64,000 nucleotides of DNA. Origin: Bacteroidales bacterium (GTDB taxonomy: Bacteria; Bacteroidota; Bacteroidia; Bacteroidales; UBA932). Below are positions 1-64,000 of this stretch, one piece after another (within the stretch, counting starts at the first letter, position 1; the number at the start of each line of letters is the position of its first letter). The stretch is taken from the NCBI GenBank assembly GCA_015060385.1, contig SUYO01000008.1, forward strand, positions 1 through 64,000. Direction: 5' to 3'. The position numbers and the translations under genes are program-made. The notes beneath the pieces were generated by a model that saw only the letters and a program-made list of their open reading frames with translations, was not told where the DNA came from and did no database searches.

Positions 1-554
1 GTATGGTTGTCATAATTTACCGCCCATACCCATAAAGGAGCTGACTTATCTCTGACGTCAAGTTCATATCTGCAGGATCTGGTCCATTCGCACGTGTCCG
101 GGAAATGGTTGGCTGTAAAAGATGTCGAACACCAGGAGTTCCTTATTGCCCTTACATTCGGTCTTAACGGTATCTGCTGCTCGGCTGTTATCAGGTCGTA
201 TCCAGGGACGCTTACCTCCAGGCGGTATTCATGCTCGTCCACCGCCTCATAATCCAAGGTCCACACCCCGTCCTCGACCTTGACAAAGCGCCCTGCCTCG
301 CTGCCTGCAGTAAGATCATATAGCACGGCATCTGCCTCAGTCACGACCTCATAATCCGTCTTCGACGCACCCTTGGTATACCTCAGATGCAGAGTCTGCA
401 CAGGGTTGTTGCTAATCACGCACTCCACCACAACCACAGGCTTCTCCCCGGCATCCATCACCACCTCCCGCACGCAGGACGCGCACAGCACTGCGGCTAC
501 GCAGATCGCGAAAAACAATATCTGCGGAATGAAAGGGTTGTCTGAATATCTCAT
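1..554 (-). CDS. DUF4249-type lipoprotein, N-terminal part
   Basis: An open frame runs leftward from ATG at 554-552 to the window edge without a stop (about 184 codons), so the C-terminus is missing. The N-terminus has a hydrophobic segment ending in a lipobox-like AVLCASC (Cys27). Next come VVVECVISNNPVQTLHLRYT and an Ig-like stretch with EYRLEVSVPGYD, a pattern I associate with Bacteroidetes DUF4249 proteins, often encoded beside TonB-dependent receptors. It should be an outer-membrane or periplasmic lipoprotein of unknown role. A weak Bacteroides-type promoter (TTTG, about 20 bp, TACATTGG) may lie in the 555-671 gap, which also carries the opposite promoter for the RHS array. The family call is from memory of its pattern; the export signal is clear. 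Confidence 0.7.
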   Translation of the reverse strand, partial: MRYSDNPFIPQILFFAICVAAVLCASCVREVVMDAGEKPVVVVECVISNNPVQTLHLRYTKGASKTDYEVVTEADAVLYDLTAGSEAGRFVKVEDGVWTLDYEAVDEHEYRLEVSVPGYDLITAEQQIPLRPNVRAIRNSWCSTSFTANHFPDTCEWTRSCRYELDVRDKSAPLWVWAVNYDNH

Positions 555-610
555 ATGAGCAATTTTAGTTCGCCCAATGTAATGATTTATTTTGATTTTT
601 GCAAATTTGT

Positions 611-642
611 TTTGGAGAATTCAAAATAATATATTATCTTGG
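611..642 (+). promoter_or_regulatory. Candidate promoter of the RHS array
   Basis: TTTG at 611-614 and TATCTTGG at 635-642 are separated by 20 bp. This fits the Bacteroides layout TTTG / TAnnTTTG with one mismatch. It lies 30 bp upstream of the first RHS fragment and is the only good match in the 117-bp gap. Confidence 0.35.
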
Positions 643-671
643 GCAACAAGAATTACTGACAACCTTTTCAT

Positions 672-1670
672 ATGGGCTGCCCGGGTACATACAAAAATAA
701 CATTAGTGCTTCCGTTTCCCCAATGTTCTACCTTAAGGACCATCTTGGAAGTGTCCGGGCAGTGGTGTCGCAGACGGGTGGCGTGCAGCAGACCAACGAG
801 TATTATCCGTTCGGAGATCTGTTCCCGATCTCCGGGACTGACAATTCCGGCAACAGGTTCAGGTTTACGGGCAAGGAACTCGGTGCAGATACAGGCTTGT
901 ACGACTTCTCCGCAAGGTTCCTGCACCCGAGGTTCGGACGCTTCACCACCCTGGACCCTCTGGCAGAGAAGTATCCTTCAGTAAGTCCTTATGCATATTG
1001 TAAATGTAATCCGGTCAGATATATAGATCCGGATGGAATGGATTGGTATGCTTATTATCATGGAAGACAAGATAGTTATGAAAATATGCTGCCGTACATG
1101 TCATATGCATGGACTGAGGCAAAATCTCAGGAAGAACTTGATGCTCTTGGAATACAAGGCACCTACATGGGCGAAGCTGTGGTTGTATTTGATGGTTATT
1201 ATGACGAGAAGCTGGGAAAGGATGGAACGTTGACAGGCGAAGGTGCCAAACCAGCTGATGTAACTGTTTATGGTCCAAGAGGAGCTGATGATATAGAAAG
1301 TTACATAGGTTTCACCATGAGTTCGGATTTTGAGACATTTGGAGCTATAGATAATGGAGTATATGATGTGTCATTTAAAAGTAATAACCCAGGAAATAAA
1401 ATTCCTAAAACTCATACGGTTAATAAAGGTAAAGAATTGGATTGCTTGAATGGCGTCAATACCAGTTATCCGAACTTTGATGCACATAGCCCAACTCAGA
1501 AAAATGCCATATATGTACATCGAACCAATATAGGGGGATTTGCTGGATATAATAAAGAAAAAAACGTAGCGGTTTCAACTGGTTGTTTGCTTATTGATGA
1601 TAGCGATTGGTTAAGGTATGAGACGCAGATAAATTTCACACCATACAAATTAGTAGTACGTCGCAAATGA
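672..1670 (+). CDS. RHS tip A: 5'-truncated RHS core with L,D-transpeptidase-like tail
   Basis: 332 residues. Residues 19-122 are the end of an RHS repeat-associated core (DHLGSVRAVV, YYPFGDLF, RFTGKELG, ARFLHPRFGRFTTLDP, ending in DPDG). Residues 123-332 are a variable tail. There is no signal peptide, N-terminal shell or delivery domain, so this is a displaced tip and not a full RHS gene, which normally exceeds 1000 residues. The tail has His283 in IYVHRTN and Ser-Thr-Gly-Cys at 302-305. This resembles the His/[ST]xGC active site of YkuD-type L,D-transpeptidases and also the HxGN...GC pattern of DUF5675 proteins. Homologous to tip D (about 6.5-7.7 kb) well into the tail, then diverging. Its stop overlaps the next start (ATGA). 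If made, the tail would probably act on peptidoglycan; that is inference. Confidence 0.7.
   Translation: MGCPGTYKNNISASVSPMFYLKDHLGSVRAVVSQTGGVQQTNEYYPFGDLFPISGTDNSGNRFRFTGKELGADTGLYDFSARFLHPRFGRFTTLDPLAEKYPSVSPYAYCKCNPVRYIDPDGMDWYAYYHGRQDSYENMLPYMSYAWTEAKSQEELDALGIQGTYMGEAVVVFDGYYDEKLGKDGTLTGEGAKPADVTVYGPRGADDIESYIGFTMSSDFETFGAIDNGVYDVSFKSNNPGNKIPKTHTVNKGKELDCLNGVNTSYPNFDAHSPTQKNAIYVHRTNIGGFAGYNKEKNVAVSTGCLLIDDSDWLRYETQINFTPYKLVVRRK
723..970 (+). repeat. RHS core repeat, copy A
   Basis: A 248-bp block matching 3776-4023 (B) and 6742-6989 (D) at the same length, with scattered substitutions. Homology starts abruptly at the ATGTTC codons, marking where this copy was truncated. Confidence 0.8.
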
Positions 1671-2194
1671 AAAGATTTCTATTAATCCTCCTTGTATTAG
1701 TATCATTTCCTACACTAGCCCAGGAATCTATAATCAATGTATTCTTAGGCTCAAGAGATGTTCCTGTCAGCATATATGCTGGACCGGTTGGAAATGAACC
1801 TATTACGCAGATTTGTGAGAGTACCGAAACAGACAGATGGAACTCTATCCTTATAAAAGGCAAATCTGCACATAGATTTAATGTAGACATCTATACTCAA
1901 GAAGACAAATATATACCGGATGTCTGGATAGACAGGTCAGAATGTGCAGTTTATGCTAACTTCTGGTATGATTGGGATAAATGGTGTCTATATGATTCTC
2001 CTGACATAGGCTATCCTTGTGCTTCATTCGATACAGCTAATCTTGAATATGATGTTAGTTTTTTGTATATACTTGATTATGTTGTCATAAACAGTTATAC
2101 GACATGGTTCAATGTCGGATTTATGTATAAGGGTAAATATTATGAAGGCTGGACAAAGGATGTTTGTCGGGATATCAATCATTCATGTCACTAA
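1667..2194 (+). CDS. Putative immunity protein A1, exported, tandem SH3-like
   Basis: 175 residues. The start ATG overlaps the stop of tip A (ATGA), so the two are probably translated together. The N-terminus is a clean Sec signal (MKRFLLILLVLVSFPTLAQ), placing the product in the periplasm. Two similar halves can be seen: the first ends in VWIDRSECAVYAN, the second in YYEGWTKDVCRDINHSCH. The same spacing of 'W-[IV]-D-[KR]-x-x-C' and a terminal 'GW...C...SC' recurs in the proteins at 2218-2760 and 7665-8141. This matches bacterial SH3-like folds in outline. Position and overlap argue for the cognate immunity protein of tip A. No domain name is certain. Confidence 0.65.
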   Translation: MKRFLLILLVLVSFPTLAQESIINVFLGSRDVPVSIYAGPVGNEPITQICESTETDRWNSILIKGKSAHRFNVDIYTQEDKYIPDVWIDRSECAVYANFWYDWDKWCLYDSPDIGYPCASFDTANLEYDVSFLYILDYVVINSYTTWFNVGFMYKGKYYEGWTKDVCRDINHSCH

Positions 2195-2217
2195 TGTCAG
2201 AAATAAATCAGAGATTT

Positions 2218-2760
2218 ATGAGGTACTATATTACACTTTTGCTTTTGCTGATTTCCACAGCACTACGTGCGCAATTTCTGGTTCTGAATTACGAAGAAGA
2301 CATAATTGTATATCCTTCGGACTCAACGGATGTCATATTGGCAATCTTGCCTCATATATTTGTAAATGATGATGACAACGACTATAGTTGGACTGCAAAG
2401 GTTCTCAGTGTTGGCGAGCATCGGTTTAAATTAAAGATTGACCTTGACGATAGTTTGGAACCGATGGGCGACCCGATAATCGGCTGGGTTGATAAAAAAC
2501 AATGCGGAGTTTTTTTGAGAAACAATAGATATGAGGGGCGAATAGCAATAATGGATATCTACATGTCTAAGTCTCTTGATGGGGACTTTATACCGTTTGA
2601 TGTTGATGCTATTAACTTCCAATGGGTAAGTGTTACGGATTTATATTATCACTCCTACCATTATGGCTATATCTACAAAGTGCATTTCTGGTACAAGGAT
2701 GTTCTGTATTCAGGCTGGGCGCCAAGATCTTGCCCCAACATTTATAACTCATGCAATTAA
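2218..2760 (+). CDS. Putative immunity protein A2, second paralogue
   Basis: 180 residues from ATG 2218, chosen because it begins an export signal (MRYYITLLLLLISTALRAQ); a longer frame would need a TTG start and would bury it. The body is paralogous to the preceding protein: GWVDKKQCGVFLRN ends the first half and YSGWAPRSCPNIYNSC the second. It starts 23 bp after A1 and 22 bp before tip B, with no toxin of its own. It may be an orphan immunity gene left from a lost tip, or it may guard against a variant. AT-rich relative to the RHS cores on both sides, as expected for transferred cargo. Confidence 0.6.
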   Translation: MRYYITLLLLLISTALRAQFLVLNYEEDIIVYPSDSTDVILAILPHIFVNDDDNDYSWTAKVLSVGEHRFKLKIDLDDSLEPMGDPIIGWVDKKQCGVFLRNNRYEGRIAIMDIYMSKSLDGDFIPFDVDAINFQWVSVTDLYYHSYHYGYIYKVHFWYKDVLYSGWAPRSCPNIYNSCN

Positions 2761-2782
2761 CACGTCTGTTTAACGTATATAA

Positions 2783-4630
2783 ATGATTAACATATCACCA
2801 TATATACCTTCTTATACGGCATCCTACCTCTGGAGCGTTGCCTACTACGATGATCGTGGGAGACCGGTCCAGACGAGGGAACTGATGCATATCGGTGGAG
2901 TAAGGAAAGAATACTACGGATACGATTTTACGGGTAATGTAACCAAAAGAAAGACCGTACAGACACCTACAGTAGGAGGAACCGTTACAGTAATCCAGAC
3001 GTTTACCTACGATGCTATGGGTCGTCCATTGAAGACTACACATCAGGTAGGAACCGGAGCTAATGTAGTAGTTTCCGATAAGACATATGATGAGGTCGGA
3101 AGGCTTGACGGCGACCTTCGAACCGGTCTTGCCCTGCTTAAGGAGGAAAGACATTATAATCTTCGATCATGGCTGACACATATCTCAGGACCACGATTCA
3201 TAGAACTTCTCCAGTATGAGAATTCTTCCGTTCCTCAGTGGGGAGGTAATATCTCCGCCATGGGATGGGGCAATAATTCTACATCAGTACAGAAGAGCTA
3301 TCAGTATAGATATGACTCTTTGTCCAGACTTGTGTCAGCGACATGCTCCGGAGCTCAGCCAGCCTCTTCTTGTTCAGAGTCATTCGCCTACGATGAGAAC
3401 GGCAATATGATCGCGCATATACGAGGCGGTCAAACCACGCCTTATAGTCTGTCAGGAAACCGCTTGATGAGCATCATGAATCATGAGAATGAGTACGACG
3501 CCAAGGGACGTATGATTCATATGAGCTACAGTCCGGATGTAGGAACGGATTACAACATCCTCGACCTCCCTCAGAGGCATATCGTTGGAGGAGGAACCAC
3601 AGTAGTGGACTACAAGTATGCTGCTGACGGGCGCAAGCTTCAGGAGAACGTAGCTTCGGGTTCTCTGCTCTCGCGCAGGGATTATGTAGGTGATTTCATC
3701 TACGAGACCGGTGTCCTGAAGAGGATTATGTTTGAAGGAGGGTATGTATATATAAACGGAAGCAGTCGTACCTATATGTTCTTCCTTAGGGACCATCTGG
3801 GAAGCGTCCGGGCGGTTGTGGCGCAGACGGGTGCCGTGCAGCAGGTCAACGAGTATTATCCGTTCGGAGATCTGTTCCCGATCTCCGGGACTGACAATTC
3901 CGGCAACAGGTTCAGGTTTACGGGCAAGGAACTCGGAGATGAGACAGGCTTGTACGACTTCTCCGCGAGGTTCCTGCACCCGAGGTTCGGACGCTTCACC
4001 ACCCTGGACCCTCTGGCAGAGAAATCCTATGAGAGATCACCTTACATTTATTGTTCTTCAAATCCAATAAACAGAATTGATTCAGATGGCTTGTGGGATA
4101 TAAAGATTAGTGCTCATGAGAATCGCGGTCAGTATCCATACGCAGAAATGACGGTAAGTGATAGGCATGGGAGAACTATTTACAAAACAATAGTAAAGGT
4201 ATCAGGAACTCATAGAATGCGTAGTGCTGAGAATGGAGATACCCCTGTAGGAGAATACCGTATTTTAGAGTGGCGAAAGACAGGAAATAATCGATACAAT
4301 ATATCATCATTTGGACCTAATGACTTGTTGGCCCTTGAATACATCGGAGAAGAAGGTAAAGGCAGATATGGATTACATGTTCATGGTGGAGGAAGACAGG
4401 AAAATTCTCTGATGGGAACATTTGGATGCATACGAATCAATAATGATGACATTGCAGAGCTTAAGCAAATAACAGATAAATTAGAAGAAAGTGACTCTTT
4501 AGAATCCAAAGGTTCATTAACTGTATACAATGATTTAGAGACCCCATTAAAATATGATGATCGTATAACATTAAAAGATGATTGGGAGCGATACCTAGGA
4601 GAACTTCCACCGGCTTATGTAACACAATGA
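2783..4630 (+). CDS. RHS tip B: longest RHS fragment, YkuD-like L,D-transpeptidase tail
   Basis: 615 residues. It begins inside the RHS shell (SVAYYDDRGRPVQT, YD/GR repeats such as FTYDAMGRPLKTT and FAYDENGNMI) and lacks a signal or N-terminal domain, so it too is truncated, but it keeps the most core sequence. The core ends near residue 436 (RIDSDG). The tail, 437-615, reads as a YkuD domain: GDTPVGEYRIL near 485-494, then GLHVHGG with His532 and His534, and GTFGCIRINNDDI with Cys549. The family usually has [ST]HGC or SKGC at this site; here it is TFGC. The closest known analogue is Tlde1, a T6SS L,D-transpeptidase effector of Salmonella that alters peptidoglycan. Followed after 4 bp by its putative immunity gene. 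Confidence 0.75.
   Translation: MINISPYIPSYTASYLWSVAYYDDRGRPVQTRELMHIGGVRKEYYGYDFTGNVTKRKTVQTPTVGGTVTVIQTFTYDAMGRPLKTTHQVGTGANVVVSDKTYDEVGRLDGDLRTGLALLKEERHYNLRSWLTHISGPRFIELLQYENSSVPQWGGNISAMGWGNNSTSVQKSYQYRYDSLSRLVSATCSGAQPASSCSESFAYDENGNMIAHIRGGQTTPYSLSGNRLMSIMNHENEYDAKGRMIHMSYSPDVGTDYNILDLPQRHIVGGGTTVVDYKYAADGRKLQENVASGSLLSRRDYVGDFIYETGVLKRIMFEGGYVYINGSSRTYMFFLRDHLGSVRAVVAQTGAVQQVNEYYPFGDLFPISGTDNSGNRFRFTGKELGDETGLYDFSARFLHPRFGRFTTLDPLAEKSYERSPYIYCSSNPINRIDSDGLWDIKISAHENRGQYPYAEMTVSDRHGRTIYKTIVKVSGTHRMRSAENGDTPVGEYRILEWRKTGNNRYNISSFGPNDLLALEYIGEEGKGRYGLHVHGGGRQENSLMGTFGCIRINNDDIAELKQITDKLEESDSLESKGSLTVYNDLETPLKYDDRITLKDDWERYLGELPPAYVTQ
3617..4023 (+). repeat. RHS core repeat, copy B
   Basis: 407 bp aligned without gaps to 6583-6989 (D), with about ten differences by eye. 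Copy A covers only the last 248 bp and copy C the last 122 bp. It ends exactly where the variable tail begins. Confidence 0.85.
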
Positions 4631-4634
4631 TATC

Positions 4635-5156
4635 ATGTTGAACATTCTTTTTATTCTACTTTTAATATTCATGAACATTGCGAATAATGTTCATGAACCA
4701 GGCATACATTATTCTAAAATTAGAATAATGATGGATTCAATTCGCGTAAATACCACAGATTCGATACGCGTTGAAACCATACATTTCAATTTCGATGATA
4801 TGTATATGAAAGATTCTTCTTCAGGGAAGGATTATGCATATTTGTTCTGTTATCTTGTCAAGCACAATCTTGAAGAATTTGATGAACCGATTGCTGCCAA
4901 TCTGTATGATATGTTTGATCGATTCCCTGATAAGCACTTGGAATTCATCGCCTATCTATCTCAGTTGCCGAAGCATGAGATAAAGTCTATTAAAATCAGG
5001 CTTATGTATTATTTGGCTCGTGAATTATTAGTTCGGCTTGATTTGGATAGAAGCCCAATGCCAGATTTTAAAGATTTTATAGCTAAATATCCATTTTTAG
5101 ATGAACCCTACATAGAGGAATTATATGATGTAAATGAATTAAATCCATACAATTAA
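4635..5156 (+). CDS. Putative immunity protein B
   Basis: 173 residues, starting 4 bp after the stop of tip B. The first 17 residues (MLNILFILLLIFMNIAN) form a hydrophobic export or anchor segment without a lipobox. The rest is acidic and largely helical in appearance (YLFCYLVKHNLEEFDEPIA, HLEFIAYLSQLPKHEIK) and does not resemble the SH3-like proteins of cassettes A and D. That fits the different tail of tip B. I do not recognise a family; the role is inferred from adjacency and periplasmic targeting. Confidence 0.55.
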   Translation: MLNILFILLLIFMNIANNVHEPGIHYSKIRIMMDSIRVNTTDSIRVETIHFNFDDMYMKDSSSGKDYAYLFCYLVKHNLEEFDEPIAANLYDMFDRFPDKHLEFIAYLSQLPKHEIKSIKIRLMYYLARELLVRLDLDRSPMPDFKDFIAKYPFLDEPYIEELYDVNELNPYN

Positions 5157-5175
5157 TATAGTGAAATAAGCATAT

Positions 5176-5946
5176 ATGAGAATTAAAGTCGGTTTGACTT
5201 TGGGCAACAGGTTCAGGTTCACAGGCAAGGAACTCGGTGCAGAGACAGGTCTGTACGACTTCTCCGCGAGGTTCCTGCATCCGAGGTTCGGACGCTTCAC
5301 CACCCTTGATCCTCTGGCAGAGAAGTATCCAGGCATCAGCCCGTACGCCTACTGCAAGGGGAATCCTGTGAACTTCGTTGATCCGGATGGAAGGAAGATA
5401 GTTTTTGCAAATGATGTAACGGATGTATTTAAGGCTCAATTTAATGCCGTATTACAATTTATGCAATCACGAGGGACTGCCGGAGATCTTGCGAAACTCG
5501 AAGCATCTAATACCATATATTATATAAGCGCTCCTAATAAGAAGTATAACAATAGGTTTGTTCCGACATTGAATACTATTTTCTGGAATCCGAATGAAAT
5601 CAGAATAACTGACGAGTATATAAATATGTCTCCAGCGACAATATTGGCACACGAAGCTGCCCATGCATCTGAATATGATAGAGTCATGAACTCAGGAAGT
5701 TCACAAGAGAAGGCTCGTCTTGATGCAATGAAAACGTCAGGGTCTGATCCGGATTATGACACACTTGAAGAAAGAAGGGTCATAACAGGTCCGGAACAGG
5801 TAGCCGCGAGAAAGCATGGCGAAATCAGAGAGGATCAAGTTACGAGAAAGAATCATAAGATCCTGAAGAGACCTATAAGTATTCCTTATGAGATGACTCC
5901 TGAAGAATTATCGAAATCATTATTTGAACACAACAACTTATTTTAA
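5176..5946 (+). CDS. RHS tip C: short core with HExxH metallopeptidase-like tail
   Basis: 256 residues. Only the last part of the RHS core remains (residues 10-72, GNRFRFTGKELGAETG to FVDPDG), the shortest core of the four. The tail has a zinc-protease signature, TILAHEAAHASEYD, with His159, Glu160 and His163, and a downstream acidic cluster (LEERRVITGPEQ, near 197-208) that could supply the third ligand. The layout recalls M91/NleD-like and other HExxH effector domains found at RHS C-termini. Target unknown; the paired lipoprotein suggests action in the periplasm. The ten residues before the core are non-homologous, showing that the reading frame was captured by chance at the break. Confidence 0.65.
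   Translation: MRIKVGLTLGNRFRFTGKELGAETGLYDFSARFLHPRFGRFTTLDPLAEKYPGISPYAYCKGNPVNFVDPDGRKIVFANDVTDVFKAQFNAVLQFMQSRGTAGDLAKLEASNTIYYISAPNKKYNNRFVPTLNTIFWNPNEIRITDEYINMSPATILAHEAAHASEYDRVMNSGSSQEKARLDAMKTSGSDPDYDTLEERRVITGPEQVAARKHGEIREDQVTRKNHKILKRPISIPYEMTPEELSKSLFEHNNLF
5203..5324 (+). repeat. RHS core repeat, copy C
   Basis: 122 bp matching 3902-4023 (B) and 6868-6989 (D). Homology begins abruptly at GGCAACAGG, a different breakpoint from copies A, B and D. Confidence 0.8.
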
Positions 5947-5951
5947 AAATC

Positions 5952-6560
5952 ATGAATAAAACAATACAATATTTCCTGTTTGCCCTGATTATTTTAAGCA
6001 TAACAAATTGTTCATCTAACAGCAATAGAAATGCTGAACATGCAGAGAAACCAAGCAAATATAAGTATGCAATCATTCGATATGACATAAATAATGTAGC
6101 ATCTTGGTCTGCTGATAATATAGGTGTTCTTGCACCAGAGGAATTTAGACCCTTAAATTATGGAAAAATGCGCGAAATAACAACTTCAGACCCCGTGTTT
6201 ATCAGTAATTTAGAGGAAAGTATTAACAAGAGACATTTTAAGCTTAAAGGTAATGATAATTTTGGCTACGTGTGGATGATGGTTAGGCTGTATGGATATA
6301 AAAGTGAAATCATTGACACCTTGGCGATTTCCGATGAATACGGATGGTTCAATCATGATGTTTTCAGAGATAGTGAATTAGTTAAGATCGTTGGAAATAA
6401 AATCTTTGAGCATGATACTGAATGGAAAAGAGAAGTGATTGAAGAAAGATTCTATGTAAATGGTAAATGGCGGACTTATAGTGATGTGTTTTGGGATATT
6501 CTGACCGGTAAATTTACTAAGGTCGCAAATATTGAAATGTCTAACCCACAAAATGATTAA
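5952..6560 (+). CDS. Putative immunity protein C, lipoprotein
   Basis: 202 residues, 5 bp after tip C. The N-terminus ends in a lipobox (LSITNC, Cys20), so it should be anchored to a membrane facing the periplasm. The body (YAIIRYDINNVASWSADNIG, FNHDVFRDSELVKIVG) matches no family I recognise. It differs from the immunity candidates of the other cassettes, in line with the different toxin domain. Its last codons overlap the start of tip D by 8 bp, so tip D probably depends on upstream translation. Confidence 0.55.
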   Translation: MNKTIQYFLFALIILSITNCSSNSNRNAEHAEKPSKYKYAIIRYDINNVASWSADNIGVLAPEEFRPLNYGKMREITTSDPVFISNLEESINKRHFKLKGNDNFGYVWMMVRLYGYKSEIIDTLAISDEYGWFNHDVFRDSELVKIVGNKIFEHDTEWKREVIEERFYVNGKWRTYSDVFWDILTGKFTKVANIEMSNPQND

Positions 6561-7668
6561 AAGAAGGAACACCCATATATTCTATGCTGCTGACGGGCGC
6601 AAGCTTCAGGAGAACGTAGCTTCGGGTTCTCTGCTCTCGCGCAGGGATTATGTAGGTGATTTCATCTACGAGACCGGTGTCCTGAAGAGGATTATGTTTG
6701 AAGGAGGGTATGTATATATAAACGGAAGCAGTCGTACCTATATGTTCTTCCTTAAGGACCATCTGGGGAGCGTCCGGGCGGTTGTGGCGCAGACGGGTGC
6801 CGTGCAGCAGACCAACGAGTATTATCCGTTCGGAGATCTGTTCCCGATCTCCGGAACTGACAATTCCGGCAACAGGTTCAGGTTCACAGGCAAGGAACTC
6901 GGAGATGAGACAGGCTTGTACGACTTCTCTGCAAGGTTCCTGCATCCGAGGTTCGGACGCTTCACCACCCTGGACCCTCTGGCAGAGAAGTATCCTTCAG
7001 TAAGTCCTTATGCATATTGTAACTGTAATCCGGTCAGATATATAGACCCAGACGGAATGGATTGGTATGCTTATTATCATGGAAGACAAGATCGTTATGA
7101 AAACATGTTGCCACATATGTCATATGCATGGACAGATGCCAGATCACAGGATGAACTTGATGCCTTGGGAATCCAGGGTACCTATCTTGGGGAAGCGGTC
7201 GTTGTCTTTGACGGATTCTATGATGAGAAGTTGGGTTCAGACGGAACATTGACCGGGGAGGGAGCCAAGCCAGCGAATGTGACGATATACGGTATCAATG
7301 GAAGTGATGATGTATCTCATTATTATGGACTTACTGTATCATCTGATCCTGATAAATACTCAATGCTACAAAATGGAGAGTATAGAGTATTTCACCAGCA
7401 GATGGAAACAAGTGTTTATGGAAGAGGCTCGTTAACATATAGAATTTCTGATTTGGAAGGAAATCTTGACCTCTCGCCTGCTGGAGATATAAACAAATTT
7501 AATGGCACGTCTGTCATGACAGAGATTTTCCTTCATAGAACTGATTCTGATGGTAGGGCGACTCGTTCCTCTGTCGGATGCTTAGTAATTGATGGACGAT
7601 CATGGAAGGATGTGGAAAGACAGTTAGGGACGGCCTCAAATATTTATCTAAAGTTAATGAGACAATGA
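6553..7668 (+). CDS. RHS tip D: RHS core with L,D-transpeptidase-like tail
   Basis: 371 residues from ATG 6553; a longer frame needs a TTG. Ten unrelated residues precede the point where core homology to tip B begins (YAADGRKLQ). The core ends at DPDG (168). The first part of the tail (MDWYAYYHGRQD to about GAKPANVTIYG) is nearly identical to tip A; then the two diverge, and they converge again at the active-site pattern: IFLHRTDSDG (His328) and SSVGCLVIDG (Cys343). Tip A has STGC and tip D SVGC, so the usual His of [ST]HGC is absent in both. Its stop overlaps the next start (ATGA), as in cassette A. Confidence 0.7.
   Translation: MIKRRNTHIFYAADGRKLQENVASGSLLSRRDYVGDFIYETGVLKRIMFEGGYVYINGSSRTYMFFLKDHLGSVRAVVAQTGAVQQTNEYYPFGDLFPISGTDNSGNRFRFTGKELGDETGLYDFSARFLHPRFGRFTTLDPLAEKYPSVSPYAYCNCNPVRYIDPDGMDWYAYYHGRQDRYENMLPHMSYAWTDARSQDELDALGIQGTYLGEAVVVFDGFYDEKLGSDGTLTGEGAKPANVTIYGINGSDDVSHYYGLTVSSDPDKYSMLQNGEYRVFHQQMETSVYGRGSLTYRISDLEGNLDLSPAGDINKFNGTSVMTEIFLHRTDSDGRATRSSVGCLVIDGRSWKDVERQLGTASNIYLKLMRQ
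6583..6989 (+). repeat. RHS core repeat, copy D
   Basis: 407 bp nearly identical to 3617-4023, same length and no gaps. Such a block in direct orientation 3 kb apart is a ready substrate for recombination that would delete or swap the cassettes between. Confidence 0.85.
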
Positions 7669-8141
7669 GAACTATACTAATTCTATTAAACTTAATATTG
7701 GCACACAATGGTATATCGGTTTTCACCTTACATGAAAATGGGGAAAATATAGTATTTTATCAAGACATTGGTATGACAGAACCAAGAATAACAGTTCATC
7801 CAGATAAATCTGAATATAATGCAGGTATCATGTTAGAACTTGTGTATTCTTTAGATAACTGCTTATGTGTAAATATTGGTGAGGAAGATTATTTATATTG
7901 CAAGAAGGGCTCTTTAGCAGTTAATACCAGAAACCCCGACAATGCCACCTTAACGTTATTTGAATATCCTGATAGAATGAGTAAAATAATTGATACCTCT
8001 ACAATACAACAGACTGTGCAAATTTATGGGATTGATGGTGAGTGGCTGTATGTAAAAGCGATTAATGATCTTGGTATATATGTATATGGATGGATTCCAC
8101 CTGAAATGCAATGCTTTACCCCATGGACGTCATGTCCATAA
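7665..8141 (+). CDS. Putative immunity protein D, exported, SH3-like
   Basis: 158 residues from ATG 7665, which overlaps the tip D stop (ATGA); a longer frame would run inside tip D and is unlikely. A short hydrophobic start (MRTILILLNLILAHNG) suggests export. The C-terminus, VYVYGWIPPEMQCFTPWTSC, shares the GW...C...SC ending of the two proteins in cassette A, and the middle YLYCKKGSLAVNTRN sits where they have W-[IV]-D-[KR]-xx-C. Tips A and D are related, and so are their partners. That correlation is the best evidence for immunity function. Confidence 0.65.
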   Translation: MRTILILLNLILAHNGISVFTLHENGENIVFYQDIGMTEPRITVHPDKSEYNAGIMLELVYSLDNCLCVNIGEEDYLYCKKGSLAVNTRNPDNATLTLFEYPDRMSKIIDTSTIQQTVQIYGIDGEWLYVKAINDLGIYVYGWIPPEMQCFTPWTSCP

Positions 8142-8196
8142 AGTCTAAGAAGCTACAATCGAATAATTATTGAGGCCAATGTTTTCAAATTTAAGA

Positions 8197-8265
8197 ATGT
8201 ATTATCCGTTCGGAGACCTGTTTGCGACCTCCGGAACGGAGATGACCGGGAACGGGGGTATTTGA
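8197..8265 (+). pseudogene. RHS core vestige E
   Basis: ATG then TATTATCCGTTCGGAGACCT encodes YYPFGDLFATSGTEMTGNG and stops at 8263-8265. This is recognisably the YYPFGDLF segment of an RHS core, but from a different allele than copies A-D (which read YYPFGDLFPISGTDNSGN). It has no tail. It marks the right-hand edge of the array, in an otherwise non-coding stretch (8142-8467). Confidence 0.7.
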
Positions 8266-8319
8266 AAAATCCACCACAAACACCTAAAATTCAGTAACTT
8301 ACAATAAAACCTTAAACTT

Positions 8320-8367
8320 TTTGCCGTTCCCGGTCCCCCTTGAAAAGAAGGGACCGGGAACGGCAAA
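8320..8367. repeat. Long near-perfect palindrome
   Basis: Arms 8320-8337 and 8350-8367 are 18-bp perfect inverted repeats around a 12-base centre, starting TTTGCCGTTCCCGG. A 12-bp part of the right arm (GACCGGGAACGG) also occurs directly in the RHS vestige at 8244-8255. There is no T-tract on either strand, so a simple intrinsic terminator is doubtful. A small 15-bp palindrome follows at 8406-8420. Confidence 0.7.
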
Positions 8368-8467
8368 TAATGCTAAGATATTATCTATCAGCTACTTACT
8401 AAATTCACCTGTTACAGGTGGCTGCAAAACAGACACCGGCTACAGCAAAACTGGCTCCGGCAGCGGC

Positions 8468-9505
8468 TTATCGTACCCTGATGCGGCGGCCGATGCGGAG
8501 GGTTGTGGTAGGGGTGATTCCGTTAAGGCGGCAGAGCTCCTTTACGGTCGTGCCGTTGTTGATGGCTATCCTTCCGAGGGTGTCTCCTGAGCGGATGGTA
8601 TAGTACTTCATCGCTGCCTTTTCGGCATCTTCAGCCTCATCCTCCTCGTGGTTCTTCATTTCGTCCTCGAAGTCCTGCTCGTAGTTGCTGTAGATATTGA
8701 AGTATTTCTTCTTGAGGACGAAGAGCCTGTGACGGAGCTCGCCAGTCTTGAAGTCGATGAGCCACTGAGGATCGAAGGCAAAGCCGTTGTAGCGTGTCTC
8801 AAAATGGAGATGAGGTCCGGTAGAACGGCCTGAAGAGCCTCCAAGACCTATCACATCTCCGGCATTAACCCAATCGCCTACCTCTACATTCCTTTTTGAA
8901 AGGTGGGCATAAAAGGTTTCCAGACCGTTTTCATGCCTGATCACAATAAGGTTTCCGAAGCCTCCGAAATATTTCGACATCCTTACCTTTCCTGTAAATG
9001 TAGCATATACAGGATCTCCTGTCTTCAGCGGGATGTCCACTCCCTGATGTCTTCGTCCGCGGCGCGGACCGAATTTTCCGCGCGGATGGATGTCCCCGAT
9101 GAACGGACAATGGTACTGGTCCAGACTGTCCACAAGCCAGATGGACCACGAAGACGGAAGATCCTCCTGCTTCACGCTGTAGGGATTGGTCACGTTTTCG
9201 GTCCAGTTCTCGTCGAACACCCCTGTAACCTTCTGATATTCGGGAGTCTTGTAGTACTGCCAGGTATTATCGGCGTAGAGGATGACCTTGATATGCTCGT
9301 TGACGGTATCCAGCGTGTCTATCGGATCCGTAGGGGACTTGGTCAGAGGAGTCGGAAGGGACTCCAGAGCCGGACGGGGAATGACCAGCCGGGTCCTTGC
9401 CGTATCTATGCGTACAGGGTTGACTGCACAAAGTTTGTCTGCATACAGCAAGGCTGCCATGCAGACAAACGACATGATTATTTTCTTATTCGTCTTTATG
9501 GTCAT
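8468..9505 (-). CDS. M23 metallopeptidase with C-terminal LysM
   Basis: 345 residues. A signal-like N-terminus (IIMSFVCMAALLYADKLCA) is followed by an M23 domain at about 155-255: HQGVDIPLKTG supplies His and Asp, and GPHLHFETRYNG supplies the HxH. A LysM peptidoglycan-binding domain forms the last 45 residues (YYTIRSGDTLGRIAINNG). It should cleave or remodel cell-wall crosslinks in the periplasm. The start codon follows the stop of the mutase gene directly (TAA then ATG), so it is the last gene of a def-mutase-M23 operon. All M23 zinc ligands are present, so it is likely active. Confidence 0.85.
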   Translation of the reverse strand: MTIKTNKKIIMSFVCMAALLYADKLCAVNPVRIDTARTRLVIPRPALESLPTPLTKSPTDPIDTLDTVNEHIKVILYADNTWQYYKTPEYQKVTGVFDENWTENVTNPYSVKQEDLPSSWSIWLVDSLDQYHCPFIGDIHPRGKFGPRRGRRHQGVDIPLKTGDPVYATFTGKVRMSKYFGGFGNLIVIRHENGLETFYAHLSKRNVEVGDWVNAGDVIGLGGSSGRSTGPHLHFETRYNGFAFDPQWLIDFKTGELRHRLFVLKKKYFNIYSNYEQDFEDEMKNHEEDEAEDAEKAAMKYYTIRSGDTLGRIAINNGTTVKELCRLNGITPTTTLRIGRRIRVR

Positions 9506-10861
9506 TTACTTTGCTCCAAACTGTTCGGTAAGAATCTTCCTTACTGTAGCTACCTTCTCGTCGAGAAGCTCCTTGGATGTAGCCTCGCAGAGGAATCTGA
9601 GGTAAGGTTCCGTATTAGAAGGACGGATATTGAACCACCACTGCGGGAACTCCACACGGTATCCGTCGAAATCCATATAGGCGGTAGCCTTCTCCTGAGC
9701 CATGAAATAGTCGCGTACAGCGTCCATCGCTCCCTTCTTGTCCTCTATGCGGAAGTTTATCTCGCCAGAGTTCTGATATTTTTCGATGCGTGCGATGAGC
9801 TGGCTGAGGCTGACTCCCTGGGCCTTCATCTTGGCCACCACATTGGTCACGAGGATGGCGGCAAGCATTCCGCTGTCGGAATAGAAGAAGTCACGGAAGT
9901 AATAATGGCCCGCGAGCTCTCCGCCGAACACTCCGTCGATCTCACGGAGCTTCAGCGCCGCATATGCACGGCCGACCCTCCATGTGTTCATTACTCCGCC
10001 CATAGGCGCGAGGTACTCGCCGACCGCCTTCGAACTGCGGATGTCCTGGTGGATGTAGCCTTTCTCTCCCCTTTCCTCAAGGAAATAATGTCCGAGCACG
10101 GCGATCATAAGGTCCGGAGAAATGAAACGGCTGTTCTCGTCGACGAACATCACACGGTCCGCGTCGCCGTCGAAGATCACTCCGAGATCTGCCTTTGTCT
10201 CTGCCACGAGCTTCTTCAAAGCCTCGACATTCTTCTGCACGAGAGGGTTCGGCTCATGGTTAGGGAAGCTTCCGTCCATCTCTTCATATATGTAGGCCGG
10301 CTGGTCGCCGAAGATGTCACGCACCAGAAGCGAAGCCATTCCGTTCGACACGTCCATCGCGATCTTAAGACCGCTCCAGTCACCCTTGTACTTGAGGAGG
10401 AAGGCGAGATAGTCAGCCTTTATGTCCATAGGACGCACCTGTCCCTTCACTGCGGCAGGAGGGCACTCGCGACCGCTTTCCACCCACTCCTTTATCTGTC
10501 CGAGGCCTGTATCCAGACCCACCGGAAGGGCGTTTTCACGCGAGACCTTGAGACCGTTGTACTCGGCAGGATTGTGCGAGGCCGTAATCTGCACCGAGGC
10601 CTTGAAGCCATAATGCGCGGTGCCGAAATAGACCATCGGTGTCGTGCTGAGTCCTATGTCGTACACATCCGCTCCGGCATCGGTGATGCCCTTGAGCAGG
10701 TATTCATGGATCTCCGGCGAAGAAACCCTTGCGTCTCTTCCTACAAGCACCTTGTCTGCAGAAAGCAGCTCCGGAAGGAAATAACCCACCTTGTAGGCCA
10801 GAGTCTTGTCGAAGTCCACATTGTAGACTCCTCTGATGTCATATGCGTGAAATGCTCCCAT
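9506..10861 (-). CDS. Phosphomannomutase/phosphoglucomutase
   Basis: 451 residues, a full-length alpha-D-phosphohexomutase. Visible motifs in order: the phosphoserine loop TASHNP (Ser95), the metal loop FDGDADRVMF (Asp231, 233, 235), the sugar-binding loop GGELAGHYYF near 310, and the phosphate loop RPSNTEPYLR near 420. It interconverts hexose 1- and 6-phosphates for envelope glycan and nucleotide-sugar synthesis. Whether glucose or mannose is preferred cannot be told from these motifs. Starts 3 bp after def and abuts the M23 gene. Confidence 0.9.
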   Translation of the reverse strand: MGAFHAYDIRGVYNVDFDKTLAYKVGYFLPELLSADKVLVGRDARVSSPEIHEYLLKGITDAGADVYDIGLSTTPMVYFGTAHYGFKASVQITASHNPAEYNGLKVSRENALPVGLDTGLGQIKEWVESGRECPPAAVKGQVRPMDIKADYLAFLLKYKGDWSGLKIAMDVSNGMASLLVRDIFGDQPAYIYEEMDGSFPNHEPNPLVQKNVEALKKLVAETKADLGVIFDGDADRVMFVDENSRFISPDLMIAVLGHYFLEERGEKGYIHQDIRSSKAVGEYLAPMGGVMNTWRVGRAYAALKLREIDGVFGGELAGHYYFRDFFYSDSGMLAAILVTNVVAKMKAQGVSLSQLIARIEKYQNSGEINFRIEDKKGAMDAVRDYFMAQEKATAYMDFDGYRVEFPQWWFNIRPSNTEPYLRFLCEATSKELLDEKVATVRKILTEQFGAK

Positions 10862-10864
10862 AAC

Positions 10865-11416
10865 TTATCTCTTTGACTTGTATCTTGTCTGGACCGAGCC
10901 CTTGGAGATGGCCTGCAGCTTGCGGGCTATCATCTTGCGTCGGATCGGCGACACGTTATCTACAAAAAGGTTGCCTTCGAGGTGCGAAAGCTCGTGCTGG
11001 ACCATACGGCAGGCGAATCTGTCGAACTCCTCCACCACCTTCTCGAACTTCTCGTTGTAGTACTCCACCTTTATCTTTGCCGGCCTTGTAACCTCGGCAT
11101 AGATGCCGGGAACGCTGAGGCAGCCCTCCGAAAACTCGCAGGTCTCGCTGCTCTCCTCCAGCACCACAGGGTTGATCATGACCCTGAAGAAATCGTGGAG
11201 ATAATCGTATGTATCAGACAGCTCACGACCGTCGACGATCACGATGTTGGTGTTCACGCCTACCTGCGGGGCGGCAAGGCCGCAGCCGTCAGCCACCTTC
11301 AGGGTTTCCTTCATATCCTCGATCAGCTTGAGGATTCCTTCCTTGTCATTGAGGTCGGCATCGACGTTCTCTCGTCTGAGGACCTCTGATCCGTATAAAT
11401 ATATTGGCAGTATCAT
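10865..11416 (-). CDS. def: Peptide deformylase
   Basis: 183 residues from ATG 11416 (MILPIYLYG, the usual N-terminus of the family); an in-frame ATG lies seven codons upstream. Motif I is GCGLAAPQVG (Gln51), motif II EGCLS (metal ligand Cys99), motif III QHELSH (His141, Glu142, His145). The enzyme removes the N-formyl group from new proteins. The usual HExDH is HELSH here, with Asp replaced by Ser; the metal ligands and catalytic Glu are intact, so activity is expected. First gene of a leftward operon with the mutase and the M23/LysM peptidase. Confidence 0.92.
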   Translation of the reverse strand: MILPIYLYGSEVLRRENVDADLNDKEGILKLIEDMKETLKVADGCGLAAPQVGVNTNIVIVDGRELSDTYDYLHDFFRVMINPVVLEESSETCEFSEGCLSVPGIYAEVTRPAKIKVEYYNEKFEKVVEEFDRFACRMVQHELSHLEGNLFVDNVSPIRRKMIARKLQAISKGSVQTRYKSKR

Positions 11417-11440
11417 AATTCTGTTGTTTTCATTCATAAT

Positions 11441-11576
11441 AATGAGATCCTCACGTCGGGCCTCCGGTCCTCCTCAGGATGACATGGCAACGTCACTCCG
11501 GTCCTCCTCAGGATGACATGGCGGCATAGGATCCCCACGTCACTTCGTTCCTCGGGATGACATGGCAACGTCACTT
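11441..11576. repeat. Degenerate tandem repeat of the 'GGATGACATGGCAACGTCACT' class
   Basis: About three imperfect units of CTCAGGATGACATGGC followed by AACGTCACT (near 11464, 11498 and 11545) fill the def-ruvX gap. The same style of sequence (CCTTCGGG..ATGAC) recurs near groES at 46674-46757. The last unit supplies the ruvX stop codon (TCA at 11571-11573 on the plus strand). Confidence 0.65.
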
Positions 11577-11987
11577 CGGCCGTCGGTCGAGCCAGCTCTG
11601 GAGGATGATCGCCGCGCTTATCTTGTCGACGGATTCCTTCTTCATGCGGTCCTGCTTCTTCATTCCCCCGTCGATCATCGCCCTGTGGGCCAGGACAGAG
11701 GTGAAACGCTCGTCCTCAAGGTCTACGGGAATGTCAGGAAAAGCCTTTGCAAGATGCTTCAAAAAGATGTCTATATCCTTTGCAGCCTCAGAAGGAGCGC
11801 CGTTCATATTGCGCGGATAACCAACGACAAAGCGCACGACATTCTCATTTTCGGCATATTTTTTAAGATAATCTATTATCTTTGCAGAATGTACCGTTTC
11901 AAGAGCGGACGCAAAGATACCGAGCGGATCGCTCACAGCGACTCCGACCCGTTTTCTACCGTAATCTATGCCTACAATCCTATCCAT
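11571..11987 (-). CDS. ruvX: Putative Holliday junction resolvase YqgF/RuvX
   Basis: 138 residues. The RNase H-like fold is evident from MDRIVGIDYGRKRVGVAVSD at the N-terminus (first catalytic Asp in GIDYG), FVVGYPRNMNG in the middle, and DERFTSVLAH plus KESVDKISAAIILQSWLD at the end. Family members are linked to 16S rRNA 5' end processing and to Holliday junction cleavage; sequence alone does not decide. Divergent from the M23 gene with only 32 bp between starts. Confidence 0.9.
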   Translation of the reverse strand: MDRIVGIDYGRKRVGVAVSDPLGIFASALETVHSAKIIDYLKKYAENENVVRFVVGYPRNMNGAPSEAAKDIDIFLKHLAKAFPDIPVDLEDERFTSVLAHRAMIDGGMKKQDRMKKESVDKISAAIILQSWLDRRPK

Positions 11988-11994
11988 CGGAGGG

Positions 11995-12002
11995 CAAAGT
12001 TA
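11995..12002 (-). promoter_or_regulatory. Possible -7 element for ruvX
   Basis: TAACTTTG on the minus strand matches TAnnTTTG and ends 8 bp before the ruvX start, implying a nearly leaderless transcript. No TTTG partner is visible at the expected distance. Confidence 0.3.
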
Positions 12003-12019
12003 CTAATAAAAAAGAATTT

Positions 12020-12865
12020 ATGGCACAGAAGAGCAGAGAAAAGAAAAACAGGACCTTCCGTCTTGCCTTCATAGACGACAAGACCCATGAACACCTTGTC
12101 ACCCTCCACTTCACAAGGACGACGTTCTTCGTGGCTGTCGTGACCATACTGGTACTGCTGTGTGCGGCAATTTATTCCATCATAGCATTCACCCCTGTCA
12201 GGACCTTCATCCCGGGCTATCCGGATGCCCGCAGCAAGAGAGCGGCGATCCAGAACGCGATTACGATCGACTCCCTTGAGAACGTGATCTTCCGCTGGGA
12301 ACTTTACTCGGAAAACCTCAGACGCGCGGTCGAAGGCGAGGAACCTGTAAAGATCGACAGCCTCATCAAGGCGAAGAACGCAGCGACAGAGCTTGACATG
12401 GAAGCCATAGCCCGTCAGGACTCCCTGCTCAGGGAACAGGTCAAGGAAGAGGAGAAGTTCGGAATCTCCGGCAGGACCCAGCGAGACCTCCCTATCGAAG
12501 GCCTTCATTTCTTCACTCCTGTGACCGGCGTGATATCCCAGGGCTATGATCCTGCCGTCCACCCATACATCGACATCGCAGCGCCGGAAGGATCGGTCGT
12601 GAAGGCGACCCTAGACGGCACGGTGATATTCGCGGGATGGAGCGACGAGGCGGGTCACACGATCCAGATCCAGCATGAAGGAGACATCGTATCCATATAC
12701 AAGCATAACGAGAAGCTTCTCAAGAAGGCGGGAGACAAGGTCACCGCAGGCAGTCCTATAGCCCTTGTGGGCAATACAGGCGAGCTCACCACCGGCGACC
12801 ACCTCCATTTCGAGCTCTGGCACAAGGGCCAGACGGTAGATCCTACCCTATACATTAAATTCTAG
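12020..12865 (+). CDS. M23 family envelope peptidase, membrane-anchored
   Basis: 281 residues from ATG 12020 (MAQKSREKKNRTFRLAF); a longer frame would overlap ruvX. A basic N-terminus and one membrane segment (about 35-58) are followed by a helical linker and an M23 domain (170-281) with HPYIDIAAPEG and DHLHFELWHKG. His, Asp and HxH ligands are all present. It is probably an inner-membrane protein with its peptidase domain in the periplasm, acting on peptidoglycan. It lies 4 bp before dxr and begins a rightward run dxr-rseP-DUF4837. Confidence 0.85.
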   Translation: MAQKSREKKNRTFRLAFIDDKTHEHLVTLHFTRTTFFVAVVTILVLLCAAIYSIIAFTPVRTFIPGYPDARSKRAAIQNAITIDSLENVIFRWELYSENLRRAVEGEEPVKIDSLIKAKNAATELDMEAIARQDSLLREQVKEEEKFGISGRTQRDLPIEGLHFFTPVTGVISQGYDPAVHPYIDIAAPEGSVVKATLDGTVIFAGWSDEAGHTIQIQHEGDIVSIYKHNEKLLKKAGDKVTAGSPIALVGNTGELTTGDHLHFELWHKGQTVDPTLYIKF

Positions 12866-12869
12866 AAGG

Positions 12870-14033
12870 ATGGAAAAAAGACATATAGCCATACTCGGCT
12901 CCACAGGTTCGATAGGCAGACAGGCCCTTGACGTGATCGGGCAGCACCGCGACCTTTTCGAAGTCGAGCTTCTTACAGCCAACAACAGCACCGACCTTCT
13001 CATAAGGCAGGCGATCGAATTCGACGTGAACGCCGTGGTAATATGCAACGAAGACAAGTATCAGGAGGTCAGGGACGCGCTTGACCCGCACGACATCAAG
13101 GTCTTCGCAGGCATGAAGTCGGTATGCGACCTCGTGACCGGCGACAACATCGACATCGTCCTTACCTCGATGGTCGGATTCAGCGGTCTTTCGTCGACGG
13201 TAGCGGCCGTGAAGGCGGGAAAGACCATCGCGCTCGCAAACAAGGAGACCCTCGTGGCGGCGGGAAGGATAGTCATGGACCTGGCATCGAAGACGGGCGC
13301 ACGCATACTTCCGGTCGACTCGGAACATTCGGCGATCTTCCAGTGCCTTATGGGATCGGCTGGCGCACCGGTGGAAAAGATACATCTGACCGCCTCGGGC
13401 GGCCCTTTCCGCACATGGTCAAGGGAGGAGATAGCGAAGGCCACACGCGCCCAGGCGCTCAACCACCCGAACTGGAGCATGGGCAGCAAGATCACCATCG
13501 ACTCCGCGACAATGATGAACAAGGGACTCGAGATCATCGAGGCCCGCTGGCTCTTCGGTACGCCGGGTGACAGGATCCAGGTGGTCATCCATCCTGAATC
13601 CATCATCCATTCGATGGTCGAATATGCGGACGGATCAGTGATCGCGCAGATGGGTCATCCGGACATGAGGGAAGCCATCCAGTTCGCCTTCAGCTACCCT
13701 TTCAGACTGTCTCTGAACAACAGGAAGCTTGATTTCGCCCAGCTCGGAGGTCTGTCCTTCTTCGCTCCCGACCTCGAGAAGTTCCCGGCTCTGGGACTGG
13801 CTTACGAGGCTTTGGAAAAGGGCGGAAACATGGCCTGCATAATGAATGCGGCGAACGAAGCTGCAGTGGCTGCCTTCCTCCAGGAGAAGATCGGATTCTA
13901 CGACATATCTTCTGTAGTCAGGGACTGTATGGATGGTGTGGATTTTGTAGCGGAGCCTGACCTGGATACGATCTTCGCGACTAACGAAGAGGCCTTTGTC
14001 AAGGCTGTTGAACTCATTGAAAAGATATCATGA
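12870..14033 (+). CDS. dxr: 1-deoxy-D-xylulose 5-phosphate reductoisomerase
   Basis: 387 residues, usual length. The NADPH-binding ILGSTGSIG is at residues 8-16. The metal and substrate region is LANKETLVAAG, LPVDSEHSAIFQ, ASGGPFR and SATMMNKGLEIIEA, with HPESIIHSMVEYADGS after it. It converts DXP to MEP, the committed step of the non-mevalonate isoprenoid pathway, which feeds undecaprenyl phosphate for the wall. Its stop overlaps the rseP start (ATGA). Confidence 0.97.
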   Translation: MEKRHIAILGSTGSIGRQALDVIGQHRDLFEVELLTANNSTDLLIRQAIEFDVNAVVICNEDKYQEVRDALDPHDIKVFAGMKSVCDLVTGDNIDIVLTSMVGFSGLSSTVAAVKAGKTIALANKETLVAAGRIVMDLASKTGARILPVDSEHSAIFQCLMGSAGAPVEKIHLTASGGPFRTWSREEIAKATRAQALNHPNWSMGSKITIDSATMMNKGLEIIEARWLFGTPGDRIQVVIHPESIIHSMVEYADGSVIAQMGHPDMREAIQFAFSYPFRLSLNNRKLDFAQLGGLSFFAPDLEKFPALGLAYEALEKGGNMACIMNAANEAAVAAFLQEKIGFYDISSVVRDCMDGVDFVAEPDLDTIFATNEEAFVKAVELIEKIS

Positions 14034-15367
14034 TCGCAATCATAAAGACACTTCAGGTAATACTGGCCCTGTCGGTGCTCATCCTTGTGCATGAGCTCGG
14101 ACATTTCTCGTTCTCGAAGCTCTTCGGCATACGGGTGGACAAGTTCTTCCTCTTCTTCGACGCAGGCGGCAGGAAGCTTCTCAGCACAAAGACAGGCTGG
14201 TTCTCGAGACTCTTCCCGAAAGGAAAGGAATGGGAGACAGAGTACGGAATAGGCTGGCTGCCTCTCGGAGGCTACTGCAAGATAGCCGGAATGGTAGACG
14301 AATCCATGGACACGGAATATCTCAAGAACGAGCCGCAGCCGTGGGAGTTCAGGACAAAGCCGGCATGGCAGAGGCTTCTTGTGATGGCTGGAGGCGTACT
14401 CTTCAACTTCATCTTTGCTATAGTGATGTACATCGCGCTGCTTGCAGGATGGGGAGAAAGCTACATCAGCAACGAAGACAACTGCATCTATGTCAATGAA
14501 CTTGCATACGACATGGGCTTCCGTAACGGAGACCACATCATCAGCTTCGACGACTACGAGCCGGTGAACTTCCTCATGCTTCAGGCGGACATGGCAAGAC
14601 AGACAGCCGGAAAGGCTACAGTCCTCCGCGACGGAGACACTCTTGACATATATCTTGACCACAACAGGATCGGCGACGTTCTGAACACGCCGGGAATGTT
14701 CGATCTGGCGAGACCGTTCGTGATCGGTTCGGTGGCAGAAGGTTCCGCTAACAGCGGAAGCGACCTCCGGTCGGGAGACAGGGTCATCAGGGTGGCCGAT
14801 AAGGACATACGTTTCGTCCAGGATGCATGGCCGATACTTGAGGCTCACGCCGGCGAGACGGTTCCCATTGATGTGGTAAGGTCATCGGACACCTTGGCGA
14901 TGAGCCTTCAGGTGGACACTACAGGAAGGCTCGGAGTATATCTGGCAGCACCTGAGATCAAGACCATGGAGTACAGCCTCGCGTCTGCGATCCCTGCGGG
15001 ATTCCGCAAGACCTTCACCTCCATCGGAGAGTACCTCCAGGACCTGAAGCTCGTCTTCACACCAAGCACGGAGGCCTACAAGTCGGTAGGAAGCTTCATC
15101 GCGATAGGACAGGTGTTCCCTGAGGCATGGGACTGGTACAGCTTCCTGAGCATCATCGCGCTTCTGTCCATAATGCTGGGAGTGATGAACCTCATCCCTA
15201 TCCCGGCCCTTGACGGCGGACACATCCTGTTCACGATATACGAGATGGTGACCGGACGAAAGCCAAGCGACGGTTTCCTCTATGTGACCCAGATCATCGG
15301 AATGATCCTGATCTTCGGCCTTATGTTCCTGGCATTCGGCAACGATATTGCAAGACTTATAAGATAG
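14030..15367 (+). CDS. rseP: Site-2 metalloprotease RseP
   Basis: 445 residues. A first membrane helix carries the zinc motif HELGH (21-25). One or two PDZ segments lie in the middle (GFRNGDHIISFDDYEP; SGSDLRSGDRVIRVADKDI). The C-terminal helices hold the second active-site element NLIPIPALDGGHIL near 390-400. In the family it cuts transmembrane segments of anti-sigma factors and leftover signal peptides. Overlaps dxr by 4 bp; dxr-rseP linkage is common in Bacteroidetes. The anti-sigma factor at 43571-43951 would be a plausible type of substrate, but nothing ties the two. Confidence 0.95.
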   Translation: MIAIIKTLQVILALSVLILVHELGHFSFSKLFGIRVDKFFLFFDAGGRKLLSTKTGWFSRLFPKGKEWETEYGIGWLPLGGYCKIAGMVDESMDTEYLKNEPQPWEFRTKPAWQRLLVMAGGVLFNFIFAIVMYIALLAGWGESYISNEDNCIYVNELAYDMGFRNGDHIISFDDYEPVNFLMLQADMARQTAGKATVLRDGDTLDIYLDHNRIGDVLNTPGMFDLARPFVIGSVAEGSANSGSDLRSGDRVIRVADKDIRFVQDAWPILEAHAGETVPIDVVRSSDTLAMSLQVDTTGRLGVYLAAPEIKTMEYSLASAIPAGFRKTFTSIGEYLQDLKLVFTPSTEAYKSVGSFIAIGQVFPEAWDWYSFLSIIALLSIMLGVMNLIPIPALDGGHILFTIYEMVTGRKPSDGFLYVTQIIGMILIFGLMFLAFGNDIARLIR

Positions 15368-15391
15368 AGACAAATATAAAACAGAACAGAT

Positions 15392-16417
15392 ATGAAAAAG
15401 TTTCTCAGCTACATGACTCTTGTGCTTGTCGCAGTCATGACAATCACTTCCTGCAACGAGCAGAAGACAAGAAAGGCCCTGCTTCCCAACATCAGCGGAA
15501 AGGCAGGAGATGTGGTCATCGTGATCGACAAGGGTAATTGGGAAGGAACCGTGGGCAACGTCCTCAGGGATTCCCTTGCATGCGAAGCCCCTTTCCTACC
15601 TCAGAGAGAGCCGCTCTTCGGACTTGTGAATGTTCCTCAGAACGCATTCACAAACATGTTCCAGATCCACAGGAACATAATCGTGACCAACATCAATCCT
15701 AGCGTGACAGAGCCTGGAGTAGTATTGAGGAAGGATGTGTGGGCAGCGCCTCAGACTGTCATCTATATCAATGCCGCTGATACCGAAAAGGCTGTCGAAC
15801 TCATCAAGGAGAACACTGCCCTGATCAGAACGACCCTCGAGCAGGCCGAAAGAGACCGCATCATCAGAAACGTGAAGAGATACGAGGAGCTCAAGCTGGC
15901 ACCGGTCGTGACACAGATGGTGGGAGGTTCGCCTCACTTCCCTTCAGGCTACAAGCTCAAGAAGAGGACCAGCGACTTCATCTGGATCGAGTATGCGATC
16001 GAAGGTCTCACACAGGGTATCCTCGTGTACAAATATCCGGTAGTGGAAGGCGAGGAGATGATGAGCCTTGACAACATCCTTGAGAACAGCAACATGATGC
16101 TTGAGCAGAACGTGCCGGGAATGTTCGAGAATACCTACATGACTACCAGCACAGCCGTAAGGCCGGGCATCGAGTACAAGCGCTACAAGGGTCTCGAATT
16201 CGCTGAAGTAAGGGGATTCTGGGAGGTATACAACGACTACATGGGAGGACCTTTCGTTTCGCACGTGTTCTACAGCCAGGACGGACAGGAGATGATCGTG
16301 CTCCAGGCCTTCGTATACGCACCTAAATATGACAAGAGACAGTACCTCAGACAGGTGGAGTCAGTGATATACTCTTTCGAGTGGGCTGACACGGGAAAAG
16401 AAGAGGAGAAAGATTAA
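15392..16417 (+). CDS. DUF4837 family lipoprotein
   Basis: 341 residues. Signal with lipobox-like TITSC (Cys21), then the DUF4837 body: GDVVIVIDKGNWEGTVG, FNLVN-type FGLVNVPQNAFTNMFQIHRN, and a C-terminal half with YIEYAI-like WIEYAIEGLTQGILVYKYP and FEVRGFWEVYNDYMGGPFVS-type residues near 270. The family is restricted to Bacteroidetes and has no known function. It lies 24 bp after rseP and closes this run, followed by the tRNA promoter. Confidence 0.85.
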   Translation: MKKFLSYMTLVLVAVMTITSCNEQKTRKALLPNISGKAGDVVIVIDKGNWEGTVGNVLRDSLACEAPFLPQREPLFGLVNVPQNAFTNMFQIHRNIIVTNINPSVTEPGVVLRKDVWAAPQTVIYINAADTEKAVELIKENTALIRTTLEQAERDRIIRNVKRYEELKLAPVVTQMVGGSPHFPSGYKLKKRTSDFIWIEYAIEGLTQGILVYKYPVVEGEEMMSLDNILENSNMMLEQNVPGMFENTYMTTSTAVRPGIEYKRYKGLEFAEVRGFWEVYNDYMGGPFVSHVFYSQDGQEMIVLQAFVYAPKYDKRQYLRQVESVIYSFEWADTGKEEEKD

Positions 16418-16424
16418 GAAATAT

Positions 16425-16455
16425 TTTGTCAGTTCAAAAACTTTTCTTACCTTTG
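16425..16455 (+). promoter_or_regulatory. Promoter of tRNA-Glu and rpsT
   Basis: TTTG at 16425-16428 and TACCTTTG at 16448-16455 with a 19-bp spacer: a full match to the Bacteroides vegetative promoter. Initiation near 16463 would precede the tRNA by about 20 bases. Confidence 0.8.
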
Positions 16456-16484
16456 CACTCCCATTTGTTAAAAGTGGTCAGTTT

Positions 16485-16556
16485 GGTCGGTTCGTCTATC
16501 GGTTAGGACTCAAGATTTTCATTCTTGCAAGAGGGGTTCGATTCCCCTACCGACTA
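16485..16556 (+). tRNA. tRNA-Glu (anticodon TTC)
   Basis: 72 bases fold as a cloverleaf: acceptor GGTCGGT/ACCGACT (first pair G-T), D stem GTCT/GGAC, anticodon stem CAAGA/TCTTG with loop TTTTCAT (anticodon TTC), T stem AGGGG/CCCCT with loop TTCGATT, discriminator A. CCA is not encoded. rpsT follows 24 bp downstream and may be cotranscribed. Confidence 0.95.
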
Positions 16557-16580
16557 CGAAAAATATAAAAAATAAGAACA

Positions 16581-16835
16581 ATGGCAAACCACGCTTCAGC
16601 AGACAAGCGCTATCGCCAGAGCGAGAGGCGCAGATTGCATAATAAGTATTATGCAAAGACAACAAGAAACGCAATCCGTGCGATTCGTAACACAACCGAC
16701 AAGGCAGCAGCCGAGGCAAACGCACCTAAGGTCTATGCAATGATCGACAAGCTCGCAAAGATCGGTGTAATCCACAAGAACAAGGCTGCAAACCTCAAGA
16801 GCGGTATCGCAGTTTATATCAATAAACTTTCATAA
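16581..16835 (+). CDS. rpsT: 30S ribosomal protein S20
   Basis: 84 residues, usual length. [18 protein letters not shown] at the start, a basic helical body and [19 protein letters not shown] near the end are typical of S20, which binds 16S rRNA. Cotranscription with tRNA-Glu is likely, as no promoter lies between them and a terminator follows. Confidence 0.96.
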
Positions 16836-16870
16836 AGAAAGCTTCCCTTTTAAGGGTTTTCTTATAGCTA

Positions 16871-16907
16871 AAAAGGAGACAGTCGGATGATTGTCTCCTT
16901 TTGTTTT
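16871..16907 (+). terminator. Intrinsic terminator after rpsT
   Basis: 11-bp stem AAAAGGAGACA (16871-16881) with TGTCTCCTTTT (16892-16902), 10-base loop, then GTTTT. Confidence 0.8.
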
Positions 16908-16911
16908 CCTT

Positions 16912-16945
16912 CCCGGCCACAAATATGGCAGTTCTTGTGGCCGGG
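16912..16945. terminator. Hairpin between convergent operons
   Basis: Perfect 11-bp stem CCCGGCCACAA (16912-16922) with TTGTGGCCGGG (16935-16945), 12-base loop. It sits between the rpsT terminator and the terminator of the leftward operon. No long T-tract, so it may be a backup or an RNA-end structure. Confidence 0.5.
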
Positions 16946-16950
16946 AGGGA

Positions 16951-16993
16951 ATCAATAAAATCAGCGGCCGGTACCTTCACAGGGACCGACCGC
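16951..16993 (-). terminator. Terminator of the leftward SusCD/subtilase operon (repeat copy 1)
   Basis: On the minus strand GCGGTCGGT pairs with ACCGGCCGC (16985-16993 with 16964-16972), followed by TGATTTTATT. The stem plus about 45 bp upstream (to 17036) recurs, inverted, after the rightward operon at 36627-36697, and in part at 37291-37338. Confidence 0.75.
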
Positions 16994-17029
16994 TCGCCAA
17001 TATTTATGTAAATAACCAGAAGGTTCTTT

Positions 17030-17896
17030 TTAGAATGCACATCCGAGGGTAATTCCCAAGGTGTTGCCTATATATGGATTGCCTGTAAGATAGGCCGCTG
17101 AAATCTTTATCATGGCGATATCCACTCCCAGACCGGCAGATACATATGATGGCTCGAACGCAGTATTTGTAGAGAAATGATATCCGGCCATCACGGAAAT
17201 CATGTCCAATATCTTAAGGTCGACTCCAGCTGATGCCACCACGGCTCCATTCTGGCCCTGGGACATGTATCCGGCATCAAGTCCCACTCCGAGCGTCAGG
17301 GTCTTTCCGAAGCTGAAGGAATGCCTTGCACCTGCCTCTAAGAGCATCGGGAGAGTTCCTGAACCGATGTTCGAGCCGGAAACTCCTACTGTCAATGACT
17401 TGAGCCTGAAGACAGCGTTGACATCCGCACATACAGCTGAAGTACGGGCGCCCTCGGCAAGGTTCGAACCCACATATTTTGCCATTACAGAAACTCCCAG
17501 ACCTGGAATGATCCTGTATGCCGCACCGATTCCTGCAAACATTTCGCTCGGCGAATATTCACCTGTACTGTTTCCCCATTCGTCATATGTGTCATAAGGG
17601 CTGTATGCATTCATTCCCGCCTCCGCAAAGATGGCAAGCTTTCCAAGACGGTAGCCAAGATCGGCTGTCACGATATTGCTTGCAACTCCCTTAGGGCTCC
17701 ACATAAGATATGACACGTCAGCCTTGATCCTGTCATCATCAAGAGCGATCACAGCATCGGAGCCGGCGTTCACTCCACCTGTTGCAAGTTCCCTCACATC
17801 GTCAGGAATATTGAGGAAGGAACCTGTCTGGGCTGTTGCTGCAGTTGCTGTCAGTACGAGCGCAATCAGCAGGGTAAAGTATCTTGAAATTCTCAT
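17030..17896 (-). CDS. PorV/PorQ-like outer-membrane barrel, leftward operon
   Basis: 288 residues with a Sec signal (LLIALVLTATAATAQ). The mature start, VRELATGGVNAGSDAVIALD, and the repeating beta strands (MFAGIGAAYRIIPGLGVSVM, GYHFSTNTAFEPSYVSAGLG) resemble PorV/PorQ family barrels, some of which serve the type IX secretion system. The start overlaps the subtilase stop (ATGA), so the two are translationally coupled. Paralogue of 35711-36631. A role in exporting or attaching the subtilase is inference. Confidence 0.7.
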   Translation of the reverse strand: MRISRYFTLLIALVLTATAATAQTGSFLNIPDDVRELATGGVNAGSDAVIALDDDRIKADVSYLMWSPKGVASNIVTADLGYRLGKLAIFAEAGMNAYSPYDTYDEWGNSTGEYSPSEMFAGIGAAYRIIPGLGVSVMAKYVGSNLAEGARTSAVCADVNAVFRLKSLTVGVSGSNIGSGTLPMLLEAGARHSFSFGKTLTLGVGLDAGYMSQGQNGAVVASAGVDLKILDMISVMAGYHFSTNTAFEPSYVSAGLGVDIAMIKISAAYLTGNPYIGNTLGITLGCAF

Positions 17897-20451
17897 AACT
17901 TGACGATATTTTGAGTGAATACCTTACCGGACTTGCCGGTCACCTGTACGCTGTATACCCCTGGAAGAAGGGCAGAAACATCCTCCAAGGCAGGACTGAA
18001 CGGATCAGGGACCACCTTGTTCTCATACACAAGGGCACCCGACGAGCTCACGATCTTAAGGTCTGCTTCCGATGCATCTGATGACCTTACATAAAGCTTA
18101 CCGTCAGCCACAGGATTAGGATAGAGGTCAAATTCCTTGGAACCGTCCCTTACCAGGGTCCTGAATGAATCCTTTGCAGTCCTGCCCATCGCATCAGATG
18201 CAGTAACTGTTACAGCTACCATTCCGTACGAAGCAGCCGTCACAGTCATATTGTTCTTTGATACAGAAATCTTAAGGACTTCATCATCTGAAGAAACCGC
18301 AGTATACTTAAGGGATTCTCCGTCTGCGTCAGTAAAGTAATCAGCAAGGTTTATAGTCTTCGATGCCGAATCGGAAGATAGTATGAGATCCTCAAGGGCA
18401 GACTTCACCACAGGGTCAGTATTCGGTTCAATCACGAAGGAGAGGCTGCACTCAGCTGTCTTTCCATGATCGTCAGTAACTACAATGCGCGAGCTGTAAG
18501 AGCCCGGAGCGATCTTCTTGGCATCGATGACAAGATAATAAAGGTCATCTTCCTTTGAGAAGGTATCTCCGTCGGTAGCATTCTCATATGTCACGTCAGC
18601 GATCGAATTCTCAGGATCTGTGATATTGAACCTGAGCTTTGCCCACTCATGCTGCTTATAGGTATGCTGGGTTCCGTCAAGAGCCTCGATTGCAGGAGGA
18701 AGGTTATCTGAGGTCGAAATCGATATGTTCTCCGTCATTTCTGAAGTATAGCCTAATGCATCTACGCCTACAACCGATATATGATAGGTCGTGTTCTGAG
18801 CGAGCTTATCCAACGTGAAGACAAGGGTATCTCCTGCAGTCTTTCTTCCCACAGGTACCGTAACCTTGTTCATACCATCGGTAACCTTATCAAAAGGTGT
18901 CTCCGACCAATAAAGGTCAACATACTTGCTGTTTACTCCGTTGTTTTCCTCAGGAACGATATATTTGAGAGCGAAAGCTGTCGCTGACAGCTGCTCATAA
19001 TTTGCAAATTCAGGCACATTCGGCATGAATTCGCCGTAATGTGCGACGGCTGCAGAAGCATCGACAAGACCATGTCCCATCTGATCTGCAGGCAATGATA
19101 TATCTGATGCCGTCTTTAAGAGTCGGTCAATCAGCTGTTCTCTTGTGAATCCGGGACCGCCGAATTCGGAAACGATCAATGCAGCCACACCGCTGACATG
19201 AGGGCAGGCCATAGAGGTACCCTGCATACGGCCGTACTCGCTGTCTGCAATTGTGCTGATGATCATCTGATTCTTCTTTGTATCTCCACCAGGTGCCATG
19301 ATGTCCACCCAGTCTCCATGATTTGAATAATAGGCCATCTCGTAGTCTCCCGCTACTGAAGAAACCGAGATACAGCCTTCATATGATGCCGGATATGCTT
19401 CTGTGACAGCGTCGTTACCGGTAGCAAAGATAACGACACCACCCTTCATCGGGCTGTCCGGAAGCTGATTTCCATCCTCATCACATCCGGCATATGTGTT
19501 GAAGTAATCAATTGCCTCCCTCACATATCGAGGGGTCTCTGTAAGATTGTTTTCAGGAATGAAGCCCCAGCTGTTCTGTGCGATCACCGCTCCGTGATTG
19601 GCAGCCCAGACGATTGCCTCAGCTTCATTGCCCTGATATTCGCCCTCGAATATCTCACAAGCCATGATCCTTACACCCTTGATTCCTTCAGCTGCATTAC
19701 CTCCGGCAATTCCGCTTACTCCGATACCGTTGTTGTTCACTGCGGCAATGGTACCTGCCACATGAGTTCCATGGTCCTGAGGATTGATCTTGTTATTACC
19801 GAGAATGGCATTGTATCCGTAGATCGTCTTTCCCTTAGCATCAACAGACGTCCACATGTTGTCCTTAAGGTCTTCATGTGCATAGTCGACTCCTGTATCG
19901 ATGACGGCTACGATTACCTCATCGCTTCCCACGACTCCTCTTCTCCACGCCGGATCGACATTGATGTCACAACCGGCTACGAGACCGTTGACAGCATTTC
20001 CTGTATTCTGGAAATGCCACTGTTTCTTGAACTCAGGGTCGTCGAATAAAGGCATGGCATCATTGATCACAGCCTTAGGGACATATTCGACAAGTTCCAC
20101 TCCTTCTACGCAGATCAGGTCATGTCCTGCCTTGGTAAGCGGAAGTGACTCGTCAAACTGCACATTGTACCACAAATGCAGCCCTTCCCTACGCATTCGC
20201 TCTTCATATCTTCCTCCGTCCTGGAAAGTACGGCTCAGAACGGCACCGGGTATGATTCCGGAACCGGAACCTTCGGATTCAAGCTTTAAAGCAAGGGCGT
20301 CTGAGACACGGATTACAGCCTTACCCGCCACATATGCATCTTGTTCTACATTGAATTCGTCTGTCTTATCCACAGTAAACGGTTCATGCTGGCAAGAAAC
20401 CAGCATCCAAACAGCGAAAAGAGATAGTATACGAAGAGTCTTTTCCATCAT
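17893..20451 (-). CDS. Subtilisin-like S8 protease with lipobox and T9SS-type sorting domain, leftward operon
   Basis: 852 residues. Lipobox-like LVSC (Cys20); pro-region to about 130 (LHLWYNVQFDESLPLTKA); catalytic domain with Asp185 in AVIDTGVDYAHED, His227 in DHGTHVAGT, Ser413 in GTSMACPHVSG; then fibronectin-like and cadherin-like domains; and a last 75 residues starting FDLYPNPVADGKLYV that match T9SS type A sorting domains and end in VKL. All three catalytic residues are present, so an active surface protease is likely. Having both a lipobox and a T9SS tail is unusual. Paralogue of 33060-35708. Confidence 0.88.
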   Translation of the reverse strand: MMEKTLRILSLFAVWMLVSCQHEPFTVDKTDEFNVEQDAYVAGKAVIRVSDALALKLESEGSGSGIIPGAVLSRTFQDGGRYEERMRREGLHLWYNVQFDESLPLTKAGHDLICVEGVELVEYVPKAVINDAMPLFDDPEFKKQWHFQNTGNAVNGLVAGCDINVDPAWRRGVVGSDEVIVAVIDTGVDYAHEDLKDNMWTSVDAKGKTIYGYNAILGNNKINPQDHGTHVAGTIAAVNNNGIGVSGIAGGNAAEGIKGVRIMACEIFEGEYQGNEAEAIVWAANHGAVIAQNSWGFIPENNLTETPRYVREAIDYFNTYAGCDEDGNQLPDSPMKGGVVIFATGNDAVTEAYPASYEGCISVSSVAGDYEMAYYSNHGDWVDIMAPGGDTKKNQMIISTIADSEYGRMQGTSMACPHVSGVAALIVSEFGGPGFTREQLIDRLLKTASDISLPADQMGHGLVDASAAVAHYGEFMPNVPEFANYEQLSATAFALKYIVPEENNGVNSKYVDLYWSETPFDKVTDGMNKVTVPVGRKTAGDTLVFTLDKLAQNTTYHISVVGVDALGYTSEMTENISISTSDNLPPAIEALDGTQHTYKQHEWAKLRFNITDPENSIADVTYENATDGDTFSKEDDLYYLVIDAKKIAPGSYSSRIVVTDDHGKTAECSLSFVIEPNTDPVVKSALEDLILSSDSASKTINLADYFTDADGESLKYTAVSSDDEVLKISVSKNNMTVTAASYGMVAVTVTASDAMGRTAKDSFRTLVRDGSKEFDLYPNPVADGKLYVRSSDASEADLKIVSSSGALVYENKVVPDPFSPALEDVSALLPGVYSVQVTGKSGKVFTQNIVKL

Positions 20452-20464
20452 TTTAATTATAATA

Positions 20465-20501
20465 AGGCTGACCCAAGGTTACATGAACCTCTGGTCAGCC
20501 T
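20465..20501 (-). promoter_or_regulatory. Hairpin between lipoprotein and subtilase genes, leftward operon
   Basis: Perfect 9-bp stem AGGCTGACC (20465-20473) with GGTCAGCCT (20493-20501), with an inner AGGTT/AACCT stem. On the minus strand it is followed by TATTATAATT, 10 bp before the subtilase start. It could be a leaky terminator or an mRNA-processing element. The rightward operon has a hairpin in the same place. Confidence 0.55.
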
Positions 20502-20516
20502 CATTTAGTTCAGAAA

Positions 20517-21395
20517 TTAAAGTCCTAGCAGTTCTGCAAGGTCTGGTCCACCAGGGAATGAGATGTAGGCCACTGAAGGACTACCCCACCAGCTGAATGA
20601 TCCGCCTGAGAAGTTGAGGATAGGATACCAAGCAAACTGAGCGACATCCGGCATAACCATCATGTTGGCAGCAGATGTTTCAGTATCACCGACTGCAGCT
20701 CCGTCAAGCATATGACATGTCATACCTGAGAATGTGAAGCCGAGGTTGAGGATCTGTCCCCATGTGATGCTACCGTCTTCGTTGATGAAGAACTCAAGGT
20801 AAGGAACCTCCTCCACGAAGTCAAGTCCACCTGCAGTTACAGACTCCTGATCCCAAGGATTGATAAGTCTGTAAGTCTCGGTTCCGTCCGGTGCCTTGAT
20901 GAGCTGCTTCTCGAAAGGTCCTCCGATCCACCAGTCATCATACCACTGAGCGATACCGAGGTTCTGCCATGCCTTCCTGCATGTGATAGGGAATGCATCT
21001 GCAGTATACTCTGAAATGTCACCTGAAGTGATCTCGACAACAATCGAGTATGAAGCTGCAGGATCAAGATTGTCATATGAATATGAAACGGCTGCAGTTG
21101 CAGTAGTCTCACCGGCAGCGAAAGATACTGTAGTATTCTTAAGGGTAAAGAGTCCTGATGTATCTGTCAGTGCAACTGTGATGTCCATAGCGCCGTCAGC
21201 CTTTGTTCTTACGAAAGGAACGAGGATGTCAGATCCGTCGATATCAAGATTTCTTGGAGCTGTGTCGTCAGCCTTTACATAAGTCTTGTTTGCATCCTCC
21301 TGTGGAGCAGGAGTGTAGTCATAATCCTGTACACAGGCTACGAAAGCTAAGCTCATGAGCGAGCCAAAAACTATTTTATTAATTGTCTTTTTCAT
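20517..21395 (-). CDS. SusE/F-position lipoprotein, leftward operon
   Basis: 292 residues with lipobox (LAFVAC, Cys21). An Ig-like N-terminal part (VPFVRTKADGAMDITVAL, VSFAAGETTATAAVSY) resembles the bacterial Ig-type domains of DUF1735/DUF4843 lipoproteins. The C-terminal half, rich in Trp and Gly (AQWYDDWWIGGPFE, SGGSFSWWGSPSVAYI), looks like a surface-binding domain. Placed directly after SusD like SusE/SusF, which are surface ligand-binding lipoproteins. The gene at the same place in the other operon (32110-32967) is of similar length but not obviously homologous, so ligand choice may differ. Confidence 0.65.
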   Translation of the reverse strand: MKKTINKIVFGSLMSLAFVACVQDYDYTPAPQEDANKTYVKADDTAPRNLDIDGSDILVPFVRTKADGAMDITVALTDTSGLFTLKNTTVSFAAGETTATAAVSYSYDNLDPAASYSIVVEITSGDISEYTADAFPITCRKAWQNLGIAQWYDDWWIGGPFEKQLIKAPDGTETYRLINPWDQESVTAGGLDFVEEVPYLEFFINEDGSITWGQILNLGFTFSGMTCHMLDGAAVGDTETSAANMMVMPDVAQFAWYPILNFSGGSFSWWGSPSVAYISFPGGPDLAELLGL

Positions 21396-21412
21396 GTTGC
21401 TGTCGTTTTAAA

Positions 21413-23119
21413 TTAGAACTGTGTTGAGATTGTCTCTACCTTTCCGGTAGGGTCAGGATTGTTAAGTGTAGTCATGACTCCATCAATTTCGGTAGGAACC
21501 TCGTCCTCCTTCATGATATAGTCATTGTTCTCATACTCAGACTCCGGAATCACGAAGTTCCAGAATGGACTCACTTCCTCGATGTCATACTTGAGGGTCT
21601 CGTGGATAACGTTTGAACCCTTGTACCAGGTCTTCACACCCGGACGGATACGCTTAGCATCGAAGAAACCGACTCCCTCGCCCCAGAACTCTACTCTCTT
21701 CTGGTAAAGTACCTCCTCCTGGAAGTTCTTTACGAAACCTTCATTGAACTTAGAAGATGCAACGAAGTATGAGTAGCTTGGGTCACGGTATGTCTGCATG
21801 AATGACTCGAGAAGAGCTGCACCTGCAGCCTCACCGTCTCTCATTCCGACAGCCTCTGCCTCGATGAGGTACATTTCCTCAACACGCATCATAGGCCAGT
21901 CTGCAGCACCACCTACTGAATAAGTCTCCCAGTCGCCGCCCTTGCAACGGATCTTGAATGACATGTAGTCAGGAAGTGACTCGAAAGGATATGCCTTGAG
22001 GAAGCCTGTCTGGTCTGCCCATTCATAGTAGTCAGCATCATATGTCTCTCTGTCCGGATCAAGGAACGACCTCTTACGGAAGTCATCTCTGTTCATACGG
22101 TCATACATCCAACGGTGGATAGCCATGCGAGTAAGAGAGTTGTATCCCCAGTCAGCCTCACCTGCGAGGAATCCTGTAGGGTTACAGAGGTTACCCATGT
22201 TGTTTGCAGAAAGGTTGTAGTACCACATCCATGAGTTGTTGCCCGCTGCGTCGCAGAATGCAGCTGCAGGGTTGTGCCACTCAGCCTCTGTCAAAGGAGT
22301 CTTGCCTGAAGCGTCGATAGCCTTGCGTGCATATTTAGCAGCATTGTCATAATCCTCAAGTGCCATGTACATACGGGCCTTCAGACCGTAAACCACTGGA
22401 ACGCCAGGGTAACGTCCTGTTGCAGGAACATAACCTTCGAGGAGCTGCTCAGCCTTGTCAAGGTCAGCAAGAATGAATGCAGACATTGCCTCCTTAGGTG
22501 CACGTGCAGTCTTGTACTGAGTCTCTTCCTCTGAGCTTGAAACGATGATAGGAGTAGTGAGACCAACAACCTTTGAAACGTCAGTGTACTTGTTCTCCGC
22601 AGGGAGATACAGGTTGTAGAGGTCATGGTACATCAGCGCTCTGTAAACATATGCTGTTCCGAGGTAAACCTTCTGGTCAGCATTGAGTTCCTCAAGCGAG
22701 AGGAGCGGTCCGATGATGTCGTTTGCAGACTTGATGATCTTGTAGAAAGTCATGAACGGAATAGTCTGATTATAGGTATTCGCCTTCATGTTTCTTCCGT
22801 AAGAACCGCAATATCCTGTCCACCAGTCGTAACCCTCTGTTGCAGAGTTGTTCACGATATCATTGGTAAGACGCGCATAAGTAATGAGGATACCAGCGTA
22901 TGACATATCGGTCTCCTGCTGTACACCTGATCCAAAGAAGTAGTATGGCTGATATATCTGAGCAACGAGGCCGTCAACAGCAGCCGCCATACCTGCAGCT
23001 GACTGGGCAAGCTGCTCTGATGTTGCCGCTCCTTCAAGAGGGAAAGTCTCCTGAATACATGAAGATGCAAGAGAAACAGATACGGCACCTATAAGTATAG
23101 TCTTAAATATGTTTTTCAT
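21413..23119 (-). CDS. SusD/RagB-like lipoprotein, leftward operon
   Basis: 568 residues from ATG 23119. This start has a rare clear Shine-Dalgarno (GGGAGG, 8 bp upstream) and a proper lipobox (LASSC, Cys21); a start six codons earlier would include the SD itself. Typical SusD layout: helical TPR region (FYKIIKSANDIIGPLLSLEE, YRALMYHDLYNLYLP) and C-terminal RVEFWGEGVGFFDAKRI. It forms the surface lid of the SusC transporter. 18 bp separate it from SusC. RagB-type relatives import peptides, which would suit the neighbouring protease. Confidence 0.9.
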   Translation of the reverse strand: MKNIFKTILIGAVSVSLASSCIQETFPLEGAATSEQLAQSAAGMAAAVDGLVAQIYQPYYFFGSGVQQETDMSYAGILITYARLTNDIVNNSATEGYDWWTGYCGSYGRNMKANTYNQTIPFMTFYKIIKSANDIIGPLLSLEELNADQKVYLGTAYVYRALMYHDLYNLYLPAENKYTDVSKVVGLTTPIIVSSSEEETQYKTARAPKEAMSAFILADLDKAEQLLEGYVPATGRYPGVPVVYGLKARMYMALEDYDNAAKYARKAIDASGKTPLTEAEWHNPAAAFCDAAGNNSWMWYYNLSANNMGNLCNPTGFLAGEADWGYNSLTRMAIHRWMYDRMNRDDFRKRSFLDPDRETYDADYYEWADQTGFLKAYPFESLPDYMSFKIRCKGGDWETYSVGGAADWPMMRVEEMYLIEAEAVGMRDGEAAGAALLESFMQTYRDPSYSYFVASSKFNEGFVKNFQEEVLYQKRVEFWGEGVGFFDAKRIRPGVKTWYKGSNVIHETLKYDIEEVSPFWNFVIPESEYENNDYIMKEDEVPTEIDGVMTTLNNPDPTGKVETISTQF

Positions 23120-23137
23120 TGTTCTATCCTCCCTCAA

Positions 23138-26100
23138 TTAAAATTTAACTGTGATACCACCTGAAACTGTTCTCATAGGAGAATAGGTAGTGGCATTTGT
23201 AGAAGATGAGAAGCCCTGACGTGGGTCGAAGCCCTTACGTGCAGACCAGTAATAGAGGTTCTCTGCAGAAACATAAATTCTGAGTGAGTTTACGAGGAAC
23301 TTCCTTGTGAACTTTGCAGGAAGAGTGTAACCGAAGTTAACATTCTGAAGGTTCAGGTAAGAAGCCTTTGTAAGGAACCTTGTAGATGTAGCGTTGCTGT
23401 ACTCATCAGCATACTGGAAACGTGGAATAGAAGCACCCTTGTTATCTGGTGTCCAAGCATTGAGGAGGTCAACGTGGTAGTTGTAACCGTTGGCACCTGA
23501 TGTAGGAGAGTACATGAATGTCTGGTATCCGCCATCCATCTGCCTACCACCTACCTGGTATGTGAAGTTGATAGCGAAGTCAAAGCCGTATGCGCTTACT
23601 GATGTACCGAAACCACCGAAGAGAGGTGCGAGAACGCTTATGTTTGTCATATACTTCGAAGCCTCAGAATAGTCATCTGTTGTCTCACGGCCTGTGATGT
23701 TGCCTTCTTCGTCAAGAATGTTCTTGTACCAGAGAGACTTACCTGTCTCCTGATCGATACCTGCGAACTCATATGTATTGAAAGTATACATTGAAGCACC
23801 CTCAGCAACGAAGAACGAACCGCTTGTGAAACCGTTGTACTCATTTCCTTCAGCATCGTATGCCTTAGAATCCTTTACGTTGTCAGCGAGTGAAACGACA
23901 GTATTCTTAAGGTATGAAGCGTTAAGGTTGATGTCCCACTGTACGTTCCTGTTGTTTACGAGCACGAAGTGGAAGTCACCCTCGACACCATAATTGTTCA
24001 TGTCACCGACGTTCTTATAAATAGAAGAATAACCCTGTGACGGAGCAACCGGAGTAGGGAAGAGCATGTCTGTAGTCATACGGTTGAAGTACTCGATGCC
24101 TCCGTTTACTCTGCTGTCGAACAATGAGAACTCGATACCTGCATTGAAGTTGGTATTTGTCTCCCAAGTGATGTCCTTGTTACCCTTTGTAGCGAAGAGA
24201 GTAGAGATCTTGCCGTCAGATGGTACGATACCGAAGATATCTGTATATCTGTAAGAACCGATAGAGTCGTTACCCTGGCTACCGATGGAAGCCTTGAGCT
24301 TGAACTCATTTACCCAAGAAGCGTTGAACCAGTTCTCCTTGCTCATGATCCATGCAGCACCTGCGCTCCAGAAGTTACCCCAACGGTTTTCAGGATGGAA
24401 GCGTGAAGAAGCATCACGACGGAACGATCCTGAAACGAAGTAACGCTCCATGTAGTCATACTGTGCACGTCCGAGATAACCTTCGTTGTTGTAGTGTGTC
24501 TGATATGAAGATGCGCTCTGTCCGTCAACTACAGCACCGTCGAGTTCCTTGTTATCCTGCGAGAACATCTGGCTCTTGCCGGCACCTACATAGTAATATC
24601 TGTCGCTGTAGTACTCATGTCCTACGAGAACGCCCACATTGTGGTTACCGAACTTCCTCTGGTAGTTGAGGAGCTGCTGGCTGTTCCAAGCATAAGAACG
24701 GCTGTGACCTACTGAAACTGTACCGCCTGTAGAACGGAACTGTCCGTAATAAGGGTTGTATACATAGTTGGAACGTGTCTCGTCAAGAGTAGCCGATGCA
24801 TTTACTGTGAATGTAAGGCCCTTGATGATGTCAACGTCGATATAACCCTGAGCAGAAAGTGCGTTACCCTCTGAGTTGTTTGTATTGTACTTGTTACCGA
24901 GTACAGGGTTTGCGTCAGTGATGAACGGACGTGAGAGACCTGGGAAACCACCGTTTCTGAGGTTAGCGTTACCGTGGTCAAGGACAGCGATTCCGTTTAC
25001 GTCATAGTACTGCGAGCCGTCAGCATTTCTCACATAGAGAGGGTAGATAGGAGCGATCTGCGATGTGAACGCCCAGATGTTGGCTGTAGAGCCTGAGCTA
25101 CCGTTGTTGCTGAGCGAGTTGAACTCGAACTTGGTGTATGACATGTTGGCACCCATCTTGAGCCAGTCAGTTGCCTGATAGTCAGCCTTGAGACGTGCAG
25201 AAAGACGCTCGTGGTCAGACTTCTCTGTAATACCCTGGTTGTTGAGGTAGCTGAGTGAAGAGTAGAAAGACATTCTCTCCTGAGCACCTGATACTGTAGC
25301 TGTATACTCCTGACGGATACCCTTGCGGTAAACCTCGTCAGCCCAGTTGTCAGCCTTCACGAGATGGTCACCCATCACGTAGCCTTCTGTAGCACCTGGG
25401 TTGAACTTACCGTTACGTCCGATAGTATACTGGCCTGCAGGGATAGTATAAGTCTGATATCCGAGACCGCCGGCAGCTACGTTGTAGAGATTCTCGTTAG
25501 CTCTCATGTAAGCCTCATCCGGAGTAAGTGCGAGACCGTCATTTGCTGTGTAGTAGTTGTAGAGAGCCTTGTAGTGCTGCTCGTAGAAAGCACGTGGATC
25601 CGAGATAGTCTCATATCTCTGAAGAGCATTTGTGTTCACACCGACCTTTGCATCGAACGATACTGAAGCCTGACCCTGCCTTCCCTTCTTTGTTGTGATC
25701 ATGATGACACCATTGGCACCACGAGCACCATAGAGGGCGTTTGAAGCAGCATCCTTGAGGACTGTCATGGACTCGATGTCGCTTGGAGCGATGTTGTTCA
25801 TATCGCCGTCGAAAGGAGCACCGTCAACAATGATGAGAGGGTCGTTACCCGCGTTGATTGATGAAATACCACGTACGCGGATTGTTGCAGAAGAACCAGG
25901 GGCGCCGTTTGCTGAAACGAGCTGCACACCTGCTACCTGTCCTGCGAGGGCGTTGGTAACGTTTGAAACCTGCGACTGCGCAAGCTTCTCGTCATCCAGC
26001 ACCTTAGCGGAACCGGTAAACGCTTCCTTTGTCGATGTACCGAACGCGACAACGATTGTCTCCTCGAGAGCCTGTGTGTCAGGGTCGATTGCAACATTGA

Positions 26101-26371
26101 TAGTCCTGTTGCCTGCAACCTCGACCTCCAGGGTCTTGTATCCGATAGAAGAGAATACAAGGACTCCGTCTGAAGGGACTGTCATCGTGAACAAACCATC
26201 TGCGTCTGTGCTGGTACCTGTCATAGTGCCTTTCACCTGAATAGAAGCAAAAGGCACAAATTCACCTGTTGATGAATCCTTTACACTTCCGGTTACTGTG
26301 ATGTCCTGGGCGTAGACCGCCGAACTGATCAGAACCGCCAACACTGTGAAAAATAGTTTCATTTTTCTCAT
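23138..26371 (-). CDS. SusC/RagA-like TonB-dependent transporter, leftward operon
   Basis: 1077 residues. Signal peptide MRKMKLFFTVLAVLIS; carboxypeptidase-D-like repeat near 25-100 (TVTGSVKDSSTGEFVPFASI); plug with the SusC signature VLKDAASNALYGARGANGV; and a long barrel ending in an aromatic residue (GGITVKF). It imports ligand across the outer membrane with TonB energy, with the SusD encoded next. The first 65 bp around the start are an exact inverted copy of the corresponding region of the divergent SusC at 27418. Likely driven by the candidate promoter at 26482-26513, which lies inside the presumed invertible segment. Confidence 0.94.
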   Translation of the reverse strand: MRKMKLFFTVLAVLISSAVYAQDITVTGSVKDSSTGEFVPFASIQVKGTMTGTSTDADGLFTMTVPSDGVLVFSSIGYKTLEVEVAGNRTINVAIDPDTQALEETIVVAFGTSTKEAFTGSAKVLDDEKLAQSQVSNVTNALAGQVAGVQLVSANGAPGSSATIRVRGISSINAGNDPLIIVDGAPFDGDMNNIAPSDIESMTVLKDAASNALYGARGANGVIMITTKKGRQGQASVSFDAKVGVNTNALQRYETISDPRAFYEQHYKALYNYYTANDGLALTPDEAYMRANENLYNVAAGGLGYQTYTIPAGQYTIGRNGKFNPGATEGYVMGDHLVKADNWADEVYRKGIRQEYTATVSGAQERMSFYSSLSYLNNQGITEKSDHERLSARLKADYQATDWLKMGANMSYTKFEFNSLSNNGSSGSTANIWAFTSQIAPIYPLYVRNADGSQYYDVNGIAVLDHGNANLRNGGFPGLSRPFITDANPVLGNKYNTNNSEGNALSAQGYIDVDIIKGLTFTVNASATLDETRSNYVYNPYYGQFRSTGGTVSVGHSRSYAWNSQQLLNYQRKFGNHNVGVLVGHEYYSDRYYYVGAGKSQMFSQDNKELDGAVVDGQSASSYQTHYNNEGYLGRAQYDYMERYFVSGSFRRDASSRFHPENRWGNFWSAGAAWIMSKENWFNASWVNEFKLKASIGSQGNDSIGSYRYTDIFGIVPSDGKISTLFATKGNKDITWETNTNFNAGIEFSLFDSRVNGGIEYFNRMTTDMLFPTPVAPSQGYSSIYKNVGDMNNYGVEGDFHFVLVNNRNVQWDINLNASYLKNTVVSLADNVKDSKAYDAEGNEYNGFTSGSFFVAEGASMYTFNTYEFAGIDQETGKSLWYKNILDEEGNITGRETTDDYSEASKYMTNISVLAPLFGGFGTSVSAYGFDFAINFTYQVGGRQMDGGYQTFMYSPTSGANGYNYHVDLLNAWTPDNKGASIPRFQYADEYSNATSTRFLTKASYLNLQNVNFGYTLPAKFTRKFLVNSLRIYVSAENLYYWSARKGFDPRQGFSSSTNATTYSPMRTVSGGITVKF

Positions 26372-26408
26372 AGTTGTTACTTTTAGTTGTTAAACATAAA
26401 TATTGATT
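26344..26408. repeat. Inverted repeat over SusC start, left copy
   Basis: 65 bp perfectly inverted relative to 27381-27445, covering the leader and the first 28 bases of each SusC gene. Each copy holds TATGTTTA, a weak -7-like element. A further 13-bp match is at 26419-26431 and 27354-27366. Confidence 0.9.
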
Positions 26409-26440
26409 ATTTTCTTCCGTACACTACACTGAAAATTTTC

Positions 26441-26462
26441 ATGCACTAATAATCGGGCGTTT
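26441..26462. repeat. 22-bp inverted repeat, left: candidate recombination site
   Basis: Perfect inverted copy of 27323-27344. On the minus strand it begins AAACGCCCGATTATT. It lies in the SusC leader, between the candidate promoter and the start codon, just as the sites of invertible promoters do. It agrees at 7 of 10 positions with ARACGTWCGT, the B. fragilis Mpi site motif as I remember it. Confidence 0.75.
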
Positions 26463-26481
26463 TTTATAACACCATTTCGTA

Positions 26482-26513
26482 CAAAGTTCAGCATAATTTT
26501 TCAATTTGCCAAA
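26482..26513 (-). promoter_or_regulatory. Candidate promoter of the leftward operon, inside the invertible segment
   Basis: On the minus strand TTTG (26513-26510), a 20-bp spacer, then GAACTTTG (26489-26482), one mismatch from TAnnTTTG. Initiation near 26475 would give a leader of about 100 bases that crosses the 22-bp repeat and reaches the SusC start at 26371. Confidence 0.5.
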
Positions 26514-26685
26514 CTTTCTTATATATATAAGTAGTTGTAATTTATATGAATCCGTAACATAGCGGCGTCCTGGCTGCTCGGTCATCACCGGATTTTGACG
26601 CTATTTTCTTACAATCTGTAACCGTAACAAGTTGTAAACCGACGAGATTATAATCTTCACGAAAATTTAACAAAAGTGTATTTTT

Positions 26686-27288
26686 TCATCCATTTTCAGC
26701 CTCGATAAGGTATTTTCTCAGGGTATTTCTATGAATTCCATACATTTTCGCCACCCTCGTCAGACTGTTTCCCTGCCGGATCAGAAAGGCCGCATTGTCA
26801 TAATCCTCTATGAATGACCTTTTCTTCTTCGAGCTGCCCGAAGGTCTGCCAAGTCTGACACCCTGTAACTTTTTGACAGCCAAAGCCTCTTTCGTGCGCT
26901 GCGAAATGAGGTTCCTTTCGATTTCTGCGGCCAGAGCAAAAGCAAACGCTATGATCTTGGAATTGATACTGTCGGAAAGTGTGAAATTATCCTTGATCGT
27001 CCTGATAGCCACTCCCTTTTGAGAGCATCTGTTCAATATTTCCATGATCATAAGCATGTTGCGCCCTAATCTGGACAATTCCGTGCATATAAGCAGATCC
27101 CCGCTTTTCATGGAGCGGATAATCTTTCCAAGTTGTCTTTTTTCGACTTCGATAGTACCGGATACAGACTCCGAAATCCATTTGTCGACTTCAATACCAT
27201 TCCTTTCGCACCAGCATTTGATTTCATGTTTCTGGCTCGCATGACACTGTACTTCCGTACTGACTCTGATATAAGCATAAGTAGGCAT
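26686..27288 (-). CDS. Serine site-specific recombinase, Mpi-like DNA invertase
   Basis: About 200 residues from ATG 27288 (MPTYAYIRVST, the usual start); a longer frame would run back through the repeat. The resolvase/invertase domain has catalytic Ser10 in YIRVSTE and the arginine motif ELSRLGRNMLM (70-80). The long E helix has AAEIERNLISQRTKEAL, followed by a linker GVRLGRPSG and a C-terminal helix-turn-helix (LTRVAKMYGIHRNTLRKYL). These are hallmarks of the small Hin/Gin/Mpi invertases. Its start lies 35 bp inside the right 22-bp repeat, so it sits within the segment it probably inverts, as hin does in Salmonella. Confidence 0.9.
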   Translation of the reverse strand: MPTYAYIRVSTEVQCHASQKHEIKCWCERNGIEVDKWISESVSGTIEVEKRQLGKIIRSMKSGDLLICTELSRLGRNMLMIMEILNRCSQKGVAIRTIKDNFTLSDSINSKIIAFAFALAAEIERNLISQRTKEALAVKKLQGVRLGRPSGSSKKKRSFIEDYDNAAFLIRQGNSLTRVAKMYGIHRNTLRKYLIEAENG

Positions 27289-27322
27289 GTGTTTAATTGT
27301 TAGAGATGAACATTGACCTGTT

Positions 27323-27344
27323 AAACGCCCGATTATTAGTGCAT
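27323..27344. repeat. 22-bp inverted repeat, right: candidate recombination site
   Basis: Perfect inverted partner of 26441-26462, placed 73 bp before the rightward SusC start. Confidence 0.75.
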
Positions 27345-27380
27345 TAAGAACAACAGTGTAGTGTACTGGGAAATAATCAG

Positions 27381-27445
27381 AATCAATATTTATGTTTAAC
27401 AACTAAAAGTAACAACTATGAGAAAAATGAAACTATTTTTCACAG
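27381..27445. repeat. Inverted repeat over SusC start, right copy
   Basis: 65-bp perfect inverted partner of 26344-26408. Together with the 22-bp and 13-bp matches it makes both SusC leaders nearly the same whatever the orientation of the centre. Confidence 0.9.
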
Positions 27446-30400
27446 CGTTGGCGGTACTGATCTCTACTGTGGCCTTTGCCCAGAATATGACAGTGACCGG
27501 AAATGTTACAGACTCTCAGACAGGAGAACCTGTTCCTTTCGCATCATTGATGGAAAAGGGCACAGCCAATGGAGTCAACACTGACGTTAACGGACACTAT
27601 TCCATTTCAGTGCCAATGAATGCAGTGCTCGTGTTTTCTTCAATAGGTTATGAGGATATAACCGTTGAAGTACAGGGCAAGTCTGTCATCAATGTTCAGC
27701 TTGCACCCGACGCAATGGCTCTCGACGAAACCATCGTCGTGGCTTATGGCGTTCAGAAGAAGTCATCGTTCGTTGGAGCGGCGACTCAGGTGAGCGGTGA
27801 GAAGCTTGAGCGCATGCAGACCACAAACATCAGCAAGTCTCTCGAAGGTGCTGTCGCAGGTCTTCAGACAGCCAGCTCTTCAGGTACTCCAGGTTCAAGC
27901 TCAAGCATCATCATCCGTGGATTGGGTTCTATTTCAGCATCGCAGTCTCCGCTTATCGTAGTGGACGGTGTGCCTTATGAAGGATCACTCAACTCAATTC
28001 CAGCTCAGGATATCGAGTCTCTTACCGTCCTCAAGGATGCTGCCGCCAACTCAATGTATGGTGCCCGCGGTTCAAACGGTGTCATCATCATCACAACGAA
28101 GAGAGGTGCAGCTGACCGAGTACACGTTACATTCGATGCCAAGGTCGGCGTAAACTCAAGAGCCGTTCCTGCTTATGACGTGATCACTGATCCAGGTCAG
28201 TACTATGAAATGGCATGGGAATCTTTGAGAAATGCAGCTTACTACCGTGATGCAAGCCCTCTCACTCTTGCTCAGGCTAACATGTATGCTTCAGCTGCCT
28301 TGATTCCGAACCTCAACTACAACACATATAAGGGAGTAGCAGACAACGAGCTCATCGACCCTGCTACAGGTAAGCTCAACCCGCTTGCAACTGACCTCAA
28401 GTGGACAGATAACTGGAACAAAGACGTATTCCAGAACGGTCTTCGTCAGGAGTACAGCTTGAGCGCATCAGGCGGATCAGACAAGACTCAGGCTTATTTC
28501 TCTGCTTCTTATCTTAAGGATGGCGGTTACGTTCCTATGTCAGGATTCACCCGTCTTGCAGTAAGAGGTAAGGTTGACCATCAGGTTACAAAGTGGCTCA
28601 AGGCCGGTATCAACATCTCATACTCAAACACAAACCAGCAGCAGTATGGTGGAGCAGCTTCAGGAAGCTCATATAACAACCTCTTCTTCTTCGGTCAGAA
28701 CATTGCTCCTATCTACCCTATCTATCAGTATGACCTTGCAACAGGCGAGCGTCTTTACGGTGCAAAGGGCGAGGATCTCTATGACTGGGGTGAGTTGCGT
28801 GCCTTCGGACAGCTCTCCAACCCTTACGGCCAGTTGATGACATCCCTCAGCGAGACCATTTCAGACAACATGTCTTCAAGAGGATATCTCGACATCCAGA
28901 TTCTCAAGGACCTCAAGTTCTCTGCAAACGTTGCATTCGACGTATTCAACCAGAAGGGTGACTTCTATACTACCCCTGCCGGTGGTGATGCAGCCAACGT
29001 GAACGGTCGTGGTGAGCAGAGCACTTCACGCTATACAGCTCTCAACGCAAACCAGCTCCTTACTTACTACCCTACATGGGGTGACCACGCTCTCAACATT
29101 CTCCTCGGACACGAAACAAAGAGCGACACTTCATATGGCCTTTCAGGTCACATGACCAATGTTGTAGACCCTACAGTATCAGATTTCTCTAACTTCATCA
29201 CTTATCAGGGTCTTGACTCTTCAACTACTGAGTACTTCCTTCAGGGATTCTTCGGCAGGGCAGAGTACAGCTATGCAAACAAGTATACCGTATCAGGTTC
29301 ATATCGTATGGACGCTTCTTCACGTTTCCATCCGGACAGAAGATGGGGTTCATTCTGGGCAGTAGGTGCTTCATGGAACATCAAGCAGGAATCTTTCCTT
29401 GCAAATGCAGGCGCTGTCGACTACCTCCGCATCAAGGCCAGCTACGGTACTCAGGGTAATGATAACGTAGGTTATACAAAGGTATATGAAGACCTTTATA
29501 CTATTGCCCGCGTAGACGGTGAGGCTTCAGTTACAAAGGTATTCCGTGCAGCTCCTGAGGTAACTTGGGAGAAGTCAAACAACTTCAACGTAGGTTTCGA
29601 GTCTAAGTTCTTCAACAGATTGTCAGTAAATGCTGACTTCTTCATCAAGGAGACCAAGGACATGATCTACTCTAAGCCATTGGCACCATCTGCAGGTTCC
29701 CCTGCTTCTCAGCTTGTCAATGACATCGACATGAAGAATACAGGTGTCGAGTTCGAACTCTCACTTGATATCATCAAGAAGCGTAACCTCGTATGGAACG
29801 TAGGAATTAACGGAACTCACTACAAGAATGAGCTTACAAAGCTTCCTTCTGACAAGACAGATCCAACACGTTATCCTGACGGATACCAGAGCGGTTCATA
29901 CTGGCGCAAGCTCGGTGGTTCACTCTATGACTTCTATCTTTATGAGTGGGCTGGCGTAGACGATGAAACAGGTCTTCCTCTTTACAACAAGTATGAGAAG
30001 GATGAGAATGGAGTTGAGACTGTAACTCAGGTGAATTCTTCTGCAGAGGCAACTCTCAGACAGACAGGTAAGTCAGCTCTTCCTAAGTTCTATGGCGGTT
30101 TCACAACATCACTCTCTACTTACGGATTCGACTTCAGTGCAGCATTTGCATACCAGATCGGTGGTTATACTATGGACTCTAACTATCAGTCACTCATGGG
30201 AGCTGGTCGTATCGGTACAAACTGGCACAAGGATGCATTCGACAGATGGACACCACAGAACAAGGATTCTGAGATTCCAAGACTTCAGAATGCATACCAG
30301 GAGGCTAGCTCTACTTCTACAAGATGGCTTACTGATGCTTCATACATCAGCCTCAGAAACCTTACTGTAGGATATACTTTCCCTGAAAGAATTGCAAAGA

Positions 30401-30561
30401 AGATTTCAATGCAGTCACTCAGAATCTTCGTTACAGGTGATAACCTCTGGTATCTTTCAAGAAGAAAGGGTCTTGACGTTCGTCAGTCATTCAGCGGAGC
30501 TACAGGCTTTACTTACTCAGCTCTCAGAACCGTTTCCGGTGGTCTTACTGTAACATTTTAA
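27418..30561 (+). CDS. SusC/RagA-like TonB-dependent transporter, rightward operon
   Basis: 1047 residues. The signal peptide MRKMKLFFTALAVLIS is nearly identical to the left SusC. Carboxypeptidase-like repeat (TVTGNVTDSQTGEPVPFASL), plug signature VLKDAAANSMYGARGSNGV, and a C-terminal barrel strand (GGLTVTF). The bodies of the two SusC proteins diverge after the signal region, so ligands probably differ. In the orientation given here I see no good promoter upstream other than the shared TATGTTTA at 27391-27398, which would suit an OFF state. Confidence 0.94.
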   Translation: MRKMKLFFTALAVLISTVAFAQNMTVTGNVTDSQTGEPVPFASLMEKGTANGVNTDVNGHYSISVPMNAVLVFSSIGYEDITVEVQGKSVINVQLAPDAMALDETIVVAYGVQKKSSFVGAATQVSGEKLERMQTTNISKSLEGAVAGLQTASSSGTPGSSSSIIIRGLGSISASQSPLIVVDGVPYEGSLNSIPAQDIESLTVLKDAAANSMYGARGSNGVIIITTKRGAADRVHVTFDAKVGVNSRAVPAYDVITDPGQYYEMAWESLRNAAYYRDASPLTLAQANMYASAALIPNLNYNTYKGVADNELIDPATGKLNPLATDLKWTDNWNKDVFQNGLRQEYSLSASGGSDKTQAYFSASYLKDGGYVPMSGFTRLAVRGKVDHQVTKWLKAGINISYSNTNQQQYGGAASGSSYNNLFFFGQNIAPIYPIYQYDLATGERLYGAKGEDLYDWGELRAFGQLSNPYGQLMTSLSETISDNMSSRGYLDIQILKDLKFSANVAFDVFNQKGDFYTTPAGGDAANVNGRGEQSTSRYTALNANQLLTYYPTWGDHALNILLGHETKSDTSYGLSGHMTNVVDPTVSDFSNFITYQGLDSSTTEYFLQGFFGRAEYSYANKYTVSGSYRMDASSRFHPDRRWGSFWAVGASWNIKQESFLANAGAVDYLRIKASYGTQGNDNVGYTKVYEDLYTIARVDGEASVTKVFRAAPEVTWEKSNNFNVGFESKFFNRLSVNADFFIKETKDMIYSKPLAPSAGSPASQLVNDIDMKNTGVEFELSLDIIKKRNLVWNVGINGTHYKNELTKLPSDKTDPTRYPDGYQSGSYWRKLGGSLYDFYLYEWAGVDDETGLPLYNKYEKDENGVETVTQVNSSAEATLRQTGKSALPKFYGGFTTSLSTYGFDFSAAFAYQIGGYTMDSNYQSLMGAGRIGTNWHKDAFDRWTPQNKDSEIPRLQNAYQEASSTSTRWLTDASYISLRNLTVGYTFPERIAKKISMQSLRIFVTGDNLWYLSRRKGLDVRQSFSGATGFTYSALRTVSGGLTVTF

Positions 30562-30581
30562 GCATATAGGAGACAGATAAT

Positions 30582-32090
30582 ATGAAAAAGATATTTATAA
30601 TTCTTGCAACAGCTTTGCTTGCTCTCGCATCTTGTGAGAAGAGCTTCGACGTGAAGTATACTTCACAGCTGACAGGTAGCAATGCTGCAGCAATGGTTGA
30701 GAATGATCCTACATTCCTTGACTCTTATGTTCAGGGTCTTTATGGAGCAATGGTCGAGTATGGTGCAGGTGGAAGCTCAAACCATGATGACTACGGTATC
30801 ATGTCGGTTTATACCAACACCGAGTACATGGGTGGTGACATCGTGCTTTCAGGCACACAGAACTGGGGTCTTTATGACTATATGTTCGACTACAGAGCAT
30901 TCAACTACTCACGTCCTTATCAGCTTTGGAGTACATTCTATACTCTCATCGCTAATGCAAACATCATCATCGACTTCTTCCCTGCAGATCAGGAGCCTAC
31001 AAATGAAGTTGCCAAGGCTGCTCTCGGACAGGCTTATGCGGTAAGAGCATTTGCTTACATCTATGAGATGCTTTACTTCCAGGATCCATGCAACGCTAAC
31101 GGTGATTTCAATGCTGACGCTCCAGGTGTTCCTGTTATCTTCGCGAACCGTGATGGAAAGACTCAGGACGAGATGGATACTGCAAAGGGTAGAAATACTA
31201 TGGGCTTCGTAGCTGCTGAGGCTGAGAAGGATATCAACAATGCACTCAAGTATCTTGAGGGATATGTTCGTCCTTCAAAGAATATGATCGACTGGCAGGT
31301 AGCTCAGGGTATCGCTGCACGTCTTTACCTCTTCACACATCAGTGGGAGAAGGCTGCTTCTGCAGCTAACGCAGCACGTCAGGGTTATGACCTCATGAAT
31401 GCAAGCAGACTTTATGCAGGTATGATGGATGTTGAGGACGCTGAGGTTCTCTGGGGCTTCAACCATACAACTGAGACTCAGACTACCTACGCCTCATTCT
31501 TCTCACACTTGAGTAATGACAGCCCAGGTTATGGCGGACTCAACCAGATGTCTAAGCTTATCGACGCTAAGCTCTACAGCCAGATCTCTGTAACTGACTA
31601 TAGAAAGGCATGGTTCAACACTCCAGACGGCGATCCTTCAGCAGGACAGGTAGGTGCTCAGCAGCCACTCGCATCTAGAAAGTTCGGTTATGATCCACAG
31701 TGGCTCCAGGACTACATCTACATGCGTGCAGCTGAGATGTATCTTACAGAGGCAGAGGCTCTTGCAAGGCTTGGTAACGCTCAAGGTGCTCAGTCAGTTC
31801 TTGCTGAACTCATGGCAAAGAGAGATCCGCTTTGGGCAGGTACTGCAACAGTTGATGAAATCGCTCTTCAGAGAAGAATCGAGCTTTGGGGTGAGGGCTT
31901 CCGTTACTTCGACCTTCGCAGAACTGCTACAGGTATCGTAAGAGATTACGAGGGTTCTAACCATAATTATGAGCTTATGACAATCGCTGCTAACGTTCCA
32001 GCTCACGACAAGCTCTGGGTATTCCAGATTCCTCAGAGGGAAATGCAGGAGAACGTACAGCTTACAGAGGCTGACCAGAACGAATTGTAA
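30582..32090 (+). CDS. SusD/RagB-like lipoprotein, rightward operon
   Basis: 502 residues, 20 bp after SusC. Lipobox ALASC (Cys18). SusD features include LWSTFYTLIANANIIIDFFP, QAYAVRAFAYIYEMLYF, MYLTEAEALARLGNAQGA and RRIELWGEGFRYFDLRR. It caps the SusC channel and binds the imported ligand. It is about 65 residues shorter than the SusD of the leftward operon and only distantly similar, in contrast to the well-matched SusC starts. Confidence 0.92.
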   Translation: MKKIFIILATALLALASCEKSFDVKYTSQLTGSNAAAMVENDPTFLDSYVQGLYGAMVEYGAGGSSNHDDYGIMSVYTNTEYMGGDIVLSGTQNWGLYDYMFDYRAFNYSRPYQLWSTFYTLIANANIIIDFFPADQEPTNEVAKAALGQAYAVRAFAYIYEMLYFQDPCNANGDFNADAPGVPVIFANRDGKTQDEMDTAKGRNTMGFVAAEAEKDINNALKYLEGYVRPSKNMIDWQVAQGIAARLYLFTHQWEKAASAANAARQGYDLMNASRLYAGMMDVEDAEVLWGFNHTTETQTTYASFFSHLSNDSPGYGGLNQMSKLIDAKLYSQISVTDYRKAWFNTPDGDPSAGQVGAQQPLASRKFGYDPQWLQDYIYMRAAEMYLTEAEALARLGNAQGAQSVLAELMAKRDPLWAGTATVDEIALQRRIELWGEGFRYFDLRRTATGIVRDYEGSNHNYELMTIAANVPAHDKLWVFQIPQREMQENVQLTEADQNEL

Positions 32091-32109
32091 ACCTTAAAGA
32101 TTGTTAAAG

Positions 32110-32967
32110 ATGAAAAGAATTTCAATAATACTGATGATGCTTTCTGCAGCCGTGTTTGCTTCATGTAACAAGGCTCTTGAGAAAGCCGAGGTTGAAGCAG
32201 GCTTTGCTCCTGCACAGCCAGTACCGACTGTCAGCAATCTTGTTGTATCTGAGGTAGACGAAGTAGAGAAGATCGCTGTACTTACTGCAACAGTTGAAGG
32301 TATTACTTCCGGTATGGACAGCCTTGAAGTAGGTTTCATGTCTTGCCTTGATGGTACATTCCAGAATTCTACTGCGGTACTTGTAAACCCTGAGAACGGA
32401 ACTATTACTGCAACAGTAAGCGTTATGCCAGGTGCGAAGAACTACTTTGTAGCCATGGCAGCTAGCCTGGGTGGTGCATCATATTCAGATGTAATCGCTT
32501 ACGATGTTCCAGATATTCCTATGTATGCTAAGCTTGCTAAGTCATATGCAGGTACTTATTATTCATATTTTGAACCAGGCGTTCCAGTTACTCATGCACT
32601 TAACCTCATGGTAAGTGATGATCATACAGAGGTGATACTTTACAACTTTGACCCATTCATCGGTGGTTATGTTGCTCCAGGTCTTGATGCAAACTGCTTC
32701 ACAGGAAAGCTTGATCAGGAGAACTACACTATCACATTCACAACTGATACACCTCCATTCTTCTTGCTTGGATTTGCTGATGCAGCAGTTGTTGTTACAG
32801 ATGCAGAAGGCAATGCTCTCAGTGAGTTTGTGGTAACTATCAGCAAGGATTGCCAGAGCATAACAATCCCTGAGTATGGAGTATACTCTGTAAATCAGAG
32901 CGGTTACTATGAGGCATGGGGTGGAAATGAAGATGGTACAGGAGCTATCACACTCCAGGCTAGGTAA
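32110..32967 (+). CDS. SusE/F-position lipoprotein, rightward operon
   Basis: 285 residues from ATG 32110 (MKRISIILMMLSAAVFASC, lipobox Cys19); a TTG nine bases earlier is rejected. An Ig/fibronectin-like first half (LVVSEVDEVEKIAVLTATVE, SVMPGAKNYFVAMAA) and a beta-rich second half that starts with KSYAGTYYSYFEPG. Position after SusD suggests a surface ligand-binding lipoprotein. I do not recognise the family, and it is not clearly related to the leftward counterpart. Confidence 0.6.
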   Translation: MKRISIILMMLSAAVFASCNKALEKAEVEAGFAPAQPVPTVSNLVVSEVDEVEKIAVLTATVEGITSGMDSLEVGFMSCLDGTFQNSTAVLVNPENGTITATVSVMPGAKNYFVAMAASLGGASYSDVIAYDVPDIPMYAKLAKSYAGTYYSYFEPGVPVTHALNLMVSDDHTEVILYNFDPFIGGYVAPGLDANCFTGKLDQENYTITFTTDTPPFFLLGFADAAVVVTDAEGNALSEFVVTISKDCQSITIPEYGVYSVNQSGYYEAWGGNEDGTGAITLQAR

Positions 32968-32988
32968 TTCATATCCAATCTTATAATT

Positions 32989-33012
32989 AAGGAGCGGCAC
33001 ATGCCGCTCCTT
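32989..33012 (+). promoter_or_regulatory. Hairpin between lipoprotein and subtilase genes, rightward operon
   Basis: Perfect 10-bp stem AAGGAGCGGC (32989-32998) with GCCGCTCCTT (33003-33012), 4-base loop, then TTCGGTGTTTC. Same relative place as the hairpin at 20465-20501. It may attenuate transcription into the protease genes. Confidence 0.55.
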
Positions 33013-33059
33013 TCGGTGTTTCAACCACACTAATAATAACACAAAACCAACACATTCTA

Positions 33060-35708
33060 ATGAAGAAATTCAGAATCATTACAGCTGTATCTGTCATCGC
33101 CTTGTTATCAGGATGTCAGGCTGAAACTCTACCTCAGGAAAACTTTCGACATCCTGAGATTGATGCTCCAGCGTCAGCAGTTGTCGAAGGTCTGATCCGA
33201 ATCCAGGTTTCCGAGAAGCAGGCTGAATTATGGCTGTCTTCTGCTGACGAGGCCGGAAGTGTATCTGCATTTGACAAAAGCATGTTAGACGGATTGGATG
33301 TAATATCTGTGTCAACGTCTTTCAATATCGGAGGTAAATATATTGAAAGACAGAAAAAGGCCGGTCTGCATCTATGGTTCGATGTGAGATACAACGAATC
33401 AGTCCCAACTACCAAGGCTTCAGAACAGATACTGTCTTCAGCTGAAATCAGGCTTGCCGAGCCTGTTTATAAAATGCAGCCGATGCAGGTACAGATGAAT
33501 GATCCTGAGTTCAGTAGATTTCAGTGGCATTACAACAATGTCGGTGAATATGGTTTCAGGCCAGGAATCGATATCGGACTTGTGGAGGCCTGGAACAAAT
33601 TCGGCGTTTTCGGAAACAGCGAGGTCATAATTGCTGTCGTGGATTCTGGCGTAGAATATTCTCACGAAGACTTGAATGCCAATATGTGGGTCAACGAAGC
33701 CGAACTTGACGGTGTCGAAGGGGTCGATGATGATGGAAACGGATATAAGGATGATGTACATGGATTTAATTTCGTAACATCATCCGCAAAGATCAATTCC
33801 GACTCTCATGGAACTCATGTAGCTGGAACTATCGCTGCCGTAAACAATAACGGAATCGGTGTCTGTGGTGTTGCCGGAGGATATTATCCGGATAAGCCGG
33901 GTGTACGCGTAATGACGCTTCAGGTGATAGATAACAATTATCCGGAAGCATCAGCAAACCTTCCTAAGGTGTATCAGTATGCAGCTGAGAATGGTGCTGT
34001 AATCCTTAACAACAGCTGGGGATATATGGAGACACCGAAGAGTATGCCTACCGCCGATAAGAAGGCGATAGACTATTTCGTTGAATATGCCGGTCTTGAT
34101 CAGAACGGCAATCAGACAGGCCCTATGAAGGGCGGACTTGCTATTTTCGCAGCAGGTAATGAGTCCGAGGAGCTTGCTTATCCTGCTGCCTATGAAAAGG
34201 TTCTTTCTGTGGCAGCTCTCGGTCCTAATGGAGAGGCAGCTTATTACACAAATTATGGCGATTGGGTTGATGTTTGTGCCCCAGGAGGAGATCATAAGGT
34301 TGACAGGCAGTATGGCGGAATATACAGCATCGGATTGAACAATACTTACAATTCACAGCAGGGAACCTCAATGGCCTGCCCTCATGTTACCGGTATCGCT
34401 GCTCTCGTACTTTCTGCATCCGGTGGTCCAGGCTATACTTGCGATGATCTTTGGAATGCGGTTATAGCAGGTACTGACCCTTCTATTTATGATTATAATC
34501 AGGATATGGCAGGCCTCCTTGGCGTAGGTATGGTCAATGCCAGCTTAGCCTTGTCCACAATGAATATGACTCCGCCCGAGGATGTGACAACTCTATTGGG
34601 CGAAGCAAATGCAAATACGGTATATCTTTCTGCCGATGTGCCTTCAGATGATTCAGGAGATGCATATTACTATCATGTATATTACTCTGCAGATGTGACA
34701 GAGGTCCCTGACCTTGATACCATGAATTCAGTTGATGTCGTCATCAACAAGCAGGAATCGGTTGAAAACGGAATGAGGCGTTTCGCTTTAAAGGGTCTTG
34801 AATTTCAGACTGAATATCTGTTCGCCGTAGTTGCAGGTGATTTTGCAGGCAACAAGTCTTCTGTGCCATGTGTTACAAAAGTCACCACCAAGAAGAATAC
34901 CCTTCCGGTCATAAATGTAAAGACCAAGGGAAAGGATGTTTTAAATCCGGGCGAGACCTCATCATATGTCTTCGAGGCTTCCGATCCGGATGATTTCCAT
35001 TTTGTGACTTGTACTTTTGAACCAGGTAATACAACAGGTATGGCCCTTGAAAACCTTATAGATGGATCATATCATATCAAGATAGATGCCTCAAAGCTTC
35101 AACCAGGACAATATACCTGTGCATTTGTGGCCTCCGACCAGTTTGGAGGCAAGTCCACATATGAAATAGAATTTGAAGTCAAGAGTAACTCTGCTCCAGT
35201 GATCAATGGAACTATCAGGCCGATTGTCCTGAATGGTGTCGATGATGAGGAGGTGATCAATCTCTTCGATTATTTCAGCGATCCTGATGGAGATATTCTG
35301 ATGTATTCTCTGAGAGGTGCGGATGATCTGGTAAAATGTAACATCTCGAATGGAAAGCTCACTGTAAAAGCCCTGGCGATAGGAAAGTCGGTAATGACTG
35401 TGACAGCTACAGATCCTAGTGCCAGGAGTGTAGCCATGGATGTTGATGTGATAGTACGCAATCCTGACAAACCGTACGATATTTATCCTAATCCAGTCAT
35501 AGACATTCTCAACATAAGCGCTGGAGAGGATGTGACCGGTAATGTCATCCTGTATTCATCAACAGGACAGAAATCGTATGAAAATGCTGTCGAACTCAAC
35601 ATTTACAGCCCATATCAGATAGATCTTTCCGGTCTTGCACCCGGACGATATCGACTTGTAATCGATACTACAGGAAGTGATTATGAAACAGATATTATAA
35701 AGCTCTAG
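33060..35708 (+). CDS. Subtilisin-like S8 protease with lipobox and T9SS-type sorting domain, rightward operon
   Basis: 882 residues. Lipobox-like LLSGC (Cys19); pro-region with LHLWFDVRYNESVPTTKA, clearly like the left paralogue; catalytic Asp195 in AVVDSGVEYSHED, His250 in SHGTHVAGT, Ser437 in GTSMACPHVTG. Fibronectin-like and cadherin-like domains follow, then a sorting domain beginning YDIYPNPVIDILNI and ending in IKL. An extra acidic insert (GVDDDGNGYKDD, near 221-232) looks like a calcium loop and is lacking in the left protein. Likely an active cell-surface protease that feeds the SusCD pair upstream. Confidence 0.88.
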   Translation: MKKFRIITAVSVIALLSGCQAETLPQENFRHPEIDAPASAVVEGLIRIQVSEKQAELWLSSADEAGSVSAFDKSMLDGLDVISVSTSFNIGGKYIERQKKAGLHLWFDVRYNESVPTTKASEQILSSAEIRLAEPVYKMQPMQVQMNDPEFSRFQWHYNNVGEYGFRPGIDIGLVEAWNKFGVFGNSEVIIAVVDSGVEYSHEDLNANMWVNEAELDGVEGVDDDGNGYKDDVHGFNFVTSSAKINSDSHGTHVAGTIAAVNNNGIGVCGVAGGYYPDKPGVRVMTLQVIDNNYPEASANLPKVYQYAAENGAVILNNSWGYMETPKSMPTADKKAIDYFVEYAGLDQNGNQTGPMKGGLAIFAAGNESEELAYPAAYEKVLSVAALGPNGEAAYYTNYGDWVDVCAPGGDHKVDRQYGGIYSIGLNNTYNSQQGTSMACPHVTGIAALVLSASGGPGYTCDDLWNAVIAGTDPSIYDYNQDMAGLLGVGMVNASLALSTMNMTPPEDVTTLLGEANANTVYLSADVPSDDSGDAYYYHVYYSADVTEVPDLDTMNSVDVVINKQESVENGMRRFALKGLEFQTEYLFAVVAGDFAGNKSSVPCVTKVTTKKNTLPVINVKTKGKDVLNPGETSSYVFEASDPDDFHFVTCTFEPGNTTGMALENLIDGSYHIKIDASKLQPGQYTCAFVASDQFGGKSTYEIEFEVKSNSAPVINGTIRPIVLNGVDDEEVINLFDYFSDPDGDILMYSLRGADDLVKCNISNGKLTVKALAIGKSVMTVTATDPSARSVAMDVDVIVRNPDKPYDIYPNPVIDILNISAGEDVTGNVILYSSTGQKSYENAVELNIYSPYQIDLSGLAPGRYRLVIDTTGSDYETDIIKL

Positions 35709-35710
35709 GA

Positions 35711-36631
35711 ATGATGAAGAGAATAATTATACATTTGACTGTCGTATTTATGTTTCTATCCCCTGTGATTTCCAATGCACAGGCACTTCCATTTACTGCT
35801 GTTGACTATGATGCAGTAACTCTTGCAAAAGGTGGAGTGTCATTGACAGAAACCTCTACAGTCGCCAATGCAGCATTTGCAAATCCTGCTGCAATAGTGT
35901 TTTATGATGATATGCTCGATGCATCATTAGCTTATACCATGTGGCAGCCTGACTTTTCAAACACATCTGTAGCATCAGCCGGTGCCGCCCTAAAGATCGG
36001 CAAGAACATAGGTGTAGCTTTAGGTTTTTCCAAAGGATCCTGCCCTGAGTATGAAACCGTTGATGGAAGCGGAGCGGAGACCGGCAGCTTCAAGCCGGGA
36101 AATCTTCAGCTTGGGCTGGGAGTTGCTTATAAGATAATCCCATTCCTTTCGGTTGGTGCTAACATCGGATATGCAGTTGAAAATCTTGCCCCGGAGATGT
36201 CTTATGGAGCTTTGAATGCAGATGTTTATGCGATGCTCAAATTGGGCTCCTTGAAGGCTGCTGTGGGTGTTTCGGAGTTGGGTGGAAAGGTGACAAGTCA
36301 GTCGGGAGCTTCATTCTCTCTGCCGACATCGGCTAATGTGGGAATTGGATATGATCTTGAACTTTCAGATACCCATGCAGTCAATCTTAATGCCGATGCA
36401 GCATATTATCTTATGGGAGACATTGCAGCTGCTGCCGGCGTTTCATATACATATTCAAAGATGGTTACAGCAAGGGCCGGCTATCGTTATGGCGGCAGCT
36501 CCGTAATCCCGTCTTTTGCATCAGCAGGTATAGGTATTCGTCTTTTCGGGGCAAAACTTGACTTTGCCTATCTGTTCGCTTCCGATGTGATGAAGAATAC
36601 CATGAGCATCTCGATCGGATACAGTTTCTAA
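35711..36631 (+). CDS. PorV/PorQ-like outer-membrane barrel, rightward operon
   Basis: 306 residues, 2 bp after the subtilase. Signal MMKRIIIHLTVVFMFLSPVISNAQ, then VTLAKGGVSLTETSTVANAA and amphipathic strands to the C-terminus (DVMKNTMSISIGYSF). Paralogue of 17030-17896, with the same subtilase-barrel order and close coupling. The family includes T9SS barrel components; a dedicated partnership with the upstream protease is inferred from the repeated pairing. Confidence 0.7.
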   Translation: MMKRIIIHLTVVFMFLSPVISNAQALPFTAVDYDAVTLAKGGVSLTETSTVANAAFANPAAIVFYDDMLDASLAYTMWQPDFSNTSVASAGAALKIGKNIGVALGFSKGSCPEYETVDGSGAETGSFKPGNLQLGLGVAYKIIPFLSVGANIGYAVENLAPEMSYGALNADVYAMLKLGSLKAAVGVSELGGKVTSQSGASFSLPTSANVGIGYDLELSDTHAVNLNADAAYYLMGDIAAAAGVSYTYSKMVTARAGYRYGGSSVIPSFASAGIGIRLFGAKLDFAYLFASDVMKNTMSISIGYSF

Positions 36632-36666
36632 AAGAACCTTCTGGTTATTTACATAAATATTGGCGC

Positions 36667-36706
36667 GCGGTCGGTCCCTGTGAAGGGATCGGCCGCTGTT
36701 TTTTTT
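36667..36706 (+). terminator. Terminator of the rightward operon (repeat copy 2)
   Basis: GCGGTCGGT (36667-36675) pairs with ATCGGCCGC (36688-36696) with two G-T pairs, followed by eight T. The preceding 40 bp from 36627 are an inverted near-copy of the region before the leftward operon terminator. Confidence 0.85.
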
Positions 36707-36851
36707 GATTAGAAAGAAAACAAGAATGTTTTTCTTTTTCTTATTATGATTTTCTGTAAAAAGTATTATCTTGGCGACGGTAAATAGGTAAGTGTTGACG
36801 ACTGATGTTTGGCAGAATGTCGAAAAGACAAAAAGTTTAAACATCAACAAA

Positions 36852-37283
36852 ATGAAAAAGAACAAAGAAAGGATGATGTCGGGGAGTGACATCGTGATGG
36901 AGGGAAAAATATGGATTGACAAGAACGGCGTGAGACGAAGATTTATCGATCCAATGACAGACAAAGGATTCAAGTTGTTGTTCGGATCGAAAGGTATCTC
37001 CGATCCCCTATTGAAAGAGGTATATGACAAGGGAGAGATTGCTGCCCTACCGGAATATTTGAGAATAACTTATATCAATTACATCATGTCAAGGAACGAC
37101 GAATTAAATTCAAGAGCAGAAATGATAGAAGATGCCCTGGCCAAGGGAAGGGAAGAAGGTATTGTAATTGGGCGTGAGGAGACCAAATCAGAACTTGCGA
37201 AAAAACTTAAGAAACTTGGTATAGGAATCGAGATAATCACTGAAGTTACAGGACTGGATGAAGAAATGATTTCAGGATTATAG
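36852..37283 (+). pseudogene. Internally deleted Rpn/PD-(D/E)XK nuclease-transposase family gene
   Basis: 143 residues from ATG 36852. The N-terminus, RRFIDPMTDKGFKLLFGSKG, is the conserved start of the family, and the C-terminus, GREEGIVIGREETKSELAKK then LGIGIEIITEVTGLDEEMI, its usual end. The central 150 or so residues with the nuclease core are absent; GSKGISDPLLKEVYDKGEIA joins the two ends in frame. Full-length relatives are about 300 residues. Open but probably inactive. It is flanked by about 48-bp direct repeats carrying a terminator hairpin (36651-36698 and 37291-37338). Confidence 0.7.
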
Positions 37284-37305
37284 GAATCAGCATGAATGTT
37301 GGCGT

Positions 37306-37344
37306 GCGGTCGGTACCTGTGAAGGGATCGGCCGCTGGTTTTTC
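37306..37344 (+). terminator. Terminator repeat copy 3
   Basis: GCGGTCGGT (37306-37314) with ATCGGCCGC (37327-37335), then GGTTTTTC. Direct repeat of the hairpin at 36667-36696. Confidence 0.75.
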
Positions 37345-37352
37345 TAAGGGGG

Positions 37353-37472
37353 CCAAGACGTTGAGCGGGAAAAATGCCGTCAAAGGCTGTTTTTCCGCTC
37401 AACGGGGTCCTGAGAAGGGACGTTGAGCGGGATTTCGGCCTCCCAGCCCCGATTTCCCGCTCAACGTCTTGG
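37353..37472. repeat. 120-bp palindromic REP-doublet or MITE-like element
   Basis: The ends are an 18-bp perfect inverted repeat (37353-37370 and 37455-37472, starting CCAAGACGTTGAGCGGGA). Inside are two more copies of the core CGTTGAGCGG in opposite orientation (37390-37404 and 37419-37432), giving two hairpins in tandem. No coding potential. Most of the 305-bp gap before the third SusC is this element; I see nothing clear in 37473-37588. Confidence 0.75.
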
Positions 37473-37588
37473 GATACAACTCCAGACACGACGCGGATCC
37501 TGAGCCTTGACTTTCGTTTCGTGGAAGCAGACGCAGCGAATGGCACAATAAATGCCATCGGACCTTCAGATTTTAATGATTATAAATT

Positions 37589-40500
37589 ATGAAGGTCATT
37601 CTTACATTTATGAGTGCCTTGGCGGCAGTTGCCGTTTCCGCACAGGACCTGCCCCGCAACGTTGAGGGAAGGGTCACGGACGCAATGACGGGCGAACCGA
37701 TACCATATGCATCGGTACATCTTGAAGGAACGATGCTGGGAACCAGCACTGATGGTGAAGGCATATACGAGATCACAGTCCCCTCGGACGGCATACTGGT
37801 ATTCTCATCGATAGGCTACAAGACCCGGGAGATTCCTGTCGAAGGAAAGTCTGCAGTCAATGCAGCACTGGAGCCTGATATGGAAAGTCTTGAAGAAACC
37901 ATAGTGATTGCCTACGGAACTGCAACCAAGAGTTCCTTTACAGGCTCGGCTTCAATGGTCGATGCACAGACGATTGAATCCAGGGTCAGCACAGATGTGA
38001 CAAGCGCACTGGCCGGCACAACACCGGGAGTCCAGGTCATTTCATCCTCGGGTGACCCGGCTTCTTCAGGAGCGACTGTCCGTATCAGGGGAATCGGTTC
38101 GATGAGCGCAAGCAACTCCCCTCTCTATATCGTGGACGGAATGCCGTTCGACGGTTCCATCTCGGACATAAATCCGAATGATGTCGAATCGATGTCCGTT
38201 CTGAAGGACGCTGCCGCCTCTGCAATCTACGGAGCCAGAGGCGCAAACGGAGTGGTGCTCATCACTACGAAAAGGGCTTCTGGAAGCACTGAAGCCAAGA
38301 TAAGGTTCGATGCGAAATGGGGTTCCAACACCCGTCTCATCCCGCAGTACGACGTGATCACTGATCCCGCAGAGTATTATGAGACCCATTACAGGATGAT
38401 GTACAATTCCCAGATATATGCAGGGAAGTCACCTGAAGAGGCATATGCCTATGCGGATGCAGGCCTGTTCGACCAGAACAACGGAGGCCTCGGCTATCAG
38501 GTGTTCACGATTCCCGTCGGGGAAAAGTTCATCGGGAAGGACTTCAGGCTCAATCCGAAAGCTACGCTCGGATACTCTGACGGAGAGTATTATTATATTC
38601 CAGACGACTGGTACAGGGAGACATTCCACAGTTCCTTCCGCCAGGAATACAACATGGCGGTGAGCGGAGGCCGTGACAGGCTGACATATTACGGAAGCGT
38701 GGGCTACCTCAACGACGGAGGAATCGTCGACAATTCTGATTATCAGAGATATACGGCAAGAATCAATGCAGACTGGCAGGCCAAGACGTGGCTGAAGGTC
38801 AGCACAAGCATGAGCTACTCCCACGCCGATTCGCAGACAGCCTCATATTCAAGTTCATACGGTTCTTCAGCCAACGTCTTCTACGTTACCAACATGATGG
38901 GTCCGATATATCCGCTGTATGTCCGCGATGCCAAGGGAAACATAATGTATGAAAACGGGATGAAGGTTTATGACTCGAACCAGACGAATTTCGTCCGCCC
39001 TTCATTCGTGGGCAACGCCGTCAGGGACAACGAGGTCAACAGCAGGCAGAACTACACAGACTTCATAAGCGGGAAATGGGGCGTGGTCATCACTCCCGTC
39101 AGGGGTCTTTCACTTACCGCCAATGTCGGTCTCACAAATGAAAACACCCGTTACAACGCCCTCTACAGCAGATTCGGGTCTCAGGCATCCACAGACGGTC
39201 TTGCCTATGTAAGCCACAGCAGGACCTTTGCCGTCAACAACCAGTACCTGGCGGAGTACAAGACCGACTTCCACGGCAGCGCGCACTCCCTCAACGTCCT
39301 CGCAGGCTATGAGCTTTACAGGATGAAGGAGCAGTTCCTGGAGGGTCAGAACGACAGGCTGTTCGATCCGTACATAGGGGAACTGGGCAACGCTGACGGC
39401 AACAGTTCGAAGCAGCTCTCGTCCTATACCGCGGACTATATCACACAGGGTTTCCTTGCAAGGGCCCAATATGAATACGGAAACCGATATTTCGCAAGCG
39501 CCTCATACAGACGCGACGGTTCGTCACGGTTCGCTCCGGGCCACAGGTGGGGAAACTTCGGAAGCGTGGGAGCTGCATGGCTTATGAGTTCGGAAGGGTT
39601 CATGGACGGCGCATGGTGGGTCGACATGCTTAAGTTCAAGGCAAGCTACGGCGTACAGGGCAACGACAACCTGTATCCGTCATCGAACTATGCGCGCAAA
39701 TACTATCCGTACGCGGACAACTACACCCATTCCTTTAACGAGCAGACAGGAGAATATTCGACAGAGCTCGCCTATAAGGGCAACGAGTCCCTGACATGGG
39801 AGTCGTCTCATTCATTCAACATCGGCGTTGATTTCGAGATACTCAGCGGTCTTCTGAGGGGAAGCATGGAGTACTTCTCCAGAAAGACAGTCGACCTGCT
39901 CTACAGCAAGGACGTCCCTCTGTCGTCAGGCAATCCTACCGGTTATTATCCGGTCAATGTCGGTTCGATCCTGAACAGCGGCTTCGAATTCTCCTTCGAC
40001 GGCATCATCATGAACAGGAACGACTTCCTGTGGACATGGAACCTTAATATGAGCCATTACCGCAACAGCATCCTGTCCCTCGATCAGTCCGTATCGGAAA
40101 AGGGCATAGTCGGCGGCAACTACATCTACAAGGTGGGAGGTTCGCTGTACGAAGCATACATGAGGAAATATGCCGGCGTAAACCAGGAAAACGGAAAGGC
40201 CCGGTGGTACAGGAAGGTCATGGACAAGTCCGGTGAATGGACAGGAGAGTCAGTCGTGACCGAGGTATTCTCAGAGGCGTCGCAATATGAACTCGGATCC
40301 GTGCTGCCTAAGCTGTACGGAGGATTCGGAACATCGATGAAGTTCTACGGGGTGGACATTTCCGCACAGCTCTCCTTCCAGCTGGGAGGAAGGTATTATG
40401 ACGGCACATATCAGGCACTCATGCACACATCCCCGGCTGCCGGCACTGCCTGGCACAAGGATATCCTCCAGTCGTGGACTCCTGAGAATCCTTCCGACAT

Positions 40501-40813
40501 ATTTCCGCGTCTGGACGGAGATACAAGCGTAGGACAGACGGCTGTAAGCAACTATCTCATAAGTTCAGACTACCTGAGCGTCAACAATGTTACCATCGGA
40601 TACACCTTCCCTGAGGACATGTTCTCCATGGCGAAGATCAGCGGCCTGAGAGTCTATGTAACCGGAGACAATCTTTTCGTGCTTTCTGCACGAAAAGGAG
40701 TGGATCCGCGGTATTCGATGGGCCTGGGTTCGCTCACCTCCGGCTCCGGCCTCAACAGCGGATCGTATTCGGCAATGCGTACGGTCATAGCAGGTGTCAC
40801 ATTGACATTCTAA
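37589..40813 (+). CDS. SusC/RagA-like TonB-dependent transporter, third pair
   Basis: 1074 residues. Signal MKVILTFMSALAAVAVSAQ, carboxypeptidase-like domain (EGRVTDAMTGEPIPYASV), plug signature VLKDAAASAIYGARGANGV, barrel ending AGVTLTF. It differs from the mirror pair: the leader lacks their inverted repeats, the signal peptide is unrelated, and third positions are more GC-rich. Paired with the SusD at 40856, with no recombinase, lipoprotein or protease of its own. Ligand unknown. Confidence 0.93.
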   Translation: MKVILTFMSALAAVAVSAQDLPRNVEGRVTDAMTGEPIPYASVHLEGTMLGTSTDGEGIYEITVPSDGILVFSSIGYKTREIPVEGKSAVNAALEPDMESLEETIVIAYGTATKSSFTGSASMVDAQTIESRVSTDVTSALAGTTPGVQVISSSGDPASSGATVRIRGIGSMSASNSPLYIVDGMPFDGSISDINPNDVESMSVLKDAAASAIYGARGANGVVLITTKRASGSTEAKIRFDAKWGSNTRLIPQYDVITDPAEYYETHYRMMYNSQIYAGKSPEEAYAYADAGLFDQNNGGLGYQVFTIPVGEKFIGKDFRLNPKATLGYSDGEYYYIPDDWYRETFHSSFRQEYNMAVSGGRDRLTYYGSVGYLNDGGIVDNSDYQRYTARINADWQAKTWLKVSTSMSYSHADSQTASYSSSYGSSANVFYVTNMMGPIYPLYVRDAKGNIMYENGMKVYDSNQTNFVRPSFVGNAVRDNEVNSRQNYTDFISGKWGVVITPVRGLSLTANVGLTNENTRYNALYSRFGSQASTDGLAYVSHSRTFAVNNQYLAEYKTDFHGSAHSLNVLAGYELYRMKEQFLEGQNDRLFDPYIGELGNADGNSSKQLSSYTADYITQGFLARAQYEYGNRYFASASYRRDGSSRFAPGHRWGNFGSVGAAWLMSSEGFMDGAWWVDMLKFKASYGVQGNDNLYPSSNYARKYYPYADNYTHSFNEQTGEYSTELAYKGNESLTWESSHSFNIGVDFEILSGLLRGSMEYFSRKTVDLLYSKDVPLSSGNPTGYYPVNVGSILNSGFEFSFDGIIMNRNDFLWTWNLNMSHYRNSILSLDQSVSEKGIVGGNYIYKVGGSLYEAYMRKYAGVNQENGKARWYRKVMDKSGEWTGESVVTEVFSEASQYELGSVLPKLYGGFGTSMKFYGVDISAQLSFQLGGRYYDGTYQALMHTSPAAGTAWHKDILQSWTPENPSDIFPRLDGDTSVGQTAVSNYLISSDYLSVNNVTIGYTFPEDMFSMAKISGLRVYVTGDNLFVLSARKGVDPRYSMGLGSLTSGSGLNSGSYSAMRTVIAGVTLTF

Positions 40814-40855
40814 CGTCTTCCCCGACATGAACGGGGATACAAACATAGAGAAGAA

Positions 40856-42475
40856 ATGAAAAAAGGTTTTATATACATGATGGTCCTCGCTGCAGTATCC
40901 TGCGGCAGGATGGATGAACTTGAACCGGAAGGAGGCATAATCCTGAGCGGCCAGCTGCAGGAAGTCAACGCACTCATCCCTTCCCGCGCCGACGCTTCCT
41001 TCAACGGCATGTACACAAAGCTCGGAGCACCGGGAAGCGTGTTCGGAGGTACAAGACCCGATGATTTCGGTTTCATAATGATGGCATTCTCGAACGACAT
41101 AGAAGCTGCGGACGTGGTGCTGGCGAACAGCGGATACAACTGGTTCTCCGCATGCGGGCTCCTGTCATCCCGCAATGCGGATTACGCAAACCCTTATGTG
41201 CGGTATGCTGCTCCTTACAACACCATCGCGGCTGCGAATGAAATCCTGAAGTCTTATCCGTCTGACAGTTCAGACCCGGACATAAGGCATAAGATGGCTC
41301 AGGCTCATGCGATGAGGGCCTTCGCCTACCTGAATCTCGCGCCTTATTTCCAGTTCGGGTATGTCTTCGGTGCCGAGGACCAGCCGTGCGTACCGCTGGT
41401 GACTGAAGCCACCACTGACTTCACGGACAATCCCCGGGCATCGGTCGACGAGGTATATAAGCTGATAATCAGTGACCTGACATATGCAATCAGCAATCTT
41501 CAGGACTATGAGCGCACCGACAAGTCAAGGATAGACAGGCAGACAGCACTGGGACTCCGCGCACGCGCGTACATGAATATGGAAGAATGGACTCTGGCGG
41601 CAGCAGATGCCGCAGAAGCGGCAAAGGGATATGTACCGGCATCCTTGGCCGAGGTATCGGAACCATCCTTCTATGACATAGCGGAACATAACTGGATCTG
41701 GGGCTACGACATGACTTCCGACATAGCGATGAAGAATCCTTATGCCACATCCAGCGCATGGATCAGGTCCTTTTCCGGCGACGGATACTCTGCCGGCACG
41801 CAGGTATACTCATGCATCAACAACCTTCTGTACGATAAGATACCGGCAACTGACGTAAGGAAGGGATGGTGGGTGGACGAGTCGCTGGACTCCCCTCTTC
41901 TGGAGGCTGTCACATGGAACGGAGTCAGCGGAAACGACGTTGCCGACCTTGAGATAGACAATGTAAAGATGAAGTTCCTCCCCTATACCAACGTGAAGTT
42001 CGGAATGTACTCTGTCGGAGGCACGCTCAACGACGAGGACTGGCCGCTCATGAGGGTGGAGGAGATGATACTTATCCAGGCGGAAGGGCTTGCCAGGAGC
42101 GGATCGGAAGCTCAGGCCAAGGCTTTGCTGGAAGATTTCGTCAGGACTTATCGTGATCCTGCCTATTCGGCTGACGCCTCAGGGCGAAGCCTTGCTGACG
42201 AGATCTGGTTCCAGCGCAGGGTCGAACTTTGGGGAGAAGGATTCTCCAACAGCGATACCAGAAGGTTGGGCAAGCCGCTTGTGCGCTTCCATGAAGGCTC
42301 GCAGAGCAATGTTCCTTCCGCCTTCAGATTCAACATGACCGCCGATGACGGCTGGTGGCTGATGAGGTTCACCTCCAGCGAGAAGAATACCAATCTGGCG
42401 ATCATTGACAATTCAGGCGGCACCCAGCCGGTGCAGGACCAGAACGGGGGCCTGCGCGACGGGGTGACCGATTGA
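40856..42475 (+). CDS. SusD/RagB-like lipoprotein, third pair
   Basis: 539 residues, 42 bp after SusC. Lipobox AAVSC (Cys16). SusD features: YNTIAAANEILKSYPSDSSD, QAHAMRAFAYLNLAPYFQFG, MILIQAEGLARSGSEAQAK and RRVELWGEGFSNSDTRR. Surface lid for the third SusC. It is last in a two-gene unit; the sigma-factor operon converges on it with 3 bp between stops. Confidence 0.92.
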   Translation: MKKGFIYMMVLAAVSCGRMDELEPEGGIILSGQLQEVNALIPSRADASFNGMYTKLGAPGSVFGGTRPDDFGFIMMAFSNDIEAADVVLANSGYNWFSACGLLSSRNADYANPYVRYAAPYNTIAAANEILKSYPSDSSDPDIRHKMAQAHAMRAFAYLNLAPYFQFGYVFGAEDQPCVPLVTEATTDFTDNPRASVDEVYKLIISDLTYAISNLQDYERTDKSRIDRQTALGLRARAYMNMEEWTLAAADAAEAAKGYVPASLAEVSEPSFYDIAEHNWIWGYDMTSDIAMKNPYATSSAWIRSFSGDGYSAGTQVYSCINNLLYDKIPATDVRKGWWVDESLDSPLLEAVTWNGVSGNDVADLEIDNVKMKFLPYTNVKFGMYSVGGTLNDEDWPLMRVEEMILIQAEGLARSGSEAQAKALLEDFVRTYRDPAYSADASGRSLADEIWFQRRVELWGEGFSNSDTRRLGKPLVRFHEGSQSNVPSAFRFNMTADDGWWLMRFTSSEKNTNLAIIDNSGGTQPVQDQNGGLRDGVTD

Positions 42476-42478
42476 GCT

Positions 42479-43126
42479 TTATAAGGCTATACCCGCATGT
42501 AACCCGATCGTTGGCCCTATGCTTGGACCTATAAAGAAGTTGGACTTGCCCCACAAATGGAATGCAATGCCAGGTTCCCAGGAAAACCACACCCGCCAGT
42601 CTCCAGGCAAGATGGGCCACTCCGGTTCTGAGGTAGAAGTGCGTTGGTATCCGTTTTCCATATACCAGTCGCTCAAGGCATAAACACGCCGTGCTCCCAG
42701 CATAATATCACTATACAGAGAGAAATTCTTTCTATGTCCGAGAGGAATATAGTGTCGATGATACAGGAAAAAATTCACGCGCTGCCCAGTGACAGTCCCA
42801 TTTACCGGGCCGAGGATCAAGAAGTTCTGCCCCCAACCGGCTCCAATTCCGAACACCTTTTTCTGGCTGGTACGGATACCGCCGGTCAACATTACCGAGC
42901 AGTCAAGGAGCATTGCGTTTGCCCTCAGACTTAACTCCGGCTTCCATTCTTTGCGTCCTTCTGCCGATAAATGGGCTTTAACGCCTTCAAAATAATTGCG
43001 AACCAGAAAACGTGGCTGTTCGAAGTTCAGTTTATCGGCGGTAACGGGCGTTGTCGTCTCTGCTGTCTGAGCTGCGGCAGAGACGGCAATGAGTGAGGCT
43101 AATATCGTTATTATCAAGTATTTCAT
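42479..43126 (-). CDS. Outer-membrane barrel-like protein of unknown function
   Basis: 215 residues from ATG 43126 (MKYLIITILASLIAVSAAAQ, a Sec signal); an upstream in-frame start would place 13 extra residues before it. The body alternates in the manner of a small beta-barrel (FGIGAGWGQNFLILGPVNG, RKNFSLYSDIMLGARRVY, FFIGPSIGPTIGLHAGIAL). Last gene of the sigma-factor operon, 4 bp after the previous stop. Probably part of the regulon output. I do not recognise the family. Confidence 0.6.
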   Translation of the reverse strand: MKYLIITILASLIAVSAAAQTAETTTPVTADKLNFEQPRFLVRNYFEGVKAHLSAEGRKEWKPELSLRANAMLLDCSVMLTGGIRTSQKKVFGIGAGWGQNFLILGPVNGTVTGQRVNFFLYHRHYIPLGHRKNFSLYSDIMLGARRVYALSDWYMENGYQRTSTSEPEWPILPGDWRVWFSWEPGIAFHLWGKSNFFIGPSIGPTIGLHAGIAL

Positions 43127-43130
43127 AATA

Positions 43131-43574
43131 CTATTGGTTTTCAAACATAGAACGTAAGTCTTCAAGGGTGGCGCTACCTTCCAGATAGAGGATTGTAATC
43201 AACCAGTCGGAATCAACCATCCTGGCTTGATAACAGAGGTAACGACGAACCCTAGCATATGGCGTAGGCTGGATCAAGGCATACGTCAAAAGTTTCCCGG
43301 TGATTTCAGTTTCGGCAGATTCCGCGGCATCAGCATCCGCTAAAATAAACCCGGCCACTTTCATTGCCGTTGACTCATCTACATGGAATTGTACACTGTG
43401 GTAATAATCCAATTTATAGGTGGCCATCCTTTCGCCACGCACTTCCGTAACAACCATCTGCTTCGCAGGTACCACCTTACCTCTGAAGACCGGATAGCAG
43501 TTCAACCCCCTCTGGGCCGAGGCAATGCCAGTAATCAACAGCAAAGCCATCATGCATAACAATATTCTTTTCAT
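43131..43574 (-). CDS. Exported protein of unknown function (DUF6108-like)
   Basis: 147 residues with a Sec signal (LLCMMALLLITGIASAQ). The body (FRGKVVPAKQMVVTEVRGER, MATYKLDYYHSVQFHVDEST, ARVRRYLCYQARMVDSDWLI) resembles small periplasmic proteins found after ECF sigma genes in Bacteroides, perhaps DUF6108; that name is from memory and weak. It overlaps the anti-sigma gene by 4 bp (ATGA), indicating one translationally linked operon. Confidence 0.5.
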   Translation of the reverse strand: MKRILLCMMALLLITGIASAQRGLNCYPVFRGKVVPAKQMVVTEVRGERMATYKLDYYHSVQFHVDESTAMKVAGFILADADAAESAETEITGKLLTYALIQPTPYARVRRYLCYQARMVDSDWLITILYLEGSATLEDLRSMFENQ

Positions 43575-43951
43575 CGCTGGAACATTTCTCTAAGCGAGGA
43601 GTCTACAGAAGACATTATCTGCTCATTATTATCTGAGATCTCTCCATATGAATAGCGGACGCAAAGTTCATCCTGATTGCGACTTTCTGCAGTCTTTAAG
43701 TTCAGACCTATGGCAACAACAGCTACTATGCTTGCCGCTACAGCAGCAAACGAATAGATACGTATGGCCCTTGCCCGCTTTTCTTTCTTCTCCTTACCTA
43801 TGGACAGGTATCCGAATACGCCCCGGATTTCCTCGAAGTCCGGATCGTCCACCCTTTCCACATACCGGGCCAGTTCCCGCTCCTCTTCCGGAGTAGTCTC
43901 CGCCTCCCAGTAGCGCTGCATCAGGGCTGTGTATTTCTCTTTATCTGTCAT
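43571..43951 (-). CDS. Putative single-span anti-sigma factor
   Basis: 126 residues. A cytoplasmic part of about 65 residues (YTALMQRYWEAETTPEEERE), a single membrane helix (SFAAVAASIVAVVAIGLNL, about 67-87) and a short periplasmic tail. This is the layout of small Bacteroidetes anti-sigma factors; the ZAS His-x3-Cys-x2-Cys motif is absent. Its start overlaps the sigma gene by 11 bp. It likely holds the sigma factor inactive until an envelope signal arrives. Confidence 0.7.
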   Translation of the reverse strand: MTDKEKYTALMQRYWEAETTPEEERELARYVERVDDPDFEEIRGVFGYLSIGKEKKEKRARAIRIYSFAAVAASIVAVVAIGLNLKTAESRNQDELCVRYSYGEISDNNEQIMSSVDSSLREMFQR

Positions 43952-44417
43952 ATTTCAGTGCGTTTCTAAGTGTTTTACGGGCGCGGGAGAGCTGCATCCT
44001 TACCGCTGCCGGCTCCATCTTCAGTTCTTTGGCGATATCTTCCAAAGTACGTCCGCCATATTCCTTCTCTTTCAGTATATATTGTTGAGTTACTGTCAAT
44101 TCTGACTGTATCTTCCGTTCCATTTCAGCGTAAGCCTTTTCTTTCTCGGCTGTATCCGGACTGTCGTCCGGACAATCAGTTTCCAAAGCTACAGTCCGTT
44201 CCCGTCGCCTTTCATTCAGGCTTGCATTCCTAACTGTCCTGCTCAGCAACGCCTCGGCTTCTTTCTCTGACTTAAGCGGATACTGTCGTCGCCAGAGCCG
44301 AACGAAGCTATCCTGCAGGATATCCTCCGCCGCACCCGCATCCGGCAGCAACCTGCCGGAAGTCAGTTTCAGCCTCTGCCTAAGTCTTATGAACGCGTCT
44401 GTCAAGTAGTCAGCCAT
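43941..44417 (-). CDS. ECF-type RNA polymerase sigma factor
   Basis: 158 residues. Region 2 has GAAEDILQDSFVRLWRRQYP and region 4 a helix-turn-helix, YGGRTLEDIAKELKMEPAAV then RMQLSRARKTLRNAL. The region 2 N-terminus is short compared with most ECF factors. A TATTTTTG on the minus strand at 44486-44493 could be its -7 element, without a visible partner. It begins a four-gene operon with an anti-sigma factor and two exported proteins, so it probably controls an envelope response that includes its own operon. Confidence 0.88.
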   Translation of the reverse strand: MADYLTDAFIRLRQRLKLTSGRLLPDAGAAEDILQDSFVRLWRRQYPLKSEKEAEALLSRTVRNASLNERRRERTVALETDCPDDSPDTAEKEKAYAEMERKIQSELTVTQQYILKEKEYGGRTLEDIAKELKMEPAAVRMQLSRARKTLRNALKYDR

Positions 44418-44507
44418 TGCCGTCAGGGTAATATCTAATTTCGCTCCGTCTACCTATATAACACATGACACCAGGAAACGTAACACAAAAATACGCTATT
44501 TTCATAT

Positions 44508-44545
44508 ACAAAACCCCCGAAAGTCTGGTATCTGACTTTCGGGGG
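44508..44545 (-). terminator. Intrinsic terminator of groEL
   Basis: On the minus strand CCCCCGAAAGTC pairs perfectly with GACTTTCGGGGG (44534-44545 with 44514-44525), 8-base loop, then TTTTGT. It separates groEL from the sigma operon downstream on the same strand. Confidence 0.88.
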
Positions 44546-44588
44546 TCAGGTCAGTCATCCTGACCTTATTTGTCGTATCTGAAAATTC

Positions 44589-46359
<1,771 letters not shown>

Positions 46360-46370
46360 GGAGAAATCTT

Positions 46371-46637
46371 TTAAAGTATTGCTAAAATGTCAGACTGTTT
46401 CATGATGAGGTAATCCTTGCCGTCAACAGCAACCTCGGTACCGGCATACTTGCCGTAGATTACAACATCACCTACCTTGACTTCCATCGGTTCATCCTTC
46501 TTTCCGGGACCTGCCGCTACGACTGTTCCCTGCTGTGGTTTTTCCTTTGCAGTGTCAGGAATGAAGAGTCCTGACGCTGTCTGAGTCTCGGCCGCCTTCG
46601 GCTCGATCACTACTCTGTCTGCTAATGGTCTGATCAT
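46371..46637 (-). CDS. groES: 10 kDa co-chaperonin GroES
   Basis: 88 residues. [20 protein letters not shown] at the start, the mobile loop near 17-34 ([15 protein letters not shown]) and [20 protein letters not shown] at the end. It caps GroEL. No CIRCE-like inverted repeat is visible upstream; 46674-46757 is repeat DNA. Confidence 0.97.
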
Positions 46638-46673
46638 ATCGTTTGTATTTTTTTTGTTTATTTGTTTTCATTC

Positions 46674-46757
46674 AATGGGATTGCCACGTCGTCCTTCGGG
46701 CTCCTCGCAATGACAGGCTCCGGCAACCCGTCGTCCTTCGGGATGACGGACGGGCTT
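46674..46757. repeat. Degenerate repeat upstream of groES
   Basis: Two imperfect copies of CGTCGTCCTTCGGG followed by ATGACNG (near 46686 and 46731). Same class as 11441-11576. Confidence 0.6.
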
Positions 46758-46793
46758 AGGACAAACAAAGTGCCAATCGGAAAAAACTGACAT

Positions 46794-46824
46794 TTTGTCA
46801 TACGGACAAAATTATTTAACTTTG
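46794..46824 (+). promoter_or_regulatory. Promoter of the DUF819 gene
   Basis: TTTG at 46794-46797 and TAACTTTG at 46817-46824, spacer 19 bp: full Bacteroides consensus, 22 bp before the start codon. Confidence 0.8.
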
Positions 46825-46846
46825 GCGAGACTAAAACCACAACACA

Positions 46847-48013
46847 ATGAACGTCCTAAACTGGATTATCCTCATCGCAGGATTCTGCCTGATACCGTCA
46901 GGAGTGCTCTGGCTCTGCAGAAAGTACGCTTTCCTCAAGAAGATAGGTCCCGTGATGCTTCTTTACGGACTCGGAATCATAATCGGAAACATCGGGCTCA
47001 TGCCCGAGCAGATGCCTGCCGTTCAGGAACTTCTGTCGAATGCGATGGTCCCGCTTGCCATTCCTCTGATGCTCTTCGGATGTACCTTCAACATGAAGGG
47101 GGCCAGGTCACAGATACTGGCGCTGGTTACAGGAATGATCTCCGTCGCGACGGCGGTTGTCATCGGATACTTCATCTTCGGCCGCGACCTTCCGGAGGGG
47201 GCGAAGATCGGAGGCATGCTGACAGGAGTGTACACAGGCGGAACGATCAACCTTGCGGCCCTGAAGACCATGCTCGGAGTCGATGACGGAACATACATCC
47301 TCATCAACTCATATGACATTCTTGTCAGTTTCCTTTACCTTTCCTTCCTGCTTGCAATAGGCATAAGGCTGTTCAGGAAGTTCCTGCCGAACAGTCTGGG
47401 AACATTCACAGCCAAAGACGAGGCCGCAATAAGGAACGAGATGGACAAGGAAGACCGCAAGCCGGTCAGGAGCTTCTTCACACGCATCGGCCTCGCCTAC
47501 ACTGCGAAGCTTCTGGGACTGACTCTGGTAATTGTAGGAATATCCGCGGGAGTGGCGCTTCTTCTGCCTTCAAGCATGTTCATGACCATCTTCATACTCA
47601 TGCTGACCACCCTCGGAATAGCATGCTCGTTCATCAAGAAGATACACAACATGAAATACAGCTATGACATCGGCATGTACTTCATATATATATTCTGTAT
47701 CGTGGTGGCATCGATGGCGGACCTGAGCAAGCTCAACCTGGCAGCCGGCATGGAGCTTCTGGGATACCTGCTCGTGGCTGTCTTCGGTTCGCTCCTGCTT
47801 CAGATCATATTCGCAAAGATATTCAGGATCGATTCCGACATGATGGTGATAGCATCGGTTACATTCATAAACTCGCCGCCTTTCGTCCCTATGATGGCAG
47901 CGGCCATGAAGAACAAGGATGTGCTCATCCCGGGACTCACCATCGGAGTCATCGGATATGCCGCAGGAAACTATCTTGGCTTCCTGATGTCCCAGCTTCT
48001 GGGACTGCTATAG
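46847..48013 (+). CDS. DUF819 family membrane protein
   Basis: 388 residues with about ten membrane helices. Conserved GLMPEQMPAVQELL and AIPLMLFGC in the first third, TGVYTGGTINLAALK near 125-140, and SVTFINSPPFVPMMAAAMKN near 340-360 mark the DUF819 (YjcL-type) family, of unknown transport function in the inner membrane. Monocistronic by its own promoter; its last 6 bp overlap the convergent RNA methylase gene. Confidence 0.88.
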   Translation: MNVLNWIILIAGFCLIPSGVLWLCRKYAFLKKIGPVMLLYGLGIIIGNIGLMPEQMPAVQELLSNAMVPLAIPLMLFGCTFNMKGARSQILALVTGMISVATAVVIGYFIFGRDLPEGAKIGGMLTGVYTGGTINLAALKTMLGVDDGTYILINSYDILVSFLYLSFLLAIGIRLFRKFLPNSLGTFTAKDEAAIRNEMDKEDRKPVRSFFTRIGLAYTAKLLGLTLVIVGISAGVALLLPSSMFMTIFILMLTTLGIACSFIKKIHNMKYSYDIGMYFIYIFCIVVASMADLSKLNLAAGMELLGYLLVAVFGSLLLQIIFAKIFRIDSDMMVIASVTFINSPPFVPMMAAAMKNKDVLIPGLTIGVIGYAAGNYLGFLMSQLLGLL

Positions 48014-48538
48014 GTGGAGACGGAAATGCCAGAGGATGACTCCTACGCTGACCGAGACATTCAGCGAGTGCTTCGTGCCGAACTGAGGAATCTCGAGACA
48101 GAAATCCGATGCATCTACGACATCCTGTCGTACTCCGGCAACCTCGTTGCCGAATACGACGGCATATTTCCTTCCCGGTTCCGGCTCGAATGCATCAAGC
48201 ATCACGGAACCTACTGTCTGTTCTGCACTGACGACCGTATACCCTTCCTCCTTGAGACGGCGGATGGCGTCCATGGTGTCGTCCACATGTTCCCAGACCA
48301 CGCTGTCCTCCGCACCGAGAGCAGACTTATGAATCTCGGCAGAAGGTGGTACGGCACATATTCCGCACAGCCAGACCTTGTCGATCTTGAATGAATCCGA
48401 TGTACGGAAAGCCGATCCCACATTATGGGCACTCCTTATGTTGTCAAGCACCACTACGATGCCTGATTCAGGCAGTTCCTTGTACTGATCAGCCGACACA
48501 CGGCCAAGTTCGATATTCAAAAGCTTCCTGTTCTGCAT
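48008..48538 (-). CDS. TrmH/SpoU family RNA methyltransferase
   Basis: 176 residues from ATG 48538 (MQNRKLLNIELGRVS); upstream in-frame codons enter the glyA leader. SpoU motif 1 is NVGSAFRTSDSF, motif 2 VVFGNEVAGV, motif 3 IPQFGTKHSLNVSVSVGVIL, together forming the knotted SAM site. It 2'-O-methylates a tRNA or rRNA ribose; which one cannot be told. Single-domain form without an N-terminal RNA-binding extension. Divergent from glyA. Confidence 0.9.
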   Translation of the reverse strand: MQNRKLLNIELGRVSADQYKELPESGIVVVLDNIRSAHNVGSAFRTSDSFKIDKVWLCGICAVPPSAEIHKSALGAEDSVVWEHVDDTMDAIRRLKEEGYTVVSAEQTVGSVMLDAFEPEPGRKYAVVFGNEVAGVRQDVVDASDFCLEIPQFGTKHSLNVSVSVGVILWHFRLHL

Positions 48539-48560
48539 AAAAGATGAAAAGTTATGGGCG

Positions 48561-48568
48561 CAAAGGTA
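48561..48568 (-). promoter_or_regulatory. Possible -7 element of the RNA methylase gene
   Basis: TACCTTTG on the minus strand matches TAnnTTTG, about 22 bp before the start. No TTTG at the expected upstream distance. Confidence 0.4.
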
Positions 48569-48588
48569 GTCAAAAAACAAAAAATGTT

Positions 48589-48596
48589 TATTTTTG
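48589..48596 (+). promoter_or_regulatory. Possible -7 element of glyA
   Basis: TATTTTTG matches TAnnTTTG, 21 bp before the glyA start. Upstream partner not evident. Confidence 0.45.
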
Positions 48597-48617
48597 CATT
48601 CTCTAAAACATAAGCTT

Positions 48618-49946
48618 ATGAGACAGGATGTACAAATTTTCAATCTGATCAAGAAGGAAGAAGACAGGCAGACATCGGGAATCGAGCTGATTGCCTCTGA
48701 AAACTATGTAAGCGAGCAGGTGCTGGAAGCCCTCGGTTCGATCTGCACAAACAAATACGCAGAAGGATATCCGGGAGCAAGATACTACGGCGGATGCGAG
48801 GTTGTTGACCAGATCGAGCAGCTGGCCATCGACAGACTCTGCGAGCTGTTCGAGGCAGAGTATGCAAATGTACAGCCGCACTCAGGAGCACAGGCAAACA
48901 TGGCGGTGATGATGGCATGCCTCAAGCCGGGAGAGACCTTCATGGGTCTTGACCTTGCCCACGGCGGTCACCTTACCCACGGTTCTCCTGTAAACATGTC
49001 AGGTATCCTCTACAACGCAGTGGCTTACGGACTTAAGGAGTCTACGGGAATGATTGATTACGACCAGATGGAGCAGAGAGCCCTCGAATTCAAGCCTAAG
49101 CTCATCATCGGAGGTGCTTCCGCATATTCAAGGGAATGGGACTATGCCCGCATGCGCGATATCGCCGACAAGGTAGGAGCCATCCTTTGGGTGGACATGG
49201 CGCACACCGCAGGTCTTATCGCTGCAGGTCTGCTCAGCAACCCGGTGAAATATGCACATATCGTGACATCCACAACACATAAGACCCTCCGTGGTCCTCG
49301 TGGAGGCATCATCCTCATGGGCAAGGATTTCGACAACCCATGGGGCCTCACTACACCTAAGGGTATCGTGAAGAAGATGTCCCAGATCCTGAATTCAAGC
49401 GTGTTCCCGGGAGTACAGGGTGGTCCGCTCGAACACTGCATCGCAGCTAAGGCGGTTTCCTTCTATGAGGCTCTCCAGCCTGAGTACAAGGAATACCAGA
49501 AGCAGGTGATATCGAATGCACAGGCAATGGCAGAGGCCTTCTCTTCAAGGGGCTACAAGATCGTTTCAGGCGGCACAGACAACCACCTCATGCTCATCGA
49601 CCTCCGCAGCAAGTTCCCTGAACTTACAGGAAAGGTTGCAGAGAAGGAGCTCGGAAAGGCAGACATCACCATCAACAAGAACATGGTGCCGTTCGATTCA
49701 CGCACTCCTTTCCAGACATCAGGTATCCGTGTGGGTACTCCAGCAATCACATCAAGAGGCTTCGTGGAGAAGGACATGGAGTTCATCGTAAACCTCATCG
49801 ACCAGGTGCTTGCAAATGCAGCAGCCAACCTTGATCTCATCGCAGGAAAGACAGAAGAAGGACGCGAGGCCTACGAGGAAGTGCTTGCAAACGTAAGGAA
49901 GCAGGTCCGCATGAAGACCAACGGAATGCCTCTCAACAGATATTAG
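48618..49946 (+). CDS. glyA: Serine hydroxymethyltransferase
   Basis: 442 residues from ATG 48618 ([15 protein letters not shown]); in-frame codons upstream lie in the promoter. [20 protein letters not shown], the PLP lysine in [15 protein letters not shown] (near 220) and [12 protein letters not shown] near the end identify the enzyme, which converts serine to glycine and charges tetrahydrofolate with one-carbon units. Followed by a terminator. Confidence 0.97.
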
Positions 49947-49967
49947 ACATCCTTTCGGATATAAATG

Positions 49968-50016
49968 ATGTCCCGACGGAGAGGAAAGGGAAATGCTTTC
50001 CTCCCTGTCGGGACAT
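49968..50016 (+). terminator. Hairpin terminator after glyA
   Basis: ATGTCCCGAC (49968-49977) pairs with GTCGGGACAT (50007-50016), with an inner GAGGAAAG/CTTTCCTC stem. Short T-run only. Confidence 0.6.
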
Positions 50017-50054
50017 TCTGTATGAAGATTGCATAACCATATACCGGACATATT

Positions 50055-50654
50055 ATGAAAAATCTTGTTAAACTGATCGCCCTTGCGGCATTTACCCTTC
50101 TTACCATGAATTCATGTTGCAATTCAGGCAGTACTGCCGATGCTGTTCTTGAGAACATCCACAACAGAAAGAGCGTACGTCAGTTCACCTCCGAACCAGT
50201 TTCCGACAAGCAGGTCGAAACCCTGCTCAGAGCAGCCATGGCAGCGCCTACTGCAGTCAACTATCAGCCTTGGAGATTCGTAGTCGTGACTGAAAGGGCA
50301 GAGCTTGATGAGATCGCAGGTATCCTTCCATATGCCCAGATGCTCAAGCAGGCACCTCTTGCAATCATCGTATGCGGAGAGACCACATGGATGGGCGGCA
50401 GCGAGAACCCTTACTGGCAGCAGGACTGCGCAGCTGCAACAGAGAATCTTCTTCTTGCAGCCGAGGCGATTGGACTTGGAGCAGTATGGACAGGAGTCTA
50501 TCCGAACAAGGATCTCTACATGAAGCTGCACGACTATCTTAACCTTCCATCGAACGTACAGCCTATGTGCTGCATTCCTGTCGGACATCCTGCAGGAAAC
50601 GACCAGCCGAAAGACAAATGGAAACCTGAAAACATCCATTACGGAAAGTGGTAG
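50055..50654 (+). CDS. Nitroreductase-family protein with lipoprotein signal
   Basis: 199 residues. The first 22 residues are an export signal ending in TMNSCC, so the enzyme should be outside the cytoplasm. The nitroreductase fold follows: NRKSVRQFTSEPVSDKQVE (FMN-binding Arg), AAMAAPTAVNYQPWRFVVVT, and AIGLGAVWTGVYPN. FMN enzymes of this family are usually cytosolic; an exported one would need its flavin attached or inserted on the far side. Alternatively the signal is a spurious leader and a later start is used, but no in-frame ATG precedes the domain. Confidence 0.85.
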   Translation: MKNLVKLIALAAFTLLTMNSCCNSGSTADAVLENIHNRKSVRQFTSEPVSDKQVETLLRAAMAAPTAVNYQPWRFVVVTERAELDEIAGILPYAQMLKQAPLAIIVCGETTWMGGSENPYWQQDCAAATENLLLAAEAIGLGAVWTGVYPNKDLYMKLHDYLNLPSNVQPMCCIPVGHPAGNDQPKDKWKPENIHYGKW

Positions 50655-50744
50655 ATCCTGCACATCGGCACCGTCGGCACCTGAAATTACAGTTTTAAGC
50701 ACCCACGGTGCACGAAATGCCTCAACATGACTTATAATTGACAT

Positions 50745-50780
50745 CGTCGGTGCGAGAATTCGAAGATTCTCGTACCGACG
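50745..50780. repeat. Inverted repeat before the HD hydrolase gene
   Basis: CGTCGGTGCGAGAAT (50745-50759) and ATTCTCGTACCGACG (50766-50780) form a 15-bp stem with one G-T. Weaker relatives (GTCGGCACC, CCACGGTGC) lie upstream at 50660-50710. Could be the terminator of the gene before it. Confidence 0.6.
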
Positions 50781-50798
50781 GTTCTGATAGAGAATAAA

Positions 50799-51476
50799 AT
50801 GAATAGTCTGGAAGAATACATATATAGCCATGTGGTTCCCGGATATGCCGGCTTCGATGCAGCCCACCGTGAGGATCATGCACTGACCGTGATCGGTCAG
50901 GCGATGCAGCTTCTTGAAAGTATGCCGCAGTGGCTTCGTGAGGCCAAGGATGCAGGGCAGGACGTATCAGAGTGGGAGGTAGAGGTCAGAAAGGATATAC
51001 TGCTTGCAGCTGCAGCCTGCCATGACCTGGGGCTTGTAAACGGCAGGGAGAACCACCATCTGGATTCCGGAAGGATAATCCGCTCGGAAGGAAGGCTGAG
51101 GGAGTGGTTCAGCTCCGACGAAATAGAGATCATCGCACAGGCTGCTGAAGACCACCGTGCTTCCGGCAAGTCAGCTCCGAGGAGCATCTACGGGATGCTG
51201 GTGGCAGAAGCCGACAGGGTGATCGACGGTGATACGATAATCCGCCGTACCCTCCAGTTCGGTCAGAAGCATTACCCCGGACTTGACAGAGAGGGACATA
51301 TCGAAAGGGCTGTCGTACACCTGCGTGAGAAATACGGTCGCGGCGGCTACCTCAGGCTCTGGATTCCCTGGAGCGACAATGCGGCACGCCTGTCGGAGCT
51401 CCAGGACATGATCGCCGACGACGCGGCGATCCATGAGACCACGTTAAAGGAGTTCGAAAAGCTCTGCAGCGATTGA
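50799..51476 (+). CDS. HD domain phosphohydrolase
   Basis: 225 residues. HD metal-site residues can be seen: His23 and His27 in AAHREDHALT, His75-Asp76 in ACHDLGL, His86/87 and Asp139 in EADRVIDGD. This matches YedJ/Ypgq-like HD hydrolases that act on nucleotides or similar phosphoesters; the substrate is unknown. The last 33 bp overlap the end of the convergent M23 gene. Confidence 0.82.
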   Translation: MNSLEEYIYSHVVPGYAGFDAAHREDHALTVIGQAMQLLESMPQWLREAKDAGQDVSEWEVEVRKDILLAAAACHDLGLVNGRENHHLDSGRIIRSEGRLREWFSSDEIEIIAQAAEDHRASGKSAPRSIYGMLVAEADRVIDGDTIIRRTLQFGQKHYPGLDREGHIERAVVHLREKYGRGGYLRLWIPWSDNAARLSELQDMIADDAAIHETTLKEFEKLCSD

Positions 51477-52718
51477 GCGGGAGCGGATTGAATCAACCTG
51501 AGCCTTGTATATCTTATGAGCCGCCTCGAAAGCAGGGCGGCTTTCTTCCTTTATAGGTTCTGCAGGAGGAGATTCCATCTTGAGAGGGTTGATAGGGGTT
51601 CCGTTCTTCCAGACACGGAAATCAAGATGAGGACCGGTCGAGCGTCCTGTAGAACCCACATATCCGATGACCTGCCCCTGACGTACCCTCTGGCCGGTCT
51701 TCAGGCCGGGACCATATTTCGACAGATGGAGATAGGCTGTCGAATACACTGAATTGTGTCTGATCCTGACGACATTACCTCCTGCTCCCTCATATTTCAT
51801 GCTTGTGACGACTCCGTCACCGATACTCATCACCGGGGTTCCCTTAGGAGCCGCATAGTCGACTCCCGTATGTGGCTGAACCTTACGCGTAACAGGATGC
51901 CTGCGCGCATATGAAAAGCCTGAACTGATACGCGAATAACTCAGAGGAGCCTTCAGGAAGGCCTTCCTCATGCTCTCTCCCTTTTCGTTCCACCATACGT
52001 TTCCTCCGTCTCCCTGATTGTACATCACCATCGGAAGATCCTCTCCCCCATGGCTGAACACGGCATAGCGTACGGTATCCACAGCTATAACCTCGCCGTC
52101 ACATACCTTCTCTTCATACAGAACTCTGAAGCGGTCACCTTTCTGAAGGGCAAAGAAGTCCACCGTCCATGCATATATGTCTGAAAGATTCACGATAAGC
52201 AGCGGAGACACATCGGCTGCAATCATATCGTTCCAGAGAGAGGTGCTTATCATCACGTCCGCATACTTCTTCTGAATGGTCACTGGTTTCTCGTACACCC
52301 ACGCCGAATAAGGAGGACGGCATGAGAAGACTATGCTGCTGGCACGATCGCGGTCATAGACCAGATAGAGGAGATCCTCATCTTCATAGTACGCCCTGTA
52401 GGCCTGACCGACACGGAGGGTCCTGACATCAAACACGGAATCACAGGCCTCCGTAAGATTGTAGGCCTCCTGGGCGGACATTCCGAGCGAACCCAGAAGG
52501 GTCGAGAAGAACTGTCCGTTCCTTACCTTGCCTTCCTTGACAGAAAGGGAATCCGGGCAGAAACCGAGAGGATGTTCCGCAGTCTCATCTTCGGCACACA
52601 CATCACAATCATCTGATGATGAAGAAGATACATCTCCACTACATGAAGAAAGAGCTATAAGGGCAGCTGACGCCATAAGCGCCGCTGACTTGAAAAGAAG
52701 TGTTCGGGTGATTTTCAT
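51444..52718 (-). CDS. M23-family lipoprotein with altered metal motif
   Basis: 424 residues from ATG 52718 (MKITRTLLFKSAALMASAAL); lipobox-like ALSSC (Cys25). A long N-terminal region (60-260; GMSAQEAYNLTEACDSVFDV, QKGDRFRVLYEEKVCDGEVI) resembles the LysM-like and OapA-like domains of Bacteroidetes M23 proteins. The M23 domain has HTGVDYAAPKG but GPHLDFRVW, that is HxD instead of HxH. The second His is normally a zinc ligand, so the protein may be inactive or use Asp. It may regulate or scaffold wall hydrolysis. Divergent from mraZ. Confidence 0.82.
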   Translation of the reverse strand: MKITRTLLFKSAALMASAALIALSSCSGDVSSSSSDDCDVCAEDETAEHPLGFCPDSLSVKEGKVRNGQFFSTLLGSLGMSAQEAYNLTEACDSVFDVRTLRVGQAYRAYYEDEDLLYLVYDRDRASSIVFSCRPPYSAWVYEKPVTIQKKYADVMISTSLWNDMIAADVSPLLIVNLSDIYAWTVDFFALQKGDRFRVLYEEKVCDGEVIAVDTVRYAVFSHGGEDLPMVMYNQGDGGNVWWNEKGESMRKAFLKAPLSYSRISSGFSYARRHPVTRKVQPHTGVDYAAPKGTPVMSIGDGVVTSMKYEGAGGNVVRIRHNSVYSTAYLHLSKYGPGLKTGQRVRQGQVIGYVGSTGRSTGPHLDFRVWKNGTPINPLKMESPPAEPIKEESRPAFEAAHKIYKAQVDSIRSRSIAAELFELL

Positions 52719-52723
52719 GCCGG

Positions 52724-52731
52724 CAAATATA
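52724..52731 (-). promoter_or_regulatory. Possible -7 element of the M23 lipoprotein gene
   Basis: TATATTTG on the minus strand, 5 bp before the start codon, matches TAnnTTTG; the transcript would be leaderless or begin just inside the gene, so this is weak. Confidence 0.3.
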
Positions 52732-52782
52732 CAAATAAAAACATAGCCTGAAAGGGCTTCAGGCAAGGGTGTTGATAGAAAT

Positions 52783-52816
52783 GTGGAAAATTTTGTAAAA
52801 AAGTGGAATAAAGTGG
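52783..52816 (+). promoter_or_regulatory. MraZ-type operator: three phased GTGGA boxes
   Basis: GTGGAAAA at 52783, GTGGAATA at 52803 and GTGGAAAA at 52813 are spaced 20 and 10 bp, so all lie on one face of the helix. MraZ of other phyla binds direct repeats containing TGG upstream of its own gene. Placed over the -33 region of the mraZ promoter, so binding should repress. Confidence 0.65.
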
Positions 52817-52827
52817 AAAATTATTTC

Positions 52828-52835
52828 TAATTTTG
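52828..52835 (+). promoter_or_regulatory. -7 element of the dcw promoter
   Basis: TAATTTTG matches TAnnTTTG, 22 bp before mraZ. The expected -33 position overlaps the GTGG boxes instead of carrying TTTG. Confidence 0.5.
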
Positions 52836-52857
52836 CGACACTAATGGCGTATAGACT

Positions 52858-53310
52858 ATGACTGGATTCTTCGGCAAACATAGCGCAAAGGTTGATGACA
52901 AGGGAAGACTCGTGATTCCTTCTGGCATCAAGAGCGTCGTGCCTGCCGATCAGTTGGAGTTCGTCATCAGGAAGGACATGTACTCCAACTGTCTGGAAAT
53001 GTACACGAAGCAGGAGTGGGCCAACATGTCTCAGGCCGTAAGGGCGAAACTCGACCTGGCCTTTGATGAAGACCATATGCGTTATTGGAGAACATACATG
53101 AGCGACACCGTGACGGTTGTTCCGGATGCCAAGCTCGGAAGAATCACGATCCCGAAGGAGATACTTGACAAGGCCGGAATAGAAAAGGAAGTCATCTTCC
53201 TCGGCGTTGACTACAAGGTCGAAATCTGGGCAAAAGAAGAACTGGAAGGCGGAAGCCTCAGCCCTGAGGAATTCCGGATGATGGGTAAGAAGATAGCTGG
53301 TCGGATCTAA
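52858..53310 (+). CDS. mraZ: Transcriptional regulator MraZ
   Basis: 150 residues, the usual length. Two AbrB-like halves: FFGKHSAKVDDKGRLVIPSG at the start and VVPDAKLGRITIPKEILDKA near 90. MraZ binds DNA as a ring and usually represses the dcw cluster, whose first gene it is; the GTGG boxes upstream are its likely target. 18 bp before rsmH. Confidence 0.95.
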   Translation: MTGFFGKHSAKVDDKGRLVIPSGIKSVVPADQLEFVIRKDMYSNCLEMYTKQEWANMSQAVRAKLDLAFDEDHMRYWRTYMSDTVTVVPDAKLGRITIPKEILDKAGIEKEVIFLGVDYKVEIWAKEELEGGSLSPEEFRMMGKKIAGRI

Positions 53311-53328
53311 ACGAAAGGAGGCCTGAAC

Positions 53329-54237
53329 ATGTCTGAATACCACATTCCAGTATTGCTTGATGAAAGCGTTTCCGCTTTGATCGGCCCATCATCAGGAACA
53401 TATGCAGACGCCACATTCGGCGGAGGAGGACATACCTGCGAAATACTCAGGAGACTGTCCCCCGAGGGGCATGTGATCTCCTTCGACCGCGACAGCGATG
53501 CCATAGCCAACAAGCCTGACGACAACCGTCTGACGCTGATACGCAGCGACTTCCGTTGGATCCACAACCATATCATCCATCAGGGATATCCCGAAGGAAT
53601 CGACGGAGTTCTCGCAGATCTGGGAGTATCTTCGCACCAGTTCGACACAGCTGAACGCGGATTCTCCTTCAGATATGAGGCTCCCCTGGACATGAGGATG
53701 AACCGGGAGGCGGTAACGACAGCGGCTGATGTCGTGAACGGATATGAACAGGAGGAACTGGAGAAGATACTGAGGCTTTACGGAGAGGTCGATGGCAGCA
53801 GAAGGATAGCCCAACTGATCTGCAAGGCCAGGGAGACCTCCGAGATTAGGACGACCACAGACCTGGGGAAAGCCATAGAGAGTGCCCTGCCGAAATTCGC
53901 CGAGCACAAGTTCCTCGCAAAGGTCTACCAGGCCCTCCGGATCGAGGTCAATCAGGAGATGAAGTCGCTGGAGAAGTTCCTCAGCGGAGCGGCAAAGTCC
54001 CTGAAGCCTGGAGGAAAGCTAGTCGTGATAACCTATCACTCACTTGAGGACAGGATGGTGAAGAACTTCATAAAGGCAGGAAACATAGAAGGAAAGGTGG
54101 AGAAGGATTTCTACGGCAACTCCAAGGCGCCTCTCAAGGCAGTCAACAGAAAACCGATACTGCCGCAGGAAAGCGAGATTGCGGTAAACACCAGAGCTCG
54201 AAGCGCGAAGCTCAGAATTGCAGAAAAGGATGAATAA
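53329..54237 (+). CDS. rsmH: 16S rRNA C1402 N4-methyltransferase RsmH
   Basis: 302 residues. MSEYHIPVLLDESVSAL, the SAM loop DATFGGGGHTCEIL, and the C-terminal VITYHSLEDRMVKNF and NTRARSAKLR are classic RsmH (MraW) motifs. It methylates the ribosomal P-site nucleotide. Second gene of the dcw cluster; overlaps the next start by 8 bp. Confidence 0.97.
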   Translation: MSEYHIPVLLDESVSALIGPSSGTYADATFGGGGHTCEILRRLSPEGHVISFDRDSDAIANKPDDNRLTLIRSDFRWIHNHIIHQGYPEGIDGVLADLGVSSHQFDTAERGFSFRYEAPLDMRMNREAVTTAADVVNGYEQEELEKILRLYGEVDGSRRIAQLICKARETSEIRTTTDLGKAIESALPKFAEHKFLAKVYQALRIEVNQEMKSLEKFLSGAAKSLKPGGKLVVITYHSLEDRMVKNFIKAGNIEGKVEKDFYGNSKAPLKAVNRKPILPQESEIAVNTRARSAKLRIAEKDE

Positions 54238-54559
54238 GACAGCATATGCAATAAAGGAGTTCTTCATATCATTGGGACGAGGAGACCTCCTTACAAGACT
54301 GAGGGTAGACAGGCTGCTGCCTTACATACTCTACCTTTTCGCGCTCGGATGCATAAGCATCTGGATGAGTTACCACGCTGAGCAGACCATGCTCAAGGTG
54401 GAGAAGAACAACGAGATAATCAGGACACTGAAGATCTACAACGCCCAGAAGACATATGAGCTTGTGGGACTTGACAGGATAGCGACAGTTGAAAAGATGC
54501 TGGAAGAGGCAGGGTCGCAGGTAAAATCGCCGGAAAAGCCGGCAGATGTATTGGATTAG
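54230..54559 (+). CDS. ftsL: FtsL-like cell division protein
   Basis: 109 residues from ATG 54230; a TTG twelve bases earlier is rejected. One membrane helix (about 34-50, LPYILYLFALGCISIWMSYH) followed by a short heptad-like periplasmic region (VEKNNEIIRTLKIYNAQKTY). Size, topology and position between rsmH and ftsI mark the Bacteroidetes FtsL-like protein of the divisome, though sequence identity to FtsL proper is low. Confidence 0.8.
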   Translation: MNKTAYAIKEFFISLGRGDLLTRLRVDRLLPYILYLFALGCISIWMSYHAEQTMLKVEKNNEIIRTLKIYNAQKTYELVGLDRIATVEKMLEEAGSQVKSPEKPADVLD

Positions 54560-54565
54560 AACGGA

Positions 54566-56713
54566 ATGGCAAAGCGGAATAAGGAAAAACCTGAAGACAG
54601 ACACAGGATCAGCAAGATCCTGTGGTCTTTGTACATTACCTTCCTTGTCCTGTCTCTGGTGCTGATAATCAGGATAATCGACATCCAGTATTTCTGGGAA
54701 CCCGATCCTCAGACCGTAGAATACTTCCAGCCGAGGAGATATGAGAACAAGACCAGACCGGAAAGGGGTGCGATAATGGACATGAACGGAAAGCTGCTGG
54801 CCATCTCTACGCCCTTGTACAACATAAACATGGACTGTGCAGTTCTCAAGGACGAGTTCCGTGCAGGCAAGACACCAAGACAGACGGATTCCCTCGAAAG
54901 GGAATGGAGAGCAAAGGCGAGACTCCTTTGCAACGAGCTTCCCAAGGTGCTTGCAAAGGATGGAAAGACCGCAGACTACTACTACAATCTGATCATGAAG
55001 AACCGTGAATCGGACAGCATGAGAGGAAGGAGGAACGTTCCCATAACAAGGAACATAGACCATTCTACATACCTGAAGCTCTGCGACCTTCCCCTTTTCA
55101 ATGAAGGACAGTTCAAGAGCGGAATGATCAAGACCGAGGTTGAGACCAGACAGTATCCGTATGGAAGTCTTGCAGCCAGAGTCATCGGAGACGTAAGGAT
55201 AAACAAGGAGAATCCTGAAGAAAGCCGTTATCTGGGAATCGAAGGTCAGTACGACTATGTTCTTCACGGAAAGGAAGGTTCCCAGTGGATGAAGAGGACC
55301 GACAAGGGAAGCATAGCGGACCCGGACAGCACTGTAGTAGAGGTTGAGAACGGAAAGAATATAAGGACAACGCTTGATATTGACATACAGGACATTGCAG
55401 ACAGAGCTCTCAGAAGGCACATCACAGACGATGAAGAGATCGAAGGAGGGTGTGTTGTAGTGCTGGATGTGACGACTGGTGCCGTAAGAGCCATGGTGAA
55501 CCTGCAGAAGAACAGCAAGGGAGAACTTGGAGAGTACTTCAACATGGCGATCGGCCGCCCCGGTGAGCCGGGCTCGATATTCAAGGCTGTGACCTTGGCC
55601 ACACTTCTTGAGGACGGCAAGGTAACGCTTCAGGACAAGATCCCCACCAACAAGGGAAGGATAACCGAGATGCCGGAAATAGCTGCGGACAGCTACATCA
55701 CTGACTGGGAGAGGAAGAACAACACCAGTTCCATAAGCGTACAGGACGGATTCAAGATCTCGTCCAACTATGTATTCAGAAGGCTGGTGCTAGACAGCTA
55801 CGGTGACAAGCCTGAAAAGTTCATAGACAAGCTTTATGAGTACAAGCTGAATGATGCCTATGACTTCGACCTGGAGGAGAAGGGAGGAACAAGTTCCAAA
55901 GTGCCCGATCCGGGTTCGAGCGGATGGAGCCGCTCGACGCTTCCGTCTACCGCAATAGGATACTCCGTGATGGAGACACCGCTCAACATCGTGACATTCT
56001 ACAATGCGATAGCGAACAACGGAAAGATGATGAAGCCTTACCTGATCGAGTCGCACGAGGAGAACGGAAAGGTGGTCAAGAAGTTCGGTCCTGAGATCCT
56101 GAACGCCTCTGCCTTCTCGAAGGCCACTGCAGACTCGCTCACGAAGGCGCTTACCATGGTTACGCTGGAGGGTACAGGAGCCACAAGGCTCAAGAATGCA
56201 AAATGCACGGTCGCAGGAAAGACAGGTACAGCCAGGATGGTGCTTGATGTTTCTGAAAGAAAGGGAAGCCATGATCCTTACAAGGATATAGACGGACGCA
56301 GGAAGTATCAGGCTACATTCGTAGGATTCTTCCCCGCAGAAGAGCCTCAGTATACGGCGATAGTCACCGTATACACCAAACCGACCAGAAGGAGCGTGTA
56401 TGGAGGAGTGATACCCGCGATGACGTTCAGGGAACTTGTGGATCAGGTATGGTCACTCGACAGCCGATGGGGCGAAGAGTATGCAAAGAAGGCAGACATA
56501 CCGGCAATGAAGCCGGAATATATAGCGACGATGAGCGGCACCGCGATCCCGGTGCCCGATGTGAAGGGGATGGGTCTGAAGGACGCACTTTATGCAATCG
56601 AAAACAACGGTTACAAGTGCGAATATGAGGGTATGGGTCATGTTGTAAGTCAGACCCCTGCTGCCGGGACCCAAAGCAGGAAAGGTGAAACGGTTAAACT
56701 TGTACTCAGATGA
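54566..56713 (+). CDS. ftsI: Division transpeptidase FtsI (PBP3) with PASTA domain
   Basis: 715 residues. One N-terminal membrane helix (about 16-36), dimerisation domain with RPERGAIMDMNGKLLA, then the transpeptidase domain: SxxK in GEPGSIFKAV (Ser near 336), SxN in ISSNYVFRRL (near 398), KTG in VAGKTGTARM (near 550). A single PASTA domain closes the protein (660-715, AIPVPDVKGMGLKDALYAIE). It crosslinks septal peptidoglycan with FtsW, encoded four genes on. Its stop overlaps the murE start (ATGA). Confidence 0.95.
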   Translation: MAKRNKEKPEDRHRISKILWSLYITFLVLSLVLIIRIIDIQYFWEPDPQTVEYFQPRRYENKTRPERGAIMDMNGKLLAISTPLYNINMDCAVLKDEFRAGKTPRQTDSLEREWRAKARLLCNELPKVLAKDGKTADYYYNLIMKNRESDSMRGRRNVPITRNIDHSTYLKLCDLPLFNEGQFKSGMIKTEVETRQYPYGSLAARVIGDVRINKENPEESRYLGIEGQYDYVLHGKEGSQWMKRTDKGSIADPDSTVVEVENGKNIRTTLDIDIQDIADRALRRHITDDEEIEGGCVVVLDVTTGAVRAMVNLQKNSKGELGEYFNMAIGRPGEPGSIFKAVTLATLLEDGKVTLQDKIPTNKGRITEMPEIAADSYITDWERKNNTSSISVQDGFKISSNYVFRRLVLDSYGDKPEKFIDKLYEYKLNDAYDFDLEEKGGTSSKVPDPGSSGWSRSTLPSTAIGYSVMETPLNIVTFYNAIANNGKMMKPYLIESHEENGKVVKKFGPEILNASAFSKATADSLTKALTMVTLEGTGATRLKNAKCTVAGKTGTARMVLDVSERKGSHDPYKDIDGRRKYQATFVGFFPAEEPQYTAIVTVYTKPTRRSVYGGVIPAMTFRELVDQVWSLDSRWGEEYAKKADIPAMKPEYIATMSGTAIPVPDVKGMGLKDALYAIENNGYKCEYEGMGHVVSQTPAAGTQSRKGETVKLVLR

Positions 56714-58188
56714 GACTTGACAGAATAATAAGGAACAGCGGATGTGCGGTCGCTGCAGGAAATCATCTTGCAGAGGTCAGTGCCGTATGCAATGACTCCA
56801 GGAGGGTGGTTCCGGGAGCCTTGTTCGTCGCTGTCAAGGGATTTGCAGCCGATGGACACGGGTTCATCGCCACTGCCGTCGAGAAGGGGGCATCAGTAAT
56901 CGTTTATGAGGATGAAGTTTCCCTCAGAGAGCAGCTCGACAAGGTTCCGGACAGGGAGATCACGCTTGTGAAGGCAGAGTCGTCAAGATATGCCCTTGCG
57001 ATAATCGCGGCCAACTTCTACGACAATCCGTCCGAGAAGCTGACTCTTGTCGGTATCACGGGTACGAATGGAAAGACCACGACTGTGACCCTCCTCCACA
57101 GGATGTTCACAGCCATGGGCTACAGCTGCGGACTGCTGTCGACGATAGCGAATTACGTGGGTACCAAGGGAACTGAAGCCGTAAACACTACCTCCGACCC
57201 TCTGACCATAAATTCTCTTCTTGCAGAAATGGTGGATGCGGGGTGCGGATACTGTTTCATGGAGGTCAGCTCGATCGGAGTGGAGCAGGAAAGGGTAGCA
57301 GGTCTGAAGTTCAAGGCTGGAATATTCTCTAACCTGACCCACGACCATCTCGACTACCACAAGACCTTCGCCGAGTACCTCAGATGCAAGAAGCTGTTCT
57401 TCGACACCTTGCCGTCCGACGCGTATGCGATCATCAACATCGATGACCGCAACGGTCTGGTGATGGTGCAGAACACGAAGGCCGAGGTCGTGACATATTC
57501 GGTGCGGGGCATAGCGGACCATACCTGCAGGGTGATGGAGCAGAGTTTCGAAGGCATGCTTCTGAAGATCGACGGGATCGAGGCATGGAGCGCCCTGATC
57601 GGCCTGCACAATGCCTACAACCTTCTGGCTATCTATACGACAGCCGTCGTACTTGGAGCCGGACCGGAAGAGGTACTCGTAGCCATGAGCACATTGAAGC
57701 CGGCCCCCGGCCGTCTTGAGAACCTGCGAGGTCCAAGAGACATTTCTGTCATCATAGACTACGCCCACACCCCTGACGCTCTTGAAAACGTACTCAAGAC
57801 GCTCAGGGAGATAGCACCTGACAGGGAACTGATCTGCCTCTTCGGATGCGGAGGAGACCGCGACAGGACAAAGCGCCCGGAAATGGCTGCAATAGCCCAG
57901 AAACTTGCCGACAGGATTGTCGTCACTTCCGACAACAGCCGTACCGAGAAGACATCCGACATCATGGCGGACATCAAGGCCGGAATGGACCTGAACGGAA
58001 GATCGAGGTCTCTGTTCATCGAAGACAGGGAGGAGGCAATCCGCACGGCAGTGATGATAGCCGGACAGGGAGCGACCATACTGCTCGCCGGAAAAGGGCA
58101 TGAGACCTATCAGATAATAGGAACGGAAAAGAGACATTTTGACGAAAAGGAGATCGTAAGGGAGATCTTCACAACAATGGAAGAGTAA
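56710..58188 (+). CDS. murE: UDP-MurNAc-tripeptide synthetase MurE
   Basis: 492 residues. ATP loop VGITGTNGKTTTVTLL (near 117), carbamoylated-lysine region and the C-terminal IIDYAHTPDALENVL. It adds the third amino acid to UDP-MurNAc-L-Ala-D-Glu; in Bacteroidales this is expected to be meso-diaminopimelate. The specificity motif, usually DNPR in DAP-adding enzymes, reads DNSR here (TSDNSRTEKT, near 406). The key Arg is kept. 5 bp or less to its neighbours. Confidence 0.95.
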   Translation: MRLDRIIRNSGCAVAAGNHLAEVSAVCNDSRRVVPGALFVAVKGFAADGHGFIATAVEKGASVIVYEDEVSLREQLDKVPDREITLVKAESSRYALAIIAANFYDNPSEKLTLVGITGTNGKTTTVTLLHRMFTAMGYSCGLLSTIANYVGTKGTEAVNTTSDPLTINSLLAEMVDAGCGYCFMEVSSIGVEQERVAGLKFKAGIFSNLTHDHLDYHKTFAEYLRCKKLFFDTLPSDAYAIINIDDRNGLVMVQNTKAEVVTYSVRGIADHTCRVMEQSFEGMLLKIDGIEAWSALIGLHNAYNLLAIYTTAVVLGAGPEEVLVAMSTLKPAPGRLENLRGPRDISVIIDYAHTPDALENVLKTLREIAPDRELICLFGCGGDRDRTKRPEMAAIAQKLADRIVVTSDNSRTEKTSDIMADIKAGMDLNGRSRSLFIEDREEAIRTAVMIAGQGATILLAGKGHETYQIIGTEKRHFDEKEIVREIFTTMEE

Positions 58189-58192
58189 GAAA

Positions 58193-59443
58193 ATGATATA
58201 CCATCTTGTAGAATACTTGAAACAGATCGGGGTAGATCTGCCCGGACAGGGTCTTTTCGGCTATCTGTCATTCAGGGCGATCGCCTCATTCACCACAGCC
58301 CTTCTCATATCCATCTTCGCTGGAAGAAGGATCATAGGATGGCTGCAGAAGAAGCAGATCGGAGAGACCATACGCGACCTCGGGCTGGAGGGTCAGATGC
58401 AGAAGAAGGGAACCCCTACCATGGGAGGAATCATCATCTTCATCTCCCTTGTCATTCCCGTGCTGCTTTTCGGTGACCTTACGAACATCTACAACATCCT
58501 CCTGCTGATAAGCACTGCGTGGTTCTTCTTCCTCGGATTCACAGATGACTACATAAAGGTATTCAGGAAGAACAAGGAGGGCCTCAGCGAAAAGAAGAAG
58601 CTGCTCGGACAGGGAGCGATGGCCCTTGCAATCGGTCTTGCGGTATGCTTCAGCGACCAGATTGTGGTCAGGGAGCAGGTGGAGACCGACACTCAGGTCG
58701 AGACGACTGTGGAGAAGGTGGATATGGTCAAGAGCACAAAGACCACCATACCTTTCGTGAAGAACCATGAGTTCGACTACAAGTGGCTTTCTCCGTTCGA
58801 CGGAGCGATGGGATGGTACTGCAAATGGGCCGTATATGTGCTTATGATCGTCATCGTCATCACGGCATGTTCGAACGGAGTCAACCTTACCGACGGCATG
58901 GACGGTCTTGCGGCGGGAACATCCGCCATAGTCGGGATAGTGCTGGGAGTCTTCGCATGGCTTGGAGGCAACATAGTCAATGCGGAATACCTCAACATCA
59001 TGTATATTCCGGGAAGCGGCGAACTTGCCGTGTTCATGTCTGCACTTGTAGGCGCTCTGATCGGCTTCCTGTGGTACAACACCTATCCTGCCCAGGTTTT
59101 CATGGGAGATACAGGTAGTCTGATGCTGGGAGGTATAATCGGAGTAAGTGCAGTACTTATCCGAAAGGAGCTGCTGATACCGGTATTGTGCGGAATCTTC
59201 TTCGCGGAAAGCGTATCAGTGATCATGCAGAGAAGCTACTTCAAATATACGAAGAAGAAATATGGTGAGGGAAGAAGGATCTTCAGGATGGCCCCTCTCC
59301 ACCACCATTATCAGAAGGAAGGCATCCCTTCGATGATTCAGAAGCCTTCGGGAGTGCTACCTGAAGCAAAGATAGTATCCAGGTTCTGGATTGTGGGTAT
59401 CATCCTCGCAGTCATAACCGTAGCAATGTTGAAAATAAGATAG
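58193..59443 (+). CDS. mraY: Phospho-MurNAc-pentapeptide transferase MraY
   Basis: 416 residues with ten or so membrane helices. Catalytic and binding motifs: MGGIIIFISLV, GFTDDYIKVFRKNKEGLS (Asp pair), GVNLTDGMDGLAAG, and APLHHHYQKEG (HHH). It makes lipid I at the inner membrane. A charged insert of about 45 residues (EQVETDTQVETTVEKVDMVK and following, near 160-205) is typical of Bacteroidetes MraY and absent in proteobacterial ones. Confidence 0.97.
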   Translation: MIYHLVEYLKQIGVDLPGQGLFGYLSFRAIASFTTALLISIFAGRRIIGWLQKKQIGETIRDLGLEGQMQKKGTPTMGGIIIFISLVIPVLLFGDLTNIYNILLLISTAWFFFLGFTDDYIKVFRKNKEGLSEKKKLLGQGAMALAIGLAVCFSDQIVVREQVETDTQVETTVEKVDMVKSTKTTIPFVKNHEFDYKWLSPFDGAMGWYCKWAVYVLMIVIVITACSNGVNLTDGMDGLAAGTSAIVGIVLGVFAWLGGNIVNAEYLNIMYIPGSGELAVFMSALVGALIGFLWYNTYPAQVFMGDTGSLMLGGIIGVSAVLIRKELLIPVLCGIFFAESVSVIMQRSYFKYTKKKYGEGRRIFRMAPLHHHYQKEGIPSMIQKPSGVLPEAKIVSRFWIVGIILAVITVAMLKIR

Positions 59444-59456
59444 ACACCGAATATAT

Positions 59457-60791
59457 ATGTCAAGAATTGTAGTGTTAGGTGGAGGAGAGAGCGGAGTCGG
59501 ATCCGCAGTCCTCGCAAAGGTGAAAGGTCACGACGTTTTCCTCTCGGATATGGGCAGGATCTCCGAGGATTATGCCGCCATGCTTGAGAAATGGGAGATT
59601 CCGTTCGAGCAGGGGAAGCATACCGAGGATCTTATCCTGAATGCCGATGAGGTCATAAAGAGCCCCGGCATACCTTCGACCGCCCCCATGGTGCAGAAGA
59701 TCGCAGACAAGGGGATCGGGGTGATTTCGGAAATCGAATTCGCAGGGCGTTACGACTCTGCGAAGAAGGTGTGCATAACCGGCAGCAACGGAAAGACCAC
59801 GACAACATCCCTCATCTACCACCTGCTCAAGCAGGCGGGTCTGAACGTGGGTCTCGGAGGAAACATCGGAAAAAGCTACGCATATCAGGTGGCTACCGAG
59901 AACTATGACATATATGTACTGGAACTCAGCAGCTTCCAGCTGGACAATGTCTATGACTTCAAGGCAGACATAGCCATAATCACCAATATCACTCCTGACC
60001 ATCTTGACAGGTACGGACATGACATGGAGAATTATGTCAAGGCAAAGTTCCGCATCACACGGAACATGTCCAGCGACGACTGCTTCATCTTCTGTTCAGA
60101 CGACGACATAACGATCAAACACCTCGACCAGATCGTGCTGAAGGCAAAGAAACTTCCTTTCACCCAAAAGGGAGAGGTTGAGCAGGGAGCCTTCGTCAAG
60201 GAAGACAGGATGATCATCCGCTACAAGGAGCAGGAGTGCGACATGTACCTCCAGGAGCTCGCTCTCGGCGGAAGACACAACATATACAATTCAATGGCGG
60301 CAGCCATTGCCGCAAAGGTGATCGACATCGACAATGAAGCCATACGCAACGGACTGGCTACATTCCAGGCTGTGGAACACAGACTGGAGAATGTGCTGAG
60401 CATCAAGGATGTGCTTTATATAAACGACTCGAAAGCGACCAACGTCGATGCCGCATGGTACGCCCTCGAATGTCAGAAAAGGCCGGTCGTATGGATCGTA
60501 GGAGGCACAGACAAGGGCAACGATTACGCAAGCCTCATACCTCTGGCGAAGGAAAAGGTGAAAGCAATGATATGCATGGGTCTTGACAACAGGAAGTTCC
60601 ACGAGTCATTCGAAGGAGTGGTACCGGAAATCCATGACGTGACATCCGCAAAGGATGCGGTCGGTCTGGCTCATGGCATTGCCGTTCCCGGTGATGTAGT
60701 GCTGCTGTCCCCTTGCTGCGCAAGCTTCGACCTTTTCAAGAACTACGAGGACAGGGGAAGACAGTTCAAGGAAGCCGTAAGAAATCTTTAG
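59457..60791 (+). CDS. murD: UDP-MurNAc-L-alanine:D-glutamate ligase MurD
   Basis: 444 residues. Nucleotide loop CITGSNGKTTTTSLIYHLL (near 109), ELSSFQLDNV, ITNITPDHLDRYG, HRLENVLSIKDVLYINDSKA and the final LLSPCCASFDLFKNYEDRG. It adds D-Glu in cytosolic precursor synthesis. 13 bp after mraY, 3 bp before ftsW. Confidence 0.97.
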   Translation: MSRIVVLGGGESGVGSAVLAKVKGHDVFLSDMGRISEDYAAMLEKWEIPFEQGKHTEDLILNADEVIKSPGIPSTAPMVQKIADKGIGVISEIEFAGRYDSAKKVCITGSNGKTTTTSLIYHLLKQAGLNVGLGGNIGKSYAYQVATENYDIYVLELSSFQLDNVYDFKADIAIITNITPDHLDRYGHDMENYVKAKFRITRNMSSDDCFIFCSDDDITIKHLDQIVLKAKKLPFTQKGEVEQGAFVKEDRMIIRYKEQECDMYLQELALGGRHNIYNSMAAAIAAKVIDIDNEAIRNGLATFQAVEHRLENVLSIKDVLYINDSKATNVDAAWYALECQKRPVVWIVGGTDKGNDYASLIPLAKEKVKAMICMGLDNRKFHESFEGVVPEIHDVTSAKDAVGLAHGIAVPGDVVLLSPCCASFDLFKNYEDRGRQFKEAVRNL

Positions 60792-60794
60792 GAC

Positions 60795-62153
60795 ATGGGA
60801 ACTGCAGGCAAGAAAAAGACCGGGACCCAAAGGAAGGGGTTCTGGGGTTTCATAGACAATATCGAAGGAGACAAGGTCGTATGGATAATCGTATTTCTGC
60901 TGATCATGATCTCCATTCTTGCCATATTCTCTTCGACCTCCCTGCTTAAGGAAGGAAGCAAGGACAGGATGGACTTCGTTACTGAGCATCTTGTCGTCGT
61001 AGGCATGGGACTCGGACTTATATTCGGACTATATAATGTAAAGAAGATCGGAATATTCCGCATCCTCTCGCAGTTCGGATTCGGCGTTTCCTTCATATTG
61101 CTGGTTCTGCTTGCCGCTCATGTGAAGATTCCCGGAGTCATCGAGGCAGAGAGGATTAACGGAGCATGGAGAACTCTGAGAGTCGCCGGATTCCAGCTCC
61201 ATGTCTTCGAGGTCGCAAAGGTGGCGATGGTACTTTACCTGGCCTGGGCCATACATGCATTCAAGGAAGGCCGTCTTAAATACGGAAGCACTGACCTTAA
61301 GAAACGCATCATATACATGTACGCCCCTATCGGCATCGTATGCGGACTGACACTTCTGGGAAGCGGTTCGAGTGCTGTATTCATCGGAGCGATCCTTATC
61401 GCGACCCTCCTTATCGGAGGCATACCGTTCAAGGAGATAGCCGCATTGGGAGCGATTTGCCTCTGTCTGCTTATAGGAGCGGTAGGCATCTACAAGGCCA
61501 CAGACGGAAAGGTCCTGAAGAAATTCGAAAGATTCGACACGATGACAAACAGGATTGGGGCTGACTACGATGCTGAAAGACTGAAGGAGGTACAGCCGCG
61601 GTCCCGGGAGTTCTACAGGATACTTGACGAAATCAAGCAGCCATACAGCGCCAAGATAGCGGTGCATGAAGGAAAGATTCTTGGAAAAAGCAGCGGCAAC
61701 AGCACCCAGAAATATGTGGTCTCGAACATTTACGGAGACTATATGTTCAGTTTCCTTATAGAAGAATACGGACTTATCGGAGGCATGATAGTGATATTCC
61801 TTTATGTGAGCCTTCTGGCTAGAGGTTCGACGATAGCGAGACTGTGCAGCAACGAATACGCGAAGATCGCTGTCGGCGGTCTGAGCGTGCTTATAACCGG
61901 TCAGGCATTCATGCATATGTTCGTCAATGTGGACATCGGTCCGATGACGGGACAGACCCTGCCTCTGATCAGCCACGGAAGCTTCGCATTCCTGGTGTTC
62001 TGCATAGCCTTCGGAGTGATACTGGCGATCAGCCGCATGGCACGAAAGAGGATACGGGAAGAGGAGGAAGCTGCCAAACCTATATATGACAGCAGCCGGG
62101 ACGACATCCAGACAAGCATGGACATACTCGAACAGATTGACAGAGATTTGTAG
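60795..62153 (+). CDS. ftsW: SEDS peptidoglycan polymerase FtsW
   Basis: 452 residues, ten membrane helices. SEDS features include VIEAERINGAWRTLRVAGFQ, FEVAKVAMVLYLAWAIHAF, a long periplasmic loop ending SNIYGDYMFSFLIEEYG, and MFVNVDIGPMTGQTLPLISH near 375-400. It polymerises septal glycan from lipid II with FtsI. Position between murD and murG is canonical for the dcw cluster. Confidence 0.95.
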   Translation: MGTAGKKKTGTQRKGFWGFIDNIEGDKVVWIIVFLLIMISILAIFSSTSLLKEGSKDRMDFVTEHLVVVGMGLGLIFGLYNVKKIGIFRILSQFGFGVSFILLVLLAAHVKIPGVIEAERINGAWRTLRVAGFQLHVFEVAKVAMVLYLAWAIHAFKEGRLKYGSTDLKKRIIYMYAPIGIVCGLTLLGSGSSAVFIGAILIATLLIGGIPFKEIAALGAICLCLLIGAVGIYKATDGKVLKKFERFDTMTNRIGADYDAERLKEVQPRSREFYRILDEIKQPYSAKIAVHEGKILGKSSGNSTQKYVVSNIYGDYMFSFLIEEYGLIGGMIVIFLYVSLLARGSTIARLCSNEYAKIAVGGLSVLITGQAFMHMFVNVDIGPMTGQTLPLISHGSFAFLVFCIAFGVILAISRMARKRIREEEEAAKPIYDSSRDDIQTSMDILEQIDRDL

Positions 62154-62155
62154 AT

Positions 62156-63283
62156 ATGAAATACAGAAAGATAAGGGCAATCATAAGCGGAGGGGGTACG
62201 GGAGGACATATCTTCCCTGCCCTTTCCATCGCTGATAAGCTTAAGGAACTCAATCCGGAGACAGAGATCCTCTTCGTAGGAGCCGACGGAAGGATGGAGA
62301 TGGAGAAGGTGCCGGCAGCCGGATACGAGATAAAGGGACTTCCGGTTTCGGGACTACAGCGCAAGCTGACCCTCTCGAACCTCGTACTTCCGCTGAAGGT
62401 CATCAGGAGCGTGAGGATGGCAAAGAAACTGATCAGGGAATTCAAGCCCGACATCGCCATCGGAGTCGGCGGTTATGCAAGCGCTCCCCTTCTTTGGGCT
62501 GCAGGACGCATGGGAGTTCCTACGCTCATCCAGGAACAGAACGGATATGCGGGACTGACGAACAAGATTGTCGGAAAGAAGGCTCTGAGCATCTGCGTGG
62601 CATATGAGGGCATGGAAAGATTCTTCCCTGCGGACAGGATCGTCCTCTCAGGCAATCCTATCAGAAAGGACATCGTGCCTGCAACTCCCGAAATGAAGGA
62701 AGAAGCATTCAGGTTCTACGGGCTTGATCCTGAGAAGAAGCATATCTTCATAGTAGGAGGAAGCCTTGGGAGCGGTACGCTGAACAATGCCATGAAGAAA
62801 TGGATCAGCGAGGGCTGCCCGGGAGGAAAGGACATCGAGGTGATCTGGCAGTGCGGAAAATACTATAAGAAGTCCATAGATAACTTCATGGAGGAGGCCA
62901 AAGCTGCAGGAAAACCGGTCGACGCCATCCAATATTCAGACTTCATCATGAGGATGGACCTTGCATATGCTGCGGCAGACATCGTAATATCCCGCTCCGG
63001 AGCAAGCTCGGTATCCGAGCTCTGCGCCGCACATAAGGCCGTGATCTTCGTACCGTCACCGAATGTGGCCGAAGACCACCAGACCCACAATGCCATGGCC
63101 CTCGTCAGGAAGGATGCCGCCATCATGATAAAGGACAGCGAGGCAGGAGAAAAACTGATGAAGACTGCATGCGGACTGATAGAAGACAGGGAAAGGATCG
63201 CTCTTATGGAAGAGAACATTTCAAAGCTGGCTCTCCGTGAGGCAGCGATGACAATAGCATCGGAAGTATACAGAATAATATGA
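62156..63283 (+). CDS. murG: Lipid II glycosyltransferase MurG
   Basis: 375 residues. N-terminal SGGGTGGHIFPALSIADKL, the middle VGGYASAPLLWAAG, IVGGSLGSGTLN at the start of the second Rossmann half, and SRSGASSVSELCA for the UDP-GlcNAc site. It turns lipid I into lipid II on the inner face of the membrane. Its stop overlaps the murC start (ATGA). Confidence 0.97.
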   Translation: MKYRKIRAIISGGGTGGHIFPALSIADKLKELNPETEILFVGADGRMEMEKVPAAGYEIKGLPVSGLQRKLTLSNLVLPLKVIRSVRMAKKLIREFKPDIAIGVGGYASAPLLWAAGRMGVPTLIQEQNGYAGLTNKIVGKKALSICVAYEGMERFFPADRIVLSGNPIRKDIVPATPEMKEEAFRFYGLDPEKKHIFIVGGSLGSGTLNNAMKKWISEGCPGGKDIEVIWQCGKYYKKSIDNFMEEAKAAGKPVDAIQYSDFIMRMDLAYAAADIVISRSGASSVSELCAAHKAVIFVPSPNVAEDHQTHNAMALVRKDAAIMIKDSEAGEKLMKTACGLIEDRERIALMEENISKLALREAAMTIASEVYRII

Positions 63284-64000
63284 AGAACATCTATTTCATA
63301 GGAATCGGCGGCATCGGAATGAGTGCCATAGCCAGATACTACAATGCAAAGGGATACAGGGTCAGCGGATATGACAAGACCCCGTCTCCGCTTACGCATG
63401 CCCTTGAGTCGGAGGGAATCGAGGTCCATTATGAAGACAACACCGACTTCGTTCCGAAGGACGTGGAGTCGACCCTCGTGGTATATACGCCCGCCGTTCC
63501 GAAGGACATGGGAGAACTTGTATATGTGCAGGAAAAGGGCTACCGCGTCATCAAGAGATCCAGGATGCTCGGCGAGATTTCGGCCGGACAGAGATGCATG
63601 GCGGTTGCCGGAACACATGGAAAGACGACCACCAGCACGCTTGTAAGCCACATCTTCACTTCGACAGGCGAAGGATGTTCTGCCTTTCTCGGAGGTATTT
63701 CGAAGAACTACGGCACCAACCTTCTCATCCATGAGAACGATGTCGTCGTGGCGGAGGCCGACGAATTCGACCGTTCGTTCCTTCAGCTCTTCCCCGAGAT
63801 CGCGGTCATCACTTCGATGGACCCTGACCACCTCGACATCTACGGCGACGAGGCCCATATCCGCGAAGCGTTCAAGGCCTTCGCATCACAGGTGAGCGGC
63901 ACCGTGATTGCAAAGCATGGGCTCGACATCACTCCTGCCGACACCAAGGCAAGGATCATGACATATTCGTACGACGACCCTTCAGCCGACTTCCATGCCG
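63280..64000 (+). CDS. murC: UDP-MurNAc:L-alanine ligase MurC, N-terminal part
   Basis: Open from ATG 63280 to the window edge (240 codons; C-terminus missing). IYFIGIGGIGMSAIARYYN at the start, ATP loop AVAGTHGKTTTSTLVSH near 110, EADEFDRSFLQLFPEIAVIT and SMDPDHLDIYG are typical of MurC. It attaches the first amino acid to UDP-MurNAc. Overlaps murG by 4 bp and continues the dcw operon. Confidence 0.96.
   Translation, partial: MKNIYFIGIGGIGMSAIARYYNAKGYRVSGYDKTPSPLTHALESEGIEVHYEDNTDFVPKDVESTLVVYTPAVPKDMGELVYVQEKGYRVIKRSRMLGEISAGQRCMAVAGTHGKTTTSTLVSHIFTSTGEGCSAFLGGISKNYGTNLLIHENDVVVAEADEFDRSFLQLFPEIAVITSMDPDHLDIYGDEAHIREAFKAFASQVSGTVIAKHGLDITPADTKARIMTYSYDDPSADFHA

What the first reader, a model, noticed from the sequence alone, without database searches (positions are those of the whole stretch)
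26344..27445. Self-contained promoter-inversion switch between two divergent SusC operons
A 22-bp perfect inverted repeat (26441-26462 / 27323-27344) brackets an 860-bp segment that holds an Mpi/Hin-like serine recombinase and, at its left end, a promoter candidate (TTTG, 20 bp, GAACTTTG) firing outward through the repeat into the left SusC. No comparable outward promoter is visible at the right end. Inversion would move the promoter to the right SusC, so the cell would express one or the other operon. Known Bacteroides invertible promoters usually switch one locus ON or OFF, with mpi often distant; a local two-way selector with the recombinase inside is closer to Hin. Basis: repeats and genes are seen; the promoter and switching are inferred.
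Basis: partly seen in the sequence, partly recalled or inferred. Interest (0 to 1): 0.88.

Follow-up and report, generated by a model that had tools for sequence, protein, structure and literature searches.

The report
Flip switch between two uptake operons
Between two different nutrient-uptake operons of an uncultured gut bacterium sits a short DNA segment that carries a gene of the DNA-flipping enzyme family and, at one end only, a predicted promoter; sister species carry this segment in both orientations at the same chromosomal site, so it likely acts as a two-way switch that would turn on one operon or the other.

Summary
A perfect 22-bp inverted repeat brackets 860 bp holding one Mpi-like serine recombinase gene and one outward promoter motif, at the left end only; the repeat occurs nowhere else in the 1.76-Mb draft genome at up to 3 mismatches. 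The layout recurs in the genus: of 62 related loci analysed, 42 have a SusC gene reading outward on both sides, 9 more are cut by contig ends, 11 lack one or both. The promoter motif lies at the recombinase 3' end in 40 of 53 loci (shuffled mean 7.3) and at the other end in 0 of 42. Decisive: at the window's own chromosomal site the segment faces one way in five species, window included, and the other way in three; for one conserved operon the flank homology begins at or near the repeat core. So inversion over evolutionary time is supported; switching within a population, transcription and exclusive expression are untested. New: a genus-wide family of local two-way operon selectors whose partner operons are replaced and change sides. 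It works like Hin; by sequence it is nearest to Mpi, below NCBI's cut-off. New variant of a known kind.

The parts
26441..26462 (+). left arm of the inverted repeat (inferred recombination site; inferred central dinucleotide GG at 26456-26457)
   Evidence: same centre on both arms in 25 of 27 loci with readable core
27323..27344 (-). right arm of the inverted repeat (inferred centre at 27328-27329)
26463..27322 (.). 860-bp segment, inferred to invert
   Evidence: both orientations at the same chromosomal site in sister species
26686..27288 (-). serine recombinase, 200 aa, Mpi-like
   Evidence: Pfam Resolvase 5.5e-32; NCBIfam Mpi model 244.4 bits, cut-off 272; nearest solved structures are a DNA-invertase and Tn3/gamma-delta resolvases
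26482..26513 (-). predicted promoter (-33 TTTG at 26510-26513, -7 GAACTTTG at 26482-26489) facing the left operon
   Evidence: motif at this end in 40 of 53 relatives against shuffled mean 7.3; other end 0 of 42
26372..26440 (-). left SusC leader outside the repeat, no canonical promoter motif
27345..27417 (+). right SusC leader outside the repeat, no canonical promoter motif
23138..26371 (-). left SusC
   Evidence: TIGR04056 769 bits
21413..23137 (-). left SusD-like
   Evidence: Pfam SusD-like_3 and SusD_RagB
20517..21395 (-). left third gene, unknown
   Evidence: no Pfam hit
17893..20451 (-). left S8 subtilase with Por secretion tail
17030..17896 (-). left fifth gene, unknown
   Evidence: no Pfam hit; 29% identical to the right fifth gene
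27418..30561 (+). right SusC
   Evidence: TIGR04056 779 bits; 42% identical to left SusC
30582..32090 (+). right SusD-like
32101..32967 (+). right third gene, unknown
   Evidence: no Pfam hit
33060..35708 (+). right S8 subtilase with Por secretion tail
   Evidence: 35% identical to the left one
35711..36631 (+). right fifth gene, unknown
   Evidence: no Pfam hit

Best explanation
An 860-bp segment bounded by 22-bp inverted repeats carries a serine recombinase gene and, at one end only, a conserved outward promoter motif, is found in opposite orientations at the same chromosomal site in sister species, and is likely flipped by its own recombinase so that the predicted promoter would drive either the left or the right SusC operon, one at a time. 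The crossover is inferred to lie at a non-self-complementary central dinucleotide (GG here) between half-sites AAACG and CGTTT, which would let the inverted sites rejoin only by inversion. The transcript would start just inside the site and run through it and a short leader without a promoter motif into SusC, SusD, an unknown gene, a subtilase and another unknown gene. In this assembly the left operon is predicted ON and the right one OFF. Because the two operons are different systems (SusC 42%, SusD 26%, subtilase 35% identical), inversion would change which uptake and protease system the cell displays rather than switch one system on and off.
For: Shown: perfect repeat, a single pair in the draft genome; one recombinase of this kind there. 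Same layout across the genus: 42 of 62 loci with outward SusC on both sides. Promoter motif at one end only: 40 of 53 against 0 of 42; strict consensus 15 of 53 (shuffled 1.1) against 0 of 42; 11 SusC genes away from the switch, some of them orthologues of each other, 0 of 11. Both orientations at one chromosomal site: 5 species against 3, at least 3 changes on the recombinase tree. With the same adjoining operon (SusC 91-97% identical) the segment is turned in G261 relative to G021, G270 and G147, and flank homology starts within one base of the site core (G261/G021). Central dinucleotide equal on both arms and never self-complementary in the 25 of 27 loci where it was read. 8 of 28 nearby contig ends fall within 400 bp of the recombinase.
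Against: No reads, no RNA data, no conspecific genome. Clear repeat arms were recovered in only 27 of 62 loci, and 13 of 53 loci lack the promoter pattern. 11 of 62 loci lack one or both SusC genes without a contig end to explain it. The relaxed promoter pattern was set after viewing the aligned ends, and the promoter-less ends are shorter (mean 195 against 328 bp). No canonical promoter for the recombinase itself was found (1 of 42). Contig ends could also reflect mixed strains.
Confidence: 0.88

Rival explanations
1. One-sided ON/OFF switch: inversion turns the left operon on or off, while the right operon has a promoter of its own or is dead.
For: Known Bacteroidales invertible promoters in the passages read are ON/OFF switches of one locus; non-canonical (for example ECF-type) promoters would escape my pattern; 8 of 62 related loci have SusC only on the promoter side.
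Against: Two outward SusC genes in 42 of 62 loci; no canonical promoter in either leader or in 42 relatives' leaders at the other end; the promoter end faces X in three species and Y in five, and the right operon is open over all five genes.
Confidence: 0.07
2. Fixed relic: the segment inverted now and then in evolution but no longer flips in this species.
For: Only one orientation is in the assembly; one relative has a stop inside the matched recombinase (G206).
Against: Intact 200-aa recombinase; perfect repeat; 8 of 28 contig ends at the segments of relatives; at least three orientation changes among eight species.
Confidence: 0.1
3. A small mobile element with terminal inverted repeats that merely carries a resolvase-family recombinase.
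For: Resolvase-family proteins also occur in transposons; the IS607 model hits weakly (28 bits, cut-off 110).
Against: One copy in the draft genome, paired SusC context in a supported group, the same chromosomal site in 8 species, an outward promoter at a fixed place.
Confidence: 0.02
4. The site is worked by a distant master invertase, and the internal gene is incidental.
For: The nearest named family is the master invertase Mpi.
Against: No second recombinase of this kind at E <= 0.001 in the draft genome, which is 75% complete. In the window's genome, and in five relatives at 0-1 mismatches, the only sites are the local pair; further two-mismatch hits occur in all five and one control hit in G063.
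Confidence: 0.03

Closest known systems
Hin / fljBA flagellar switch of Salmonella (details recalled; Hin as a serine invertase seen in passages of PMC11868660)
   Same: A small serine recombinase encoded inside a roughly 1-kb segment with short inverted repeats and an outward promoter at one end; one of two states expressed.
   Different: Hin drives an operon on one side and a repressor of an unlinked gene, and needs Fis and an enhancer (recalled); here two flanking operons face the segment directly, and no repressor or enhancer was identified.
Mpi of Bacteroides fragilis (passages of PMC4747536)
   Same: Serine recombinase of the nearest NCBIfam model; inverts promoter segments of surface-molecule loci.
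   Different: [quoted passage not shown] here the only close sites are one local pair. Scores 244-268 bits, below the 272 cut-off, in 11 of 11 proteins tested.
Tsr0667 shufflon of SusC/SusD clusters in B. fragilis (passages of PMC4747536; primary paper not held)
   Same: Inversion varies SusC/SusD proteins.
   Different: Shufflon-type multiple inversions at three clusters and nine further regions, against one promoter segment between two complete operons here.
[quoted passage not shown]
   Same: Invertase gene next to a promoter that it inverts.
   Different: Tyrosine recombinase acting on a local and a distant promoter; [quoted passage not shown]
Gin/Cin tail-fibre switches of phages Mu and P1 (recalled)
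   Same: A local serine invertase chooses between two alternatives.
   Different: They invert coding sequence; here a promoter. The nearest solved structure is a DNA-invertase (4m6f).

Membership tests
Invertible promoter (inverton) | Inverted repeats bracketing a promoter upstream of a gene | tested here: met
   repeat; promoter motif (sequence evidence only)
Invertible promoter (inverton) | Both orientations observed | tested here: met
   between species at one chromosomal site; not tested within one strain
Invertible promoter (inverton) | Orientation changes expression | not testable with these tools
   needs RNA data
Mpi family (NCBIfam NF009949) | Score at or above the curated cut-off of 272 bits | tested here: not met
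   window 244.4; ten relatives 244.2-268.4
Mpi-type master invertase | Acts on many distant sites | tested here: not met
   only the local pair in the draft genome at up to 3 mismatches; in five relatives only the local pair at 0-1 mismatches; judged by sites, not by assay
Hin-type switch | Recombinase gene inside the invertible segment | tested here: met
   26686-27288 within 26463-27322
Hin-type switch | Enhancer within the segment bound by Fis (recalled) | tested here: inconclusive
   no Fis search was made; an enriched TTGTAA-type motif lies between recombinase and promoter in part of the loci, role unknown
Hin-type switch | Repressor of the alternative gene co-transcribed with one alternative (recalled) | tested here: inconclusive
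   no regulator domain found by Pfam among the ten operon genes, but four have no Pfam hit

The most novel reading that the evidence does not exclude
The segment is the fixed core of an operon-exchange hub: a genus-wide family of two-way selectors in which transporter-protease operons are swapped in and out on both sides of the same invertase and promoter, at one chromosomal address, while the promoter picks one at a time. At that address 8 species show 5 different SusC clusters on one side and 6 (7 seen) on the other, and one cluster occurs on both sides. In another locus pair both outer contexts are kept while a 5.4-kb operon (89.5% DNA identity) has changed sides.
Probability: 0.45. Interest if true: 0.84.

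Novelty: new variant of a known kind. Interest (0 to 1): 0.72.

Why it matters
The invertible promoters of gut Bacteroidales in the passages I read turn one locus on or off, and several of the invertases act at many sites. Here a single self-contained module would choose between two adjacent, dissimilar uptake systems. 125 of 400 genomes of the genus carry a relative of the recombinase at E <= 1e-40, not all of them in this group. If it switches, it gives uncultured gut bacteria a simple bet-hedging device for nutrient uptake, or for evading phages or immunity, whose state can be read in metagenomes from the two junctions. It also leaves a natural record of orientation changes and operon replacement at one site.

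Tried and rejected
Rfam scan of 26000-27800: no match up to E = 1. Exact scan of IMG/VR for the repeat: 0 hits. A shared RNA structure between recombinase and promoter: folds of 40 segments, without shuffled controls, looked unlike each other; not pursued. IS607-like element: rejected on score. Distant master invertase: rejected on site counts. A canonical promoter in the SusC leaders: not found. The relaxed promoter pattern (TTTG-N22-25-TTTG) was fixed after I had looked at the aligned ends; the strict one is the Bacteroidota consensus as recalled. Six of 33 repeat pairs were dropped before the count because they were coding similarity between the two SusC genes.

Literature: eight full-text searches; three gave zero papers, and no title or abstract start in the other listings described a two-way SusC selector. 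Passages only were seen of PMC4747536, PMC10939037, PMC11868660 and PMC12632263. Two key B. fragilis papers are not held, and the 2005 inversion survey was seen only as a citation, so 'not in print' is not claimed.

Full report
What is there. The window is G000:C19 of a 1.76-Mb draft genome, 75% complete. That is an inference. A perfect 22-bp inverted repeat (26441-26462, 27323-27344) brackets 860 bp. Inside are a 200-aa serine recombinase gene on the minus strand and a promoter motif at 26482-26513 facing left. On either side a SusC gene reads outward, each heading a five-gene run: SusC, SusD, an unknown gene, an S8 subtilase with a Por secretion tail, and another unknown gene. The two runs are distant paralogues: SusC 42%, SusD 26%, subtilase 35%, last gene 29% identical; the two third genes showed no similarity.

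It is a family. Of 400 genomes of the genus, 125 carry a relative of the recombinase at E <= 1e-40, 148 matches in all. I fetched 80 loci, chosen mainly by score. Of the 62 with at least 54% identity, 42 have an outward SusC on both sides, 9 are cut by contig ends, 8 have SusC only on the promoter side, 1 only on the other side, and 2 have none. On a quick tree these recombinases fall in one supported group (97) of 63 rows: 43 with SusC on both sides, 2 with none, 18 one-sided or cut. Of the 18 fetched loci below 54%, two (L201, L203, both 52%) have SusC on both sides and the others have none beside the recombinase.

The sites. A script found repeat arms in 33 of 62 loci; 6 were coding similarity between the two SusC genes and were dropped, leaving 27. 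In the others the arms were cut off, too diverged or missed. The core reads close to A(A/T)CG-NN-CGTTT. In the 25 loci where the central two bases could be read they are the same on both arms: GG 12, AG 8, GT 3, GA 2, none self-complementary. Such a centre should force inverted sites to rejoin by inversion only; that is inference from how serine recombinases work. The pair is the only one in the window's draft genome. In five relatives the sites with 0-1 mismatches are again the local pair alone; each also has one to three two-mismatch hits, and G063 one control hit. This argues for a local rather than a master invertase.

The promoter. The motif stands about 20 bp inside the site at the recombinase 3' end. 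By pattern it is present outward in 40 of 53 loci (shuffled mean 7.3, highest 14 in 40 shuffles); the strict consensus, recalled, in 15 of 53 (mean 1.1, highest 4). At the other end both patterns give 0 of 42, but those stretches are shorter (mean 195 against 328 bp; shuffled means 2.2 and 0.2). Eleven SusC genes lying away from the switch in the same flanks, some of them orthologues of each other, have it in 0 of 11. The relaxed pattern was set after looking at the alignment, so 40 of 53 is partly post hoc; the contrast between the two ends and the strict pattern are less so.

Orientation. I compared genes beyond the operons. One side of the window (X, right) carries a Cpn60 chaperonin and a serine hydroxymethyltransferase; the other (Y, left) carries DXP reductoisomerase, an M50 protease, an M23 peptidase and DUF4837. 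Against this context the segment matches the window in G261 (17 genes, X only), G365 (3 on X and 4 on Y), G032 (3 on Y; 2 on X that are SusC and SusD only) and G090 (3, X only). It is opposite in G270 (16 and 6), G147 (4, one of them in reversed direction, and 5) and G021 (15, X only). So the promoter faces Y in five species and X in three. A few other loci share one or two genes with the window and were not counted. On the recombinase tree the eight orientations need at least three changes. That only the segment turned is seen in G261, G021, G270 and G147: the same X-side operon (SusC 91-97% identical) adjoins the recombinase start in G261 and the promoter end in the other three. Homology of that flank begins within one base of the site core for G261 against G021, six bases inside it against G270, and about 28 bases further out against G147.

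Live or fossil. No reads were available. Of 28 contig ends within 9.2 kb of the recombinase among the 62 loci, 8 fall within 400 bp of it; the other 20 spread over 22 such bins (Poisson 5e-6). Assemblers break where both orientations coexist, but also for mixed strains; I take this as support, not proof.

Partner replacement. Among 97 SusC proteins beside these segments, 71 clusters form at 75% identity. Fourteen clusters have members from more than one locus, and 9 of these 14 occur on both the promoter side and the other side. Within a locus the two SusC proteins have a median identity of 36.5% (24.9-86.2) in the 29 of 39 pairs that align over most of their length. At the X/Y site, 8 species show 5 X-side clusters and 6 Y-side clusters (7 seen); cluster 9 is on X in G365 and on the other side in G090, where that side's outer context is cut by the contig end. 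In G189 and G180 both outer contexts agree while one 5.4-kb operon has moved from the promoter side to the other. Inversion of the segment alone cannot do this, and I have no tested mechanism.

Relation to known systems. By layout and inferred action it works like Hin. By sequence the nearest named family is Mpi, but the window and ten relatives score 244-268 bits against a cut-off of 272, and it looks local where Mpi inverts 13 regions (PMC4747536, passages). SusC/SusD variation by inversion is known in B. fragilis through a shufflon-type invertase (same passages). I saw no description of this two-way arrangement in the papers held, but key early surveys are not held.

Verdict. Switching within a population and exclusive expression remain to be measured.

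Noticed in passing
L174/L181 (G189/G180) and L145/L148 (G090/G365): SusC operons change sides relative to conserved outer context while the segment keeps its orientation; mechanism unknown.
   Followed up: partly
window 26609-26621; also L141, L145, L148, L214: A palindrome TTACA(A/G)-N-TTGTAA between recombinase stop and promoter in 5 of 61 loci (shuffled mean 0.18); a TTGTAA(G/C)-type word in 21 of 61 (mean 3.1). Post hoc motif; possible regulator or enhancer site.
   Followed up: partly
window 27289-27417 and relatives' recombinase leaders: No canonical promoter for the recombinase: motif toward it in 1 of 42 leaders, and often only a few tens of bases lie between site and start codon. It may be read from the leader of the silent operon.
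   Followed up: no
L147, L149 (G147, G032): Two copies of the site core lie on the recombinase 5' side, so more than one segment end may be possible.
   Followed up: no
window 37589-42475: A further SusC/SusD pair in the right context, shared with several relatives, with no canonical promoter pattern in 400 bp upstream of its SusC.
   Followed up: no
L066 (same contig as L146), both SusC leaders: An 84-bp perfect inverted repeat lies outside the recombination sites, over both leaders and SusC 5' ends, suggesting gene conversion between the two sides.
   Followed up: no
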